Source: a virus
IMG/VR virus record: IMGVR_UViG_3300007609_001696
Location: 1-64,000 of that record
Length of the DNA: 64,000 nucleotides
Reading direction: 5' to 3' (one strand)
Part shown: one piece after another, positions 1 to 64,000 of the stretch
Layout: each line of letters starts with the position of its first letter
How positions within the stretch are numbered: the first letter of the stretch is position 1
Notes under the pieces: generated by a model
The model's input: only the letters and a program-made list of their open reading frames with translations
Database searches by the model: none
Told to the model about the DNA's origin: nothing
Position numbers and translations under genes: made by a program

Positions 1-1
1 C

Positions 2-703
2 GGTGGCGAGCCTCTCATGTACGAACAGCACTGGCAATACATGAAGCGTATTATAGAACTTGGTGACGGTCCAGGATTATATGCTAGATATAACACTAAT
101 TTAAGTAGAGTCAATTACAAAGGCATCAATTTATACAACGATATATTGGCAAACATACGAGATTGGGAAATATGCGCTAGCATCGACGGCACTAACGAAA
201 TTGGCGAGTATGTGAGAACTGGCTTGAATTACAAGCAGTGGTTAGATAATTATCTTGCCGGAGTTGAATTTCAGCAACGTCCTAGTCAAATGCGGTTAGA
301 CTATACAATTACTTTACCAGGCTTGTTTGACGCGGTAAATATGTTTAAGTTAAGCAAACAAACCAACACACAGCTTCTAACTAAAATTACTTTCACATTT
401 AGTCCTGATGTAGCTATGAGTCCGTTGTTGTTACCAAGAGAAATACTTGATCCAATTGTGGATGATATATTACAACAGTGCAAAGATGCATCATGGAAGC
501 AACAACCGTTAATAGACACTTTGAATCAGCTTAAATCTAGACAAACTACACAAGAACAATGGCCCGAACAGTACAAGAAAGGCTGGCAAGATGCCAAAAG
601 AAAAGTTGAAAGATTGGAAAGCATACGAAAAGATAGCTTGACGTTAAGCAACATATTAGAAAGGAATAAATCAGCATATGAATGGTGGACCAGAATTGCC
701 TGA
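2..703 (+). CDS. Radical SAM protein, C-terminal part (5' end outside window)
   Basis: The reading frame is open from the first base and begins with Gly-Gly-Glu-Pro, the GGEP motif that contacts the SAM amino group in radical-SAM enzymes. It is followed by a segment YNTN...WEICASIDG...YVRTG that matches the strand-5/6 part of the radical-SAM barrel. The same order of motifs occurs in the complete radical-SAM gene at 45657-46826 (INTNG...ICISLEG...YLRHP), so the two are probably paralogues. The CxxxCxxC cluster motif must lie upstream of the window. The last 100 residues are charged and helical. The gene overlaps the next one by 26 bp. The substrate is unknown; the neighbours suggest cell-surface or glycan chemistry. 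The first in-frame ATG (17) is not a real start. Confidence 0.72.
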   Translation, partial: GGEPLMYEQHWQYMKRIIELGDGPGLYARYNTNLSRVNYKGINLYNDILANIRDWEICASIDGTNEIGEYVRTGLNYKQWLDNYLAGVEFQQRPSQMRLDYTITLPGLFDAVNMFKLSKQTNTQLLTKITFTFSPDVAMSPLLLPREILDPIVDDILQQCKDASWKQQPLIDTLNQLKSRQTTQEQWPEQYKKGWQDAKRKVERLESIRKDSLTLSNILERNKSAYEWWTRIA

Positions 704-1883
704 GGTACAAGTAACTCTGCGAAATGTAAAAAATAAAAACGATTATCTAACATATTTTATTAAACCAGATAATTCTTGTTTAGCAAAAGATTGGGTCGAA
801 GCACTAAAAGATTTGTTGCGAAAAGGAAACCCTATAGAAAAAAATTATTGTTTTATGGGATTCCCTTACAGTCAAAGAACTGTTCCGTATTTGTGCGGAA
901 AACTTAATAATTATATTTTTACTATTAACAGTTTTAATCAAACAAATACATGGCAGGAAGCAGGATTAGATCCTTACGTTATAGAAGAACATTTTTCAGA
1001 AGAGTCGGTAAGATTCTCTGCAAATTACCCAAAAGGTCCAGCAGACAATAACGACGAAAGCAAAACTTTAGGGTTACGATTAAAGCATGCCATGATGAAT
1101 AATCTGCATCTTCACTTTGAAAGATTGCAAGGGCAAGTATGGAATCTTAGTCCTTATTATAAACTAGCAAATTACGAAACTAAGTTTGCAATTCGTCAGC
1201 TTAATAATTTATGCCATGAATTAGAAAATAGAATACTAAGTGATAGAAAATTTGAGATTGAACCAAAATGGACCAGACCTAGTCAAATTACCACTTTTTT
1301 GCAGGCTCCTAGATTTGAACTAAAAGACGATCACAGAAAAGGATTTGTAGAAAATGGGTATGATAGAGAGTTTGGCAAAGTTTATATGCATTGGACACAG
1401 ATAGGGAAAACCTTGTTTGAAGTATGGAGAGACGAAGGTGCTCCGAATCTCAGTGTAGGAACTGATCCAACAGACATTACAATTGGCTCGGGCGCAACAA
1501 GCGAAGCAATAAACAGTCTAAAGTATTACAGTGGCGAGTTTGATGTTGAATGGGCCAAGACTATTAAATATGGACAGTACAGTTGGTACGACGAAGAAAT
1601 GGATAATTATTACAATTGGCTTAAATCTAACAATGTAGATATTAGCAATCCACATCTTAGTCTCGGATATTTGCCTATTGCTAGCGTAGACTTGCAGAAA
1701 AGTTTCGGAACACAAGACGAAAAAGAAATTTGGAGTATAATGGGAGATTATTTAGATATCTATTCAATACAAGTCGACGATGTTGAAAATATTTATCCTG
1801 ACAGCTGGGCAGATGACGATGCCGACGAAAAGCAAATAAAATTTATGAGTACCGGGTATGACTACTCTAGTAGCGGGCGGTGA
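678..1883 (+). CDS. Hypothetical protein, 401 aa
   Basis: I do not recognise this protein. It starts inside the end of the radical-SAM gene (26 bp overlap) and overlaps the following SGNH gene by 26 bp, so it belongs to the same + strand operon. It has no signal peptide, membrane segment or repeats. It is rich in aromatic residues (many W, Y and F) and has an acidic C-terminal stretch near residue 380 (WADDDADEKQ). A histidine/asparagine-rich patch near residues 140-150 (MMNNLHLHFERLQ) could be a binding site, but that is only a guess. Position suggests a partner of the radical-SAM, SGNH and carbamoyltransferase products. Confidence 0.75.
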   Translation: MNGGPELPEVQVTLRNVKNKNDYLTYFIKPDNSCLAKDWVEALKDLLRKGNPIEKNYCFMGFPYSQRTVPYLCGKLNNYIFTINSFNQTNTWQEAGLDPYVIEEHFSEESVRFSANYPKGPADNNDESKTLGLRLKHAMMNNLHLHFERLQGQVWNLSPYYKLANYETKFAIRQLNNLCHELENRILSDRKFEIEPKWTRPSQITTFLQAPRFELKDDHRKGFVENGYDREFGKVYMHWTQIGKTLFEVWRDEGAPNLSVGTDPTDITIGSGATSEAINSLKYYSGEFDVEWAKTIKYGQYSWYDEEMDNYYNWLKSNNVDISNPHLSLGYLPIASVDLQKSFGTQDEKEIWSIMGDYLDIYSIQVDDVENIYPDSWADDDADEKQIKFMSTGYDYSSSGR

Positions 1884-2631
1884 TAGCTTTACATTTGGGT
1901 GCGAACTCAAGGACGATTGGCCCGGGCCGAGTTCAAATGCCTGGTGTAATTTAGTAGCCCAACAAAACAACTGGCAATGCGTAAACACAGCACTAGGCGG
2001 ATCTAGTAATAGCAGTATTGCTAGAAAAGTTTTAAACACATGCGAACGTAATAAGAATCAAAATATCTTTGTGTGTGTAATGTGGAGTTTTCCGTCCCGT
2101 TATGAGTTTAGATTTACCTATGATACCAACAATAGAGAGTCGCCGTGGAAAAGTGTTAACCCATGGGATTTGGAAACATACGAACAAAAAATCAAACAAG
2201 TAAATATGCAGGGGAGTGCCACACATAGAGATTTTAAGCAAAACAGCGATTTTCTTAAAAGTAGTGGCATGCGCGATTTTCTACAACATTTTTACAAGCA
2301 TGTAGGTAGCAGCGACGTATATGAGTACTATCAGACCTACAAGGAAATTGTGTTTTTACAAAATTTTTGTAAAACTCAAAATATTCCTTATTTGTTTAGT
2401 ATTTGCGATAATACTACATTGAATCATTCGTGCAATGACAGTAATGTTGATGCATTGTATGACTGTATAGACTTTGATAATTTCTTTTTGTTTTGTAATA
2501 ATTTAGGGTTTGACCAGTGGGCATGGGAAAACAGATATGCTAGGGGAGATTTTCATCCTTTAGAACAAGCGCACCAAGATGCAGCAATTTTAATAGGGGA
2601 ACGTGTACGTGAAGTACTTAACAAAAATTAA
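1858..2631 (+). CDS. SGNH/GDSL hydrolase-like protein
   Basis: The N terminus carries block I of SGNH hydrolases, GGDSFTFG (residues 7-14, nucleophile Ser10). A Gly/Asn-rich block II follows (ALGGSSNSSIAR, about 44-55), and near the C terminus there is a D-x-H pair in DFHPLEQAHQ that fits block V. These enzymes remove acyl or other ester groups, often from carbohydrates. The protein lacks a signal peptide, so it probably acts in the cytoplasm. It is one of three such proteins in the window (also 2728-3390 and 16952-17629) and is more similar to the next gene than to the third. Substrate unknown; the adjacent carbamoyltransferase and glycosyltransferase-like genes suggest a sugar. Confidence 0.68.
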   Translation: MTTLVAGGDSFTFGCELKDDWPGPSSNAWCNLVAQQNNWQCVNTALGGSSNSSIARKVLNTCERNKNQNIFVCVMWSFPSRYEFRFTYDTNNRESPWKSVNPWDLETYEQKIKQVNMQGSATHRDFKQNSDFLKSSGMRDFLQHFYKHVGSSDVYEYYQTYKEIVFLQNFCKTQNIPYLFSICDNTTLNHSCNDSNVDALYDCIDFDNFFLFCNNLGFDQWAWENRYARGDFHPLEQAHQDAAILIGERVREVLNKN

Positions 2632-2727
2632 AGACATTGTATTATGGCCATACAGAAAAATTCGCCTAGAAATACAATACAGAAAACGACTCAAAGAACT
2701 CAAAAAAAGAGATCCATTTATATACAA

Positions 2728-3390
2728 ATGATATTGTGTTTGGGTGATAGTTTTACCTTTGGTGAAGAATTAAAAAATCCAGCCAGGTCGGCATGGCCAG
2801 CATTATTGAGCAAACTCACTGGTATGCCTGTTGAAAATCAAGGCATGCCTGGCTCTGGAAACCATCGATTGATCAAAGAGTTGATAAATTCTTTTACCTC
2901 TAAAAAGCCACTTACAGCAGTAATTATTTGCTGGACCAGTGCACACCGGCAGGAGCATGCAGATCAAGCAGGAGCATTTGATATTTGGCCAGGATGCAGT
3001 GGCAGAACTTTTACCAGCATTGACACAGTGCACAGAAAACAGCTGATCAAATACATCACAGAATACCACAACGATGTGTACGATTACAGAAATTGGCTCA
3101 GGCAAGTCTACACAGCACAAATATTATGCGAGTCCAATGGTGTTCCTTATGTATTCTTTAATGCCTACGGCAATGAAATTTTAAATAAAAAATACATGGA
3201 AAATGTAGAAAATAAACATCTAATAGAAAGTGTAAACACACAACACTTTGTAGGATGGCCATACCAGGGCATAGTAGAATGGGTTTACGATTTGCCCAAA
3301 GGACCAGGCGGCCACACCCTAGAGCAAGGCCATCAACTGATAGCGGAAAAAATATATGAACATATTAGGAATCAGCACTGGGTTTCATGA
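2728..3390 (+). CDS. SGNH/GDSL hydrolase-like protein
   Basis: This is a paralogue of the preceding gene: MILCLGDSFTFGEEL gives block I, NQGMPGSGNHRLI gives block II and GGHTLEQGHQLIAEKI gives the C-terminal His block. I chose the ATG at 2728 because it puts the GDSF motif a few residues from the N terminus, as in its neighbour. An ATG at 2644 is in frame but would add 28 basic, low-complexity residues. The end overlaps the carbamoyltransferase start by 35 bp. Likely an esterase or acyl transferase; the substrate cannot be told from sequence. Confidence 0.66.
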   Translation: MILCLGDSFTFGEELKNPARSAWPALLSKLTGMPVENQGMPGSGNHRLIKELINSFTSKKPLTAVIICWTSAHRQEHADQAGAFDIWPGCSGRTFTSIDTVHRKQLIKYITEYHNDVYDYRNWLRQVYTAQILCESNGVPYVFFNAYGNEILNKKYMENVENKHLIESVNTQHFVGWPYQGIVEWVYDLPKGPGGHTLEQGHQLIAEKIYEHIRNQHWVS

Positions 3391-4843
3391 TGCTGGTGTA
3401 GCGGTTGTTGATTACAACGGCAGAATACTTTTTGCTGCACACAGTGAGAGATACAGCAAACAAAAACACGACAAGTACCTCAATCAACAAATACTCAGTC
3501 AAGCATCTGATTATGGAGAAATTCACAAAGTTGCTTACTATGAAATTCCGTGGCTAAAAAAGACCAGAGAAATTTATGCCGGACAGGGATTTGCTAACGG
3601 TAGTTGCCTCAGTGCAAAGTCGGCATTACATCAACAAGGTATAGATTTTTCTCAGTCTATATCAGAGTGGCCCCACCACATGACACATGCTGCTGCTGGG
3701 TTTCAAACAAGCCCATTCAATGAAGCAACTTGTGTGGTAATAGACGCAATTGGTGAATGGGATACAATTAGTATATGGGATGCTAAGTATGATGCCGATG
3801 GAGTAGCACAATACACCAAATTATATAGTCGCCAGTATCCTCATAGTTTAGGCTTGTTGTACAGTGCAATCACTGACTACATAGGATTAAGGCCGATGGA
3901 TGAAGAGTATATTACGATGGGCATGGCCGGCTGGGGCGCTCCGGTACATGTGGAAAAAATTCGAAAAGATTTTATACAAAACAGCAAAAACTTTACCCTC
4001 AAGCAAAATCTGCACGTAGGCATACCAGAAGAGTGGTTCGGAGAAGCTACACCAGAAGATCTAGCAGCAAGTGTTCAGCAAATAGCTGAGGAGGAAATAG
4101 CAAACGTGATGTCTGTGGCTCAACGTAAGGGTCGTAGTGCGAATCTTGTGTACATGGGCGGTGTTGCCCTAAACTGTGTTGCAAACAGCAAAATAGCACC
4201 GCTTTGGGACGATATATGGATAATGCCAAACCCAGGGGATTGCGGCAGTAGTTTAGGCGCGGCTGCACTTGAGTATGGTAAAAAACTCAATTGGACTACC
4301 CCTTATCTTGGAACTGAAATCAAGGGGCCTTACCCTGTGGGCAAGTTGGTCAAAGAGTTGAAAAAAAATCAAATTGCAGGTGTTGCCAACGGAAGAGCAG
4401 AATTTGGACCAAGAGCACTAGGAAATAGAAGTTTGTTGGCTGATCCGAGAGGTCCGCACATCAAAGACCGTGTCAACGAAATCAAGCGTAGGCAAAAGTT
4501 TAGACCGTTTGCGCCTGTGATTCTCGAAGAACATGCTGCAGATTATTTTGAAATGCCCGTAGAAAAATCTCCATATATGCAGTTTGTGGCCCGGGTCAAA
4601 GATCCAGAAAGTTTTCCTGCTATAACGCACATAGACGGAACTGCTCGAGTACAAACAGTAGGCCGATCAGAATCGGGCACTGGTATACGTCAGCTCTTAG
4701 AAGTTTGGTATCGAGAAACCGGATGCCCTATGTTGTTGAACACAAGTTTAAACATTCGTGGGGAGCCTATAGTCGACACTGAACAAGATGCTGCAAAATG
4801 GACAGCACAGTATAGTGTGCCTGTGTTTACCACAGAGCTTTAA
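3356..4843 (+). CDS. Carbamoyltransferase (NodU/CmcH family)
   Basis: The N-terminal Kae1-like ATPase domain opens with ILGISTGFHDAGVAVVD and contains the metal-binding HHMTHAAAGF near residue 105 and GGVALNCVANS near 265. The C-terminal domain holds the family signature EFGPRALGNRSLLADPR (about 350-366). Such enzymes transfer a carbamoyl group from carbamoyl phosphate, through an adenylate, to hydroxyl groups of sugars or antibiotics. The 495-aa length is slightly short for the family. It closes a + strand run of radical-SAM, unknown, SGNH and SGNH genes, so it may decorate the same molecule. Phage homologues are known from T4-like marine phages; the acceptor is unknown. It ends convergently with the next gene, overlapping by 4 bp. 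Confidence 0.9.
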   Translation: MNILGISTGFHDAGVAVVDYNGRILFAAHSERYSKQKHDKYLNQQILSQASDYGEIHKVAYYEIPWLKKTREIYAGQGFANGSCLSAKSALHQQGIDFSQSISEWPHHMTHAAAGFQTSPFNEATCVVIDAIGEWDTISIWDAKYDADGVAQYTKLYSRQYPHSLGLLYSAITDYIGLRPMDEEYITMGMAGWGAPVHVEKIRKDFIQNSKNFTLKQNLHVGIPEEWFGEATPEDLAASVQQIAEEEIANVMSVAQRKGRSANLVYMGGVALNCVANSKIAPLWDDIWIMPNPGDCGSSLGAAALEYGKKLNWTTPYLGTEIKGPYPVGKLVKELKKNQIAGVANGRAEFGPRALGNRSLLADPRGPHIKDRVNEIKRRQKFRPFAPVILEEHAADYFEMPVEKSPYMQFVARVKDPESFPAITHIDGTARVQTVGRSESGTGIRQLLEVWYRETGCPMLLNTSLNIRGEPIVDTEQDAAKWTAQYSVPVFTTEL

Positions 4844-5907
4844 ATTTTAGCTATTGCAATTTCAAGATTGGTAAACAACTCGTTGACCAGTCGTTCTTGC
4901 AAGCCGTCACTAAACACATGGTGTTGATTGTATTCTAATACGCCCTGTATTACATTGTATCTATCTTTTAGATCGTCGATGTTTAATTCGCCCACTGATT
5001 TTATCACCTTTAAAACTTTTTGATATCTACTTGCATGACTTACGTCATTGTCGTAGCTTTCGTTCCACAATCCGTGATAGGTCTCAAATCCATAGTCGTG
5101 CAGGGTATTGAGCGTGTTGGGTGTGCCTAAAACCACAAACGGCATGCCCAACACAAACGGTTTGAGAGTTTTTTCAGTGATATAATTTTCTTTGTAGTCA
5201 AACACAGTTTCTGTGACTATGTTCATAAAGCATTGTTTGGCATATTTGTTTTCTATGTAAAAACTTTGCTGTGTGTTGTCGTCCAGCACCAATGGCAACG
5301 TTTCTGCGGCTTGTGCAACATTGTGATGCTGACAGTCGTAGTCTGTGCAACTTTCCTCAAAGGTTCTTCCTGTGTAAGCGTCTTGCTCAGGGAAGCTAAA
5401 AAGACTGTTTTTTAACAAGTCTTTGTCGACTATGTCGCACAATAGCCATCTACGATGCGGCCGCGGCCCGTCAAACAATCTGTTTAAACTGTAAAAATGA
5501 TAGTTTATATCTGCTTTTTGTTTTATTAGTGGATTGTGCTTGTATCCTCGATACCAATCTTGTGCTACAATGCCATGAAAGAAGAAATATACCGGTGTCC
5601 AGTTGTATTTTTCTATGTATTGAGATAAATTTACACCCCATCGTTGCGTAGTAATAAGTACTACACGAGATCCCCACTCTTTGAATAATTCGCCATAATG
5701 ATCTAAAAATGGAACACTTGCAAAAATTGGCTCTTGATCGTATACTAAAAATACCACATCTGGTACATCTACTGTGCTTTCAAACGCAACTTGATCAGGC
5801 GAGCTGGATCCAAAAGGATATGGATAAACCAGTGCTGGGTTTAGATGTCTATGATTTTCAAAAATATAATCTTTAAGAGTAAGGTAAAATTGGTCTAAAT
5901 TAAACAT
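4840..5907 (-). CDS. GT10-like (fucosyltransferase-like) glycosyltransferase, paralogue A
   Basis: The C-terminal third contains IVTETVF...YITEKTLKPFVLGMPFVV and a following WNESYD, about residues 230-300. This resembles the donor-binding E...ITEK(L/T)...G.PVV.G motif of GT10 family fucosyltransferases. Two further proteins in the window share the pattern (44477-45646 and 51210-52436). An N-x-L-x-x-x-x-R-x-H-R segment near 150 is also shared with the third copy. Its start codon overlaps that of the divergent repeat-protein gene inside a CATG at 5905-5908. The assignment as glycosyltransferase is inference from the motif; sugar and acceptor are unknown. Confidence 0.6.
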   Translation of the reverse strand: MFNLDQFYLTLKDYIFENHRHLNPALVYPYPFGSSSPDQVAFESTVDVPDVVFLVYDQEPIFASVPFLDHYGELFKEWGSRVVLITTQRWGVNLSQYIEKYNWTPVYFFFHGIVAQDWYRGYKHNPLIKQKADINYHFYSLNRLFDGPRPHRRWLLCDIVDKDLLKNSLFSFPEQDAYTGRTFEESCTDYDCQHHNVAQAAETLPLVLDDNTQQSFYIENKYAKQCFMNIVTETVFDYKENYITEKTLKPFVLGMPFVVLGTPNTLNTLHDYGFETYHGLWNESYDNDVSHASRYQKVLKVIKSVGELNIDDLKDRYNVIQGVLEYNQHHVFSDGLQERLVNELFTNLEIAIAKI

Positions 5908-8900
5908 GTTTGATGTATTTTATTACGGAAAGAAACCTGATATATTCAGTTTCGAACAATATGCCGAAACTTTGGCACAGGCACAAGAATTATCAAAAAC
6001 TGAACGCTTTTGGTATATTTATGGCGGAAACGACTACTCAAATTTTAATTTTAATGTGATACCTCCTAGTTGGGAATGGAATCATGTGTATGTGTACGGC
6101 AGTCAATGGCAAAAAGATGGCGGTGTGTATCTTGCCTGCAAATGGGATATTGGTCCTTACAACTATAGACAAGAACAACGTGTAAAACGTTTGCCGTGTC
6201 AGGATTTTTGGCAGATACCAATAGATATTGAAGATTTTGATTTTAGCTGGCACCCAGATCCGCAGGAAAAATTTATTCACATATTTGGTACTCAATGGCA
6301 ACAAAGTGGCGGCCCTGAATACCACACACCTGGTGCAGACGAATACAAATTCGAAGCTGTGCAGCGTGCTACGGCGTTGCCCAACAAAAACCATTGGTAC
6401 ATATCTGATAATATTGATACCAGTGCATTTGACTTTAGTTGGCATCCAAGATCTGATGAAAAATTTATTCATGTGTTTGGCACTCAATGGCAACCTGATG
6501 GCGGCCCTGAATATCGCACACCTGGTGCCAGCAAGAAGAAATATGAAATAAGTCAAAAAGCCACAGCAAAATCAAACAAACAACACTGGCACATACCTAA
6601 CAACATAGATGTCAGTACATTTGACTTTAGTTGGCATCCAAGATCTGATGAAAAATTTATTCATGTGTTTGGAACACAATGGCAACCTGATGGTGGTCCT
6701 GAATATCACACACCTGGTGCCACTGAACTCAAGTACGAAATATCCCAGAAAGCCACTGCAACGACAGATACCAAAAATTGGCATATACCCGACAATATTG
6801 ACACAAGTGGGTTTGACTTCTCATGGCACCCAAGATCAGATGAAAAATTTGTACACATTTTTGGCACTCAGTGGCAACCAGATGGAGGACCTGAGTATCA
6901 TACGCCAGGTGCTAGTGAACTCAAGTATGAAACTTCACAAAAAGCCATTGCTCGGCCTGTTCTGGACAACTGGCATGTGCCAGACTACATTGATCTAGAC
7001 AAGTTTGACTTTTCGTGGCATCCAAGGTCAGATGAAAAATTTATTCATGTATTCGGCACTCAGTGGCACAACAGTGGCGGTCCAGAGTATAGAACCACTG
7101 ACGCAACTGAAATAAAATTTGAGAACACACAACGAGCTGTGAGTATGCCGCAAAAAGACCGTTGGGAAATACCCGAGCATGCCGACATTGATAATTTTGA
7201 TTTCAGTTGGCATCCACCAAGAGGCGAAAGTTATGTGCATGTGTTTGGCAGTCAGTGGGCAAGAGATGTAGGTCCAAAATATGTTAGTCCCGGCAGCAAC
7301 AACAAAAAATATGAAACAGCACAGGTAGTAAAAGGCAAAATTACCACTGATATCTTTGTGATTGACCAATTCAACAGCAATAACACAACTAGTTATCAAA
7401 GTGTAAAATCGCAATATCCTGATGCCAAAAAAACCCGCGGGGTGGGCAATTGGGCCAGCATTATCAAAAAAGCCTGCGAAGCCAGCTCCAGTGATTTTGT
7501 GTGGGTTGTTAGCAGTGACTATGACTACACAGATTTTGATTTTGGCTGGTATCCCGAAACATGGCAAAGCAACATGATTCATGTGTTTGGTAGCAAGTAC
7601 CAAAAATGGGCTAATATATTCAGAGTTCCTCGTTGGGAATTTTTAAGATTGTCGCAATGGTTTGATGATATTAAGAATTTTCCTGAACTTAATTTTGTCG
7701 ACGACCAGAAAGTTAAACTGTTTGACGACAACAGAGAAATATGGTGGATTGATCACAGCAATAAATCAAGAGTACTGCGTAAAAATCACAAAATTGTAAG
7801 ATTTTTTGAAAGTTATTTGGAAACGATCAAACGAATAGTAGCCCGCACAGATCAAGAGTACATTTGGGTCACCAGCAGTTTGTGTGATTATAGTCAGTTT
7901 GATTTTGGTTGGGAGCCAGAACCTTGGCAACAAAATATGCTACATGTGTTTCCAAGCAATGAACAAAAATTTGGTGACACATTCTATGTGCCAGTAGCAG
8001 AGTTTCAAAAACAATCTGCAGATTTAAAATTACTTGACTGGTTTGACACTGTAAATTATGTTAAAGATCAAACAGTAGACCGAGTAGTAGCGCCAATTGA
8101 GTACTACAGTGGTTGTTTAACTGAAGCTGTAAAAAATTATAATTTTGTAGAGCCATACGTTAAGTTTATTCACAAATCAATACCAGCAATCGAGCCTTCT
8201 TCTGAGTCTTACTTGGTAACACCGTCAATTTGGCGCCCTCAAGACCGCGCTGTACACGCTTTTAACAACGGTGCTGCATGCTTGATACCAAAAGATGCTA
8301 AAAAGGCAATTAAGAGCCAGATTTATGATTATGACTATATATTGCGTCACAAAACTGAAAAATTTGTGGAAAAACCACTAGATGTTGTGTTTATTGCCAA
8401 TGGTGAAAAAAATTCTCAAAAGCACGAACAAAAATTAAAGGATCTAGTTCCTAGAGCAAAATCTAGTAAAAATGTACAAGGAAGAATGCAGGCTTACAAA
8501 GCCGCGGCTGAGTTAAGCAAAACTGAATGGTTTTTTGCAGTTTTTGCTAAGTGTGATGTGAATCCTTATTTTGATTTCAATTGGCATCCGGATAGACTAC
8601 AGGCGGATAAGCACTATATTTTTCATGCATACAATCCTATAAATGATCTCACATATGGACATATGTCTGTTATTGCCTATCATAGAGATACAATTTTAAA
8701 CACCAAAGAATGGCACAGTGATGTTACTCTTAGTGGTTTACACGAAGTAGTTCCTATGTTGAGTTGTACAGCAGTTTATGACGAAGACAAATATGCAGTA
8801 TGGAGAACAGCATTTAGGGAAACAATCAAGTTGTCTGCTCTGCAGGACATTGAAAGTACATACAGATTAGAAAAATGGCTTACAGTAGGCAATGGGGATC

Positions 8901-9031
8901 TAGGAGATTATAGTTTGCTTGGTGCAAAGCACGGAGTAGAATACTACAAAAACAACAAAGATGACATGGATGCTTTGCAGAAGCCTGCAGAATGGAAATG
9001 GTGCATGCAGTATTATAAGTCTAAGGTTTAA
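5906..9031 (+). CDS. Large modular repeat protein with GT-A-like fragments
   Basis: The 1041-aa protein consists mainly of a repeated module. The core is (F/W)xI...D...FDFSWHPRSDEK followed by FIHVFGTQWQPDGGPEY. Six copies follow each other with an exact 64-aa period (about residues 90-490). More divergent versions occur at the N terminus (YIYGGNDYSNFNF) and twice beyond residue 510 (WVVSSDYDYTDFDFGW, WVTSSLCDYSQFDFGW), and once more near 890 (FFAVFAKCDVNPYFDF). The divergent copies follow helices resembling the acceptor part of GT-A glycosyltransferases, and the DYDY/CDY region sits where a DxD metal site would be. I infer a protein built by duplication of a glycosyltransferase-like fragment. 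There is no signal peptide. Function unknown. Confidence 0.75.
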   Translation: MFDVFYYGKKPDIFSFEQYAETLAQAQELSKTERFWYIYGGNDYSNFNFNVIPPSWEWNHVYVYGSQWQKDGGVYLACKWDIGPYNYRQEQRVKRLPCQDFWQIPIDIEDFDFSWHPDPQEKFIHIFGTQWQQSGGPEYHTPGADEYKFEAVQRATALPNKNHWYISDNIDTSAFDFSWHPRSDEKFIHVFGTQWQPDGGPEYRTPGASKKKYEISQKATAKSNKQHWHIPNNIDVSTFDFSWHPRSDEKFIHVFGTQWQPDGGPEYHTPGATELKYEISQKATATTDTKNWHIPDNIDTSGFDFSWHPRSDEKFVHIFGTQWQPDGGPEYHTPGASELKYETSQKAIARPVLDNWHVPDYIDLDKFDFSWHPRSDEKFIHVFGTQWHNSGGPEYRTTDATEIKFENTQRAVSMPQKDRWEIPEHADIDNFDFSWHPPRGESYVHVFGSQWARDVGPKYVSPGSNNKKYETAQVVKGKITTDIFVIDQFNSNNTTSYQSVKSQYPDAKKTRGVGNWASIIKKACEASSSDFVWVVSSDYDYTDFDFGWYPETWQSNMIHVFGSKYQKWANIFRVPRWEFLRLSQWFDDIKNFPELNFVDDQKVKLFDDNREIWWIDHSNKSRVLRKNHKIVRFFESYLETIKRIVARTDQEYIWVTSSLCDYSQFDFGWEPEPWQQNMLHVFPSNEQKFGDTFYVPVAEFQKQSADLKLLDWFDTVNYVKDQTVDRVVAPIEYYSGCLTEAVKNYNFVEPYVKFIHKSIPAIEPSSESYLVTPSIWRPQDRAVHAFNNGAACLIPKDAKKAIKSQIYDYDYILRHKTEKFVEKPLDVVFIANGEKNSQKHEQKLKDLVPRAKSSKNVQGRMQAYKAAAELSKTEWFFAVFAKCDVNPYFDFNWHPDRLQADKHYIFHAYNPINDLTYGHMSVIAYHRDTILNTKEWHSDVTLSGLHEVVPMLSCTAVYDEDKYAVWRTAFRETIKLSALQDIESTYRLEKWLTVGNGDLGDYSLLGAKHGVEYYKNNKDDMDALQKPAEWKWCMQYYKSKV
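6236..7387 (+). repeat. Six in-frame 192-bp tandem repeat units
   Basis: Units begin at 6236, 6428, 6620, 6812, 7004 and 7196, each at the TTT codon of the Phe-Asp-Phe-Ser-Trp-His-Pro core, giving an exact 192-bp period. Units two to four are almost identical at the DNA level over the first 50 bases, which indicates recent duplication or ongoing gene conversion. The outer units are more divergent. Confidence 0.93.
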
Positions 9032-9965
9032 GCAGGTTTTTCAAATACCATTTGTAGTATTTTTTAACACCTTCTTCGAGGTCTATTTTTGGATCGTAAT
9101 CAAGATAGTGTCTTGCTTGAGAAATGTCCAGTTGACCTCTATGGGGATAGCTTGTATCTCGACAAGTTTCAACAACGGATCCTTTGCCAACAACTTCAAC
9201 TACAATTTTTGCCAAATCTGCCAGAGACCTAGCTTTGCCTCTAGAGATGTTGAAAACCTTTTTGTCAGTATCTTGTATGCCAGCAAGCATAATGCCACGT
9301 GCCGTGTCGGACACATAGGTAAAATCTAACTTCTCATTACCTTTAAGTAATAGTGGCATATCATTGTGTGCATTATGCAGAAATTTTCCAACCACTCTAT
9401 CATGATTATCTAATGGTCCATATACTGCGCTTGGCCTTACAATTCTCCAATCTATATTGTTTATATTGCAAAAATCTTTTGTAGTTAGCTCTGCTGCTCT
9501 TTTGTAAATGCCATATAATCCTTTTGGTTTTTTTGGCAGTTGCTCGCTTTGCGGATCTATGGTAAAATCGCCATATATCATACTCGAACTAACATAAACA
9601 AATTTTTCCACATTAGCTTTTGCACAATAGGAAAGGACATTGTACAAGCCGCTGCTGAAATTAGTAAGTGCTTCGTGTGGATAGGTATAAACCAGTTTGT
9701 TATTGGGAAAGTTTGCTAGGTGGTATGCTATAGTCGGCTGGAATTGATTAAGTTTCCACAATACCGAATCATCAAGATGTTCAATCTCGTTGCCAATTAT
9801 TTCGGCTTGTGGAATCCTTTCCATTCTCTTAAAGTACAAATCCCGAGGATTGTAAGATTTGTATGCATCAATTATCAATACATCGTAATTTAGAGTAATA
9901 AGTTGCTTGGCAAGATTATGCCCAATAAAGCCTAAACCTCCAAAAATTACTGCTCTTTTAGTCAC
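9021..9965 (-). CDS. NAD-dependent sugar epimerase/dehydratase (extended SDR)
   Basis: The N terminus shows the Rossmann motif GGLGFIGHNLA (residues 9-19). Extended-SDR features follow: YVSSSMIYGD (Ser/Thr of the triad) and the active-site YGIYK near residue 150, then RPSAVYGP. These enzymes interconvert nucleotide sugars. At 314 aa it has the normal length. It overlaps the upstream ThyX gene by 8 bp and the convergent repeat-protein gene by 11 bp. With the glycosyltransferase-like genes nearby it probably supplies an NDP-sugar. The exact reaction cannot be read from the sequence. Confidence 0.88.
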   Translation of the reverse strand: MTKRAVIFGGLGFIGHNLAKQLITLNYDVLIIDAYKSYNPRDLYFKRMERIPQAEIIGNEIEHLDDSVLWKLNQFQPTIAYHLANFPNNKLVYTYPHEALTNFSSGLYNVLSYCAKANVEKFVYVSSSMIYGDFTIDPQSEQLPKKPKGLYGIYKRAAELTTKDFCNINNIDWRIVRPSAVYGPLDNHDRVVGKFLHNAHNDMPLLLKGNEKLDFTYVSDTARGIMLAGIQDTDKKVFNISRGKARSLADLAKIVVEVVGKGSVVETCRDTSYPHRGQLDISQARHYLDYDPKIDLEEGVKKYYKWYLKNLLKP

Positions 9966-10620
9966 TTATATAATCTGTTGCTAATGGGAATATTTTTGTG
10001 ATAGCTTCGGCAACTGCCCGGGCAATTTCCATATGCTCTTTTTGTGTGCCATTGCCGGATCTCAGCTCGATGTAATGAATCCAACTACGGATAGTACCGT
10101 TCATGTACAAACGACTTTGGGTAAGTCCTTCTGGCAATACTGCTCTTGCTTGTTCTTTAGCAATGCCATTCTCGATAGCCCATTTATATGCTCTTCGTGA
10201 TTCTATAATTACACGTTCTTGTGCTAATGCCCATTCTGTTTTTAGATCGATATCGCTTGTTTCTACACTATTCTGGCGATTTTTTGTATCTTGCAGACGT
10301 GCTTCTCTAATTTCGAATCTTAAATCCTTAACTGGATCTGCATAACGTTGGGAAAACTCCTGAAAAGAGAACGATCTGTGTCTAAGGATTTGTCTTGCGA
10401 TGTCACGAGTAGTCTCGATCTCTAGGCACGCAGATACCATTTCAAATGGGCTCCAATGTTTGTGCTTTGCAAGGTAGTTGAGTAAACGCTCACTGGTCTC
10501 AGTATTGAGTTGATTCGATGGGTTAGATACTCGAGCAGCATATGCAATAAGATCTTGAACATTTTCTAATCCTTCTATTTCGTCAGAAGGTTGACTATAG
10601 TTAATTAGTTTAACTTGCAT
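9958..10620 (-). CDS. thyX: Flavin-dependent thymidylate synthase
   Basis: The ThyX signature RHR-x7-S is present as RHRSFSFQEFS followed by QRYAD (about residues 80-95). The C-terminal RLYMNGTIRSWIHYIELR matches the substrate-binding region. The enzyme makes dTMP from dUMP using methylenetetrahydrofolate, FAD and NADPH. Phages use it to raise the thymidine supply for replication. The 220-aa length is typical. It shares a base with the stop of the next gene upstream, so it is co-transcribed with the small genes at 10620-11626. Confidence 0.95.
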   Translation of the reverse strand: MQVKLINYSQPSDEIEGLENVQDLIAYAARVSNPSNQLNTETSERLLNYLAKHKHWSPFEMVSACLEIETTRDIARQILRHRSFSFQEFSQRYADPVKDLRFEIREARLQDTKNRQNSVETSDIDLKTEWALAQERVIIESRRAYKWAIENGIAKEQARAVLPEGLTQSRLYMNGTIRSWIHYIELRSGNGTQKEHMEIARAVAEAITKIFPLATDYISD

Positions 10621-10943
10621 TATAGGTCCTTGAGAATTTGGTCAGTTGCTTGGCTAGCACTGGTTGCAACAGCTTTAACATTTACATGATAATCAAGCCC
10701 TTCGATTAGGTCTTCTAGCTCGCTTAATTTTTCTTGAATTGCTTCTTCCAGGTCCTTTGGATCAGTGCCTTGATTTAATAATGCCTGAATATCAATGTCT
10801 ACTTTGTTCCCGCTTTTAGTGTTGATAATAATCTTATCCAACATCTCAACAGGAACTTCGTGCATGTCAACATCACTGATAAGTATCTCCCACTTGGATA
10901 GAAAATCAAGATTTAGTGTGTCAACATGATCACGATCTGGCAC
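10620..10943 (-). CDS. Hypothetical acidic protein, 107 aa
   Basis: A small acidic protein with a predicted helical, charged middle part (residues 60-85, ...KDLEEAIQEKLSELEDLIEG). It is packed between thyX and the 227-aa gene with one-base overlaps on both sides, so translation is probably coupled. No domain recognised. Confidence 0.75.
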   Translation of the reverse strand: MPDRDHVDTLNLDFLSKWEILISDVDMHEVPVEMLDKIIINTKSGNKVDIDIQALLNQGTDPKDLEEAIQEKLSELEDLIEGLDYHVNVKAVATSASQATDQILKDL

Positions 10944-11626
10944 TATTCAGCTACCTTGTTTGCAGTTGTAGATTTAGATGCCGTGCTTGTTGTGGATGAC
11001 TTAGTCTTTGTATTTGTAGACTTTGTTGCAGTGCTTTTTTTGCTTGCAGTGCTACGATTTGTAGTTGACTTCGGTTTTAAGCTAGGGTCAAGATTGTAGG
11101 CTTCTGCCTGTAATTTTTTTGCTTCTGCTAGCATTGCTTCTGCATCTGCAAGCATCTTCGATGCAATTTGATCATTTGTTAGTACATCTGCAGAGCTATC
11201 TGTTGCAGGTAATGCTTTTGCAGGATCTCGTAAACCTGACTGCGAGTCAAGTTCTGCCATCTTATCGGCTGCTTCGCCGCCCTCCTGCAATTTGTCAACG
11301 ATCTCGTTTAACTCGTCTAATCGAACTTGGCTTTTGGCGTTAGGAACCATAATTACCTGATTGGTCTGAACTTTTTTGATATAGTTCTCTCGATGCAGTG
11401 TGTGCAGAAGTTTATTTCCGTCAGTGCCTACGTTTCTATCCAGCGCATCTGCAAAGTTTTCACTTTGTTGCCCCACCTCGCTTTCTAACACACTAGCAAT
11501 GTCGTCATGAATACGACTGGGCAACATTTCGCTGTACACCACCAAACACATGTGATCTTCGCCTGGAACTTTTCGGAACAGTACAATTACTTTTTTGTTA
11601 TTGTGTTTGCCTACGTGTTTAATCAT
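10943..11626 (-). CDS. Hypothetical protein with Ser/Thr/Lys-rich tail, 227 aa
   Basis: The N-terminal 110 residues look globular (KKVIVLFRKVPGEDHMCLVVYSE...). The middle is helical and Glu/Ala-rich. The last 45 residues are a low-complexity tail made almost only of S, T, K and A, resembling a DNA- or RNA-binding disordered tail. A strong ribosome-binding site (TAAGGAGAT) lies 5 nt before the ATG. I do not recognise the family. Confidence 0.78.
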   Translation of the reverse strand: MIKHVGKHNNKKVIVLFRKVPGEDHMCLVVYSEMLPSRIHDDIASVLESEVGQQSENFADALDRNVGTDGNKLLHTLHRENYIKKVQTNQVIMVPNAKSQVRLDELNEIVDKLQEGGEAADKMAELDSQSGLRDPAKALPATDSSADVLTNDQIASKMLADAEAMLAEAKKLQAEAYNLDPSLKPKSTTNRSTASKKSTATKSTNTKTKSSTTSTASKSTTANKVAE

Positions 11627-11651
11627 TTTTTATCTCCTTAGGAAGCAGTGC

Positions 11652-11906
11652 TTATTCAGCTGCTTCTTCTGTTTCTTGGCTTTCTTCGGCAGATTCTTCT
11701 TCGTTATTGTCTACTTTGATCGCACCACTTGCTACTAAGAAATTTACAATTTTTGTGTATAATGCACCAACAGTTTCCATTTCGTTTGGCTTGAAAGCAC
11801 CGCGCTTAGAGCAAGCGTCAATTACATTAACCATAACTGCTAGGTCATTTACAGAAAGACCTTCTGCTTGATTTTCTTGTGTTTCTACTTGATTTTCTTC
11901 GGACAT
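11652..11906 (-). CDS. Small acidic protein, 84 aa
   Basis: Starts 8 nt after AAAGGAG and is preceded by a perfect T4-type late promoter octamer at 11939-11946. The core (residues 20-65) is helical and moderately hydrophobic. The C terminus is strongly acidic (EEESAEESQETEEAAE). Possibly a head-assembly, chaperone or DNA-mimic type of protein, but nothing in the sequence proves this. Confidence 0.75.
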   Translation of the reverse strand: MSEENQVETQENQAEGLSVNDLAVMVNVIDACSKRGAFKPNEMETVGALYTKIVNFLVASGAIKVDNNEEESAEESQETEEAAE

Positions 11907-11938
11907 TGAGAATACTCCTTTTAAATGTTATCTACGTG

Positions 11939-11946
11939 TATTTATA
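11939..11946 (-). promoter_or_regulatory. T4-type late promoter octamer TATAAATA
   Basis: The minus strand reads TATAAATA, identical to the T4 late promoter consensus, 32 nt upstream of the 11906 start. A ribosome-binding site lies in between. A second weaker copy (CCTAAATA) lies at 11953-11960. Confidence 0.7.
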
Positions 11947-11968
11947 TGGGTATATTTAGGTGATAAAA

Positions 11969-12217
11969 TTATTTGATAGTTGGGTATACAAGTTGAAAGA
12001 AACTAGCTTCGCTGCCAGATTCGAATCCGTATACAATTGAATTATAGTTATTACCGTTGACTATACAGTATCTTCCGGTGAAGTTTTTGTATATCCAGCT
12101 TGAAATTTTATTTATTTGGTGGGTGCTCACATCATTTATTTCAACTTGAGTGAAATGCTCTGGCATCCATTCAAGCAATCTTTCTTGGGTGATGTTTAAA
12201 ACATTAACTTCCATCAT
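11969..12217 (-). CDS. Hypothetical protein, 82 aa
   Basis: Overlaps the VWA gene upstream by 4 bp (ATGA-type coupling). It contains a pattern EHFTQVEINDVSTHQINKISSWIY that looks helical, then a short beta-rich region. No family recognised; the coupling suggests it works with the MoxR/VWA pair. Confidence 0.7.
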   Translation of the reverse strand: MMEVNVLNITQERLLEWMPEHFTQVEINDVSTHQINKISSWIYKNFTGRYCIVNGNNYNSIVYGFESGSEASFFQLVYPTIK

Positions 12218-13419
12218 TCTTTGTAGTAAGCATGATTGCCAAATGGAGGTTCAATTGTCTCGTTGCCATGAATGATAAACAGTGTGTCGCAGTAGTTTTC
12301 ATCACCCCAACTATCCCAAGGATAGCCATCTGTGAACATAACAAACAATTTAGGCTCAATATCATTGTTTTTCATAAATTCCCAGTTGGCTGTAAACTGT
12401 GTACCGCCGTATCCTTGAATATCATAGTTGGTGATATCATCAATATTTTCCGCAGTAAACAGCTTAGGATTGTGAACTTCTGTGTCAAAGCACCAAAGAT
12501 GCAACCTGAACTCTGTATAAGAGCTCATAATGCCTTTGATTTCGCCAAAAAAGTCGCGCAACATTTGTTCGTTTACTGAGCCTGACGTGTCTACACTCAC
12601 ACAAATATCAATAGTATCCTCAGGAATCATGCCAGGCATAACAGCGTCGTTGTGCCATCCTTTGCGATTAGGACGCATAAAAGTAAAATCACTTTTTACT
12701 GTGCTTTCAATCTGCATGTCCAACAACTCGCGCCAGTCCATTTTAGGCTCTGTAAGTTCTTCTAAGATACGTTTTACACCGCTGGGCACGTTTCCTGCAC
12801 CGGCAGTTTGTGCTGCTTGTAGTACAGCATTTTTTAGTTCATCTTTGATCTGCTGTTTTTCTTCTTTGCTGAGCTTTGGAGGACCTTTTTTGCCATCACC
12901 ATCTTGTGAATCGTTGCCTGACTCGCCACTGTTGCTGTCGTCTTTGTCGTCCAAGTGCTCGTCCAACAATTGATCCATCAGTTGATCAACATCAATTTTT
13001 TCAGCATTTTCGTACAAGTCGTCGTAGACTTCCTCGTAACTCCAGCCCTCGTATTTGATATCATACAAATAAGGCACATTCTTTGGTCCTTCGCCTACTT
13101 TGTGTCTAAGTAGATCAGCATTTACACAGTAGTCTTGTGCAATATTACTCAGACGAGGGTCACGTCCGTCGATGCGAGTGATGTGGTCATAAATGGCATG
13201 TAGTAATTCGTGTCCAATTAGAAATTCAAGCTCTTTGACACTGAGCTTTTCCACAAACTCTGTGTTGTAAAAAAAGTCTCTGCCGTTGGTAGCCGCTGTA
13301 GGACACCAGTCTGAGCTTTCAATTAACCGCATGCGAGTAGCAAGGTTGCCAAAAAATGGATGGTTAAGAAGCATCTTAACACGAGCAGTAATCAACTTTT
13401 CTTTAACAGCGTCTGACAT
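12214..13419 (-). CDS. VWA-like metallopeptidase (DUF2201-type), MoxR partner
   Basis: The N-terminal domain has a zinc-protease motif H70-E-L-L-H74 within EFLIGHELLHAIYDH. It is followed by an acidic low-complexity linker with Asp/Ser/Gly (about 155-180). The C-terminal domain begins ICVSVDTSGSV, the MIDAS metal site (DxSxS) of von Willebrand A domains. The order metallopeptidase, linker, VWA matches bacterial DUF2201/VWA-like proteins that sit beside MoxR ATPases. The ATPase is directly upstream here (13479-14582). Such pairs are thought to remodel or mature metal-containing complexes. The phage role is unknown. A sigma70-like promoter lies at 13446-13473. Confidence 0.87.
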   Translation of the reverse strand: MSDAVKEKLITARVKMLLNHPFFGNLATRMRLIESSDWCPTAATNGRDFFYNTEFVEKLSVKELEFLIGHELLHAIYDHITRIDGRDPRLSNIAQDYCVNADLLRHKVGEGPKNVPYLYDIKYEGWSYEEVYDDLYENAEKIDVDQLMDQLLDEHLDDKDDSNSGESGNDSQDGDGKKGPPKLSKEEKQQIKDELKNAVLQAAQTAGAGNVPSGVKRILEELTEPKMDWRELLDMQIESTVKSDFTFMRPNRKGWHNDAVMPGMIPEDTIDICVSVDTSGSVNEQMLRDFFGEIKGIMSSYTEFRLHLWCFDTEVHNPKLFTAENIDDITNYDIQGYGGTQFTANWEFMKNNDIEPKLFVMFTDGYPWDSWGDENYCDTLFIIHGNETIEPPFGNHAYYKE

Positions 13420-13445
13420 GGTATGTCTCCTAATTCAACAAGTTT

Positions 13446-13473
13446 ATTATACACTATTTACAGTACAATGCAA
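13446..13473 (-). promoter_or_regulatory. Sigma70-like promoter of the VWA gene
   Basis: The minus strand has TTGCAT (13473-13468), a 16-bp spacer and TATAAT (13451-13446), 26 nt before the ATG at 13419. A Shine-Dalgarno AGGAGA follows. The -10 box matches consensus perfectly. Confidence 0.6.
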
Positions 13474-13478
13474 CCAAC

Positions 13479-14582
13479 TTAGTCGTTGTTTGCATTGATA
13501 ACATACTTGCCAAATCGTTTGTGGAACTCGTTAAAGCTCTTGAGACTGCCTGGCTGGAACGGCAGTTTGTAGTTGACCAGTGCTACTCTGGCACCCATTA
13601 CAACCAACTCAGTTTCAAAATTATCCATCATAAACTTGAAGAAGTTATCTGTCATGTCGTGCCATTTTTTCTTGTCGCCTTCTTTTTTGTAGGCTTCCTG
13701 TAGCTCGTAGCACATTGATACTGTCAGCGAGTACATTGCGGAAATTTCTTTACTTTCCATTTCAGTGACTTCGCCTGATAAAATATCAGTTGGGTTAGGC
13801 AAACTACCAGCAATTTTACGATGTGCCATGAACTTTAATGCAAGTCCCTCTCCTACTGTGCCAGCTACTAAATCTAACATAGTTTGTTCGTCAAGCTGAT
13901 CGTCTCCGATCAACTCGCTCACAAAAGACCATGCACGAGGAGTAGCAAAAGCACGACTTGAGGAGCGAGGATCGAAGTCGAATAAATCTTGCTTTGCAAA
14001 TTGTAGATAACCTACAACATCTGGGTGAATATTATTTTCAACAGCCCACATAAACCAGCTGTCGAATTCTGCTGTCATTTCAAGGTGCACAAAGCGATTT
14101 GCCAACGGACTGGGCATCCGGTATGTAACACCTTTGTCTGACTCTCGGTTACCAGCGGCAACAATCACTACATTGTCTGGCAATGAGTAATTACCAACTT
14201 TGCGATTGAGAATCAATTGATATCCACTGGCTTGTACAGCAGGCGCCGCAGCATTCATTTCATCTAAAAACAAAATAATAGTATCATACTGCTTGGCCAT
14301 TTCTTCTGTTGGAAGATCAACAGGCGGAGCCCATTTCATGGTGTTGCTGTCTTTGTCGTAGTAAGGAATACCTCGCAAGTCAGTGGGTTCCAGCAGTGGC
14401 ATGCGCAGGTCGATCATGTGTGCATTACCGTAGCTTCCACTGGCAGCAAGTGCTGCAATCAGTTCCGACTTTCCAATGCCCGGGGGTCCCCAAAGAAACA
14501 CAGGACGTTTGATGGCAAAACAACGATTGATGGCTGATTTTGCTTGAATACTGCTTACAGTACGATTTTCAGTAAGTGACAT
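13479..14582 (-). CDS. MoxR-family AAA+ ATPase
   Basis: Walker A is GPPGIGKS (residues 32-39) and Walker B is IILFLDEMNAA near 100. Sensor I follows in VVIVAAGNRESDKG. The GPP-G-GKS loop followed by a LFLDEMN Walker B and later ANRFVHLEM is typical of MoxR ATPases. These act as chaperones with VWA-domain partners, and the partner gene lies immediately downstream (12214-13419). The N terminus is short, as in other phage versions. Its own promoter with a perfect TTGACA -35 lies upstream. Confidence 0.9.
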   Translation of the reverse strand: MSLTENRTVSSIQAKSAINRCFAIKRPVFLWGPPGIGKSELIAALAASGSYGNAHMIDLRMPLLEPTDLRGIPYYDKDSNTMKWAPPVDLPTEEMAKQYDTIILFLDEMNAAAPAVQASGYQLILNRKVGNYSLPDNVVIVAAGNRESDKGVTYRMPSPLANRFVHLEMTAEFDSWFMWAVENNIHPDVVGYLQFAKQDLFDFDPRSSSRAFATPRAWSFVSELIGDDQLDEQTMLDLVAGTVGEGLALKFMAHRKIAGSLPNPTDILSGEVTEMESKEISAMYSLTVSMCYELQEAYKKEGDKKKWHDMTDNFFKFMMDNFETELVVMGARVALVNYKLPFQPGSLKSFNEFHKRFGKYVINANND

Positions 14583-14621
14583 AGTTTGCTACTCCTAGTG
14601 TGTCATCTTTTTTGCTACACT

Positions 14622-14652
14622 GTTATAGTAACATCTGTAGCCTAACTGTCAA
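14622..14652 (-). promoter_or_regulatory. Sigma70-like promoter of the MoxR gene
   Basis: TTGACA at 14652-14647 on the minus strand is followed after 16 bp by TACTAT (14630-14625), or after 19 bp by TATAAC (14627-14622). It lies about 45 nt before the start at 14582 and partly inside the end of the preceding gene. Confidence 0.6.
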
Positions 14653-15017
14653 CCGTTATTTTCTAGATAAATGCCTATATTGTCCTGATATAACGCCAAC
14701 TCTACAGCAGTGCGTTCACTAAACAGCGCCATTGTTTTTGGCATCAGATAGTAAGGACAAGGCAGTAGTTGGTCGAATCTATAAAGATAGTTCAGTGTGA
14801 GATTTTGAATATTGATCAAATAAAATTCTATGCCAAGCTCGGTGCCTAATATTACAAAGCCCTGCGGCGACAGTCTCAGCCCACCGTCTTTGAGTGTATT
14901 TTGCCAAATGCAGTGCCATGCTTCTTTGAATGCATATCCTTTGTGTTCAACCACATAATCAGTTATCTGTTTTTTTAGAGTATATTGCTTCACCTTGTGT
15001 GAGAAGAAAAACTTCAA
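14649..15017 (-). CDS. Hypothetical protein, 122 aa
   Basis: A short soluble protein with no signal or membrane segment and a Phe/Lys-rich N terminus. With the only in-frame ATG at 15017 it overlaps the upstream gene by 59 bp; no better start is visible. It contains GFVILGTELGIEFYLINIQNL, a beta-rich stretch. Function unknown. Confidence 0.62.
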   Translation of the reverse strand: MKFFFSHKVKQYTLKKQITDYVVEHKGYAFKEAWHCIWQNTLKDGGLRLSPQGFVILGTELGIEFYLINIQNLTLNYLYRFDQLLPCPYYLMPKTMALFSERTAVELALYQDNIGIYLENNG

Positions 15018-15261
15018 ATCCGTCGGTGTTAAACTGGTCGTTTAACTTTTTTGCAAGGTTTATAGCATGCCCTGGATTACTGAATGCAACTTTTTTATAT
15101 TTAGGTCCAGGATAACTGACCACTGTGTTGAGACTTTTAAGGTTGATTGGCTCGCCGTTGTAGTACACAGCCCAAAAACCTTCAGATTGAATTACTTGAT
15201 CTGCTTTATAGGTGGATTGATTTAGATCTTGTAGTAGTATTTTGGGTTTTGGTCGACTCAT
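14959..15261 (-). CDS. Conserved phage protein, 100 aa
   Basis: The motif YPGPKYKKVAFSNPGHAINLAKKLN (residues about 50-74; a PGPKYKK block then a PGHAxNLAKKLN block) is, from memory, common to T4-like marine phages as an uncharacterised conserved protein. A possible late promoter-like GGTAAATA lies upstream at 15281-15288. It belongs to a run of small genes with the 5'-3' exonuclease. Confidence 0.75.
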   Translation of the reverse strand: MSRPKPKILLQDLNQSTYKADQVIQSEGFWAVYYNGEPINLKSLNTVVSYPGPKYKKVAFSNPGHAINLAKKLNDQFNTDGFEVFLLTQGEAIYSKKTDN

Positions 15262-15283
15262 GTATACACCTCGTGTAGTGTAT

Positions 15284-15490
15284 TTACCAGGTGTTGCCTT
15301 TGATCTCTACCTCTACTACTTGATTTGATTCGCTTTTGCTTTGAAAATGCTGTGCGCCGGCAAGATCGCTTAATACTATGCTGATGTCTGTGCTGAGTTG
15401 TTCTGCTTCCTGCAAAGTCAAAATCAGCTGTTTTTGATTGCTAGCGCGGGCACTTTGTACTCGTTGTAAGAATTTTTTAATATGTATCAT
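15284..15490 (-). CDS. Conserved hypothetical protein, 68 aa
   Basis: Helical, starting MIHIKKFLQRVQSARASN and followed by a leucine/glutamate-rich helix (LILTLQEAEQLSTDI). It overlaps the next gene upstream by 4 bp. I recall similar small proteins beside the exonuclease gene in T4-like marine phages; function unknown. Confidence 0.72.
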   Translation of the reverse strand: MIHIKKFLQRVQSARASNQKQLILTLQEAEQLSTDISIVLSDLAGAQHFQSKSESNQVVEVEIKGNTW

Positions 15491-15957
15491 TGTTGTTTAT
15501 GTAATCGCAATTGTTCTTGCATTTCTACCTGTGTCTTATACGGACCTTTGAATTGGTAGCGATGCAGTGTGATTAATTTAGGACAAAATGCTTTGGCCCA
15601 ATTGTTGTTGAACTTGATAATATAGTAGCCAGCACAATAATAACTGCTGGACTTTTGTGACTTTGTAAACAGTGGTAGTTTTTTCTGCACATCATACACT
15701 GCATTGTAAGGAAACAATTTTGTAGGATATCCGTTAACGGCATGTTCGGCTTCGGACTCTGCTGGTTGTTCAGACGAGCCAGCTATAAACCGAATCGAGT
15801 ACTGCTTTTTTAACTGTGATAGATTTTGGAAATTGGTTTTTTGTTTTTTGATTGTAAGTGTTAGACCGCCCTCGGTTTGTTGCAAGATACCGGTTCTTAC
15901 ACCGTTTTCCTCCAATATCCAAAAGTTGTCCGAAAGCTCTTTTGCTAGTATTTCCAT
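15487..15957 (-). CDS. Conserved phage protein, 156 aa
   Basis: The start at 15957 shares bases with the stop of the exonuclease gene (TGATG), which I prefer over an ATG 33 bp upstream. The C-terminal half contains FPYNAVYDVQKKLPLFTKSQ and YCAGYYIIKFNNNWAKAFCPK, a pattern I remember from conserved uncharacterised proteins of T4-like marine phages. Two cysteines lie in that region. No enzymatic motif is visible. Confidence 0.75.
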   Translation of the reverse strand: MEILAKELSDNFWILEENGVRTGILQQTEGGLTLTIKKQKTNFQNLSQLKKQYSIRFIAGSSEQPAESEAEHAVNGYPTKLFPYNAVYDVQKKLPLFTKSQKSSSYYCAGYYIIKFNNNWAKAFCPKLITLHRYQFKGPYKTQVEMQEQLRLHKQQ

Positions 15958-16952
15958 CAGTGATTTTCCTTGTATGGCGCCTGTAGCCATTCTGCAAATG
16001 CAGTGGCCTGTTCTGACATTTTATGTAGATCGTATTTGCCACAAAATTTTAAAAATTTTGCACCCACCATTGGGTTAGACTTGACTGTGCTGGCCTGTTG
16101 AATGGTTTCGTCTATGTATTGTTTGATGTCCCCGGGCTGTGCTGTAAGATCAATCAGTTGACGATTGCGTTCATAGTCATCTAGCACTCTGTGCTCTTCG
16201 CCATTATGGTCTGTCCAACGCTGTAACATCATGTTGTTCCAATTGAATCCTTTGTTAGATCTGTCAGCGTATGCTTCTAACAGTCCTACTTTGTTTTTGG
16301 TACCTTTTTTGCGCACCCCCGGATAGGCTGAAAATACATTATCACTGGTGTCGCCTCGCATGCATTTCTCAAACAGCAGATATTGCGGATCTCCAGGATG
16401 TTTTTGATCGCCAGTTTTTTTGTCTTTTACTGGATTTCCTTTTCCATCAAAGTATCCGTCTAGTGTAATGTGTTCGTCTGTGATACCATTGTACTGTGTA
16501 ACATTGTGCGCTAGTAGTTGATAATAATCGCTGTCGCTACTAATGATCACATGTTCGTCGTTTGGGTGCAGTGCAATAAATCTTGCAATCATATCATCTG
16601 CTTCGGCAATACTATTTTGTAATACTGTACAGTTGGACTTGTCTTTTAAGAAATCACAAAGATCGTCAAACGCTTCAAAAAACAAACGATCTTCTTCTTG
16701 TTCTGATTCGGTTTTTGCCATGCGTTGTGCACGACGCTGCGCCTTGTATGGAGTGTAAAAGTCTTTGCGCCAACTACGCCCTTCTAGTGCAAATACAACG
16801 TGGTCTGAGTTGTGCATTCTGTGGCATTTGTTTACAGCACCCAGTGTGATATGAATACTAAGACCAAGTTTATCCCACATGTCACTGCCGCGATGTGCAA
16901 CATGTCTGCCACGGAAAAAAGTATTTGCGGCGTCTACCAGTAGATATTTCAT
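15957..16952 (-). CDS. 5'-3' exonuclease, T4 RNase H-like (FEN family)
   Basis: The N terminus MKYLLVDAANTFFRGR holds the first metal-binding Asp7. FALEGRSWRKDFYTPYKAQR follows (helical arch). SIAEADDMIARF (about 125-136) and HVIISSDSDYYQLL supply the acidic cluster, and a C-terminal helix-hairpin-helix region contains KCMRGDTSDNVFSAYPGV. These are the hallmarks of FEN/5'-3' exonucleases that remove RNA primers from Okazaki fragments. Length 331 aa is close to T4 Rnh (305). The start overlaps the following SGNH gene's stop. Confidence 0.9.
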   Translation of the reverse strand: MKYLLVDAANTFFRGRHVAHRGSDMWDKLGLSIHITLGAVNKCHRMHNSDHVVFALEGRSWRKDFYTPYKAQRRAQRMAKTESEQEEDRLFFEAFDDLCDFLKDKSNCTVLQNSIAEADDMIARFIALHPNDEHVIISSDSDYYQLLAHNVTQYNGITDEHITLDGYFDGKGNPVKDKKTGDQKHPGDPQYLLFEKCMRGDTSDNVFSAYPGVRKKGTKNKVGLLEAYADRSNKGFNWNNMMLQRWTDHNGEEHRVLDDYERNRQLIDLTAQPGDIKQYIDETIQQASTVKSNPMVGAKFLKFCGKYDLHKMSEQATAFAEWLQAPYKENH

Positions 16953-17629
16953 TATAACAACTTTCTAATATAAGGGGTTAAATGTTTTGCCCACGCAATA
17001 TGAGCATCCTTGCCAAAGTGAAAAGTATCTAGATGTCTTGTTTTAAAACCTTGTGACCGAAGCCAATCACAATATATGTCTTCCACAAAGCAACCGTGCC
17101 ATTCTTTGTTTAAATACAGAGGAGTAAATGTATTAAAAAACAGATGCTTGATACGTCGATCAAGCAGTTCCTGGTGAAAATCAAAAATACGATTTTCCCA
17201 GTATCTTATTTTTTGCCCGTAGTGTTCTTTGTCGCAGTTTGCAATAAAATTCTTGTATCGATTGTGCAAATCTGCTGGCACACTATCAATTCCACTTCCG
17301 TTGATTTGAAAGTATTCTCCTTCGTGCAACCATTCTTCTCGTTCGGGTGTACTCCAGCCTATCAGCACAAAAATTTCACTTTTGTGTTTTTGATCTAAAA
17401 ATTCTCTAGCGGTACGCAGTATTCTTTCGTTGCTAGCACTGCTGACAGCATCGGTAGCGAAGCCACAGTTTAATGCAGTGGCAATTCGCTTGCCAAAACT
17501 TACTTCAAGATTGTCTGGATGGGGCCTGTCTCTCATGGCTTTGTATCTAGGATCATCACTGGCAAAACAGTAGGTGTTGACTGCTTCTGCGCCTGCACTA
17601 TGACTATCACCGTTTACATAAAGAATCAT
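16952..17629 (-). CDS. SGNH/GDSL hydrolase-like protein
   Basis: Block I appears as MILYVNGDSHSAGAE (nucleophile Ser10), block II as DAVSSASNERILRTA and the terminal catalytic pair as DTFHFGKDAHIAWAKHL. It is a third SGNH-like protein of the window, and unlike the pair at 2-3 kb it stands in the replication/queuosine operon. Cytoplasmic by lack of a signal peptide. Substrate unknown. Confidence 0.65.
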   Translation of the reverse strand: MILYVNGDSHSAGAEAVNTYCFASDDPRYKAMRDRPHPDNLEVSFGKRIATALNCGFATDAVSSASNERILRTAREFLDQKHKSEIFVLIGWSTPEREEWLHEGEYFQINGSGIDSVPADLHNRYKNFIANCDKEHYGQKIRYWENRIFDFHQELLDRRIKHLFFNTFTPLYLNKEWHGCFVEDIYCDWLRSQGFKTRHLDTFHFGKDAHIAWAKHLTPYIRKLL

Positions 17630-17964
17630 TTGACTTCTGTTCTGCCGTTGCCAATGTCGGTTTTGTCGATGTATTTGTTTGTTGCCGCATCCTGCTCGTA
17701 GGTTTCCAGCACCACGTGTCTACATACATTTCTAAACCAATTGTCTACCACATCAATTTCGGTTTGTCCTTGGAATCCTTCTTTGCGAAGTTGCTCTACA
17801 AAGTAATAATTCCAGTCAAGTTCAAAACTGCCTTCTGTGGCTTTTGTGCCAATGTCTACACCCAATACCTCTACCCATGGTTCGCCACGATGTGTAGCCA
17901 GCTCTTTGGCAGATTTGGCAGGTTGTTGTTTTTTGTTTTTTACTAGTTTGCTCCACCAGCCCAC
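17626..17964 (-). CDS. Conserved phage protein, 112 aa
   Basis: I place the start at a GTG at 17964 because GGAGG stands 7 nt upstream, within the end of metK. ATG codons further upstream would run through the metK reading frame. The protein then begins (M)GWWSKLVKNKKQ, continues GEPWVEVLGVD...FELDWNYYFVEQLRKEGF, and ends with VDNWFRNVCRHVVLETYEQ. I remember this pattern from T4-like marine phages as an uncharacterised core gene. No enzymatic motif. Confidence 0.72.
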   Translation of the reverse strand: MGWWSKLVKNKKQQPAKSAKELATHRGEPWVEVLGVDIGTKATEGSFELDWNYYFVEQLRKEGFQGQTEIDVVDNWFRNVCRHVVLETYEQDAATNKYIDKTDIGNGRTEVK

Positions 17965-17966
17965 GA

Positions 17967-19055
17967 CTATTCCTCCAGTTGTTCCCATGGCACATCTTTG
18001 TTGCCAAAGTGTCCATATGTGCATTGTTTACTATACTTGGTAAAGTTAAACAAGTCAAATCTTTTTATAATACCGTATGGTGTTAGATCAACGGAATTAC
18101 ACCAACGTAGAATTGCATCTGTATCACCGTCGCTGTCTACATAAACAGCCATTGGTTCCTTAACGCCAATAGCATAACTCAATTGAACAGTGCACCAATT
18201 AGCCATGCCTTTTGCTACAGCGTTTTTTGCCAACCAGCGAGCCATGTATGCTGCACTACGATCTACTTTGGAGGGATCTTTTCCGCTGAAAGCACCCCCA
18301 CCGTGAGGAGCGTAACCGCCATAAGTGTCAACAATAATTTTTCTACCGGTGAGTCCTGCATCCCCATCTGGGCCACCAATAACAAACTTGCCAGTAGGAT
18401 TGATGTATAGCTTAGTAATTCCTTCATTGTATAAATTTCCCAGTGTTTGCTTGATTGCTTGTTTTGCCAGTCGTTCTGCATCAAGTTCGTGCCCTTCGGT
18501 GTGTTGCGTGCTTACAACCACACTGGTTGCATGATCGGGCTGACCGTCTTTGTAGGCAATACTCACTTGGCTCTTTGAATCGGGGCCAAGTACATGCAAG
18601 TTCTGCTGGCGAATCTCTGCCAAGCATTTTAAAATTTCATGCGAGTAGTGAATGGGTGCGGGCATGTAACTGGGTGTTTGATTACAAGCATACCCAAACA
18701 TTATGCCTTGATCCCCTGCTCCAAACTCATCTGTGCCCAAGCTGATGTCGCCACTTTGTTTGTGTAGGTGATTGTGCACTGTTAACTTGCGCCAGTCAAA
18801 TCCTTCTTGTTCGTAACCAATCTGTTTGACCACATCTTTGACTATGTTTTCCACTTGATCTGTAGAGAGATTAAAGTTTTTCACTTCGCCTGCTACGCAC
18901 ACATAATTAGTTGTAACCAATGTCTCAATTCCTGCACGAGTGGTTTCGTCCCCTGCTTCAAGAGCCGCATCCAGTAATGCATCTGAAATCTGGTCTGCAA
19001 TTTTATCAGGATGCCCTGCACTCACCGATTCACTGGTAAAAATATAATCTGTCAT
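17967..19055 (-). CDS. metK: S-adenosylmethionine synthetase
   Basis: The N terminus has SVSAGHPDKIADQISDA (ATP-binding His). The central domain contains GAGDQGIMFGYAC, and the C-terminal domain carries GGGAFSGKDPSKVDRSAAY, the signature of MetK. The enzyme makes SAM from ATP and methionine. At 362 aa it is only slightly shorter than bacterial MetK (about 384). The gene stands directly before queE, a radical-SAM enzyme. The window also encodes two other radical-SAM proteins and a methyltransferase, so the phage probably secures its own SAM supply. MetK is uncommon in phages. Confidence 0.95.
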   Translation of the reverse strand: MTDYIFTSESVSAGHPDKIADQISDALLDAALEAGDETTRAGIETLVTTNYVCVAGEVKNFNLSTDQVENIVKDVVKQIGYEQEGFDWRKLTVHNHLHKQSGDISLGTDEFGAGDQGIMFGYACNQTPSYMPAPIHYSHEILKCLAEIRQQNLHVLGPDSKSQVSIAYKDGQPDHATSVVVSTQHTEGHELDAERLAKQAIKQTLGNLYNEGITKLYINPTGKFVIGGPDGDAGLTGRKIIVDTYGGYAPHGGGAFSGKDPSKVDRSAAYMARWLAKNAVAKGMANWCTVQLSYAIGVKEPMAVYVDSDGDTDAILRWCNSVDLTPYGIIKRFDLFNFTKYSKQCTYGHFGNKDVPWEQLEE

Positions 19056-19072
19056 TTGTTGTTTCCTTATTA

Positions 19073-19924
19073 TTATGTGCCCCAGCCGTTGCCGAAAATA
19101 TCGACATGTAATCTAGGACTGTATCGCCAACCCTCTGACATTGCTAGATGGGCTACGTTTTTGGCGTTTGCTTGATATTCCTCAGCGCACCCGCCAACGG
19201 GCATAATATATACTGGTGCACGTACTCCTGCAAGCGCATATTGGGTAACAGCTTGACGAACTTCCTCCAGATCGGCCTGATCACCAACCACAAACTTAAA
19301 ATAGAGGTTGCTGTTAGGAATGTTAGAATATTCCACTGCAATTTCAGGCCTAATAGCAGAATCCCAAGATTCTCCCGAAACACTGAGTTTTGGGCTACAA
19401 GAAAAAGTCCATGTAATCTGCTTTTGAGTTTCGAGGAATTCACGGAAAGGTCCGCGTAGCTGTTGAGTTGTATTTGTCTCAAAAGTGACATTTTTTAAAT
19501 CCTTCATTTTAGGGTGGCCGAACAGATCTGCGTACAATCTTTGCCATCCTAGTAGAGGTTCCCCTCCTGTTAAAATAAGATGTATGTCTTGCCCGTTGTC
19601 TAGTGTCCAACTGCCGTTTGGTGTTAACTCCAGTAATCGATCTACTACTTCATCAAGTTCACTATCAGTAGCAAGGTGCTTAAACCTAGGATCCCAACTA
19701 GCGTAGCTGTCGCATCCGGTGCGTACAAGAGGTAGTTCCTCAAATGTTGTATAATCTGTTGCAATGACATTTTTATATTCCTCACTTAATTGGCCTTTGG
19801 GCATGCCAAAACCTTCGCATTTAAAATTGCAGCCAAATGTACGCAGGAATACACTAGGCACGCCTACAAACTGTCCTTCGCCTTGCACACTATAAAATGC
19901 TTCTGTGTATCTTAACTTTGGCAT
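19073..19924 (-). CDS. queE: 7-carboxy-7-deazaguanine synthase, radical SAM
   Basis: The sequence YTEAFYSVQGEGQFVGVPSV and LRTFGCNFKCEGFGMPKG are typical of QueE. The GGEP motif appears in LILTGGEPLLGWQR. QueE rearranges 6-carboxytetrahydropterin to 7-carboxy-7-deazaguanine. The start at 19924 overlaps the queD stop (TAATG); an upstream in-frame ATG at 19972 would run back into queD. The classical CxxxCxxC is not complete: the third position is Phe (CNFKCEGF), so another Cys, perhaps in TGCDSYASWDPRF near residue 90, may bind the cluster. That arrangement is an inference. Confidence 0.93.
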   Translation of the reverse strand: MPKLRYTEAFYSVQGEGQFVGVPSVFLRTFGCNFKCEGFGMPKGQLSEEYKNVIATDYTTFEELPLVRTGCDSYASWDPRFKHLATDSELDEVVDRLLELTPNGSWTLDNGQDIHLILTGGEPLLGWQRLYADLFGHPKMKDLKNVTFETNTTQQLRGPFREFLETQKQITWTFSCSPKLSVSGESWDSAIRPEIAVEYSNIPNSNLYFKFVVGDQADLEEVRQAVTQYALAGVRAPVYIMPVGGCAEEYQANAKNVAHLAMSEGWRYSPRLHVDIFGNGWGT

Positions 19925-20511
19925 TATTTTTCTAGCCTTGCTAATGCATCTTGCGGTGACTCCCAGTCCCATTCAGGAATCATTGGCAATGTCTTGTCCT
20001 TTGCCATTTTACGCTGTGCGTCAGTTTTAGCAGTTTCCTCATCAACTTCGCACATAGCATCGTTGCGATCATGCTCGTACACACGCACTCGCTCTACATA
20101 ACAACGACCTTGTGTGATCTTGTAAATGTAGTGATTAACATGTTCCCAGATAAACAAACTGCTCATTTCCATGCTTACGCCACTGGGCAATACACGTAAT
20201 GTGCCCAATAGGCCATTTGTTTCGATGTGATCACTGCCGCGAAGTTGCTCCAATCGCGGATCGTCTGCTGGAAGAACAGTAACATGATCAAAATAGTATT
20301 CTAAAAACTCCTTCACAGGCTTTAGCCCGCCAAACGGAACAATCCATCCATGCTCGTCTGGTTCACCTGCAAATGTAAATTCTACACTGCGATCATATCC
20401 GTGAATTTGGGCACAATGTCCAGGTGATCCATCTTCTTTGATATCAAACCACTGTGCATGCCCACAAGGTAGATACTTGTATACTTTGGTTGACTTAATC
20501 TTAATACTCAT
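19924..20511 (-). CDS. queD: 6-carboxytetrahydropterin synthase (QueD)
   Basis: Contains the PTPS-type elements: CGHAQWFD near residue 16, then CAQIHGYDRSVEFTFAG with the catalytic Cys and a zinc-ligand His. DEHGWIVPFGGLKPVKEFLEYYFDH (D-x-x-G-x-V-x-x-F-x-x-L then DH; segment about 52-76) follows. QueD converts dihydroneopterin triphosphate to 6-carboxytetrahydropterin, the substrate of QueE. It is longer than bacterial QueD (about 120 aa), with an extra C-terminal tail. It is followed by queE and metK, and preceded by a strong promoter with an operator-like palindrome. Confidence 0.88.
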   Translation of the reverse strand: MSIKIKSTKVYKYLPCGHAQWFDIKEDGSPGHCAQIHGYDRSVEFTFAGEPDEHGWIVPFGGLKPVKEFLEYYFDHVTVLPADDPRLEQLRGSDHIETNGLLGTLRVLPSGVSMEMSSLFIWEHVNHYIYKITQGRCYVERVRVYEHDRNDAMCEVDEETAKTDAQRKMAKDKTLPMIPEWDWESPQDALARLEK

Positions 20512-20577
20512 CTCTTGCCTCCGTTGAGTAAGTTTGATGACGCAGAATTTTTAAAGTGGGTTGATGTCGAGACCACT

Positions 20578-20620
20578 GTGTATAATAGAGTATTATACAC
20601 GGTATACGAGGATTTGTAAA
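20578..20620 (-). promoter_or_regulatory. Sigma70-like promoter with operator palindrome (queD-queE-metK)
   Basis: On the minus strand TTTACA (20620-20615) and a perfect TATAAT (20597-20592) are separated by 17 bp. A 10-bp inverted repeat, GTGTATAATA then a 3-bp centre then its complement, spans 20578-20600 and covers the -10 box and start site. That is the usual layout of a repressor operator. The palindrome also places a TATAAT on the + strand. Confidence 0.7.
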
Positions 20621-20621
20621 G

Positions 20622-21137
20622 TTATTTATCACAGATCTGTATTGCAAGAACACTGCGAAGCTCCCCGCAGTTTCTTGTAGGAGCACGGCCAACATGCGGG
20701 TACTTGCTGTTGAAAATTACAGCAGTGCCCGGTTTTGGTAAAACTGATGTGGTACTGTCTTCAAAAATAAAAGTTTCTCCGCCCCAGTTATGATCCCAGC
20801 GTTTGTTGAGATACAAAACACAGGTGATGTGATCATCGTCAGGATGATCTATGTGCACATCCCCATCTAATCCATAGGTGTTGCCTGCAATCATTACTCT
20901 TAGTATTTTTTTGTTCGGATAAAGATCCAACAATTGTTTTACAAGTTCTTTTACGCTTGTAACACAAATATCTTTGAATCGTGATGCATATAGATCATAT
21001 AAATTGATAAACCACATAGGATATGCAGTGTTTTCGTTGCTTTTCTGACCAAATCTCCACAACGGTTGATTTATAAGTTCTCGATTTATTTGTTCCAACT
21101 GTTGTTCAGTTGCAAAATTATCTATAATTTGACTCAT
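20622..21137 (-). CDS. 2-oxoglutarate/Fe(II)-dependent oxygenase
   Basis: The iron-binding triad can be seen as DVHIDHPDDDHITCVLYL (H-x-D near residue 100) and a distal His in AVIFNSKYPHVGRAP, followed by an Arg (ELRSVLAIQ) that would bind 2-oxoglutarate. The fold resembles prolyl-hydroxylase-like phage oxygenases. The start at 21137 overlaps the preceding gene by 20 bp. It may hydroxylate a nucleotide, protein or small molecule; not decidable here. Confidence 0.85.
   Translation of the reverse strand: MSQIIDNFATEQQLEQINRELINQPLWRFGQKSNENTAYPMWFINLYDLYASRFKDICVTSVKELVKQLLDLYPNKKILRVMIAGNTYGLDGDVHIDHPDDDHITCVLYLNKRWDHNWGGETFIFEDSTTSVLPKPGTAVIFNSKYPHVGRAPTRNCGELRSVLAIQICDK
20623..20630 (-). 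promoter_or_regulatory. Late promoter-like octamer GATAAATA
   Basis: Minus-strand GATAAATA formed by the last codons and stop of the oxygenase gene. It may give late transcription of the queD operon in addition to the sigma70-like promoter. Confidence 0.45.
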
Positions 21138-21303
21138 TGTTCTTTGATAGTGCCGCAACAGCCTCGGTTTGAACATCTAATAACAATTCTCGAATCATGT
21201 CTTGTCTGAGACTGTTGAAGCCACGATCTATTTGCCATTTGTGAAGTTCCAACACATTGTCTAACTTATCTTTGAGATCTTGTACAATTTTTTCACTGAT
21301 CAT
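21118..21303 (-). CDS. Small hypothetical protein, 61 aa
   Basis: Start at 21303 is chosen because AAGGA stands 9 nt upstream. The protein is a charged helix (IVQDLKDKLDNVLELHKWQ). It overlaps both neighbours by 11-20 bp. No known family. Confidence 0.65.
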   Translation of the reverse strand: MISEKIVQDLKDKLDNVLELHKWQIDRGFNSLRQDMIRELLLDVQTEAVAALSKNNESNYR

Positions 21304-21475
21304 TTTCAGAATCCTTTTTATCGCTAATACTCCACGTGCCGTCTTTGTTATCATGCCAGTATAGCACAGTGCCTTCTTTCCAGCCCATTTCTTCCAACAA
21401 ACTTTCTGGAAAAGGCAAGATTAAATTGCCCTCGTTGTCCTCTTCGAGGTTTGCAACATAATTTTTATCATTCAT
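21293..21475 (-). CDS. Small AbrB/SpoVT-like protein, 60 aa
   Basis: The segment LILPFPESLLEEMGWKEGTV followed by LYWHDNKDGTWSI has the pattern of swapped-hairpin AbrB/MazE-type DNA-binding domains (hydrophobic LxLPxP, LLxxxGWKEGD, then a beta hairpin). Small proteins of this kind are frequent in T4-like marine phages. It could regulate transcription, though binding has not been shown. It overlaps the phosphoribosyltransferase by 8 bp. Confidence 0.65.
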   Translation of the reverse strand: MNDKNYVANLEEDNEGNLILPFPESLLEEMGWKEGTVLYWHDNKDGTWSISDKKDSENDQ

Positions 21476-22034
21476 ACTTGCCTACGGCCTCCCATGGATA
21501 CACAAGCCAAACGTCCTTTTCTGCTTTGTTAACTTCGTGGGCATAGTAACTAACCAAATCAAACTCTGAACTCAAATTTTCTGTGATCACAGCAAACCGC
21601 ACGTTGCGTCCCCATACACTGTTCCATGCTTCTAGTTCATGTGGTAAACAACTGCTTTCCCAATCATTTTTAATCCAGTTGAATGTAGCGCCTGTGTCGT
21701 TGATATCATCAACGATTAGAATATTTTTGCGTTGCTTTATGTCCCAACGACAGCCTGTTACGCCACTTTCTTCTGTATAGTTATAACCAAACGCATCTTC
21801 GCTCATCCAGCAATTGGTCTCACTGCCGTGTCCGCTTTTATTGTCGCGAAGACTAACTTTAAGTGCTTCGCCGCCAACATCCAACATGTTGCTGATAATA
21901 GTAGCAGGAACATTACCACCTCTGGTTATACCTACAACGTAGTCAGGAATCCACGCATCTTTGTGCATCTGAGTACAGATATCCATGCATGCTGTTTCTA
22001 TGTCTTGCCAACTGTAGTAGTGTTTTTCTATCAT
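21468..22034 (-). CDS. Phosphoribosyltransferase (PRTase type I)
   Basis: The PRPP-binding signature is ILIVDDINDTGATF (about residues 108-121). YVVGITRGGNVPA gives the N-terminal PPi loop. These enzymes attach or exchange a nucleobase on PRPP, usually for purine salvage. The length, 188 aa, is normal for the xanthine/hypoxanthine type. It may serve nucleotide salvage during replication, and it sits two genes from the 7-deazaguanine genes, so a base-exchange role is conceivable. Confidence 0.85.
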   Translation of the reverse strand: MIEKHYYSWQDIETACMDICTQMHKDAWIPDYVVGITRGGNVPATIISNMLDVGGEALKVSLRDNKSGHGSETNCWMSEDAFGYNYTEESGVTGCRWDIKQRKNILIVDDINDTGATFNWIKNDWESSCLPHELEAWNSVWGRNVRFAVITENLSSEFDLVSYYAHEVNKAEKDVWLVYPWEAVGKYE

Positions 22035-22477
22035 AGTGCCTCCTTTGATCTAATGGAAAAATATTCTTCGTGATCTATCCACTGTCCTTGTCGCACAAAT
22101 CCCCAGTTTCTTTTTTTGCTGAAAGGCATAAAAAGAGTCCATGCTGTGATGTCTGGATCTAACTCTATACGATGCAAACTTTGCGGACTGCTTACTCTAA
22201 AATGCCCAGGCCCCCGCCACTTTGCCACAGGAATACCATTTACTGATACCCATTCCCAGTAGCCACCTCTAAGAATAAAAGTAAAATATCCCCATGGGTG
22301 ATCATGGAGGTCATCCGGGTCGCTTTTTAAAAACTTGTGCAAAAATACATTAAATGGAAAATTATTCCTATCCTTGATAAACAGATAATAGCGTTCCAAG
22401 TAAGGCTCTTTGCCTGTTCTGTCAAGTATCACTCGATGTCTGTTTAGTCGTTGCATTAATGTTTTAAACATCACCAC
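22031..22477 (-). CDS. Cupin-like protein, 148 aa
   Basis: Contains a double-His metal-like pattern (DDLHDHPWGYFTFILRGGYWE) and a second conserved His (SLHRIELDPDIT). The beta-rich sequence is typical of small cupins. An ATG at 22471 is an equally good start. Possible roles are isomerase or dioxygenase; nothing is specific. Confidence 0.68.
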   Translation of the reverse strand: MVMFKTLMQRLNRHRVILDRTGKEPYLERYYLFIKDRNNFPFNVFLHKFLKSDPDDLHDHPWGYFTFILRGGYWEWVSVNGIPVAKWRGPGHFRVSSPQSLHRIELDPDITAWTLFMPFSKKRNWGFVRQGQWIDHEEYFSIRSKEAL

Positions 22478-22904
22478 TCCGTTTGATAGTATCGATCATG
22501 TGTTTTTGTTCTATCAAGTCTTCCAAACTGGGCAACGATTCTAGCTTGTGTTTCACTTCAGGACTGTCGCACAATGCTTGTTCTACCATTTCTACTCGGG
22601 TAATAATAGCATCCAGTTTATCGTCTATACGTTCCAGTGTTTCGGCAACTTTTATTTCTTTGCCTGCGCCTCTGTGTATGGTAACATCATTTGGCTGATC
22701 CAGTATATCTGTTAGTGTAAACGAATAGTCACTGTGATCGAACCAACCACTACCGCTCATGTTATCGTCTGAAAAAGACAAATCTAGGGCAGAATCATCT
22801 GCTCCTAGATCTAGTGTGATTGTGTCCTCTGTGTTGTTACTACAGTCCTCGCTGAGCACTATAATGTTAAAAGGATCATAATGGTGATTAGAATTTGAAC
22901 TCAT
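22464..22904 (-). CDS. Conserved phage protein, 146 aa
   Basis: The start at 22904 lies inside the last codons of the S8 protease gene (17 bp overlap). The protein begins MSSNSNHHYDPFNIIVL, has an acidic middle (DLGADDSALDLSF), then DVTIHRGAGKEIKVAETLERIDDKLDAI, which I recall from uncharacterised T4-like marine phage proteins. The last part is a coiled-coil-like helix. Function unknown. Confidence 0.65.
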   Translation of the reverse strand: MSSNSNHHYDPFNIIVLSEDCSNNTEDTITLDLGADDSALDLSFSDDNMSGSGWFDHSDYSFTLTDILDQPNDVTIHRGAGKEIKVAETLERIDDKLDAIITRVEMVEQALCDSPEVKHKLESLPSLEDLIEQKHMIDTIKRSGDV

Positions 22905-25900
22905 ATTCCACGCCGTATTCCACAACATCTTGATCTGTGCCGGCATAGTTGACCCTATTCTCAACGTATGCACCAAGGTTGTGATTGTCTGTATTATAAC
23001 TTAAACTTACACCAAAGTCAACTTCGGTATAGCCACTGCTGAGATTTGCTGTTTGTCGCTGAGTGATTACCTTGCCGTCTATGGTGCGTGCAACTGGAAC
23101 ATCTAAATTAAGATCCCCGCTTACAATCCGAGTAGGAATACTTGCTGTAGCACCAAACACATAGTCGCTAACATTTTTAAACATCCCGACATGAGCTGAT
23201 ACGCTTGTCACGTTGTTGACTTCAGAAACTAAACTACTGTCTGCACCGGCATTGTTAATGCTGTATCCTAATTCTGTGCGTCCGATAAAGTCAAGCCCAA
23301 ACATGTTCTTAGACGCTGTGTAAGCGCCGTACACAGTACGAGTATGATCATCTAATGCAAATACTCCACTAAAATCATTGCCCAACAATTGATCTTTTTC
23401 TTGCACAAACCCAATCTCCCAACTGTTGTACTGTTTGGCAATACCAAACGAGTTTTGGTTGTGTCCTGATACTACCAAGCCCATTGCACGTTGAACACTG
23501 CCTGCTAGACTAGCAAAACTGGACGTGACCTTACCTTGACTGAGATCCTTGGCCCAACTAGCGACACGAGTATCTTCTGTAAAGTTAGCACTGCTGAGAT
23601 CAACGTAGAAGTCACGTTCAAACTTGTCCAGCACCATTGTATTGCTAGCCACACTTCCTAAGTTGATGTTACCTCCGACACCGCCGCTCAACTGTGCTAC
23701 GCCGCCATCGGTTCGGCCTGTTTTGGGGATTCCGGTAGCACCCACTGGTTGCGTAGCACTATCCATGTCAAGCAATCCTTGTCCGTGTACATTTTCATTG
23801 TAGTTGGGAATGTCTTTGTTTGCTGTAGTTAGTACTAATTTAGCCAAGTTTGGTGCTGTCATGTGTGGCCACATTTGATGCAACACTGCTACTGCACCTG
23901 CAACTGCCGGAGCTGCCATACTAGTTCCACTCATATGATTGTAATTGTTGTTGCGCACACTGCTATAAACACTGCTCCCCGGAGCCATAATATAGAAGTC
24001 TTTGATCCTGTATGCATCGTTGCACTGTTGAACAGCATCATTCCAATCCAAGCAAACATGTCCTGCTTTATTACTGGACGGATCGATGCGATCGTTTGCC
24101 GAGTTCCAGTTGCCTACAATCAACATTCTGCCATCTAACACAAGATCGCCATTGTCGTCTGTGACTGTGGCCATTAGACCCGGGTAAGCTGCGTAGTCTA
24201 GTCCGTCGTTGCCGGCAGCCACTGTTAGTACAGTTTGATTGTTGTCTGCAGATACCCAATTTTTTGTGTCATCTACATAACCATTGTAACCGTTGGTGCT
24301 GTAGTACCAATGGTTGTTGCTGAACATACCATTGCCGTGGCTCTCAAGATTGTTTTTCCAGCCACTGTCGAAATTACTGCTGGCACTCATGTTGTAAACC
24401 ACTGCTCCGTTTTGATGTGCCCAAGCAAGCCCTTGCTTGGCGTAAAAGAAACTGTAACCCGTGTTGTTGGTTACTTTGGCAATTAGCAGTTTAGCATCAG
24501 GTGCAACACCCACGGATCCGTTGTTGTTCAACTCTCCGGCTGCAATACCGGCTACATGAGTGCCATGACCGTCTAAATCACTGACATTTGAAGATCCGTC
24601 TAAGAAATTTTTAGTGCCAATTATTTGATCGTCCAATTCTGCATGATTAACGTCGGCACCTGTGTCGGCAATAGCAATAATACTGCCTTTGCCCGTCCAT
24701 CCTCTGCTCCATGCAGCATCTACTTTGATTTCTGCAAGATGATCATCGCCTTTGCTGTCAGTGGCCCAAAATTCTTGCTTGCTTCTATATTCGTCTGCAG
24801 AAAGCACACCGGCAGTAGGAGTGCCTAATGCTGAATCAGAATATTCAACATCAACATATCCGTCAAAATCGTCTTCAACTTCTTGTGTATCATCCACAGA
24901 TTGATTGTTCTTTATGGATACATCAGTTTGTTCAACCACAGTTTCTTTTTTAGGAGAAGCAATTATTTCTTCTGTGGTTACACGGCGAACAATTTTTGTT
25001 TTTGTACTTTCGTCGCTGTATGTTTCCTTGATTGTATCATCCCAGATAGTTTCCACTACTTCGATCTGACCGGTTGTAATTCTATATTCGGTATACTCTG
25101 CGATCACAGTATCACCGTTGGAATTTACACTTTCCTCCTCGTAGACACGAATAAGTAACTTTCTCACGTCTCCGTCTTTGACTTCGATAATTCTGCGAGC
25201 CTTCATTTCGGTACCCATAACTGTTGACTCGGTAAGCGAAACAACTGGCTCTTCAACAACTGGTTCTTCTACCACTGGCTCTTCAACAACTGGCTCTTCT
25301 ACCACTGGCTCTTCTTCAACTACCACTGGCTCTTCTTCAACTACCACTGGCTCTTCAACTACCACTGGTTCTTCAACTACCACTGGCTCTTCTTCAACTA
25401 CCACTGGCTCTTCAACTACCACTGGCTCTTCTTCGATAACTACTTCGCCGTCGGAGCCGGTTACTACTACTAAATTGTTTTCCTGTATGATATTATCTGC
25501 TTGTTGTTGTGATTCTACAGCAACAATTTGAGATTCGGAATAGATATAATTTTCAAATTGCCCCGGATCGGCAATAATGTTTGCTTGTGAAACATCAATA
25601 GGTTTGCCGTAGCTGATTTGTTCTACCAAGGGTTTGACTTTTTGCGATAAAAACTTAAAACTGGCCGCGGCAGTGTAATAATCACTGCTGTACAATATTT
25701 GTGCTTGTTTGATTGGATCTAGCTGATTAATAGAAGCCTGTAAAGCAGACCATGTTGACTCGAGCGCACGAATTGCTCTTGTAGCTGTGTGTGCTATTTG
25801 TTGATCAGAACCTGTGGGATTGGTCAGACTACTCAGTCGCCCAAGTGCATTTAATTGTTGTTCGAGACCGCTGATATTAGCTTGTACTTGAGAAATATTT

Positions 25901-26034
25901 TGGTTTAACCCGGCTTCGTTGAGAATGTTTTGCACAGGTTGAGAAATGGTGTTTGCACCAGAGTTACCTCCACTGCCGCATCCCGCCAACAGGGCTGTAG
26001 CCGAAACTGCAAGTGCTAATTTTGAATACTTCAT
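22888..26034 (-). CDS. Lipoprotein subtilisin (S8) with C-terminal beta-barrel
   Basis: Residues 1-19 form a lipoprotein signal (MKYSKLALAVSATALLAGC, lipobox L-A-G-C19). A helical N-terminal lobe follows (20-190), then a Glu-Pro-Val repeat (200-265), then the S8 catalytic domain. Its triad is Asp457 (IADTGAD), His490 (DGHGTHVAG) and Ser705 (MSGTSMAAP), with oxyanion Asn609. The last 220 residues look like amphipathic beta strands ending in Phe, the usual end of outer-membrane barrels, so the protein resembles an autotransporter. The gene has its own TTGACA promoter. Export to the outer membrane is inferred. A surface protease in a phage is very unusual; it may be host-derived and act in exclusion or remodelling of the cell surface. 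Confidence 0.9.
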   Translation of the reverse strand: MKYSKLALAVSATALLAGCGSGGNSGANTISQPVQNILNEAGLNQNISQVQANISGLEQQLNALGRLSSLTNPTGSDQQIAHTATRAIRALESTWSALQASINQLDPIKQAQILYSSDYYTAAASFKFLSQKVKPLVEQISYGKPIDVSQANIIADPGQFENYIYSESQIVAVESQQQADNIIQENNLVVVTGSDGEVVIEEEPVVVEEPVVVEEEPVVVEEPVVVEEPVVVEEEPVVVEEEPVVEEPVVEEPVVEEPVVEEPVVSLTESTVMGTEMKARRIIEVKDGDVRKLLIRVYEEESVNSNGDTVIAEYTEYRITTGQIEVVETIWDDTIKETYSDESTKTKIVRRVTTEEIIASPKKETVVEQTDVSIKNNQSVDDTQEVEDDFDGYVDVEYSDSALGTPTAGVLSADEYRSKQEFWATDSKGDDHLAEIKVDAAWSRGWTGKGSIIAIADTGADVNHAELDDQIIGTKNFLDGSSNVSDLDGHGTHVAGIAAGELNNNGSVGVAPDAKLLIAKVTNNTGYSFFYAKQGLAWAHQNGAVVYNMSASSNFDSGWKNNLESHGNGMFSNNHWYYSTNGYNGYVDDTKNWVSADNNQTVLTVAAGNDGLDYAAYPGLMATVTDDNGDLVLDGRMLIVGNWNSANDRIDPSSNKAGHVCLDWNDAVQQCNDAYRIKDFYIMAPGSSVYSSVRNNNYNHMSGTSMAAPAVAGAVAVLHQMWPHMTAPNLAKLVLTTANKDIPNYNENVHGQGLLDMDSATQPVGATGIPKTGRTDGGVAQLSGGVGGNINLGSVASNTMVLDKFERDFYVDLSSANFTEDTRVASWAKDLSQGKVTSSFASLAGSVQRAMGLVVSGHNQNSFGIAKQYNSWEIGFVQEKDQLLGNDFSGVFALDDHTRTVYGAYTASKNMFGLDFIGRTELGYSINNAGADSSLVSEVNNVTSVSAHVGMFKNVSDYVFGATASIPTRIVSGDLNLDVPVARTIDGKVITQRQTANLSSGYTEVDFGVSLSYNTDNHNLGAYVENRVNYAGTDQDVVEYGVEYEFKF
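25236..25436 (-). repeat. VEEPVV minisatellite in the S8 protease gene
   Basis: Tandem 15-21 bp units encoding (V)VEEPVV/VVVEEEPVV fill residues 200-265. The near-perfect DNA copies make this tract prone to length change. It probably forms a stiff acidic linker between the signal/helical lobe and the protease. Confidence 0.9.
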
Positions 26035-26067
26035 TGATTGCTTCTCTTGTTTACTACCTACAAGTAT

Positions 26068-33772: not shown

Positions 33773-34711
33773 TTATTTCTCCGTGTTTCTTTGAATTTTT
33801 GCAAGAGTCTGTCCTGCTCGATTGTGCTCCAGTTTGCCGGGCTTTTGTATAATAGCATAACTAAAATTAGGATAATGATCTACAAGTTCAATTATACTGA
33901 ATCCTAATCCATCTGTCAAGGATTTTAGCCTGGTTTTGGTCATGTAGCACTTGAGATTTTGTTCTGCCAAGATACAACTTCCCTGTATCTCGCAATTGTT
34001 GTAGCTGAACGCCATGACGCCGCCCGGTCTCAGCAATTGGTAAAATGTTTTGAACAACTCCACCTGTACACTGTATGGCTTGAATTCAAAGTAGTTTAAC
34101 GCAAAGATAAAGCCAAATTGTTGTTGCGGCAGAATTGAGAAGTCATCGTTGTTGATCACATATGGCCGCATGCGTCTTTGATATTTTTCGTTGAATCTAT
34201 CCATCACTTCGTCCAGCAGTTCTTGATGCCGGTCTACTATGTACAAAGGGTCGCATCCTACCAAGTGCCGGGTCCACTCCTCCATACACGGATTAAGCTG
34301 AAGTCCAGGATAGGTCCAGTCTACATATGGTTTTATTTTTGCAGACAATTCTTTGGTGTACAGATCTGTGCCATACTGACTATTTTGATATCTAGTTTCG
34401 TCGGCATCGCCACTTTGGTAGTATTTTTCGTATGTGCGGTAACTGTCAATGAGATAGTCTTTTTCCAATTCTTTGATAAGATCGTCAAAGTCGTCGAGCA
34501 CATTTTTGCTGTAGTTTCTTATGTTAAAGTAGCTTTGCTCAATGTTTTTTAACTCTTGCTCTATATGATTCACAGAGATATTTAGACCTGGATTTTTAGA
34601 GGTGTGTAATTTTCTACTCAACCCATTGGCCATTTTGCGAATTTGACTCCAGTTTATATCTAAAAAGTCATCTCTTGCACTGATAATTTTGCTTAATTTA
34701 CGTTCTGCCAT
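33773..34711 (-). CDS. Class I SAM-dependent methyltransferase-like protein
   Basis: The second half has a Rossmann-like MTase pattern: GCDPLYIVDRHQELLDEV (motif I-like, with Asp), FSILPQQQFGFIFALNYFEF and LLRPGGVMAFSYNNCE (motif IV/V-like). The N-terminal 120 residues are helical (about 40-110 coiled). Start at 34711 follows the polymerase stop directly; it sits between the polymerase and clamp genes. It may methylate DNA, a protein or a small molecule. Confidence 0.68.
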   Translation of the reverse strand: MAERKLSKIISARDDFLDINWSQIRKMANGLSRKLHTSKNPGLNISVNHIEQELKNIEQSYFNIRNYSKNVLDDFDDLIKELEKDYLIDSYRTYEKYYQSGDADETRYQNSQYGTDLYTKELSAKIKPYVDWTYPGLQLNPCMEEWTRHLVGCDPLYIVDRHQELLDEVMDRFNEKYQRRMRPYVINNDDFSILPQQQFGFIFALNYFEFKPYSVQVELFKTFYQLLRPGGVMAFSYNNCEIQGSCILAEQNLKCYMTKTRLKSLTDGLGFSIIELVDHYPNFSYAIIQKPGKLEHNRAGQTLAKIQRNTEK

Positions 34712-34712
34712 A

Positions 34713-35696
34713 TTAAAACTCAAACAAACTGTCAAAAGTTGTGCTAGTATCGGTCTTTTCTTTGAGATCCCAATCTAGTTCGCCTAATAGATTGTTGACT
34801 TTTGCATCAACAATTGTTTCTGTCATTAGGTCGTCATCAAACGGTAATTCTTTAAACCAATTTGGAATATGTAATTCGTCAATTGGGTATGCTACACTGG
34901 TATAGCCCATGGGATTGTGTTTGAGCTTGCACACAATTGTTTTTTGCCCATCCATTATTTCCATGGAATATTTGTCTCCGTTCATTTCACGCAGACTATT
35001 CCAATTGAGTGCTGCTCTGACGTGGCCCGGCATGTTCACTTTGCCTTTTCTTGCTAATTCATTGCGAAACTTGGTCAAGTTGTTTACACGTTTGGGTGTG
35101 CCTTTTTCCCAACTGGGCATTTGTTTAAATTCCAGTTTAAAGTCACGGATTCGCTCTGTAACATAATCTTCACCTAGATCCATCAGTGTATCCAACAAAA
35201 TACTGCTGAGAAAGTCTTGCATAAACTTTGGTGTGTCCGACCTTTTTAGGTCAAGGCCCATTGCTTTTACCTTGCCTGGCTTTCCGTCTATGTCTTTGCG
35301 CTCGCCTTCGTCATCATAAACCAGTAATGCATAGCGTTTCTTAGTGATAAACAATCCGCTTTCGGCCACAGCTTCTCGTCCACACTGCACAATTTCACCG
35401 TACTTTCTTGGACAAGCAAATGCACGTTTCATGAAGTCAGGAAAGCTCGCAGACACTTGTTCGCCAATTTGATCATACAATTGTACTACTGTGTCTTTGT
35501 CCCAGGTCATGGTGCCTGATTCAACTTCCTTGCGCACAGCCGGCCATGCACTAAAATAGCAGGAATCTGTGTTGTGTAAAAGAATATCATTGCCAAAAAA
35601 GAATGGATCGCCATCAGCAATACTTATATCGTAAACATAATCATCGTCGGTGTTAACAAGCTCTACAGATTTTACTCGTTCTCTGATAGTATCCAT
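34713..35696 (-). CDS. DNA polymerase B, C-terminal part preceded by IntC
   Basis: The ORF first encodes a C-terminal split-intein half (about 42 aa), ending ...FFFGNDILLHN. The C-extein then starts Thr-Asp-Ser (TDSCYFSAW), which restores the polymerase YGDTDS motif C when joined to the N-terminal half. After the motif the sequence has MKRAFACPRKYGEIV, ITKKRYALLVYD, KAMGLDLKRSDTPKFMQDFL and other features of the thumb/palm. I chose the ATG at 35696 as it lies 8 nt behind AAAGGA; an ATG at 35705 is also in frame. Without splicing this half would not be an active polymerase. Confidence 0.9.
   Translation of the reverse strand: MDTIRERVKSVELVNTDDDYVYDISIADGDPFFFGNDILLHNTDSCYFSAWPAVRKEVESGTMTWDKDTVVQLYDQIGEQVSASFPDFMKRAFACPRKYGEIVQCGREAVAESGLFITKKRYALLVYDDEGERKDIDGKPGKVKAMGLDLKRSDTPKFMQDFLSSILLDTLMDLGEDYVTERIRDFKLEFKQMPSWEKGTPKRVNNLTKFRNELARKGKVNMPGHVRAALNWNSLREMNGDKYSMEIMDGQKTIVCKLKHNPMGYTSVAYPIDELHIPNWFKELPFDDDLMTETIVDAKVNNLLGELDWDLKEKTDTSTTFDSLFEF
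35571..35696 (-). other. Split intein C-terminal half (IntC)
   Basis: Encodes the last intein residues with blocks F and G: VYDISIADGDPFFFGNDILLHN is the typical V-x-D-I ... F-x-x-N-x-I-x-x-HN pattern (within 35571-35636), ending His-Asn. The next residue is Thr (+1) of the C-extein. It is the partner of the IntN at 36657-37028. Confidence 0.9.
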
Positions 35697-36628
35697 TTTT
35701 TGCATTCCTTTAAAATTTTATTGGGATTTTCTAAAAATTCACTTTCCCAAATAACTAAACATTTAATATTTCTTTCAGACAGTAAAAGTTTTATTTTTTG
35801 ACTATCTTCTTTCCATATATCACTGGCAACCTTGTTAACAACAGAATGGTAATAATTTTCAACAAAAAATTTAGGATTGCAGTGCCAGTAATCTCCATTA
35901 TATTCAATTGCTTTGTTGTTGTGCACTATATCATAAAAATTAGCTTTGTTATGGCCGTAGACGCAGTACTGTTTTGTATTGCACGAATAGTCTAAGCTAA
36001 ATCCTAAATATTTTTCTAATTCATCTACAAAAAATTTTTCTGTATTGCTAACATAATTTGTAGTATGTACTCTTTCCTGCAATATTATTACTGCCGTTTC
36101 TGTATCGCAATTATATCTTTTACAAATATTTTCTATAGAGTGTGATTTTTCTTTGCAGATTTCTTTATATTTTTTTGTACCTTGTTCTTTGCCATACTTT
36201 TCTACAAAATAATCTATGGTATTTGTGTATGCTTGTCGCTCGCAATAGTTTTGCCAGCGTATTGTGCCTTCCGCTTCTCCGTGTTTTTTGATTAGATTTT
36301 TCAGTGTAACTGCTCTACTTTTGTTAAAGTCTTCAAAATCTTTATCTGTCCAGCCGTATTTTTCTTTTTTATATTCATAAGAATTAGAATATGCCTGTTT
36401 TTGTTTATATGCCTGCCACCGCAGTTTTCCTTCTTCGACTCCGTGTTTTTTAATTAGATTAGATTCAGTGACGGCTGTATTTTTTGCTAAAGCGTCATCT
36501 ACAAGTTTTGCTTCCGGATAAACTTTTTTGTATTCTCTACCGTTTGCGAATCGTCCTGTGCAATTATATTTGAAATGTGTCCATTGCAATCTTGGGGCTT
36601 CAAAGCCGCATTCTAAACATTTAGGCAT
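35672..36628 (-). CDS. Free-standing Vsr-like homing endonuclease
   Basis: The N terminus has a Cys-x2-Cys zinc-like motif (PKCLECGFEAPRLQW) followed by three repeated motifs with LIKKHG...G..RWQ (about residues 60-140). These resemble DNA-binding repeats of phage homing endonucleases. The C-terminal 110 residues contain a catalytic core KAIEYNGDYWHCNP...WKEDSQKIKLLLSERNIKCLVIWESEF, the pattern of Vsr-like (EDxHD) endonucleases of split-intein loci. The gene lies between the two polymerase halves, so it presumably spreads the intein. Its stop overlaps the IntC gene. Confidence 0.85.
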   Translation of the reverse strand: MPKCLECGFEAPRLQWTHFKYNCTGRFANGREYKKVYPEAKLVDDALAKNTAVTESNLIKKHGVEEGKLRWQAYKQKQAYSNSYEYKKEKYGWTDKDFEDFNKSRAVTLKNLIKKHGEAEGTIRWQNYCERQAYTNTIDYFVEKYGKEQGTKKYKEICKEKSHSIENICKRYNCDTETAVIILQERVHTTNYVSNTEKFFVDELEKYLGFSLDYSCNTKQYCVYGHNKANFYDIVHNNKAIEYNGDYWHCNPKFFVENYYHSVVNKVASDIWKEDSQKIKLLLSERNIKCLVIWESEFLENPNKILKECKKWILSENE

Positions 36629-36653
36629 ATGGCGATACTCCTGTTGTCATAAA

Positions 36654-38822
36654 CTATTTATCGCCTAGGACGGTAATTAATAAATCATTTGGTTGCAATT
36701 CAGTTGGTTTAACTTCACATGTAAAACCATCTCTGTCCACAATTAGACTATGATCTTCTGTTACGATAATTTGCTTTCCAGATTCGCTTGTAACTTTATA
36801 TTTTTTCTTTAAAGTTGAATGACGCATAACATACGAAATATTATAAAAGGAAGCCTGATCCTCATAACTATTGTAACCTAACACTTTATGATCATTGTTT
36901 TTAGAAGTAGGAATCGCGTATTCTTTGTTGTTATCTTGAATAACCCTATATTCGATGTTATTAAAAAGTTCTTCGATACTAATTTTGTTGCCGTTTGACA
37001 AAGTTATTAAAGTATTGCCAGTTACACTATCGCCATATATAACTGCATCGCCAACGTGATTGTATTCACCTACAATCAGTTCATTTGCATATGCATCCAT
37101 GTGCTTGGCAATTTGTCTGCCAGTGAGTGTAGTTGATTGACCAATGCGCTTATCAAAGAATCTACAACCAGGGTTAAGAATAGCACCATACAAACTGTTC
37201 AAGTTAATTTTCTTGACCAGCTGTCTCTTATCCCAAAACTCTCTGTCTTCTGGTGTTTGTGCGTCTTTCTTTTTCTTCTGCAACTCCTTGCGTTCTGCAT
37301 ACCAACGTTCTAGCAGCCCAGGCACAACACCTTGTATATCGTAGCGGAAGATAGTGCCATTTGCACTCAACACCCATGGTTCACTGCTGAGATAGATTAG
37401 TTTATAAATCTCTGCGCCTGTTAGTGTGTCCGATTCGCCGTTTTCCCAGTCTACTGTGATAGGATGAGTGGTGTCTTGTGACATAACATATCCGTATTCT
37501 CTACTGCCAAACTCCCCCTCCCAGGCCTCAGCAAAGCTCTTTTTCTTGGCCATTCTTGACTCAACCATTTCTTCTGTGTAGTCCTGTCGGAGCTGACCAA
37601 GAATGGTTTCGGGTGCCATGTTAAGAGCACGAATCACACTAGGATATAGACTGTTCAAGTCAATACTGCCAATCCATTTGTGCATGCCTTTTTTGGGATA
37701 TGCAACATAAGCACCAGCTGCGGCAGTATTTTCGCCGTGATCCTTGCGATTGGGCACCACCATGCCGCGTTCGTGTGCCTCGTTGATAATGGCTTGTTCA
37801 GTAACAGCAACTGCTCCCATGGTTGTTTGTAGCAACACTGTGTTGGCATGGGCTAGTTCATTTGCAAGGGCTAGAAATTTAAGTTTTTTGTCTAGCTTTC
37901 CTAGTAGAGCAGTATCTTGTCTGTTGTAGTCGATAAACTTTTCAAAATCGTGATTGTACAATTGATCAAGTGTACCTTCATAAGCAACTTTCTTTTCACT
38001 TAGTTCGTGCTCGCCTATGGCATCAAGGCTATAGCTGTGTCGTTCTTCGTAGGTGTATTTTCTGTACAGTTGCATATAGTCCATGTGCACTCTGCCTACT
38101 AGATCAAATGTTTCATTTTCAGCACCATATCTTTCAAAAGTGCGTTTTTTAGGAAACTGATTCCACAAACAAAACTGCCGAGTGTACTCCTTGCCCAGCA
38201 CTTTGGTAATGCGATTCACTGTGTACGGAATATCATATCCTTCGCTGTTCCACCCACTTAGCACATCAGCATCTTCGATCAGTGCTAAAAAAGTTTCCAG
38301 CATGTCTTCTTCGCGGTCAAACATAAAAGTATTGCCAAATTTCTCGGCAATCTGCTGTGCTTCTTGTGCATCTACAGTTTTTGGCGGAATAGCAAGAGTT
38401 ACCAATTGATCTAGCCAGTCTAGATAGACTGTAATAGCTGTGATTTTGTTGAAAGGATCACTGGGCGGCGAAAAGCCTTTGGTGGTATCAAAGTCAGCCT
38501 CAATATCAAAAAAAGCTGTTTGAAGTTCAGGGGCATCGTGGTTATAGTAATTGTTGGCAAGACATCTAAACACTGGATTGATATCACTCTCAAACAGTGC
38601 TTTTTGCCCATGAATTTTCAGTTCTTTGCGAAATTCTTTTTGTGATTTACAACGAACTTGTGTTACGGGATCTCCGTAGATACTGCGATGTTTGCCTTTG
38701 GGATCTGCATAGTAGAAAGTAAATTCTACTGGGTATTCACGAAACTCTCGTTGACCGCGAATGCGTTCCACAATGTGAATAGTGTCTCGATCTCTGTCAA
38801 ACAGAGCGTCAACATATGACAT
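36654..38822 (-). CDS. DNA polymerase B, N-terminal part fused to IntN
   Basis: The N-terminal 598 residues are a family-B polymerase: exonuclease motif FFDIEADFDTT near residue 105, then DVLSGWNSEGYDIPY, FIDYNRQDT, then the polymerase motif A SIDLNSLYPSVIRALNMAP (about 385) and motif B KINLNSLYGAIL. The ORF reaches AVIYGD and then continues into a 124-aa intein N-half. The rest of motif C is on the other gene (34713-35696). Spliced product length would be about 883 aa, close to T4 gp43 (898). Three tandem AT-rich repeats lie upstream. Confidence 0.93.
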   Translation of the reverse strand: MSYVDALFDRDRDTIHIVERIRGQREFREYPVEFTFYYADPKGKHRSIYGDPVTQVRCKSQKEFRKELKIHGQKALFESDINPVFRCLANNYYNHDAPELQTAFFDIEADFDTTKGFSPPSDPFNKITAITVYLDWLDQLVTLAIPPKTVDAQEAQQIAEKFGNTFMFDREEDMLETFLALIEDADVLSGWNSEGYDIPYTVNRITKVLGKEYTRQFCLWNQFPKKRTFERYGAENETFDLVGRVHMDYMQLYRKYTYEERHSYSLDAIGEHELSEKKVAYEGTLDQLYNHDFEKFIDYNRQDTALLGKLDKKLKFLALANELAHANTVLLQTTMGAVAVTEQAIINEAHERGMVVPNRKDHGENTAAAGAYVAYPKKGMHKWIGSIDLNSLYPSVIRALNMAPETILGQLRQDYTEEMVESRMAKKKSFAEAWEGEFGSREYGYVMSQDTTHPITVDWENGESDTLTGAEIYKLIYLSSEPWVLSANGTIFRYDIQGVVPGLLERWYAERKELQKKKKDAQTPEDREFWDKRQLVKKINLNSLYGAILNPGCRFFDKRIGQSTTLTGRQIAKHMDAYANELIVGEYNHVGDAVIYGDSVTGNTLITLSNGNKISIEELFNNIEYRVIQDNNKEYAIPTSKNNDHKVLGYNSYEDQASFYNISYVMRHSTLKKKYKVTSESGKQIIVTEDHSLIVDRDGFTCEVKPTELQPNDLLITVLGDK
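36655..36662 (-). promoter_or_regulatory. Late promoter-like octamer GATAAATA
   Basis: Minus-strand GATAAATA formed by the end of the IntN gene; the endonuclease ATG (36628) lies 26 nt downstream with AGGAGT between. It could give late expression of the endonuclease. Confidence 0.5.
36657..37028 (-). other. Split intein N-terminal half (IntN)
   Basis: Begins with Ser at 37028 (block A, SVTGNTLITLSNG), and has block B (GKQIIVTEDHSLIVD, with T-x-x-H). It ends with a stop codon after ...LLITVLGDK. The intein is inserted in the polymerase motif C between Asp of YGD and Thr of TDS. It does not carry an endonuclease domain; that function is on the separate gene 35672-36628. Confidence 0.92.
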
Positions 38823-38892
38823 TTATTTCTCCTGCTGTTTATGGCCAAGCTACCTTTCTTCATGCCTAGGGGCGGCGAACCTTGTTACACTA

Positions 38893-38932
38893 ATATATAG
38901 CACAAATATATAGCACAAATATAATGTCACAA
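38893..38932 (-). promoter_or_regulatory. Three tandem 13-bp repeats before DNA polymerase
   Basis: Two perfect and one divergent copy of TTGTGCTATATAT (minus strand) lie 70-110 bp before the polymerase start. They could be overlapping promoters (TTGTGA, 16 bp, TATATT), an iteron-like site, or a regulatory binding array. No clear single -35/-10 stands out. Confidence 0.55.
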
Positions 38933-39154
38933 AATATTTAATAATGTTAGTACCAATCCTGCTGTGCTCATCACTAGATTGGTGGCAATCATAGCACCAT
39001 CACGCCACATAAAACTGACAATCAGCCATACATAGCCCCCTGCGGCTAGAATCAACGGACCAGCTGGGTACATGTCTGGAAAGCCGGCATTAACTACAGT
39101 GCCTAAGATTAGAGTTGTTGTGGCAATCCACTTTAGAATTGAATCCAACTTCAT
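38927..39154 (-). CDS. Small membrane protein, 75 aa
   Basis: Three hydrophobic stretches (LKWIATTTLILGTVVNA, LILAAGGYVWLIVSF, IATNLVMSTAGLVLTLLNIL) suggest three helices with short loops. No family recognised. Its end overlaps the tandem repeats before the polymerase. It overlaps the upstream gene by 4 bp. Confidence 0.68.
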   Translation of the reverse strand: MKLDSILKWIATTTLILGTVVNAGFPDMYPAGPLILAAGGYVWLIVSFMWRDGAMIATNLVMSTAGLVLTLLNIL

Positions 39155-39504
39155 TTTATCAAATAATACTCTGTTTGTTGCTGATCTGTGAGCGTAGCGT
39201 ACACTTCTACCATAGGATTAAACATACTCATTTTGGTTACTATACGTGTGTTCAAAGAAATTTTATTGTCAAGAATCCAACAACCAATACGATTGTGTTC
39301 TAACCAGTCGGCTATTACCATGTTTGCAATAAGATCGGGCTCGTCTGTGTCGCCTATCTTGAATTCATATACAAGGACGTTTTTACCACCAGCTGACGGC
39401 TCGCCCAAATCCAAATATGTTGACAAAGCAAAAATATCCTGTAAGTACCATAGGCCACAGTAGTTGCCTACGATAGTAAGCATAACATCCAGTGAGTGCA
39501 CCAA
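39151..39504 (-). CDS. Hypothetical protein, 117 aa (start uncertain)
   Basis: The C-terminal 80 residues look conserved-like (VYEFKIGDTDEPDLIANMVIADWLEHNRIGCW then MSMFNPMVEVYATLTDQQ; segment about 45-110). The first 45 residues overlap the membrane gene upstream by 122 bp in another frame, so the real start is probably further in, perhaps a TTG, or the gene has a frameshift. Function unknown. Confidence 0.6.
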   Translation of the reverse strand: MVHSLDVMLTIVGNYCGLWYLQDIFALSTYLDLGEPSAGGKNVLVYEFKIGDTDEPDLIANMVIADWLEHNRIGCWILDNKISLNTRIVTKMSMFNPMVEVYATLTDQQQTEYYLIK

Positions 39505-39667
39505 TTAAAAATCCTGGATATACAAATCTCATGTCAGGATCATATGCATAAAGTGCAAGGTACATACTAGCACTCACTGTAAAAACAAAACTTACTATTT
39601 CGTTGTAAAAAGCAATTCTGTCACTGCGGTAGCTGTTGATCCAAAATTGCTTGACGTTTTCGATCAC
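39383..39667 (-). CDS. Small membrane protein, 94 aa
   Basis: Two to three hydrophobic segments (FYNEIVSFVFTVSASMYLA, YPGFLIGALTGCYAY, LWPMVLTGYFCFVNIFGFG), so probably an inner-membrane protein. It overlaps the DsbA-like gene's stop by 4 bp. No family recognised. Confidence 0.68.
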   Translation of the reverse strand: MIENVKQFWINSYRSDRIAFYNEIVSFVFTVSASMYLALYAYDPDMRFVYPGFLIGALTGCYAYYRRQLLWPMVLTGYFCFVNIFGFGRAVSWW

Positions 39668-39927
39668 TGTAGTTTGCCAGTGGTATCAAGAATGGTCTCT
39701 AGTAAATCATATTCTTCGCTGTGTTGCCCAAAGTTTCCCTTGTGAGCCACACGAATGGCTTTTTTTAGCACACTTGGCTTGATTTCCATTTCTTCTGCAA
39801 TTGCTTTGATGGTGTCGTTTAAACCTTCGTTGAGCATGTCGACTTCTTGCATCACGTTCATGCCTTCGTTGATAATTTGTACAAGTTTTTGCACTTCTGC
39901 CGGGTTGAATACTTTTCCTGAACTCAT
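39664..39927 (-). CDS. DsbA-like dsDNA-binding protein, 87 aa
   Basis: Entirely helical, with NEGLNDTIKAIAEEMEIKPSVLKKAIRVAHKGNF, a pattern resembling T4 DsbA, a small dsDNA-binding protein that acts at late promoters (segment within residues 35-70). The assignment is tentative and rests on this region only. It has its own TTGACA promoter. Confidence 0.5.
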   Translation of the reverse strand: MSSGKVFNPAEVQKLVQIINEGMNVMQEVDMLNEGLNDTIKAIAEEMEIKPSVLKKAIRVAHKGNFGQHSEEYDLLETILDTTGKLQ

Positions 39928-39953
39928 AGAGACCTCTTGTTATATCTAATGTT

Positions 39954-39982
39954 ATTGTATAGGATCAAAGATAGTTTGTCAA
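39954..39982 (-). promoter_or_regulatory. Sigma70-like promoter of the DsbA-like gene
   Basis: TTGACA (39982-39977) and TACAAT (39959-39954) on the minus strand with a 17-bp spacer, 27 nt before the start at 39927. The -35 box is perfect. Confidence 0.65.
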
Positions 39983-41023
39983 TTAATTTTTTGGATTAAA
40001 TTGGAACAACATTTCCTGTGGCTTGTCTGTGGTAATAATGGCTGGATTTTTACGAAAAACCTGTATCTGTTCCAAGTCATCTGCATTCTTGATTACACCC
40101 ATGGCATTGTCTGCAAAACTAATGGCTGCTAGAACCTGCCATTCGCCGCCCATGTCTGAGTTTTTATACCAGTCAAAGTTGTCTTTGATGTAGGCTTTGC
40201 GAACAAGATTTGGATCTGCATTGTTTTTGGAAAATTCTTGAATGCTTCTGCTAGCAGAGTTTCCAAAAATTTCACCAAACACTGCTTCACCTATCTCCTT
40301 GCGATCAGCAGGAGTAATACCTTCTACTGAATTTACCAGTTGAACAAATGTTTCAACATTCATGCTTTTTTGTTTGTTGAGAAATTCGGCCACAGGTGCA
40401 GCCAACTTTTCAAACCCTGATAGTATCTGTACCATGCGACTTCTACTGGGCAGTTGTCCAGTTTCGCCAAATCGGCCGCCGCCGCCGCCTTTCTTTTCGC
40501 TGGTGGCTGCTTTGACTTCAACAGGTGTATCTCCAACTGTTACATCGCCTTTGCCTTGTATGCTGATGTCCGAACTTAGAATAGCAAGTGCATGTTCCGC
40601 AGGCCCTTTCATTTTTTGCCCAACACCATAGCTTTTCAGATGTTCAAACACAGCTCTGTTAATTGGGTCGCCATAGGTCAATTGGTCGATGGTATAGCTG
40701 CCTGGAGTAATTAGCAGTTTGGCATTGATTACACGGTTGTTTTCTAGGTTTTCCAAGAATTTTAACTTTTGCGGATAGCTGAGATTAGAATCTGCAATCT
40801 TTGCTGCAATACGACGAATTTCTGCGACTGCATACTCGTCTTTGAGCACTTCTGGCAATACCTCGCCGAATCGACTGGTTATGTTGTTTTTGTTCAATAC
40901 TGTATAGATTTTATCCAGCAAGTCTCTGTCTTGTTCGGCCTGCAGGCGCTTGACAATCAACTGCTTTAGTTCTTTGTCTGCAATTTCTTCTTGGTATTCT
41001 CGGACAATTTGTGTAATTTTCAT
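39983..41023 (-). CDS. Putative packaged PD-(D/E)XK nuclease, 346 aa
   Basis: The N terminus MKITQIVRE resembles a T4 capsid-targeting sequence (compare MKTYQEFIAE). Residues 140-175 contain E143 (GPAEHALAI), D160 (GKGDVTVGD) and E169-V-K171 (PVEVKAA), the pattern of PD-(D/E)XK nucleases. It is followed by a Gly-rich loop (KKGGGGGRFGETG). The rest is helical. Late octamer ACTAAATA lies 4 nt before the ATG. I infer that the nuclease could be carried in the virion; neither targeting nor nuclease action is shown. Confidence 0.62.
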   Translation of the reverse strand: MKITQIVREYQEEIADKELKQLIVKRLQAEQDRDLLDKIYTVLNKNNITSRFGEVLPEVLKDEYAVAEIRRIAAKIADSNLSYPQKLKFLENLENNRVINAKLLITPGSYTIDQLTYGDPINRAVFEHLKSYGVGQKMKGPAEHALAILSSDISIQGKGDVTVGDTPVEVKAATSEKKGGGGGRFGETGQLPSRSRMVQILSGFEKLAAPVAEFLNKQKSMNVETFVQLVNSVEGITPADRKEIGEAVFGEIFGNSASRSIQEFSKNNADPNLVRKAYIKDNFDWYKNSDMGGEWQVLAAISFADNAMGVIKNADDLEQIQVFRKNPAIITTDKPQEMLFQFNPKN

Positions 41024-41027
41024 ATTG

Positions 41028-41035
41028 TATTTAGT
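41028..41035 (-). promoter_or_regulatory. Late promoter octamer ACTAAATA
   Basis: Minus strand, 4 nt before the ATG of the putative nuclease gene. It overlaps the stop codon of the gene upstream. Confidence 0.55.
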
Positions 41036-41324
41036 TGATGATTTTTTCTATTATCAACAGCACTAAGTCGTCTGTGCCTTTGATTATTCTATGGTGCGTG
41101 CCGCTGTCAATTAGGTATATTTTGTTGTGTACAAACGGTTCAGGCAATTGGTTATCGTACTGCAATTGCCAATTGTTACCTTTGATTACTTGCACTGTTC
41201 TATCAAACTGATCTGTATGCCATTCCAGCCGATCTTCGTTGACGTCTTTGTCAAACACTCTAACAAATATTCTTTTGCTAGATGTTTGCCAAGCAACAGT
41301 GTCTGTGTAAGGTGTTACCACCAA
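41031..41324 (-). CDS. Small cupin-like protein, 97 aa
   Basis: Beta-rich with RLEWHTDQFDRTVQVIKG and a later GTHHRIIKGTDDLV, giving His residues placed as in small cupins. It overlaps the upstream gene by 10 bp. Function unknown. Confidence 0.62.
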   Translation of the reverse strand: MVVTPYTDTVAWQTSSKRIFVRVFDKDVNEDRLEWHTDQFDRTVQVIKGNNWQLQYDNQLPEPFVHNKIYLIDSGTHHRIIKGTDDLVLLIIEKIIN

Positions 41325-41911
41325 CGACCTCCGCCTTTGAGCCCCAAAGACTTGGCATATCGTGGCAATCTACAAGCCCAGTAGCCTGCTTTGGTTTTGT
41401 CTTTTTTCTTTTCGCAGTTGTGTCTGGCTGCAAAGCTTTTACGAGCTTCTGGATCTTGTAATTTAACAGAGAGATTGCCACCGCCACCTTCTGCACCAAA
41501 TTCTACTTTGTTAACATTGCCTGATTTGGGATTTTTAACATACACGTAGAATTTTTTACTGCCGCCGCGTTTGGGTTTGTTGAGCTCTACATCTCTGCCT
41601 TGATATTCAGCTTCTTTGATCACATGTTCATGTTCTTCGATTGGAAAGTCTAATGGTACATCGCCGACACCCTCTACAAATGCCCATTCGCCAATGTCTG
41701 TGTGTTCTATCAGTTCACGATCGAACCAGTGATTCAATTCTAATTCACCGTTGTTGTACTGTTGTCGTGCTTCGCGAAACAGTTCAAAATATGCGTCACT
41801 GCCCATGCGAAACATGTTTTCATGCAGATATACGCTGTTGTCAATGTGGAAATCAAGTGCTTCGCGAGCACGTGACTCGCGAGGCTTGTTGTTTAAATTT
41901 TTTGCTTTCAT
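41315..41911 (-). CDS. Conserved phage protein with Lys/Cys-rich C-terminal domain, 198 aa
   Basis: The N-terminal half is helical and acidic. The C terminus holds YVYVKNPKSGNVNKVEFG, then RKSFAARHNCEKKKDKTK and AGYWACRLPRYAKSLGL. From memory, this conserved block occurs in many T4-like marine phage proteins. A late octamer lies exactly 5 nt before the ATG. Its neighbours share the basic, two-Cys C-terminal style. Possible role inside the capsid or on DNA. Confidence 0.75.
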   Translation of the reverse strand: MKAKNLNNKPRESRAREALDFHIDNSVYLHENMFRMGSDAYFELFREARQQYNNGELELNHWFDRELIEHTDIGEWAFVEGVGDVPLDFPIEEHEHVIKEAEYQGRDVELNKPKRGGSKKFYVYVKNPKSGNVNKVEFGAEGGGGNLSVKLQDPEARKSFAARHNCEKKKDKTKAGYWACRLPRYAKSLGLKGGGRWW

Positions 41912-41916
41912 GCAAG

Positions 41917-41924
41917 TATTTAGT
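41917..41924 (-). promoter_or_regulatory. Late promoter octamer ACTAAATA, leaderless position
   Basis: Followed by CTTGC and then ATG. By T4 geometry (octamer at -13 to -6) transcription would begin at the A of the start codon (41911). Confidence 0.6.
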
Positions 41925-41929
41925 TGTGT

Positions 41930-42694
41930 TTAAATACCAGCGGCTTTCTTACAATTGAGTATGTATGCACTCATGTTGTGGTCCATAAGACCGTCAAAAG
42001 GTTTAAATTTACTCCATGCACTGACTATACCTGCCAATCTGTCTATGATTTCCTGCCATTTATTGTACTTGACAAGAACCCCATACCGATTGAAGTACAT
42101 CAATTCACCATGATGGCAATAGAACAACAGTGCTGGTGGCACTCGTGTAACAATATCATTGTTGTTGACATAACGATAGTGCGAGAATGTGCAGTTTTCT
42201 ACAAACTTTCTGTTTCCTGCTCTAGGACTACCGTATGTGTACAAACAATCAATGTGGCACTCGTCCTGTAGTTTACTGGCTGCAATTGTGGCCATGGCTG
42301 CACCCAAGCTGTGCCCTGTTATAAAAAACTTTTCAACGTCACTGTCAAACACATGCTTTTGCATGGCTGACATCACATCGTTCCAAATGTCTAATACCTC
42401 ATTTTGGAATCCGTCGTGCACCCAACCGCTTGCTTCTGCGTCATCTGGCAATGCATTCAAATCTGCTGCTAAATCGTTCCACTGATCTGGTTCTGTACCC
42501 CTGAAGCTGAGTACCATCACGTTGTCTTGTTTTGAGAGGTAACCTTGTGCGCCACCTTTGTTGAAAAATTCTAAAACTTCAAATCCAATGCCTTCAAAAG
42601 GATTGTTTGTGCCGTTGTAATCTTCGTATGTCTTTCCTGCTATAACCGCGCAGACATAACCCACATATGCGGGATTGTTAAAATCTTGTTTCAT
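41930..42694 (-). CDS. Lipase class 3-like protein
   Basis: The nucleophile elbow GHSLG appears in EKFFITGHSLGAAMATIAA, followed by YTYGSPRAGNRKF with the typical oxyanion/Asp region of class 3 lipases, and a C-terminal His candidate (LMDHNMSAYIL). No signal peptide is visible, so it would act inside the cell or be carried by the virion. Lipases are rare in phages; membrane or lipopolysaccharide lipids are possible targets. A GATAAATA octamer lies upstream with a GAGGG site. Confidence 0.88.
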   Translation of the reverse strand: MKQDFNNPAYVGYVCAVIAGKTYEDYNGTNNPFEGIGFEVLEFFNKGGAQGYLSKQDNVMVLSFRGTEPDQWNDLAADLNALPDDAEASGWVHDGFQNEVLDIWNDVMSAMQKHVFDSDVEKFFITGHSLGAAMATIAASKLQDECHIDCLYTYGSPRAGNRKFVENCTFSHYRYVNNNDIVTRVPPALLFYCHHGELMYFNRYGVLVKYNKWQEIIDRLAGIVSAWSKFKPFDGLMDHNMSAYILNCKKAAGI

Positions 42695-42727
42695 TTTTGA
42701 CCCTCTAACCTTGTCTTTCGACAGTAA

Positions 42728-42735
42728 TATTTATC
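42728..42735 (-). promoter_or_regulatory. Late promoter octamer GATAAATA
   Basis: Minus strand, 33 nt before the lipase ATG (42694). A GAGGG ribosome site stands between. Confidence 0.55.
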
Positions 42736-42740
42736 GGGTA

Positions 42741-42905
42741 CTAGGTTGTTTTAGAGGACATAGCTGTGTTTTTATCACACAACAGGCACACACACTTTTT
42801 GCAGATCACATAAGTAAACCTGCCAATTTCACGACCGTTTACAGTTTTCTGCAAAGCTTGCATGCAATGAGAAGGATTTTTGCATTTAGAACAAGTTGTT
42901 TTCAT
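42741..42905 (-). CDS. Small zinc-finger-like protein, 54 aa
   Basis: A small ORF starts with an ATG that overlaps the TGA of the upstream gene (ATGA). The product MKTTCSKCKNPSHCMQ has Cys at 5, 8 and 14 and a second group C35-x2-C38-x-C40-x2-C43, so up to seven Cys could bind zinc. The overlap and Cys pattern support a real gene. Confidence 0.68.
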   Translation of the reverse strand: MKTTCSKCKNPSHCMQALQKTVNGREIGRFTYVICKKCVCLLCDKNTAMSSKTT

Positions 42906-43213
42906 TTGTTTTTGACGTTTTTAGCCTTTCCGCGACGATCTGGATTTGGATCTTTTCTGCGTTTTCTGCGAACTGCTCTGGCAATACCAGCTTTGCCATC
43001 CTTTTTACCATCTCCGTCTGCGTCCGCGTTTCGCAAGCTAGCGGCTTTGCTCTTGCTCAAACACTTGGGCTTGGCATTGCCTTTGGTATCCCCGCACTTG
43101 CCGATTCGCTCGCCTTTGCTGTTGTAAGCATCCCAGCCTCCGCCACCTGCGCCACCTTTTTTGCCTTTGCCGAACCAATCCTTTAAACTTTCAGAAATTT
43201 CAGCGATCCGCAT
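42902..43213 (-). CDS. Basic phage protein with CTS-like N terminus, 103 aa
   Basis: Start at 43213 shares bases with the upstream stop (TAATG). The N terminus MRIAEISE fits a capsid-targeting signal with an I-S-E cleavage site. The body is rich in Gly, Lys and Arg: KGKKGGAGGGGWDAYNSKG, a Cys pair (GKCGDTKGNAKPKC) and KRRKDPNPDRRGKAKNVKN. Similar endings occur in T4-like marine phages. Very basic, so likely DNA-associated. Confidence 0.72.
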   Translation of the reverse strand: MRIAEISESLKDWFGKGKKGGAGGGGWDAYNSKGERIGKCGDTKGNAKPKCLSKSKAASLRNADADGDGKKDGKAGIARAVRRKRRKDPNPDRRGKAKNVKNK

Positions 43214-43620
43214 TATTCTTTGTCCCAACTAAGGCTGGTTTCGTCTGTGTCAATAGGACCACCAGCCGCCCAAGTTCGACAGGTCCTTGCACTGTGACAC
43301 TTGAATTTGTGCATCCAGCAGTAGCCCAAGTATCCATCTTCGTCTTCTAGCTCGCCCGGCATACATTCTAGCATTCTTGGGCTGATATCAAATGCCGCAC
43401 AGTTTGAACAAAGACTGGCTTTTGCGGCTTCTTCTGTGGTATTCCAGTGTTCTGCTATGTCTTTCCAGTAATCACCGGGCACATCAACGTTTAGAGGGCC
43501 GTACTGTATGTGATCAGCACGAATAGCGGCATCACGGTTTTTAGTGTTGAGTTCCAAGTCTTGTGTTGCCAGTGGACAATTTTTTTCAATTGCTTCTAGT
43601 ACGTTGATCAAGTCTCTCAT
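43213..43620 (-). CDS. Conserved Cys-rich phage protein, 135 aa
   Basis: Starts MRDLINVLE, compatible with a relaxed capsid-targeting sequence. The second half contains LCSNCAAFDISPRMLEC, GYLGYCWMHKFKCHSAR and TCRTWAAGGPI. The pattern NCAAFD...GYCWMHxFxCHSAR is conserved in phage proteins I remember, and the six Cys may bind a metal cluster or zinc. Overlaps its upstream neighbour by 4 bp. Activity unknown. Confidence 0.75.
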   Translation of the reverse strand: MRDLINVLEAIEKNCPLATQDLELNTKNRDAAIRADHIQYGPLNVDVPGDYWKDIAEHWNTTEEAAKASLCSNCAAFDISPRMLECMPGELEDEDGYLGYCWMHKFKCHSARTCRTWAAGGPIDTDETSLSWDKE

Positions 43621-44183
43621 TTCTTCTTGCTCTTGTTGCCCCAGTTTTTAGCACCCACTTTGCGACATTGTACTAGTGCTCCACTTGCATATGCACTTGG
43701 CCACACTTTATAGCGACTTTTGACTTTGTGATAACAAGCATCTTTTTCGCCAGCTGCTTCGTCAAACTGCTCTTCAGTGATAGTTTCGACACTTTCTTCC
43801 AGGCCAAATTCTCTTGGATCGGGCCATGAATCACGTTTGCCTTTATAGTAGTCGTTTACAGCTTGATACCATGCTTCTTTGTCGTTTATTTTGTATCCGG
43901 CAATCTTTTCAAAGTCTTTGACTAACTTTTCTCTAGCACTAGATTTAGCTTCACTTACTGGATCTATTGTAGCAAATACTTGTGTCTTCTTGTTGTATTT
44001 TTGTTGGATAGTAGATGCGGCCCGGTTGGCAGATTGTTGGTTGCCGAATACTTTCCACTTTTTTCCATCAATGTGCACAGCATAGTTATTCATGTTGCTT
44101 TGGTCGGGTTCGTCGTATGCACGATAGTCACTACCTGGACCTTTGCCGCCGTTGTATTGTTCGGTGAATTCATTTGCTTTCAT
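43617..44183 (-). CDS. Phage protein with CTS-like N terminus and basic C terminus, 188 aa
   Basis: N terminus MKANEFTEQ (relaxed F-T-E site). It contains an NAD/ADP-like-free, soluble middle with helical KSSAREKLVKDFEKIAGYKI and ends with KDACYHKVKSRYKVWPSAYA, ALVQCRKVGAKNWGNKSKKK. This ending is a repeated style in the region. It is preceded by a TAGGAT site. I recall it as a conserved uncharacterised phage protein. Confidence 0.72.
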   Translation of the reverse strand: MKANEFTEQYNGGKGPGSDYRAYDEPDQSNMNNYAVHIDGKKWKVFGNQQSANRAASTIQQKYNKKTQVFATIDPVSEAKSSAREKLVKDFEKIAGYKINDKEAWYQAVNDYYKGKRDSWPDPREFGLEESVETITEEQFDEAAGEKDACYHKVKSRYKVWPSAYASGALVQCRKVGAKNWGNKSKKK

Positions 44184-44187
44184 GTTA

Positions 44188-44454
44188 TTATCCTAAAATC
44201 ATTTGCTCTAATCGTGCTATTCTGGCCTCTAGTTGTGCAATCTTTTGATCTTTGTCGTCAGTTGGCTGTGTATCAACTTTTTGTGGCGGTGTTGCAGGAA
44301 CCTCAGCAGGAACACTTTCGTTGAGTTTGCCGAGTATGTCTTTCATTGCGGCTTTTTCGGCACTCAACGATCCTGGTGTAGGTGCAGCTGATTCGTCTGA
44401 GTCTGTTTGGCCTTCCATTCTCTGAAGGATTTTCAACATTTCTGGGTCGTGCAT
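44188..44454 (-). CDS. Hypothetical protein with C-terminal coiled coil, 88 aa
   Basis: N-terminal acidic helix, a Pro/Thr-rich linker (PATPPQKVDTQPTDD) and a C-terminal leucine/isoleucine coiled coil (IAQLEARIARLEQMI). A CATAAATA late octamer and AAAGGA site lie upstream. Function unknown. Confidence 0.7.
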   Translation of the reverse strand: MHDPEMLKILQRMEGQTDSDESAAPTPGSLSAEKAAMKDILGKLNESVPAEVPATPPQKVDTQPTDDKDQKIAQLEARIARLEQMILG

Positions 44455-44473
44455 GGTTTTTGATCCTTTTGTC

Positions 44474-44481
44474 TATTTATG
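44474..44481 (-). promoter_or_regulatory. Late promoter octamer CATAAATA
   Basis: Minus strand, formed at the end of the GT10-like paralogue B. The next start (44454) lies 19 nt downstream behind AAAGGA. Confidence 0.55.
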
Positions 44482-45646
44482 ATAAAAATTCTTCTATTCT
44501 AGTACCTGTAATCTCTCGCATATTTTGCTGAAAAAACAAATGTCTATTGTGTCTTAGTTTTTCAATTATTGCAGGTGTGATTTCAACGTCTTGTTTGCAA
44601 TTATCAACAATAGTTTTTAGTCGCTGTGCTCTGTTGTATTCGTTGTCGTAGCTTTCGTCAAACAATTCCGGGAAGGTTTCGTAACCTCTGCTTTGCAAAT
44701 AAGACAGCGTGCCTGCAGTGCCAAATATTTGAAAAGGATGGCCAATAGCAATAGGTTTGTAGGTCTTTTCTGTAAAAAACAACATGTAGTCCATGGTGTG
44801 TGTTTCCGACACCAAGCTGAATTTGGTTTTATAGTAGAGCTCTAGGGGACTCAAAAACGTGTGTTGTTTGTACAAGTCCGAATAAAAGTTTTGTATAAAA
44901 TCCAAAAAGTTGTTGTAATTGCTGTTGTCATAATTAAAACGGTCAAACAATTGTTGATCGGCAATATGCTTTTGGTGTTGCCACAAGCAACTTACTATAT
45001 TGCTATCCAACAGGTTATCTTTGTGCAGATAGTACAAACAAGCTTGTTTGTTTGGTCTAACCAGTGCATTTAGATTAATAAAATTGTGTTGTTTTGGCGT
45101 ACAAATATAGGTGTTCAAACTTTCAAGAATAGACGGTGTTTCCTTGTATTCTATTCTATCGTAGTGTATCATTTCCCATATTTCTACACTACACACATGC
45201 ATTTCTGAAAAATAACTGTGCTCAAACTTTTTGTGGTTGTGTTCGCCATTTAAATCTCCTGTGATAAAACATATTTTGTCAGCAGGAATTTGCATCTTGC
45301 TGAGAATGTTATAAAAGTTATTCCATGCATCATCAAGCCACCAGTAGGAGTTTGCTTCTGTGGCTTGATACAGCAACAATTTTGTGTCTTCTCTTTGCAA
45401 ATAATCAATGTAATGCTGTGGTAAGTTTAAAAAATCCTTGAAACTATGAGGGTTGTAAAGATTTAGGCAACAATAATTTTTGTTGTGTTTTTTTGGCTCT
45501 GTGGACTTTGAAAAAACTACACCGCACTTGTGCAACAGCCATTCAACAGTCCAATTCCAGTATTGATCGTTGCCGCTGAACGTTCGCTCTTTTTGGTTGT
45601 AGCAGCTTGTGTCGAGTGTTTGGTTTGGGTAAACAAGGTTAACCAT
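44477..45646 (-). CDS. GT10-like glycosyltransferase, paralogue B
   Basis: Shares with paralogues A (4840-5907) and C (51210-52436) the C-terminal motif SLVSETHTMDYMLFFTEKTYK then PIAIGHPFQIFGTAGTLSYL and FDESYDNE (within residues about 265-330). The N-terminal half is not clearly conserved. Starts inside the 16-bp palindrome that also starts the divergent radical-SAM gene. Glycosyltransferase role is inferred from the motif. Confidence 0.6.
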   Translation of the reverse strand: MVNLVYPNQTLDTSCYNQKERTFSGNDQYWNWTVEWLLHKCGVVFSKSTEPKKHNKNYCCLNLYNPHSFKDFLNLPQHYIDYLQREDTKLLLYQATEANSYWWLDDAWNNFYNILSKMQIPADKICFITGDLNGEHNHKKFEHSYFSEMHVCSVEIWEMIHYDRIEYKETPSILESLNTYICTPKQHNFINLNALVRPNKQACLYYLHKDNLLDSNIVSCLWQHQKHIADQQLFDRFNYDNSNYNNFLDFIQNFYSDLYKQHTFLSPLELYYKTKFSLVSETHTMDYMLFFTEKTYKPIAIGHPFQIFGTAGTLSYLQSRGYETFPELFDESYDNEYNRAQRLKTIVDNCKQDVEITPAIIEKLRHNRHLFFQQNMREITGTRIEEFLS

Positions 45647-45659
45647 AAATATATTTATG
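45644..45659. promoter_or_regulatory. Palindrome holding two late promoters and two start codons
   Basis: CATAAATATATTTATG is a perfect 16-bp palindrome. Each strand reads ATAAATA, then 5 nt, then ATG, so each start codon lies at the predicted transcription start of a T4-type late promoter. The two genes (GT10-like, minus; radical SAM, plus) would be transcribed leaderless from the same few bases. Confidence 0.7.
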
Positions 45660-46826
45660 GGCTTTTATTGTGCATTAGCAAACTATGGTATTACAATAGA
45701 TAACGATGATACTTTGATGCCCTGCTGTCAGTACAATCTAAATAAAAGCCAATTGCCCAAGCTATCGCACCGTCAAGCAGCCGACTTTGAAAAAACAGTT
45801 AGGCCTCAAATTATCAAAGATCTAGAGCAAGGTGTGCTTCATGCGGGCTGTGATGTTTGCTGGCATCAGGAAAAAATCAGCGGCAAAAGTTTGCGCACAG
45901 ACTCAAACAAATTCTACACAGATGATCCTCGTGGCATAGTTGACATGGAAGTAAGACTGGGCAATGTGTGCAATTTAAAATGTCCAATGTGTGGTCCTTA
46001 TGCTAGCAGTTTGTGGTATGCAGAAATGTCTAAACATCGAGATCAGTTTATGGAAAACAATTACTATCGATTGATTGACAAAAAAGATCCTGTCGACAGT
46101 CAGTACAAACCAGATCGAGATTATTACACCAGCAAATGGTATGATGAACAAACTGTGTTTGAATTTGTAGATTTGCGTTTGCATAATTTGCGCAAATTAA
46201 ACATCAGCGGAGGCGAGCCGTTTATGTCTGATACCATGCGGTCTATTCTTCAAACACTGTCAGCTCGACAAGATCTGCATCCTGATTTTACAATTCAAAT
46301 CAACACCAACGGCACTGTACTTGATCAAACACACATAGAGTTGTTGCAAAAAATAAAATACAGAGTGAGAATTTGCATAAGCCTGGAAGGTGTTGGCAAA
46401 CACAATGACTACCTAAGACATCCTTCAAACTGGCAGGACATTGACAAAAATATCAAAATTTTATGCGGAATTCGCGACAAACGTATAGAGAAAAATTTTA
46501 GTGTGACATCTCAGCACACCGTTCAGCCAGCAAGCGTGTACAGTTTTTTACCATTGGCAGAGTATTGCTATCAAATGCGTATTCCTATGGTACTGAGTCC
46601 CGTGTACAACAGTAAAATGGATCTGTCTGCTATAAATCAAGATGAAAAAAATAAGGTAAAAAACATACACTGTGATACATGCGACCAAGATACATTGGAA
46701 CGCTTCAAAAGGATAATAAGAAAAATCAATCCTAAAGAACAGTCAAGAAAATCCTACAAAAAATACATTGGGTTTTTGGATAAAATTAGAAACACCAACT
46801 ATGAAAGCTTGTTTGGTCCTTTGTGA
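45657..46826 (+). CDS. Radical SAM protein, twitch-domain type
   Basis: CxxxCxxC is present as VCNLKCPMCGPYASSLW (about residues 105-121), followed by LNISGGEPFMSDTM and INTNGTVLDQTHIELL, then RICISLEGVG. A Cys-rich N terminus (MPCCQYNLN) and a Cys-x2-Cys near the end (CDTCDQDT) may bind a second cluster, as in SPASM/twitch proteins. Related to the partial gene at 2-703. It is divergent from a GT10-like gene and shares its promoter palindrome. The natural substrate is unknown. Confidence 0.85.
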   Translation: MGFYCALANYGITIDNDDTLMPCCQYNLNKSQLPKLSHRQAADFEKTVRPQIIKDLEQGVLHAGCDVCWHQEKISGKSLRTDSNKFYTDDPRGIVDMEVRLGNVCNLKCPMCGPYASSLWYAEMSKHRDQFMENNYYRLIDKKDPVDSQYKPDRDYYTSKWYDEQTVFEFVDLRLHNLRKLNISGGEPFMSDTMRSILQTLSARQDLHPDFTIQINTNGTVLDQTHIELLQKIKYRVRICISLEGVGKHNDYLRHPSNWQDIDKNIKILCGIRDKRIEKNFSVTSQHTVQPASVYSFLPLAEYCYQMRIPMVLSPVYNSKMDLSAINQDEKNKVKNIHCDTCDQDTLERFKRIIRKINPKEQSRKSYKKYIGFLDKIRNTNYESLFGPL

Positions 46827-47035
46827 TCTTCAGGATATATTGACTTTACTTTGCGTGAATAATTTTTAGGCTTGACTTTTTTGCGGTTTGGTCGGTTGAT
46901 GGTATAACCATATGGATCCACAGCACGTCGGATCATTGCAGGATCACCAAACAACGGCATGCTCACAGCAGCTATATTTTCACTGGCAGTGGCACCATCT
47001 GTGGCAACTTCTAGTATGATTTCACTGATCTTCAT
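46799..47035 (-). CDS. Small phage protein with CTS-like N terminus, 78 aa
   Basis: Start at 47035 overlaps the upstream stop by 14 bp. N terminus MKISEIILE has an I-L-E site that fits the T4 prohead protease rule; the rest is basic (NRPNRKKVKPKNYSRKVK). Convergently overlaps the radical-SAM gene by 28 bp. Possibly an internal head protein. Confidence 0.65.
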   Translation of the reverse strand: MKISEIILEVATDGATASENIAAVSMPLFGDPAMIRRAVDPYGYTINRPNRKKVKPKNYSRKVKSIYPEDHKGPNKLS

Positions 47036-47339
47036 ATTCAATCTCGGCCGACAACGCACTTTTTTCTTGTGCTAGCACTTTTGTGGTGCTGAGGCAGTCT
47101 TTGATACCAATGTTTGTGATCTTGTAGCTGAGTGGAGGTATTACCCATTCAACTTGCACACACACCGGCCGACTGTTTACAATTATAGGACTGCGTTCTG
47201 CATAGTATGTGCTATTCATGTCATCTGCCAAAAACGTGCGTTCTGTCATCAAGTATCCATCGATGTACAATCTGTACACCGGAGGTTTGTCTTTGATGAC
47301 CAAAGCATGTATATCTAAGCAAACAACCTGTGATTCCAT
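47022..47339 (-). CDS. Hypothetical beta-rich protein, 105 aa
   Basis: Start at 47339 follows the late octamer GCTAAATA and 5 nt (CTTGC), so a leaderless mRNA is predicted. The protein is a short beta-rich domain (VVCLDIHALVIKDKPPVYRL). No family recognised. Confidence 0.65.
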   Translation of the reverse strand: MESQVVCLDIHALVIKDKPPVYRLYIDGYLMTERTFLADDMNSTYYAERSPIIVNSRPVCVQVEWVIPPLSYKITNIGIKDCLSTTKVLAQEKSALSAEIEYEDQ

Positions 47340-47344
47340 GCAAG

Positions 47345-47352
47345 TATTTAGC
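47345..47352 (-). promoter_or_regulatory. Late promoter octamer GCTAAATA, leaderless position
   Basis: Followed by CTTGC then ATG, the same 5-nt spacer sequence as at 41912-41916. Predicted start of transcription is the A of the ATG. Confidence 0.6.
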
Positions 47353-47369
47353 AAACAATTGCAGGTGTT

Positions 47370-47552
47370 TTATTTGTTGGTGTACCAGCTGGCTATTCTT
47401 GTGAGATAATTGTGTGGCACTCTTTGTGATTTTTTGTGCGAAGTCTTGAGTTTTTTGGCCTTGGCTCGTAGGCGCTTTTGGTCTGTTTTGCTTAGTTTAT
47501 CTTTGGAATTTACACCCATGTAATCTGCGGCTTGTTTTAAAAACACATTCAT
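47370..47552 (-). CDS. Small basic protein, 60 aa
   Basis: Rich in Lys (KDKLSKTDQKRLRAKAKKLKTSHKK; about residues 17-41) and helical. A TAAGGAG-like site is close upstream. Perhaps DNA-binding. No family. Confidence 0.62.
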   Translation of the reverse strand: MNVFLKQAADYMGVNSKDKLSKTDQKRLRAKAKKLKTSHKKSQRVPHNYLTRIASWYTNK

Positions 47553-47568
47553 GGTATACTCCTTGTTG

Positions 47569-49968
47569 TTATTTTTTCTTACGTCCCGACTTCATGTTGG
47601 CGCACCAGTGGTATCCTTTCTGTTTTTCGCCACTGCTGTTTTTAGCTTTCTTGCGTAGACTTGTAACACTTCCCTTGCAGCTAACACCTGCCTTTTTAAA
47701 CCTTCCTGGTCTGCTTTTGCCTTTTACTTTACCATCAGCAAAGTTTTCGTCCAGTGTGGATTCTTTCATGGTTGCTACAAAGTATACACTGCCTGGATCT
47801 TGAGCATCAACAATTTCTTTTTCGTAGGCTTTGCGTAGGTCAGACACTCTGCGTTTGTATTCTTCACGATCAATTTCGCCACTAAGTTGTAGATCTAACA
47901 AGTGTGCCAGTTCTTTGGTTTCTTCTGCTTCGAGATCCTTGATATCTTGTGCTCGATTTAGTGTGCTGAACTTGCTGTCTAAGTTGTCATCTACCATAGC
48001 ATATTCATCAGATTTTTCGTCATACGCATAAACTGTTAGATCAGGATCTTGTGCTAGCTTTTTCCAAACAGCAGTGCCACCTGCACTTTGTTCTACGTCG
48101 CTTTTGATCACACCAACATCCTGTATTGCCACTTTGTACAATTCTGGCATTACACCTTGCCCTTGGTATTCTGGCAACATCATTGCCATGCTCATTTTGC
48201 CGCGACCCGGCGCACCCACCAGTTTTAGCATACCAAACGGTTTGTTGTCGTCTAACAAGAAGTAATAAATTGTATTGCCGTGTTTGCCTTTTGCCACAGC
48301 GTAGTTTTTTACACTGTCCCCTGTAAGCTCTGCTCCGCTTCCATCCAGTGCATCCTGAAAAAGATCTGGACTGATGCCCATGTCATCTTTTTCGACATCT
48401 ATTTGCTCGACTTCCGTTAGGTCTATGCCGCGCTTGGTTAGTTCCTTGCGAATTGCTTTTTTTAACTGTTGATCCACTGGCTCGTTGGTGAGTTTTTTCA
48501 AAAAATTCATTAGATTTTTTGTATTGTATTGTTGTACTAGAACTGCGCTTTCTTTTACATTCTTTTTGTCTGCAATAGCAACCAATCTTACATCGCTAGA
48601 TCTGTTAAGTTGTTTTAATTCTTCCATGCCTTTTGCATAATCAGCATTGCTAATTTTGCCATTTTCAAAATCTCGTTGTAACTGATCCAGCTTATCTTCG
48701 TCGTAGTAGATTTCGCTGTCGTTATCTTCGTCAGGATTCCACTGGAAAAATTGATCATTGTTTTTGTCCCATGCATACACAAATACACCAGGCACATTTG
48801 CAAGTTTTTTCCATATCCCCTCTTTGCTTCCTTTGCTTTGAATGTGATCACTTACAAGTGTATAGCCTTGTTTAATCGCATAAACATACAGAGGAAGTGC
48901 AATACCTTTGCCCTGGATCTCTGGATCAAAGAATACACTGCTTTTCCAATATTTGTCAAGATAGTTGGTTAACATTAATGCCCCTAAAAATCCTTCACTG
49001 TCTGGATCTTTAATGAGGAAAAACTCCACTCCTTCCCTGTCTTTTTTAATATAATGTATGTCGTATCCTTTGATTGTGCTTACTTTTTTTGTTTTTCCGA
49101 TAAAGTTATCATAATCCCCACGATACAAAAAATTTTTTTCGATGCGATTATCTATTTCGATTTCACTAATTTGCTTCCAACGTTCTGTAAGTTGTGCTAC
49201 TTTATTTGTATCCTGTGAATTTTTAGTTGCTCGAGCGTGTAGCAGCGGTGGTTCGTTGTCTTTGTTTAGTTTGATACCTAGTTTTGCCGCCTGACGTTGT
49301 GTTTCTCCGGGCTTGACATCTGCTGTGGTATTTTGTGCATCAATAATACCCACACCAGCTACTTCGGCAAAAATACCTTTTGTTTTGGGTGTTTTTTTCT
49401 TGCCTATGTTTTTGAGTGCTCGTTTGATTTTGTTTATGCCGCTCACTGTGTAGAACATGGTTTTAAGCACAGGTATAGACACGCCCAGCACTATAGCAAG
49501 TTGTTTGATTTCTTCTAGATTGAACTGCCCAAAAAGCCCAGCCAAATCAGCCGCGGCTCCGGCGTCTTCGATGGCAAACTCTGGATTGGAAGTTTTAAAA
49601 TTGTCTTTTCTCATCACTGTTTTGGCAATGAGATCTAATTCTTGGTTGTTGGCGTCCCACACCAGTACAAAAGGCATGTTAACATCTGTCTTCATATCCT
49701 TCATAACTGCTTGTGCATCAGGCCCTAGTTGAGCAATTTTCTTGCCCCACTTTTTGAACTCTTGCTTGAACAAGCGAGTAAGTTCTGCTAGTGTGATTTG
49801 ACGTTGGTTGCGTTGATCATTTACACGATCTAGAAAGTGTTGTGTAAACTCTACATCAATGCCAACCTTGCCAAACAATCGATCAGCATATGCTTCAAGT
49901 TGTTCTAGATCACTGCGTGTTACTGGCGCTGATTCTGCACCTTCATTGAGCCAACTCCAATTGCTCAT
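47569..49968 (-). CDS. Large virion-type protein with two GNAT domains, 799 aa
   Basis: N terminus MSNWSWLNE fits a capsid-targeting signal with an L-N-E site. Residues 40-125 hold FTQHFLDRVNDQRN and LTRLFKQEFKKWGKKI, a block I recall from T4-like marine phage virion proteins. Two GNAT-like acetyltransferase units follow: one near 320-400 (FFDPEIQGKGIALPLY, WKKLANVPGVFVYAWD) and one near 550-650 (MLPEYQGQGVMPELY, WKKLAQDPDLTVYAYD). Their shared motifs show an internal duplication. The C terminus carries two Cys and ends SGRKKK. If packaged, it could acetylate host targets early. Confidence 0.78.
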   Translation of the reverse strand: MSNWSWLNEGAESAPVTRSDLEQLEAYADRLFGKVGIDVEFTQHFLDRVNDQRNQRQITLAELTRLFKQEFKKWGKKIAQLGPDAQAVMKDMKTDVNMPFVLVWDANNQELDLIAKTVMRKDNFKTSNPEFAIEDAGAAADLAGLFGQFNLEEIKQLAIVLGVSIPVLKTMFYTVSGINKIKRALKNIGKKKTPKTKGIFAEVAGVGIIDAQNTTADVKPGETQRQAAKLGIKLNKDNEPPLLHARATKNSQDTNKVAQLTERWKQISEIEIDNRIEKNFLYRGDYDNFIGKTKKVSTIKGYDIHYIKKDREGVEFFLIKDPDSEGFLGALMLTNYLDKYWKSSVFFDPEIQGKGIALPLYVYAIKQGYTLVSDHIQSKGSKEGIWKKLANVPGVFVYAWDKNNDQFFQWNPDEDNDSEIYYDEDKLDQLQRDFENGKISNADYAKGMEELKQLNRSSDVRLVAIADKKNVKESAVLVQQYNTKNLMNFLKKLTNEPVDQQLKKAIRKELTKRGIDLTEVEQIDVEKDDMGISPDLFQDALDGSGAELTGDSVKNYAVAKGKHGNTIYYFLLDDNKPFGMLKLVGAPGRGKMSMAMMLPEYQGQGVMPELYKVAIQDVGVIKSDVEQSAGGTAVWKKLAQDPDLTVYAYDEKSDEYAMVDDNLDSKFSTLNRAQDIKDLEAEETKELAHLLDLQLSGEIDREEYKRRVSDLRKAYEKEIVDAQDPGSVYFVATMKESTLDENFADGKVKGKSRPGRFKKAGVSCKGSVTSLRKKAKNSSGEKQKGYHWCANMKSGRKKK

Positions 49969-50999
49969 TTCTTTTTGCGTCCTTGGCAGTGTGCTCGCTG
50001 ACTAAATCCTTTGGGATTGGCACAGTCTATGCTGTTTTTGTATTTTTGACTCCATGCTTCGCGAAAAGATTCTACGCTTTCACCTGCTTCCATCACAGCT
50101 ATTTCGTCTGGCGTAAACGATTCTGCACGAACACCTTGAACCTTTTTTAGCAATAGTCGCACCATGGTAATCAGTTTCATTTTCATTTCGTCACTGGCGG
50201 TGCCTTTGCTGTCAATGTCTCTAAAGTCTGCAATCATTTTGGTTGCACGAGCAATCTGCTTTGCTAGTACGCCATTTGCACCTGTGTAGAAACGCTTGGC
50301 CTTGCTCTTAGGCGGTGTTGGATCACTGCGGTAGTTGCCTAGTTCGTCTGGTCTTGCTGGTTGCACATCTTCTTTCACAGGTTGTATTTTGTCTCGCATG
50401 AGTTCGTGTATCTTTTCACTGTAGCTACCAAACAAATCTTTTACAATAAGTGCTTGCTGTTTAGCATCAGCAGATGCAAACTGCTGGCGTACTTCTGTGG
50501 CGCTTTTCATTGGCTTGCCTAGCAAGTCAAAGCGAAAAGTAGGCACAGCTTCAATGTAACCACGCTTGCTCAATGGTTCAAGATCGTCATCTTTGGGCAA
50601 AGGTGCAAAGTAACCCGGACTGCCATCTGCTTTGGGCTTGAACGCAAAACGTGGATCTTCCATCATGTCTTTTTCGCTGACCGCAAAAATAACTGCTGTA
50701 TTTTCTGGATCAGCTACTTTGCTTGTAACTTCTGTTGCTTTGTATGGTTCTTTGACCTGTTTGACGCGGCTGCCTGGTACACCCACATGTCGCATGATGG
50801 TTTGTTTTTCTTGAAAGTTGAACGGACTTTTTGGAGGATCCACTTTGTCGCTGGTAACAATGTAGACATTGCTCACACCATACTTGTTAACCAAGTGGTC
50901 GTACACTGCTTTATGTCCTTTGTGAAAAGGATGGAATCTTCCTGGATAGAGAACTAGTGTTTGTGTAGTGTCTTGTTCTGTGATTTGCTCAATTTGCAT
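49965..50999 (-). CDS. Nucleotidyltransferase with CTS-like N terminus, 344 aa
   Basis: N terminus MQIEQITEQ shows an I-T-E site. Then LVLYPGRFHPFHKGHKAV, the HxGH motif of nucleotidyltransferases (adenylyl-/cytidylyltransferase), and YIVTSDKVDPPKSPF follow. The catalytic domain ends about residue 195, and a C-terminal arm with helical and basic parts ends RAHCQGRKKK. Likely moves a nucleotidyl group onto an unknown acceptor; if packaged it would be a virion-carried enzyme. Octamer GCTAAATA lies 27 nt upstream. Overlaps the GNAT gene by 4 bp. Confidence 0.8.
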   Translation of the reverse strand: MQIEQITEQDTTQTLVLYPGRFHPFHKGHKAVYDHLVNKYGVSNVYIVTSDKVDPPKSPFNFQEKQTIMRHVGVPGSRVKQVKEPYKATEVTSKVADPENTAVIFAVSEKDMMEDPRFAFKPKADGSPGYFAPLPKDDDLEPLSKRGYIEAVPTFRFDLLGKPMKSATEVRQQFASADAKQQALIVKDLFGSYSEKIHELMRDKIQPVKEDVQPARPDELGNYRSDPTPPKSKAKRFYTGANGVLAKQIARATKMIADFRDIDSKGTASDEMKMKLITMVRLLLKKVQGVRAESFTPDEIAVMEAGESVESFREAWSQKYKNSIDCANPKGFSQRAHCQGRKKK

Positions 51000-51026
51000 A
51001 TAACGATCTCAGTAATAGTTATAAAC

Positions 51027-51034
51027 TATTTAGC
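51027..51034 (-). promoter_or_regulatory. Late promoter octamer GCTAAATA
   Basis: Minus strand, 27 nt before the ATG at 50999. Confidence 0.55.
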
Positions 51035-51090
51035 AGAGATCACATGTTCACAATAAACCATAGATATAAGTGAGTTGAAAAAGTCAAATT

Positions 51091-51207
51091 CTATGTACCG
51101 TTGTGACCCAGGTGTGTTTCGTTGTAGAATTCTAAATCCAATGCTTGATCTTTGACCCAAGTGGTTGCTTCTACTGAAAATTGTATTGAAATTTGTTCTG
51201 ATTCCAT
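51091..51207 (-). CDS. Small peptide, 38 aa
   Basis: ATG at 51207 is preceded by GGAG with a 5-6 nt gap, at the end of the GT10-like paralogue C; the ORF ends at TAG 51091-51093. The product starts MESEQISIQFSVEATTW and is acidic. Too short to classify, but the ribosome site and position support it. Confidence 0.5.
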   Translation of the reverse strand: MESEQISIQFSVEATTWVKDQALDLEFYNETHLGHNGT

Positions 51208-51209
51208 GT

Positions 51210-52436
51210 TTACTCCAAAAGCCTGTCTATGACTGCTTGCAGTCTATCTTGTTTGCTTGCCAGCAGGTTTTGTTGATTGTGTTCTAGTATGGTTCTAAAT
51301 TGTGCTATTTCGGCAGCTAGCCCTTCGTGGTCGCTTTCAGCAATAGCAAATGCTTCGGTTAGCACTGCATGCATGCGTTCTTCTGCATCTTCCATAGAGT
51401 CGTAGTCTTCGGATATATAACCATCAAATGTTTTGTATCCGAGACTGTGCAACAAATCCAAGCTCCCCGGGGATCCTACAATAACAAAAGGTTGTAGGTT
51501 TAAAATAGGCTTAAAGGTCTTTTCTGTTAGAAATACTGTATCTTGATCGAAATGTGTTTCAACTACAAAATTCCAGTAAGCCTCTCTAAAGTAATCATCT
51601 AGGATTAGTTTATGATTATTATGTTGTTGGTCGTCTAGATCGTCTGCACGAAAAGGACAATTTAATAGAAACTGTTCTATTAAAACATCATTTTCGTTGA
51701 AATATTTATTCCAGAAATATGGGGCCCAATAATTATCGCCTTCTATCACAGTGTTTTCTTCGCCTGTGATACTGTAACTCTGTTGGTTGTAACTAAAATA
51801 TCCATCATTGTGGGCTCCATGATGCCACAGACTGGCTGCAAACAAACGCCTAAAAGGTTTGTCCATTCTATTCAAACAGGTGAACTTTTTTTGCCGAGGT
51901 TCTAGGTTGACTGTTTTTATATAATTTTTGTCAATTGTGTGAAGATATCTATAGTATACCTCGTCATCGCAAAAGTATATAAATGGATCCACATCTTTGA
52001 GTTTGTAATTAGCAATTACAAAGCGTATGCTGCCCAACGGCAAATCGTACTTGCCGTACCAATCAAAAATATTATCTATAATGTCTATGGTAGGATCGTC
52101 GCCTTCTGAGTAGAAAAATGCAAATGTTAGAAATCCGCCCTTGGCAAGATTGCGAGCATATTCGCTGGCAGCACCTATGTAATCATAGTCAGGATCAAAC
52201 ATGTTGATCCATATTGGATAAATTACCAAGTCGTCGTCTGGCGTAACATCTGTGACCAGTTTGCAAGCATACTCCATGCCCTCGAGGTCCATGTACTTGA
52301 GAAATCTAAATTCATAGCTGTATGGTGCAGTTATTGCTAGATCCCACCAAGCTTGTGACTTTGGTTCTGCTTCGTAGGCAGCAAGATTGGGCACAAAACC
52401 CCATTGGTTTTGTTTGTCAAACACAAATGTAATCAT
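51210..52436 (-). CDS. GT10-like glycosyltransferase, paralogue C
   Basis: Shows the common C-terminal motif VVETHFDQDTVFLTEKTFK then PILNLQPFVIVGSPGSLDLL and ISEDYDS (within residues about 285-350), and a central KKFTCLNRMDKPFRRLFAASL shared with paralogue A. Full-length compared with the others. Glycosyltransferase activity is inferred. It lies next to a small structural-looking gene, so it may decorate virion proteins. Confidence 0.58.
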   Translation of the reverse strand: MITFVFDKQNQWGFVPNLAAYEAEPKSQAWWDLAITAPYSYEFRFLKYMDLEGMEYACKLVTDVTPDDDLVIYPIWINMFDPDYDYIGAASEYARNLAKGGFLTFAFFYSEGDDPTIDIIDNIFDWYGKYDLPLGSIRFVIANYKLKDVDPFIYFCDDEVYYRYLHTIDKNYIKTVNLEPRQKKFTCLNRMDKPFRRLFAASLWHHGAHNDGYFSYNQQSYSITGEENTVIEGDNYWAPYFWNKYFNENDVLIEQFLLNCPFRADDLDDQQHNNHKLILDDYFREAYWNFVVETHFDQDTVFLTEKTFKPILNLQPFVIVGSPGSLDLLHSLGYKTFDGYISEDYDSMEDAEERMHAVLTEAFAIAESDHEGLAAEIAQFRTILEHNQQNLLASKQDRLQAVIDRLLE

Positions 52437-52447
52437 AGATTCTTCTT

Positions 52448-52822
52448 TTAATAGTTGAATACAATTTTACGGATAGTACCATCTGTAAAATTTGTGATTT
52501 TAGCTCTTACCCATACAAAATTACCTGTAAAATTGTATGCTTCTTGTAATGTTTGCGCAGTACTCCCGTCATAGGAGTTGGTTGTGTTGTCTACATCAAA
52601 CCAGTCATTGTCCGATGGAGACTTAGATAGTGTGGCTTGCATGGTAATTTCACCTACAAAGTTTGAGAGATAGTATGCTACTGTGTGCAATCCATCGGTG
52701 TATCCATAATAACCATCACCTTTTTGTTTGTCGCTGTAAAAAGTGCTGCTGTTACCATCATAGTTGCCTGTAGCAGTGCCAAATGTGGTTGTAGGTACAA
52801 GTGTGATGCTCTGTAGTGCCAT
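52448..52822 (-). CDS. Beta-rich structural-like protein, 124 aa
   Basis: Rich in Thr, Ser, Gly, Asn and Asp and beta-rich: MALQSITLVPTTTFGTATGN, GYYGYTDGLHTVAYYLSNFV, GEITMQATLSK, NDWFDVDNTT. I recall similar small proteins in T4-like marine phages, probably virion structural or tail/decoration. The start shares bases with the upstream stop (TAATG). Confidence 0.66.
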   Translation of the reverse strand: MALQSITLVPTTTFGTATGNYDGNSSTFYSDKQKGDGYYGYTDGLHTVAYYLSNFVGEITMQATLSKSPSDNDWFDVDNTTNSYDGSTAQTLQEAYNFTGNFVWVRAKITNFTDGTIRKIVFNY

Positions 52823-52992
52823 TAGTCGTCCGCCGGCAATAGCTCAATCAACTTGCCTGGTCCAGCAAGTTCTTGTAAAACTTGATATAGTTGCGTGAGA
52901 GTGTCTTGGTCAAACACAGGCTGTGCTGTATCCTCGTCTTTGAGCAGTTCGCTTACTTTAACAACAAACACTGTTTCGTTGATTTTTGCCAT
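52822..52992 (-). CDS. Small conserved phage protein, 56 aa
   Basis: An ORF starting at ATG 52992 with TTGGAGTACAG upstream ends TAATG, where the stop overlaps the start of the 124-aa gene. It encodes MAKINETVFVVKVSELLKDE, then TQLYQVLQELAGPGKLIEL. I remember a similar small protein from T4-like marine phages. The coupling supports a real gene. Confidence 0.68.
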   Translation of the reverse strand: MAKINETVFVVKVSELLKDEDTAQPVFDQDTLTQLYQVLQELAGPGKLIELLPADD

Positions 52993-53011
52993 ATCTGTAC
53001 TCCAATATAAA

Positions 53012-53803
53012 CTATTTATCGAACAGTCTGAACTCTTGTATACTATTGATGCTGTCGCTCAACAGGATCTGTGACATTTGCACCGAAGCTAGATCAGTGG
53101 CATAAAAATATATCTTTCCGTATGAATACATTTTGTTGGTGAGATTTTCCTGTGCATTGTCGGGAATATATATAGAGTCGATCTGTTTTGCCCATTCCAA
53201 GAAAGCCAGTCCTCGTGTGTAGTAGTCTTGCTTTTTGCTTGTGCTGACATTTACTTTGTAGTTGTATTTGTTGTAGGGCAACTTCTTTTTGTAAGCCACA
53301 TTTACATCACCGTAGGTAACGTGTTCGTTTGGCACAGTCACAGTTCTAAGCCACAAATCAAAGCTGTGTTTTCTTGCAAAATATTTTTCTGTAGCGTGTA
53401 AGAAATTATTCAACACTGCTGGATCGTTGGCGTATATGCTGCACCAGCTGCCTTCGCAACGTATCATTGAATGGTCTTTGTTTTTTCTTGCAAATCGTGC
53501 CAACTGTGCAATCACATTCAAGCACTGAGTATCCGGCGCTGTGTAACCATCTGACATTTCTCTATAAAAAAATCCCCAGCTGAGCTGTCTATCGCTCAGC
53601 ATTGGCAATGAGTCAAAATGTGCTTTGAGTTGCTCTGGGGTTTCCAGTTTCCATTTGTAGCGTCTTATGCCTTTGCAGTCAAGTTGCAACTTGTAGAGAT
53701 ATTTGTTGTAGAAAGGCTTTTCTGTTTGCTCAATCTTTAGGCTTAAACTGGTCCAGTACGATAAGTCCTGCTCCGTCCACATTTGGTACTGCGGTGTCTT
53801 CAT
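53012..53803 (-). CDS. Hypothetical protein, 263 aa
   Basis: Start at 53803 follows GCAGAGG with a 5-nt gap and lies inside the ClpA gene's end (74 bp overlap). The protein is aromatic and Lys-rich, with FARKNKDHSMIRCEGSWCSIYAN and several Trp; no known domain. The last codons form the octamer GATAAATA. Confidence 0.6.
   Translation of the reverse strand: MKTPQYQMWTEQDLSYWTSLSLKIEQTEKPFYNKYLYKLQLDCKGIRRYKWKLETPEQLKAHFDSLPMLSDRQLSWGFFYREMSDGYTAPDTQCLNVIAQLARFARKNKDHSMIRCEGSWCSIYANDPAVLNNFLHATEKYFARKHSFDLWLRTVTVPNEHVTYGDVNVAYKKKLPYNKYNYKVNVSTSKKQDYYTRGLAFLEWAKQIDSIYIPDNAQENLTNKMYSYGKIYFYATDLASVQMSQILLSDSINSIQEFRLFDK
53013..53020 (-). promoter_or_regulatory. Late promoter octamer GATAAATA
   Basis: Minus strand, overlapping the stop codon of the 263-aa gene; the next start (52992) is 20 nt downstream with a GGAGT site. 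Confidence 0.55.
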
Positions 53804-56048
53804 AAAATACCTCTGCAATTTTGTTTTGTGTTAGTGTAACTTTGTCATCTTCTGCTTCCACAGACACAGATGTACCTTCACTGATTTCGCCCGACACAAT
53901 CATCTTACTCAGCGGTACTTTGATTTTATCACTGATGATTCTTGTCAATGGCCGCGCACCCATTTTAGGATCAAACCCATTGTTCAGCAAGTATTCTCTG
54001 CCGCTTTGTTCTAGATGGATTCTAATGCCTTTGTCATTGAGCAACATGTTGACTTCGTCTACAAATTTGTCTACGATACTGCTCATTGCATCTCTTTCTA
54101 GATAGTTGAACTTGTACACCGCGTCCAATCTGTTTCTAAACTCAGGACGGAAATAGTCTTTTACAGCACGATCATCTTCGCCAGTTTTTTGCAAATCTCT
54201 ACCAAAGCCAATAGCATTGCGTTCGTTGTCGGCTGCGCCTAGATTCGAAGTCATAAGAATAATACAATTTCGGCAATCTGCTTTTTTGCCGTTGCTGCTA
54301 GAAATAAAACCTTCATCCATCATTTGCAACAGTACATTGCTCACATCCGGGTGTGCCTTTTCCACTTCGTCAAACAAGATTATACTGTTTGGATTTTGTT
54401 CAATGTCACTGACCAATGCACCCCCTGAAAGATTGCTGTCTTCAAATCCAACATACCCAGGAGGAGCTCCAATCAATCTTGCTATAGTATGCTTTTCTTG
54501 AAATTCGCTCATGTCATAGCGCAGCAGTTTCATGCTCATGTGTTCGCTCAACTGTTTGGCTAGTTCTGTTTTACCAGTGCCTGTTGGTCCTAGAAAAAGA
54601 AAGCTACCAATTGGCTTGTCATGTGACTTTAGTCCGGCTTTGGCAACAAAAATCTTTTCTACTACACCATCTACCACATGATCCTGTCCGTACACACGTT
54701 GTTTAATTTGCGCATCTAGATCTTTGATGCTGCCGTCTTGCTTGTCCAAGTCCAACTGATCTATGGGAATTCTCACAATTCTGCTTACTTCTGCCAGCAC
54801 TTCCTTTTTGCCAACTGAGAAATTGGTGTATCCTTGTTTTTTTAACTTCGCTGCTGCACTGTCAATCAAATCAATGGCTTTGTCTGGCAATTTTTTATCT
54901 GCCATGTATCTCACGCTGTAATCCACTGCCGATTCTACTGCATGGTTTGTGATGTCGCATCCATGAAATTCGTCAAAGTATTTTTTGAGTCCCCGTAGAA
55001 TATCCTTGGCTACACTGGGTGTAGGCTCGTCTACTGTGAGCCTGTAAAAACGTCTTGTGAGTGCACGATCTTTTTCAAAACTTTGAGAATATTCTTCCCA
55101 TGTGGTACTGGCAATTACTTTTACTTTGCCTTTGGATATAGCCGGCTTCAGCATGTTGGCCATGTCCAAGCTAGACTCTTTGCCAGCTCCTGCACCACGC
55201 ATTTGATGTGCTTCGTCGATAAAAAGAATACAATTTTTACGACTGATCAGTGCATTGATAACTTCTGTGATTTTTTCTTCAAATTCTCCACGATATTTAC
55301 TGCCAGCCAGCAGTGTTCCAACATCGAGACTGTACACTGTGTAGCTATTGAGGTAATCTGGCACGTTGTTGGCCACAACATCTCTGGCCAATCCTTCAGC
55401 AAGTGCAGTTTTGCCCACACCTGGATCGCCTACTAGTAAAACATTGTTTTTGTTTCTCTTGCCCAGCACTTGCACCATTTCGTCAATTTCGGCATCTCTG
55501 CCAATCACTGGATCAATTTCCCCTGCCAGCACTAGATCATTGAGATTGGTGCAGTATTCGTCAAGGATTTTTTCTGCTTGTTGCGGATCATATTTTTCCA
55601 GTGAAGCAACTTTTTGCTCTCTGTAGTTTTTGTTGTAGTATTTTACAAACTGCTCGCGAATCATACCATATTTTTGGAAAATATAGTTTGAATAACTTTT
55701 GTCTTCTCCGGTGATTGCAAGGAAAATATCAGCCGGCTGTACATGATTCCTGCCGTGGAATATAACCTGTGTAAACGCACGATTAAACACACGCTCTAAT
55801 GCATAGGTCTTTTGAGCTTGCACATCCTGTTCGGCTACAAGATAATATTGCTTTTTAAGCCAAACATCCAATTCTATCAGCATACTGTCAACATCACATC
55901 CAAAATCTTTGACACACTTGTTGAAATTGTCAAAATTCAACAATGCCAGTGTGAGATGCTCTACAGTAACATATTTGTGTTTTAAATTATCTGCCATGTT
56001 GGCAGCGTCTTTGATTATTTGTTCAACTTCAGGACTTGATGTTAGCAT
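53730..56048 (-). CDS. clpA: ClpA-like AAA+ unfoldase
   Basis: A Clp N-domain (1-145) is followed by two AAA modules. Walker A sites are GDPGVGKT (207-214) and GPTGTGKT (487-494); Walker B ILFIDEA (about 274) and IILFDEVEK follow. There is no middle domain, as in ClpA (E. coli 758 aa). An IGF tripeptide (613-615, NAIGFGRD) corresponds to the loop that docks on ClpP. No ClpP gene was seen, so it may use the host protease. Overlaps the deformylase gene by 20 bp. Presumably degrades or unfolds host or phage proteins. Confidence 0.92.
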   Translation of the reverse strand: MLTSSPEVEQIIKDAANMADNLKHKYVTVEHLTLALLNFDNFNKCVKDFGCDVDSMLIELDVWLKKQYYLVAEQDVQAQKTYALERVFNRAFTQVIFHGRNHVQPADIFLAITGEDKSYSNYIFQKYGMIREQFVKYYNKNYREQKVASLEKYDPQQAEKILDEYCTNLNDLVLAGEIDPVIGRDAEIDEMVQVLGKRNKNNVLLVGDPGVGKTALAEGLARDVVANNVPDYLNSYTVYSLDVGTLLAGSKYRGEFEEKITEVINALISRKNCILFIDEAHQMRGAGAGKESSLDMANMLKPAISKGKVKVIASTTWEEYSQSFEKDRALTRRFYRLTVDEPTPSVAKDILRGLKKYFDEFHGCDITNHAVESAVDYSVRYMADKKLPDKAIDLIDSAAAKLKKQGYTNFSVGKKEVLAEVSRIVRIPIDQLDLDKQDGSIKDLDAQIKQRVYGQDHVVDGVVEKIFVAKAGLKSHDKPIGSFLFLGPTGTGKTELAKQLSEHMSMKLLRYDMSEFQEKHTIARLIGAPPGYVGFEDSNLSGGALVSDIEQNPNSIILFDEVEKAHPDVSNVLLQMMDEGFISSSNGKKADCRNCIILMTSNLGAADNERNAIGFGRDLQKTGEDDRAVKDYFRPEFRNRLDAVYKFNYLERDAMSSIVDKFVDEVNMLLNDKGIRIHLEQSGREYLLNNGFDPKMGARPLTRIISDKIKVPLSKMIVSGEISEGTSVSVEAEDDKVTLTQNKIAEVFYEDTAVPNVDGAGLIVLDQFKPKD

Positions 56049-56496
56049 AATTGTATTTTTTTGGAACCTTATTTTCTAGTCTTTGTTTGAATACTATTCC
56101 ATCTAGGTGGTCTAGTTCGTGAAGAAAACATCTAGCAGATATTCCTGCAAGTGTTTCATGTTTGGCCTTGCCCATATAGTCATAGTATAACACATCTATC
56201 ACACTTGGTCTTTCTATTTCGTAGAAATTGCCTTTAAAACTCAAGCAACCTTCTGTAAACCGTGAAGTTTTTGCACTTGTGGTCAGCAGTTGAGGATTGA
56301 AGCAAGTTCTGTACTTTCCTTCTGTATACATAACAAAAAGTCTTCTGCCTATACCAACTTGCGGTGCAGCCAGACCTATACCACCTTCGTGTTGCATAAA
56401 ATTTATCATTTGCACAGCAATCTTTTGATTTTCAAACGGTTTGCTCCAATCAAAAGGCACAGCTTTTTTCTTCAAAATACGTTTGGTAAGATGCAT
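56029..56496 (-). CDS. def: Peptide deformylase
   Basis: All three motifs are present: GGIGLAAPQVG (38-48), EGCLSF (about 93) and FLHELDHLDG (HExDH, about 128-132). The enzyme removes the formyl group from new proteins. Phage versions are known in T4-like marine phages; here it is followed by clpA and preceded by dnaJ. Late octamer AATAAATA sits exactly 5 nt before its ATG. Confidence 0.94.
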   Translation of the reverse strand: MHLTKRILKKKAVPFDWSKPFENQKIAVQMINFMQHEGGIGLAAPQVGIGRRLFVMYTEGKYRTCFNPQLLTTSAKTSRFTEGCLSFKGNFYEIERPSVIDVLYYDYMGKAKHETLAGISARCFLHELDHLDGIVFKQRLENKVPKKYNYANIKS

Positions 56497-56500
56497 AAAA

Positions 56501-57274
56501 TTATTTATTGAATAGCTGTTTGGCAGTGTTGATTGCAGAGATTTGTTCTGCGGTTTTGGCTGCAGGAATTGTTGTGTTTACGTGTACAAACAAATCACCT
56601 GTTTTTCCACGTGCTGTGTATCCTTGGCCTTTGAGTTTGAGTACTTTATCATGTGAGCATCCAGCTGGTATTTTTACGTTTAGTTTTTTTTGATTTAGAT
56701 TTGTGATGGTTTGGCTGCACCCTAGTATAGCATCAAAAACATCTATATCAATAGTAGTGTGTAGGTCTAGCTCGCTTTTATACCACTGGTTTGGACAAGA
56801 CACAAACACAGTAACACGCAAGTCTCCCGGAGGCAAGTCTTGCCATCTATTGTCGCCTAGGCCTTTGAATCTTATCACACTTCCGTTGTTGATACCAGCT
56901 GGTATTTGTATGGTTCTTGTTACATTGATCCCTTCAATTCTTGCCACCACTACTTTTTCCAATGGTTCAAAAATCTCACTGGCAAGCACAGTAACGCTGA
57001 GATCGATATTAGCATTTTTTGCGTGTGTTCGATGACCAAAGTGTGAATCGAAATTTTTCCAAAAGTTTTCCATGTCCATTTCTGGCACAGGATTGTCGTA
57101 CTCACTTTTGCTTTGCTTGTTGCTGAGAACATCGTAGGCTTGTTGTATTTTTTTGAATTGTGCTTCATCGCCACCGCGATCAGGATGATGCTTGCTTGCC
57201 AATCTGCGGTAAGCTTTCTTGATGTCGTCTTGTGAAGCAGACTTGTCTAAGCCTAAAATAGAGTAATAGTCCAT
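56501..57274 (-). CDS. DnaJ/CbpA-type J-domain co-chaperone
   Basis: J-domain at 1-65 with the HPD motif (KHHPDRGGD), then a C-terminal substrate-binding domain (about 90-230, with [21 protein letters not shown] and [16 protein letters not shown]), without a cysteine-rich zinc domain, so the CbpA/type B class. It would recruit host DnaK. A perfect sigma70-like promoter lies upstream, in contrast to the deformylase and clpA. Confidence 0.9.
56502..56509 (-). promoter_or_regulatory. Late promoter octamer AATAAATA, leaderless position
   Basis: Minus strand, followed by ATTTT then ATG of the deformylase gene; it overlaps the dnaJ stop codon. Confidence 0.6.
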
Positions 57275-57282
57275 ACTACATA

Positions 57283-57311
57283 ATTATAGCAGGACTATTA
57301 ACCGTAGTCAA
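57283..57311 (-). promoter_or_regulatory. Sigma70-like promoter of dnaJ
   Basis: TTGACT (57311-57306) and TATAAT (57288-57283) on the minus strand with a 17-bp spacer, only 8 nt before the ATG at 57274. The mRNA would have almost no leader. Confidence 0.7.
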
Positions 57312-57314
57312 TAA

Positions 57315-57683
57315 TTATTTCTTGTCTTTGCTTTTTTGGTTTATTGCGTCTGCACCAAAGAATGCTGATACCAGTACTGCAATAGAAGCAAAATATGTTG
57401 GAGCAATATCTGCAATTAGTTGACTTGCTGTGTCCATGCCAAAGGCACTAGTAATAGCAATACCGATTGGATACACCAGTAGCCCAAACAGTGCAAACCA
57501 TGCCATTTTGCGAATAGCATCTCGTTGTGCATCCTGGTCTTCTAATGCCTTGCGCTTGAATTCTAGATGCATTTCCATTTCTTCTCTGCTGATATGTCCG
57601 TCGCCGTTGATGTCAATTTCGTTGGCAATATCAGTGTCGATTGTGTTTTTGTTTTGTTGTGATGGCGTGTTCTGTTCTGCCAT
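57315..57683 (-). CDS. EF-hand membrane protein, candidate holin, 122 aa
   Basis: A canonical EF-hand loop DINGDGHISREE lies near residues 24-35 (D1, N3, D5, H7, I8, E12). Two hydrophobic helices follow (MAWFALFGLLVYPIGIAI and YFASIAVLVSAFFGA) and a basic tail. The place directly after the endolysin/spanin genes suggests a holin, and the EF-hand suggests Ca2+ control. Ca2+ binding and holin function are inferences. Confidence 0.72.
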   Translation of the reverse strand: MAEQNTPSQQNKNTIDTDIANEIDINGDGHISREEMEMHLEFKRKALEDQDAQRDAIRKMAWFALFGLLVYPIGIAITSAFGMDTASQLIADIAPTYFASIAVLVSAFFGADAINQKSKDKK

Positions 57684-57964
57684 TATTTTTGCTCCTCTAA
57701 ATTTTTTATTCGAGCTTCTAGTTCATCGATTTTTTTAGTGACTGCTGGATACTTTTTTCTCCATGCATCTGCTGGCTGTTCTAACCATGTCCAGCCGTAG
57801 CGAGCCACAAGAAAATCTAACGCTTGGTCTATTTTACCATACGCCCAAAGTCCTGCTCGTGTGTCCTTAAGATAGGATAGTGCGATTGCACCCGCAATTG
57901 AACCACCGATAGCAGTCCAAATCCATAGGGTATCGTCGAACATTCTATCGATCATTTCTAACAT
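57683..57964 (-). CDS. Small membrane protein of the lysis cassette, 93 aa
   Basis: One hydrophobic helix near residues 15-33 (IWTAIGGSIAGAIALSYL) followed by a C-terminal coiled-coil-like helix (VTKKIDELEARIKNLEEQ). It overlaps the EF-hand gene by one base. Could be a second holin or antiholin, or another lysis accessory. Its start has AAAGGAG and a late octamer upstream. Confidence 0.65.
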   Translation of the reverse strand: MLEMIDRMFDDTLWIWTAIGGSIAGAIALSYLKDTRAGLWAYGKIDQALDFLVARYGWTWLEQPADAWRKKYPAVTKKIDELEARIKNLEEQK

Positions 57965-57989
57965 AGCACCCTCTCCTTTGCTATGCTAG

Positions 57990-57997
57990 TATTTATT
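57990..57997 (-). promoter_or_regulatory. Late promoter octamer AATAAATA
   Basis: Minus strand, at the end of the o-spanin gene, 25 nt before the start at 57964. It would drive the two membrane genes late in infection. Confidence 0.6.
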
Positions 57998-58439
57998 AGT
58001 TGAGTGGAGTTTCGCTGACCACAGATTCTGTTGTAGCCGCAGTTGCAGCGGTTTGCTCTATTTCAGGGGCAACTGCATTTTCGTAGTATACAATGATTTG
58101 TTTTTGTTGATTGATATACCGACGTAGTTCGGCTATGTTGAGAGCAAGATTTTCATAATCTTGCATGCTAAGCGCCACAAATGCTATATTTCCGTGTCTT
58201 TGTTCAAATTCTAGCAAAAAGTCATCTAGATTTCTTTCGTTGACCACATATACTCTTGTGTCAGTTAGTTGGACTGGTTTGGGTTGCGCCACCGTTGGCA
58301 CTGTTGTTTTCTCGACTTTGGTCACCACCTTCACTTCCGGTTCTTTCTGGAAGCTGCTGCAACCAGACAGGAAGAGGATCGCTACCATCGCCGCCAGTGT
58401 CTTCGGTAATGCTGCGCCAAAGTTTTGCTGTAGCACCAT
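57996..58439 (-). CDS. o-spanin-like lipoprotein (Rz1-like), 147 aa
   Basis: Begins with a signal sequence (LPKTLAAMVAILFLSGC) with a lipobox L-S-G-C, so an outer-membrane lipoprotein. Its first 179 bp overlap the i-spanin gene in a different frame, the classical embedded Rz/Rz1 layout. It is longer than typical Rz1. A helix near residues 90-115 (ENLALNIAELRRYINQQ) may contact the i-spanin. Confidence 0.82.
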   Translation of the reverse strand: MVLQQNFGAALPKTLAAMVAILFLSGCSSFQKEPEVKVVTKVEKTTVPTVAQPKPVQLTDTRVYVVNERNLDDFLLEFEQRHGNIAFVALSMQDYENLALNIAELRRYINQQKQIIVYYENAVAPEIEQTAATAATTESVVSETPLN

Positions 58440-58764
58440 TCATTTTACCTTCTAGCGTTTGTGGATCTCTCAAAGCATCTTGCACCAAATCCATGCGATT
58501 TAGTTTGCCTTGTAATTCATCTCCGTAAGCTTCTGCAGCCTGTAGATCTTGTTGTAATCTTGTGTTTAGTTGCTGAAACTTTACAATGTCTTGTTTGAGA
58601 TTTTCTATACTTTGTTCTGAAATTTCAACAGCAGTCTCCAACCGAGCGTTGTTTTCTCTTAGTGTTGCTATTGTTGCTTGTGTAGTATCGTAGTAGTACT
58701 TGGCACTGTAACCAACAATACCAAGCACCCCTACAATTACTATTAAAGCATATACCTTAAGCAT
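58261..58764 (-). CDS. i-spanin-like protein (Rz-like), 167 aa
   Basis: N-terminal membrane anchor MLKVYALIVIVGVLGIVGYS, then a long coiled coil (TLRENNARLETAVEISEQS, NLKQDIVKFQQLNTRLQQDL), then a low-complexity C terminus produced where the o-spanin signal is encoded in the other frame. The start at 58764 overlaps the endolysin stop by 8 bp. In the model, i- and o-spanin join the two membranes for final lysis. Confidence 0.8.
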   Translation of the reverse strand: MLKVYALIVIVGVLGIVGYSAKYYYDTTQATIATLRENNARLETAVEISEQSIENLKQDIVKFQQLNTRLQQDLQAAEAYGDELQGKLNRMDLVQDALRDPQTLEGKMNGATAKLWRSITEDTGGDGSDPLPVWLQQLPERTGSEGGDQSRENNSANGGATQTSPTN

Positions 58765-59221
58765 TGATGCCTTCTGAATACTGTGTCTTGCCATCTACAC
58801 GGCTAGCAGTTAGTATACTTCTGCGATTTTCGCCATCTGCTTTGTATGATACATGCACCCATCCCGAGTCAGGGATGCCCGGAGTATAAAATTCTAGTAT
58901 CAATTGGTCGAACTCTAAGTTATCACGAATCCACTCTGCTAGCTCAGCATTTGGCACGCCCGGTACTTCGATATCGGCCGCTTCACCTTTGCAATGCTGT
59001 GAGCGACTGCTTCCGCCCACCGCTTCGTTGAGCTCAGGTGAACGATAGCCACTGTTGATAACAGTAGGACCAAAGTGGTCACGAACTTTTTGTACTACAT
59101 TTTCAAACAGTGCTTTAGCTGCTTCAAGGTGATCTCCTTCTGGCGTGTTGTCAATGCCGCGACGTTCTGCAGTTTGACTTTTGGTAAATTCTGCCATTGT
59201 AAAATTTTTTGATAGACGCAT
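58757..59221 (-). CDS. M15 peptidase, likely endolysin
   Basis: Zinc ligands are visible in the M15A pattern: SRSQHCKGEAADIEV (H-x6-D), and SGWVHVSYK (His). The N terminus lacks a signal peptide. It is a D-Ala-D-Ala carboxypeptidase/L-alanyl-D-glutamate endopeptidase type enzyme that cuts peptidoglycan peptides. The following spanins and membrane proteins support its role in lysis. Confidence 0.9.
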   Translation of the reverse strand: MRLSKNFTMAEFTKSQTAERRGIDNTPEGDHLEAAKALFENVVQKVRDHFGPTVINSGYRSPELNEAVGGSSRSQHCKGEAADIEVPGVPNAELAEWIRDNLEFDQLILEFYTPGIPDSGWVHVSYKADGENRRSILTASRVDGKTQYSEGINA

Positions 59222-59223
59222 TT

Positions 59224-59754
59224 TTAATTTCCTTTGAATGTTTTAACTGAATCGTAAAAGTCCCACGTGCCTGTTTGTGGAACTCTTGCAATGTTTTTGT
59301 ATTGTTCTAGTTGTGTGTTTTGCGTTTGATGCGATTCATACGCATCTGGTGTGCAAGGCACCAAATCCTGCAAAACCAACCGGCTTGCAGGGTATTTAGT
59401 ATTGTTGCCTTTGTACTTGATCATCCAGTCATTAATATCGGTCAAATTTGTTATGCCTGAAAGTATGGTCATTAATTGTGCCGGAAACTCTTCAGTACGT
59501 GGTATCTCTGCAAACACCAGGTAGGCATCATCGGTTTTTTCACCGTTGCTGACATCTGCGTCCAGCACATAATCATAGCCTTTTTCTATGAATTTTACCA
59601 GATCATCTGCAGGTTCGCGATCAGTGATTTTAAAACTCACTGTAACAACGTCTTTGTTTTCGCCCATTTTGCTGGAATATTCGTCAATGAAAACATTATT
59701 TCTCATGAGACGACGCAGATCTCCTGCTTTTAATCCTTCAAATAGAGCTGTCAT
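59224..59754 (-). CDS. Conserved hypothetical protein, 176 aa
   Basis: Mixed alpha/beta, soluble, starting MTALFEGLKAGDLRRLMRNNVFIDEY; contains VTVSFKITDREPADDLVKFIEK and VFAEIPRTEEFPAQLMTIL. It overlaps its upstream neighbour by 17 bp. Probably phage-specific structural or assembly protein; family not known to me. Confidence 0.7.
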   Translation of the reverse strand: MTALFEGLKAGDLRRLMRNNVFIDEYSSKMGENKDVVTVSFKITDREPADDLVKFIEKGYDYVLDADVSNGEKTDDAYLVFAEIPRTEEFPAQLMTILSGITNLTDINDWMIKYKGNNTKYPASRLVLQDLVPCTPDAYESHQTQNTQLEQYKNIARVPQTGTWDFYDSVKTFKGN

Positions 59755-60250
59755 CTTGAATACCTTTGGGGTTGTTTAATTCTTGTTCTTCTGCTGATTC
59801 CAGGTCATCGGCATTGATAAGTTGATTGTTCAACCGTTTTTTGCCTTGTTCAATGTCATTCATCAGTTTTTTTGGCATGATCAATTCAACTATCCAAATT
59901 GGTTTTTTTTCTAGTTTGCCTTTTCTGCTGCCGTCACCTCTGTAGTCTTCGGGTGATTCTATTTTTACAGGGTACACCAGTTGTTCTTTGACGTAGTTTA
60001 CTTCAATACCATAGGGCTTTAATCTTTCTATCAGTTGCGGATCTGGCATTTTGTTGTAAGGCCACATAAACTTAGCACCTACAAAATATTTTTCAAACAC
60101 AGGGCCTTCTACCAATTCCCCGTGGAGCCAATTTTTGTAGGAGTACACATTTAGTTCGTCTAGTACACGCTCCATGTCAAGCAAGTATTCCAAACTGTTG
60201 TCGCTCATGTACACACTTTTGGTATTTTCGATGATTTTTTTCAGTTCCAT
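59738..60250 (-). CDS. Conserved hypothetical protein, 170 aa
   Basis: Contains a region YSYKNWLHGELVEGPVFEKYF, FMWPYNKMPDPQLIERLK, conserved in T4-like phages as I recall. Acidic C-terminal tail (DDLESAEEQE). Late octamer and a second TATAAATC lie upstream. Function unknown. Confidence 0.72.
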   Translation of the reverse strand: MELKKIIENTKSVYMSDNSLEYLLDMERVLDELNVYSYKNWLHGELVEGPVFEKYFVGAKFMWPYNKMPDPQLIERLKPYGIEVNYVKEQLVYPVKIESPEDYRGDGSRKGKLEKKPIWIVELIMPKKLMNDIEQGKKRLNNQLINADDLESAEEQELNNPKGIQDDSSI

Positions 60251-60274
60251 TATACAATCTCAAGATTTATAATG

Positions 60275-60282
60275 TATTTATT
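60275..60282 (-). promoter_or_regulatory. Late promoter octamer AATAAATA
   Basis: Minus strand, at the end of the nucleotidyltransferase gene, 24 nt before the start at 60250; a second weaker octamer TATAAATC follows at 60264-60271. Confidence 0.55.
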
Positions 60283-60685
60283 ACAACTTGCCTTCGGATC
60301 TCAGTTGTGCTCTGATCTTGGTTGCTGAAATTTCATGTATGTCTGCACCTAGATCGTGTTGTGTGAATGTGTATCCAACACCTCTGCCATAGCTGATATC
60401 AACTATATTAGGCACTTGCGTGATAACATAGTCTTCATCTTCGTGAAATCCTTCCGCAGCAAGTGCGGTTCTAATGTTTACTACCACTTGAGAAAATGTA
60501 AACGGGTTATCATTTTGTCCAGGTACCCTGGCGTTTGCTTCCGTGTCAGCTGGCACATCTCTGCACATAATACACACTTGTCCAGTTTCTAACAATGCTT
60601 TTTTAAAAAGGGCTGTGTGTCCATCGTGCCAAGGTTGCCAGCGGCCCATTAGCATAGTAGTCGGGTGCTTCCAGTTAAAACTCAT
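60281..60685 (-). CDS. Adenylyl-/cytidylyltransferase-like protein, 134 aa
   Basis: MGRWQPWHDGHTALF carries the HxGH-type motif (HDGH) and ISATKIRAQ carries the ISxTxIR motif of nucleotidyltransferases. The family makes dinucleotide cofactors (NMNAT-, PPAT-, CTP-type). This short version may use a nicotinamide, pantetheine or another phosphate. Overlaps the GIY-YIG gene by 4 bp. Confidence 0.83.
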   Translation of the reverse strand: MSFNWKHPTTMLMGRWQPWHDGHTALFKKALLETGQVCIMCRDVPADTEANARVPGQNDNPFTFSQVVVNIRTALAAEGFHEDEDYVITQVPNIVDISYGRGVGYTFTQHDLGADIHEISATKIRAQLRSEGKL

Positions 60686-61296
60686 ATTTTTTCCTTACAG
60701 TTATCAAAGTGTCTTTTTTTCATACTACCTAAATATCTTCCTTCGGACCCGCAATGCGGACATGTAATATTAGGTTTTGATTTAATAGTATTCGCAGATT
60801 TTAATCTTGATTCTTTAGTTATTACTTGTTTTTTTCTTGCTTGACGAATTTTATTTTTTGTTTCTTCACTTACAGATTTACCTGTGTGTGTTTGTTTAAT
60901 TCTTTCCCTGTGAGCAGGATCTTCCCATAATGCCTTAGATGCCTGTCTTAGTTTTTCTATATATTCTGGATTTTGGTTTCTGTTCTTTGCGGCTACGCTT
61001 AATTTATTTCTTACTTCTTCATCTAAATTAAACATTAAATTATTTCGTTGATTATATACACTTTCAGATGTAAGATCTAATTCATTTAACATTCTATTTT
61101 CAACTTCTTGACATTCCTTCATTGGTCCTTTGTGTAAAATTTCTCTTTCCCAAATATAATCAGGATTATTAAAATCGTTCCAAAACCTCTCAGATGCTGA
61201 AGAACACACATAGCCGTCGTTTTCTGTTCCTTTGTGGTATCCTATATAAATCTTATTCAATGTCTTGTTTGTCCAACGATATACAAATGAGTCCAT
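60682..61296 (-). CDS. GIY-YIG homing endonuclease, 204 aa
   Basis: The catalytic N terminus holds VYRWTNKTLNKIYIGYHKG (GIY-YIG-like), and a Glu candidate in ERFWNDF. NUMOD-type DNA-binding repeats are present (HTGKSVSEETKNKIRQARKK). The C terminus has a zinc-finger-like CPHCGSEGRYLGSMKKRHFDNC (about 180-201). Free-standing, like Seg endonucleases of T4. Its 4-bp overlap with the nucleotidyltransferase gene shows clean integration. Confidence 0.88.
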   Translation of the reverse strand: MDSFVYRWTNKTLNKIYIGYHKGTENDGYVCSSASERFWNDFNNPDYIWEREILHKGPMKECQEVENRMLNELDLTSESVYNQRNNLMFNLDEEVRNKLSVAAKNRNQNPEYIEKLRQASKALWEDPAHRERIKQTHTGKSVSEETKNKIRQARKKQVITKESRLKSANTIKSKPNITCPHCGSEGRYLGSMKKRHFDNCKEKI

Positions 61297-61314
61297 AACT
61301 TTCTCCTACAAAGT

Positions 61315-61322
61315 TATTTATC
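61315..61322 (-). promoter_or_regulatory. Late promoter octamer GATAAATA
   Basis: Minus strand, 18 nt before the GIY-YIG start, with TAGGAG in between. Confidence 0.55.
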
Positions 61323-61387
61323 ATATTGTGCCATTAACCTAACATTTATGCCACCGGCCCAACATCTGTGTGGTAGGTTTCTTCCAA

Positions 61388-61615
61388 TCAAATTTCTTTT
61401 CCATCTTTTACTCCGTATTTGATGTATCTATACCATATTCGTTCATGACCGTAGTACAGCACAAACTTTATAACTAAATCTGCTAAAAACACAGCACCCA
61501 CTGCTTTTGGCGGCAAGCCAAAAAACCAAGCAATAAGTGCTGTTGTAATACTGGCTATGATTCGCCAGGTGACTGCTTTGGCAATGTGTCTTTTTCTTTC
61601 AACAGCATGACTCAT
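61388..61615 (-). CDS. DUF2061 membrane protein, 75 aa
   Basis: Two hydrophobic helices (TWRIIASITTALIAWFFG and AVGAVFLADLVIKFVLYY) and the conserved KAVTWRI...HERIWYR match DUF2061. In phages and bacteria DUF2061 often accompanies a CysC-like kinase, as here; role unknown. Overlaps the kinase by 4 bp. Confidence 0.82.
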   Translation of the reverse strand: MSHAVERKRHIAKAVTWRIIASITTALIAWFFGLPPKAVGAVFLADLVIKFVLYYGHERIWYRYIKYGVKDGKEI

Positions 61616-62031
61616 GCAACCGACTCCTGTAGATGGTTGGCAAAACTTTGAATTTCGCTGTCAGACAGATGTCTTGTTATGTGAAAGTGCACATGCCCTA
61701 CAGGTGGCTCAAACATTTTGTTGGTGTCTTCAAACCTGCCTTGAGAAATAGTGTCTACCCATATCACTATGTCTGCACCAAATGCAGATCTTGCTGACTC
61801 GGTAGGACACACAAAATCACACATCACGTGTCTTCCGTTGGATTTTTCAAAGTCTGCAAAGGTTCTCATGCGATTGGCCTGCCTTATTCTGCCTTCTGGT
61901 GCAAAGTCCCAGTCATTGGCCATTTCTCTGACTGCGTCAGCATTGTACCAAGCATAGCCCAGGTGTTTTTGTAATCTTTGCGCAAGATGAGTTTTTCCTG
62001 AACCAGGAAGACCCATTATAAGAATTTTCAT
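61612..62031 (-). CDS. CysC-like (adenylylsulfate) kinase, P-loop protein
   Basis: N terminus MKILIMGLPGSGKTHLAQRL is a P-loop (GLPGSGKT), then the NADAVR and HVMCDFVCPTESARSAF regions match APS kinase-like small P-loop kinases (adenylylsulfate kinase/CysC). 139 aa is short; phage forms of this kind are common in T4-like marine phages. Substrate not certain. Confidence 0.8.
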   Translation of the reverse strand: MKILIMGLPGSGKTHLAQRLQKHLGYAWYNADAVREMANDWDFAPEGRIRQANRMRTFADFEKSNGRHVMCDFVCPTESARSAFGADIVIWVDTISQGRFEDTNKMFEPPVGHVHFHITRHLSDSEIQSFANHLQESVA

Positions 62032-62055
62032 AGTGTAATAACCTAATGTATAACC

Positions 62056-62063
62056 TATTTATT
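62056..62063 (-). promoter_or_regulatory. Late promoter octamer AATAAATA
   Basis: Minus strand, 24 nt before the kinase start (62031). Confidence 0.55.
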
Positions 62064-62118
62064 TGCAAAAAACCCTATACCAAAATTTATATGTTTGATG
62101 TAGTTTTATTAAACACAA

Positions 62119-62126
62119 ACTAAATA
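62119..62126 (+). promoter_or_regulatory. Late promoter octamer ACTAAATA before phoH
   Basis: Plus strand, about 70 nt before phoH. The leader that follows can form a small hairpin (GACAGGGCTCTGTC, 62157-62170). Confidence 0.5.
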
Positions 62127-62195
62127 TTTTTGTGATTGGGTCCTGCCTAATCTTTAGACAGGGCTCTGTCCAAATGCAAATATTTGGAGGCAACT

Positions 62196-62918
62196 TTGTC
62201 TAAGAAGCAAAAACGCAACTTTAACAATTCAAACGTAAGTAATTTCAATGATTTCGTCAGAGAACGAAAAAGATCAATCGAACTCATTCCTAGAAGCTTG
62301 AATCAGGAAAAATACATAGATTTATTGCTGGATCGCTCAAAATACATTGTATTTGCCAGTGGTCCTGCAGGAACAGGAAAAACCATGTTGGCTACCTTAG
62401 CTGGAATTCGCGCACTCAAAGAGCGAAGCATTGATAAAATAGTGCTAACTAGACCAGCAGTTGGCGTAGACGACGAAAAGCATGGTTTTTTACCAGGGGA
62501 CCTAAATCAAAAAATGGAACCTTGGACCAAACCATTATTTGACGTATTTGCGGAGTACTATTCACCGCAAGAAATTGCCAAAATGCTAGAAGAACAAACA
62601 ATTGAAATAAGCCCACTAGCATTTATGCGTGGTAGAACTTTTAAAAACAGCTGGATCATCGCTGACGAGATGCAGAATGCGACACCATCGCAAATGAAGA
62701 TGTTGCTAACACGCTTGGGCGAAAACAGTCAAATGGTGGTCACAGGAGACATCAAACAGGCGGATAGAGCCAACAATGAGAACGGCTTGCTGGATTTCAG
62801 CATGCTCTATGAACGTTATGGCAAAAGCACGATGATAGATTTCGTCCAGTTTGAAAACAAAGACATTGAACGTCATCCAGTGGTAGAAGAAGTACTCAAA
62901 ATGTATGGCGAAGGATAA
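62196..62918 (+). CDS. phoH: PhoH-like ATPase
   Basis: Walker A GPAGTGKT (about residues 55-62, FASGPAGTGKTMLATLA) and Walker B WIIADEMQNAT are typical of PhoH; also VVTGDIKQADR. I place the start at a TTG at 62196 with GGAGG 5 nt upstream, rather than an in-frame TTG at 62184. PhoH is an NTPase/possible RNA helicase that is common in marine phages. It ends in the terminator hairpin. Confidence 0.93.
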   Translation: MSKKQKRNFNNSNVSNFNDFVRERKRSIELIPRSLNQEKYIDLLLDRSKYIVFASGPAGTGKTMLATLAGIRALKERSIDKIVLTRPAVGVDDEKHGFLPGDLNQKMEPWTKPLFDVFAEYYSPQEIAKMLEEQTIEISPLAFMRGRTFKNSWIIADEMQNATPSQMKMLLTRLGENSQMVVTGDIKQADRANNENGLLDFSMLYERYGKSTMIDFVQFENKDIERHPVVEEVLKMYGEG

Positions 62919-62943
62919 TAAAGGGGCCTTGTGCCCCTTTATT
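62917..62943. terminator. Bidirectional Rho-independent-like terminator
   Basis: AAAGGGGC and GCCCCTTT make a GC-rich stem with a 5-nt loop, extended by A/T pairs on both sides. It lies between convergent phoH and the DUF4214 gene, and can act in both directions. Confidence 0.85.
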
Positions 62944-62945
62944 GT

Positions 62946-63998
62946 TTAGGCAATATCCAAGCCAAAATTCTGCAGAGTCGGAATGTGTAGAGGTGTAAAT
63001 TCCTCAGAAAATTCACTTGCCCAAACAGCAAAGTCGTCTCTGCCCATGGAGTTGGCCATGTCCACATACACTTGAGCTTGACTCTGCGTAGGAGTAGCAC
63101 CAATGAGGTTTTCATACAGTGTGTCAACAGTGTCTTCTACAGTGTAATCGCCAATGTAATCTAATGCGGCGCCGGCCACCATCTCATCACTCCACCCTTG
63201 CTGATACAAATCCAAACCAATGCTCACAATGTTTGGATCACGCAGTGTTTCAACTCCAAGTGTTGCAGTCACCACACTGGCCAAACTGCCCAAGTTGTCT
63301 GAATAACTGATGTTGGCCACACCGTCGTCTACTGTAAACTCGTTGTTCCACACAGCAAATTCTATTCCGTTGGCAACTTGGTCAGCGGTTTTTTGCTTGT
63401 TTTCTGCACTTTCGCTGAAATGATACAATAAATGGGCTCTGGTAAACCCAGGCGTATTTTCCAAGTCATTTAGCCACCATGCAAAGCCTTCTGCATCCGG
63501 GTCACGTCCAAGCACATTGTTGTACAGGGCTGTGATGTATTGTTCGTTTGAAGAATCGGCACCATAGGTGTTGGCGAATTCTGCGCTTTGTAAAAAGCTG
63601 TTGGCTGTGCCCAGCAGGTTCAGTTTACCAGTGTCCAGCATATTGATCCAATAGCCCAAACCTTCGGCATCCGGAGTTCGGTCAAATGCAGCACTGTACA
63701 ATCTATAGGCCTGTCCTGCGTTACCTTCAACGTCAAATGCAATGCTACGGTCTTCAAGATACAAACGATCTCTGCTGAACATGGTGTCGTTTTCGTACAC
63801 CATCATGTACTCGCCGTAGTTTCCGCCAGGTGTTGGGTGGTCCCTGTAGATTTTTTCTTGCCAGATTGCTTCTGCTGATCCGTCATTGTCAATGTCTGCC
63901 CAGTGCAAACTTGGTTCTTGCCAATCTTCTAAGTCAGCAATTTTTAACAATTCTTTATTAACAGGTGAAAAGTTGCCCTGGCGGTCGTTGAGCCACAC
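62946..63998 (-). CDS. DUF4214/FG-GAP protein, partial (start outside window)
   Basis: The ORF is open to the window edge. It shows an FG-GAP/VCBS-like unit (LHWADIDNDGSAEAIWQ) and two DUF4214 units, e.g. YRLYSAAFDRTPDAEGLGYW, LYNNVLGRDPDAEGFAWWLN, and LLYHFSESAENKQ. DUF4214 proteins are cell-surface or phage tail-associated, often with Ca2+-binding Asp loops. Possibly a tail fibre or receptor-binding protein. The first coding base in the window is not a real start. Confidence 0.8.
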   Translation of the reverse strand: MWLNDRQGNFSPVNKELLKIADLEDWQEPSLHWADIDNDGSAEAIWQEKIYRDHPTPGGNYGEYMMVYENDTMFSRDRLYLEDRSIAFDVEGNAGQAYRLYSAAFDRTPDAEGLGYWINMLDTGKLNLLGTANSFLQSAEFANTYGADSSNEQYITALYNNVLGRDPDAEGFAWWLNDLENTPGFTRAHLLYHFSESAENKQKTADQVANGIEFAVWNNEFTVDDGVANISYSDNLGSLASVVTATLGVETLRDPNIVSIGLDLYQQGWSDEMVAGAALDYIGDYTVEDTVDTLYENLIGATPTQSQAQVYVDMANSMGRDDFAVWASEFSEEFTPLHIPTLQNFGLDIA

Positions 63999-64000
63999 GC

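Follow-up and report, generated by a model that had tools for sequence, protein, structure and literature searches.

The common core of the GT-A glycosyltransferase fold has its prototype in structure 2z87 (PMC7185993), the chondroitin polymerase of E. coli K4 and a multidomain GT2 enzyme. Among metal-independent GT-A enzymes, bacterial GT6 proteins have an NXN motif (PMC3961637), and basic side chains reportedly stand in for the metal in GT14 (PMC7185993). COSMC, a GT31 protein, has been discussed as a pseudo-glycosyltransferase (PMC7185993). Contigs with 5-carbamoyloxymethylcytosine pair a carbamoyltransferase with a thymidylate synthase, and the thymidylate-synthase homologues that modify cytosine carry Asp at position 177 (PMC8670742). 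Here, we analysed a modular protein of an uncultured phage, encoded within 64,000 nucleotides of a virus record (IMGVR_UViG_3300007609_001696, positions 1 to 64,000; hereafter the window).

The array gene, P0001, was confirmed as an intact open reading frame (5906-9031, + strand, 1041 aa). It has homologues with the same module order, and its full-length AlphaFold2 model reached a pLDDT of 89. A profile search placed ten motif copies in the protein, at aa 29, 95, 157, 221, 285, 349, 413, 526, 647, and 870. The N-terminal GT-A-like cap module (aa 1-86; 5906-6163, +) runs strand, helix, strand, first motif copy, as judged from the copy at aa 29 and from strands and a helix predicted over aa 3-95. 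Six short units of 64 aa follow on the same strand: unit 1 (6164-6355), unit 2 (6356-6547), unit 3 (6548-6739), unit 4 (6740-6931), unit 5 (6932-7123), and unit 6 (7124-7315), the most divergent. After these come two long GT-A-like modules with approximate boundaries. Long module 1 (~aa 471-606; 7316-7723, +; motif SSDYDYTDFDFGWYP) matches the C-terminal domain in phmmer (i-E 7.6e-7) and has an alpha/beta pattern in the model. Long module 2 with its linker (~aa 607-800; 7724-8305, +; motif SSLCDYSQFDFGWEP) also matches that domain (i-E 0.002) and is conserved in a 54-row alignment (A2). N-terminal modules match the long modules at 99.8% by profile comparison. The conserved C-terminal GT-A-like domain (aa 801-1041; 8306-9028, +) was aligned across 18 sequences (A1).

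Within the short array, the motif FDFSWHP recurs at aa 111, 175, 239, 303, 367, and 431, a spacing of exactly 64 aa. The six units span 6164-7315 with a strict period of 64 aa, or 192 nt, which Tandem Repeats Finder recovered independently (score 609, far above chance). The perfect 64-aa period of six units described in the first-pass annotation is therefore borne out. Its description of a 192-bp exact repeat is not, because units 2 and 3, the in-register pair most alike, are 77% identical in DNA and share a single exact run of just 55 nt. Near-identity of three units also failed to appear, with units 2/4 at 69% and units 3/4 at 73% in register. Identity between in-register 192-nt units ranges from 46 to 77% overall, and a shifted register brings the top pair to 82%. 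As the array units are at most 77-82% alike, an assembly artefact in the window was rejected.

In most unit pairs, 43-60% of codons for the same amino acid differ, compared with 54% expected under random codon choice, and most of the unit duplications are therefore old. Synonymous sites between units are close to saturated apart from a section of units 2 and 3, a pair with fewer differing same-amino-acid codons (13/46). Within short conserved blocks, such differences are also lower in pairs 1/2 (9/30), 1/3 (11/33), and 2/6 (12/29). Active expansion, as first proposed, fails for the window genome at the DNA level and stands for the family in the form of rapid module turnover. W, Y, F, and H together average 18.8% of the short units, around the 90th percentile of local ORFs.

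By prediction, the protein has a Rossmann-like GT-A alpha/beta fold, with low TM-scores. Structure prediction had been set in the first-pass annotation as a point on which its glycosyltransferase assignment could fall, and the fold came out glycosyltransferase-related: the best 50 PDB matches to the full model in Foldseek were all GT-A-related entries, including the chondroitin polymerase 2z87 (E = 8.9e-6), SunS, RmlT, GalNAc-Ts, ArnC, and WrtF. In BFVD, the matches ranking behind two members of the family were mostly glycosyltransferases, as were most named viral matches. Since the alignments span several modules, Foldseek TM-scores stayed low (0.09-0.13 by query, at most 0.37 by target), and the GT-A assignment therefore depends on the E-values and the unanimity of the matches.

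Profile comparison with hhalign joins the modules into a chain of homology. The short unit matches the long module at 98.1% and the N-terminal cap at 97.1%, and the direct link between the short unit and the C-terminal domain reaches just 68.5%. The long module matches the C-terminal domain at 96.3%, and that domain matches a stand-alone viral protein bearing a DxD-like motif at 99.2%; these two steps support the earlier view that the divergent terminal copies are pieces of a GT-A fold. The front half of the Rossmann fold is missing from the short units, as judged both from their sequence and from their predicted secondary structure. Predicted on four units instead of six for a deeper alignment, the short array is modelled as a rigid rod (pLDDT 96.3, pTM 0.84); Foldseek, which may mask repetitive queries, returned no PDB match to it.

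In the C-terminal domain, the DxD position reads FAK (Ala-Lys), and the metal-binding motif is lost. The Lys is invariant in all 18 sequences of A1 and throughout A2, and the domain retains many other invariant residues. D139, Y117-G118-H119, and E172 are invariant in A1 and are candidate residues for the xED catalytic base, the G-loop glycine, or the C-His. None of the module types compared (N, short, long, and C) has the DxD consensus. The stand-alone relatives keep a DxD-like motif, [DN]G[DN]N, in 80/80 loci.

Whole units turn over within the family. Relatives carry 2-25 motif copies per protein in a profile search, with short units of 62-75 aa and up to three long half-GT-A modules (two in the window protein) spaced ~110-135 aa apart. 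Units are gained or lost precisely, and arrays are swapped, beside DNA that is 94-99% identical. A 65-aa indel separates L002 from L005, and a 130-aa indel separates L013 from L019. In L007 and L009, the array is swapped between flanks of 94-95% DNA identity, and L031 and L078 have identical C-terminal domains with two and zero short units. Copy number, which the first-pass annotation had allowed might prove fixed, therefore varies among close relatives by whole units. An assembly artefact in the relatives is unlikely, since separate records agree on counts (L002/L003/L004/L021, L059/L060/L061, and L088/L090/L091) and L031 and L078 differ by 1.3% and are not exact copies.

The array gene sits in a conserved sugar locus. 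A NodU/TobZ-type carbamoyltransferase (3356-4843, +; PF16861, E = 3.5e-54; PF02543, E = 4.1e-40) is a conserved neighbour. Between the two genes lies a divergently transcribed member of an unnamed family (4840-5907, -; no Pfam match), which overlaps the start of the array gene by 2 nt. The convergent neighbour is an NAD-dependent nucleotide-sugar epimerase (9021-9965, -; PF01370, E = 3.4e-36; PHROG 540). Across 102 fetched array-gene loci, a carbamoyltransferase was found within 6 kb in 75, a DegT aminotransferase in 75, and an epimerase in 67, and a homologue of the 4840-5907 gene was present in 49. The recurrent neighbours in these 102 loci are sugar and nucleotide genes, and no tail-gene neighbourhood was found.

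The C-terminal domain has matches in at least 570 viral contigs. The array family is uncharacterised and is named by no library used. Pfam yielded no family for the window protein and no glycosyltransferase family, including GT6 and GT14, for it or the 18 C-terminal domains, and PHROGs yielded no family for the protein. No related chain was found for the protein or its C-terminal domain among PDB sequences, and no relative of either among cultured phages (tblastn) or GTDB bacterial genomes (pattern scan); the family was not described in the literature searched. Two BFVD entries, A0A6J5L5L5 and A0A6J5LK21 (Uncharacterized protein, uncultured Caudovirales phage), belong to the same family at 36% and 30% identity over about the full length; at 1076 and 804 aa, their architecture differs from that of the window protein. 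The stand-alone DGDN protein (of the type at L014:5971-6915), homologous to the C-terminal domain, differs in being a single domain with a retained DxD-like motif and no array, and likewise has no name in Pfam or PHROGs. A C-terminal-domain homologue of this type lies within a few kb of the array gene in L014, L017, L018, L022, and L023.

Collectively, these results suggest a fast-evolving sugar-handling protein. We put the chances at about even that it is a glycan-assembly protein derived from GT-A, with a variable array serving as an acceptor-binding scaffold. The module anatomy, the chain of homology, the loss of DxD, the conserved sugar locus, and the turnover of whole units are observed, and the fold and the rigid rod are predicted; acceptor binding, enzymatic activity, and the reason why turnover is favoured are what we infer. 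This phage family would be assembled from copies of one GT-A glycosyltransferase fold in three zones. The C-terminal zone would handle a sugar donor or acceptor; it could be a transferase that needs no metal, or a pseudo-enzyme working with other transferases, and would be preceded by the long half-GT-A modules. The short units may have been trimmed from the fold to its strand-FDFxWxP-strand-strand part, losing the front half that binds nucleotide, and would stack into one rigid rod. This aromatic-rich rod could bind and position a glycan or glycosylated acceptor, and recombination between units would quickly alter its length and surface. The protein may also bind sugars and not transfer them, and copy number may have no role under selection. 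It is doubtful that the protein is, more specifically, a modular glycan-recognition or -assembly protein, with a constant GT-A-derived end domain and a rod of trimmed units whose recombined number and identity reset the glycan or acceptor, in an architecture of rod and end domain not seen in solved structures.

The first-pass annotation had suggested a sugar- or receptor-binding array. A sugar-related role is plausible; receptor binding has no direct support, as the gene lies among nucleotide-sugar and not tail genes. An adhesin exposed on the virion, with unit turnover tracking changes in the host surface, would fit the rigid, aromatic-rich rod and the fast turnover, with arrays swapped beside near-identical flanks. 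We consider it unlikely, because sugar-nucleotide and thymidylate genes, and not tail or baseplate genes, are conserved around the array gene, the constant part is the C-terminal GT-A-like domain, and the protein has no tail PHROG match. The array could also be decaying or neutral, a dispensable, degenerate segment multiplied by unequal crossing-over without selection. Tandem repeats do expand and shrink unaided, and some proteins, L078 among them, have no short units at all. However, W, P, Y, and K positions of the short units are invariant or >90% conserved across very divergent viruses (alignment A3), homologues occur as long open frames, and long arrays persist, with as many as 25 copies, which makes a neutral array improbable.

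Several active GT-A modules could instead add sugars in turn, with module number setting glycan length. Multiple GT-A-like modules per chain and a top structural match to the two-domain polymerase K4CP agree with such an assembly line, but it is very unlikely given that no module type keeps the DxD consensus and that the short units lack the Rossmann front half. Because a carbamoyltransferase lies near ThyA/ThyX, we also considered DNA hypermodification of the 5-carbamoyloxymethylcytosine type, with the array protein acting on modified bases. Some relatives have a carbamoyltransferase and a thymidylate synthase in the same neighbourhood, the pairing of modified contigs (PMC8670742). The two thymidylate synthases read, in L007 and L010, are of canonical type, showing PFNIASY with the dUMP-type Asn where cytosine-modifying enzymes have Asp (position 177); the window carries a ThyX-type gene instead, and DegT and the epimerase point to sugars. 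We therefore dropped this reading as very improbable.

The family is common in viral contigs, yet neither Pfam nor PHROGs has a family for it, no relative was found in cultured phages, and none of its relatives has a solved structure. In it, an enzyme fold would have been reduced to a stacked repeat unit, whose number changes faster than the adjacent domain diverges. Should the array determine which glycan or acceptor is chosen, it would give a way of testing how phages continually vary surface sugars; otherwise, it remains a candidate for a new repeat architecture.

Like the K4 chondroitin polymerase, its top structural match, the array protein has alternating strand-helix modules in one chain. 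It differs in having no detected sequence similarity to that enzyme, no DxD consensus in any module, and tandem trimmed modules in variable number. It resembles the metal-independent GT6 and GT14 enzymes in combining a GT-A fold with a lost DxD, whereas its C-terminal domain has Ala-Lys at the motif. Like COSMC, it is related to GT-A, has lost motifs, and could assist another transferase, although COSMC is a single human protein and the phage family consists of arrays of modules. If the exchange of array units does reset the glycan or acceptor, which is doubtful, it would act as variable modules do when they set specificity in other arms-race systems.

The array gene (5906-9031, + strand) lies in an 83-kb virus record and encodes a protein of 1,041 aa. 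Six short units (DNA 6164-7315, + strand) are each exactly 64 aa long, with FDFSWHP starting at aa 111, 175, 239, 303, 367, and 431, and Tandem Repeats Finder independently picked up the same 192-nt period, which is real and strictly kept in this gene. The first-pass annotation had described an exact 192-bp repeat with nearly identical DNA in three units; the period and the six units held, but the exactness did not. In-register DNA identity among the units is 46-77%, and the most alike pair, units 2 and 3, shares a single exact run of 55 nt. Where two units encode the same amino acid, their codons differ, in most pairs, at roughly the rate expected if codons were chosen at random, indicating that the duplications are mostly old.

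Whole-protein relatives were found in 22 IMG/VR records, and a search with an alignment of 18 C-terminal domains (A1, the C-terminal 241 aa) detected a related domain on at least 570 contigs, of which 80 were kept. BFVD holds two full-length relatives, both uncharacterized and from uncultured Caudovirales phages. No family was identified in Pfam, PHROGs, or PDB sequences, where the sole match below 0.001 linked 14 residues to an unnamed PHROG, and tblastn against 50,697 phage records returned no relative. Pattern scans of GTDB genomes were also negative; since such scans depend on conserved peptides, distant bacterial relatives could escape them.

A motif profile seeded with the six window units and iterated over relatives identified 2 to 25 motif copies per protein, with ten in the window protein. 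The modules always follow one another in the same sequence. Most proteins open with an N-terminal copy and go on to short units of 62-75 aa, which number from zero to about twenty; as many as three longer modules come next, and the C-terminal domain closes the chain. Profile-profile matches connect long modules with the N-cap (99.8%) and the C-terminal domain (96.3%), and short units with long modules (98.1%), the N-cap (97.1%), and the C-terminal domain (68.5%), although these profiles are not fully independent because all were cut from matches of one iterated search. With no profile iteration involved, phmmer directly matched the window C-terminal domain (aa 801-1041) to long module 1 of the same protein (i-E 7.6e-7).

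The AlphaFold 2 (AF2) model of the full window protein had a mean pLDDT of 89 and a pTM of 0.57. Every one of its top 50 PDB matches was either a GT-A glycosyltransferase or an enzyme containing a GT (LH3); chondroitin polymerase 2z87, the GT-A core prototype in PMC7185993, ranked first. TM-scores were low because the alignments span several modules, so the fold class rests on E-values and unanimity, with superposition playing no part. Together with the match between long modules and the C-terminal domain, these results bear out the suspected GT-A-like character. In addition to the array protein, 5 of the first 22 loci encode a single-domain protein (L014:5971-6915 and its counterparts; L numbers denote fetched viral loci), and this protein is related to the C-terminal domain (profile match, 99.2%). 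Scanning with the L014 protein gave 198 relatives; all of the 80 loci kept have [DN]G[DN]N at the expected GT-A DxD place. Array proteins read A-K there, the lysine being invariant in 18/18 C-terminal domains and in a 54-row alignment, and no DxD consensus is seen in the remaining types of module. The array protein is a novel form among GT-A-derived proteins. Since it lacks the DxD of catalytic GT-A enzymes, we do not claim it as one, and any activity is putative; the interpretation first proposed, a GT-like modular protein, is partly supported.

The first strand and helix present in the N-cap and long modules are missing from the short units, which resemble a reused building block made of the strand-FDF-strand-strand part of the fold. 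Their W+Y+F+H content is 18.8%, against a local ORF median of 14.0%. A four-unit rod, modeled from four window units and 60 four-unit stretches of relatives (alignment A3), had a pLDDT of 96.3 and a pTM of 0.84, with each unit contributing three main strands and the units predicted to be mutually fixed. Foldseek returned no PDB match for this model even at E = 10, suggesting that the repeat architecture is new. This stays a lead, because Foldseek may have masked a query so repetitive and AF2 confidence can run too high on regular repeats.

Copy number varies among relatives, as the first-pass annotation had anticipated. Window and L031 or L032 proteins have six and two short units, respectively. 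L002 and L005 differ by a clean 65-aa insertion (protein 86-93% identical on either side), and L013 and L019 by a clean 130 aa (flanks 83-87% identical). DNA on either side of the array is 94-95% identical between L007 and L009, yet protein lengths differ by 201 aa and blastn at 1e-20 failed to match the array between the flanks. L031 and L078, which share an IMG sample number in their record names, agree completely in the C-terminal domain and are 98.7% identical in DNA over 7.5 kb from inside the gene onward, but have two and zero short units. Module number differs in 8 of 14 pairs with C-terminal domains ≥95% identical (identical proteins left out), which are not independent events because several pairs have members in common. 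We took the records to be mostly short-read assemblies; assembly noise is nevertheless unlikely, as separate records agree (L002/L003/L004/L021, L059/L060/L061, and L088/L090/L091).

Neighbors up to 6 kb away from the array gene were counted in 102 fetched loci, including near-duplicates and cut contigs. Homologs of the window carbamoyltransferase (3356-4843, +) and DegT-family aminotransferases each occur in 75 loci, and the epimerase (9021-9965, -) in 67. Less frequent are the 4840-5907 (-) family (49 loci), the 9958-10620 gene, in which a ThyX signature (RHRxxS) is visible by eye (42 loci), and an SGNH-like family (36 loci). This setting speaks for making or decorating an unusual sugar. Thymidylate synthase (22/102) and DHFR (20/102) also occur; the two thymidylate synthases read both belong to the canonical dUMP type, which gives no support to a cytosine-carbamoylation locus of the kind described in PMC8670742. 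Neither Pfam nor PHROGs gave a match for the 4840-5907 protein, and its homologs lie next to the array gene in other viruses too. By eye, it shares a pattern (~TEKTxKPxxxxxPFxxxGxxxxLxxLxxxGxxT) with 44477-45646 and 51210-52436 (both -). L014 (5971-10650) and, similarly, L017, L018, and L022 encode the stand-alone DxD-type protein, a radical SAM protein (PF04055 in L014), and the array gene in succession.

Several other genes were observed. A short DegT-like protein (26954-27631, -; 225 aa; PF01041, E = 3e-12, family model partly covered) is encoded away from the array locus. The 1,048-aa product of 22888-26034 (-), unusual for a phage contig, has a subtilase domain (PF00082, E = 3.7e-40) and VVEEP repeats of low complexity; its N-terminus is lipoprotein-like and, by eye, its C-terminus is autotransporter-like. 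A family B DNA polymerase (34713-38822, -) is split over two ORFs separated by ORF 35672-36628; an intein N-part ends the first and an intein C-part begins the second, an arrangement suggestive of gene fracture and a split intein. A ClpA/ClpB-like AAA ATPase gene (53730-56048, -), also on this phage contig, adjoins ORFs that by eye are peptide-deformylase-like (56029-56496) and DnaJ-like (56501-57274). Near the contig end in L186, 18491-19198 (record 82491-83198, -) encodes 2Fe-2S and 4Fe-4S domains (PF13085 and PF13534) and resembles a succinate dehydrogenase iron-sulfur subunit, possibly a metabolic gene or host sequence.

Across relatives, the C-terminal GT-A-like domain stays constant, generally together with the preceding module; the rod is the variable part. 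Weaker readings take the protein for a virion adhesin, an assembly line, or a DNA-modification enzyme, or take the changing array for neutral repeat turnover. We favor a putative role in glycan assembly: the C-terminal zone would handle donor or acceptor, and the rod may bind and position the acceptor glycan. This preference draws on known systems: GT6 (PMC3961637) and GT14 (PMC7185993) are precedents for metal-independent transferases, while COSMC and other pseudo-GT scaffolds provide one for a non-catalytic role (PMC7185993).
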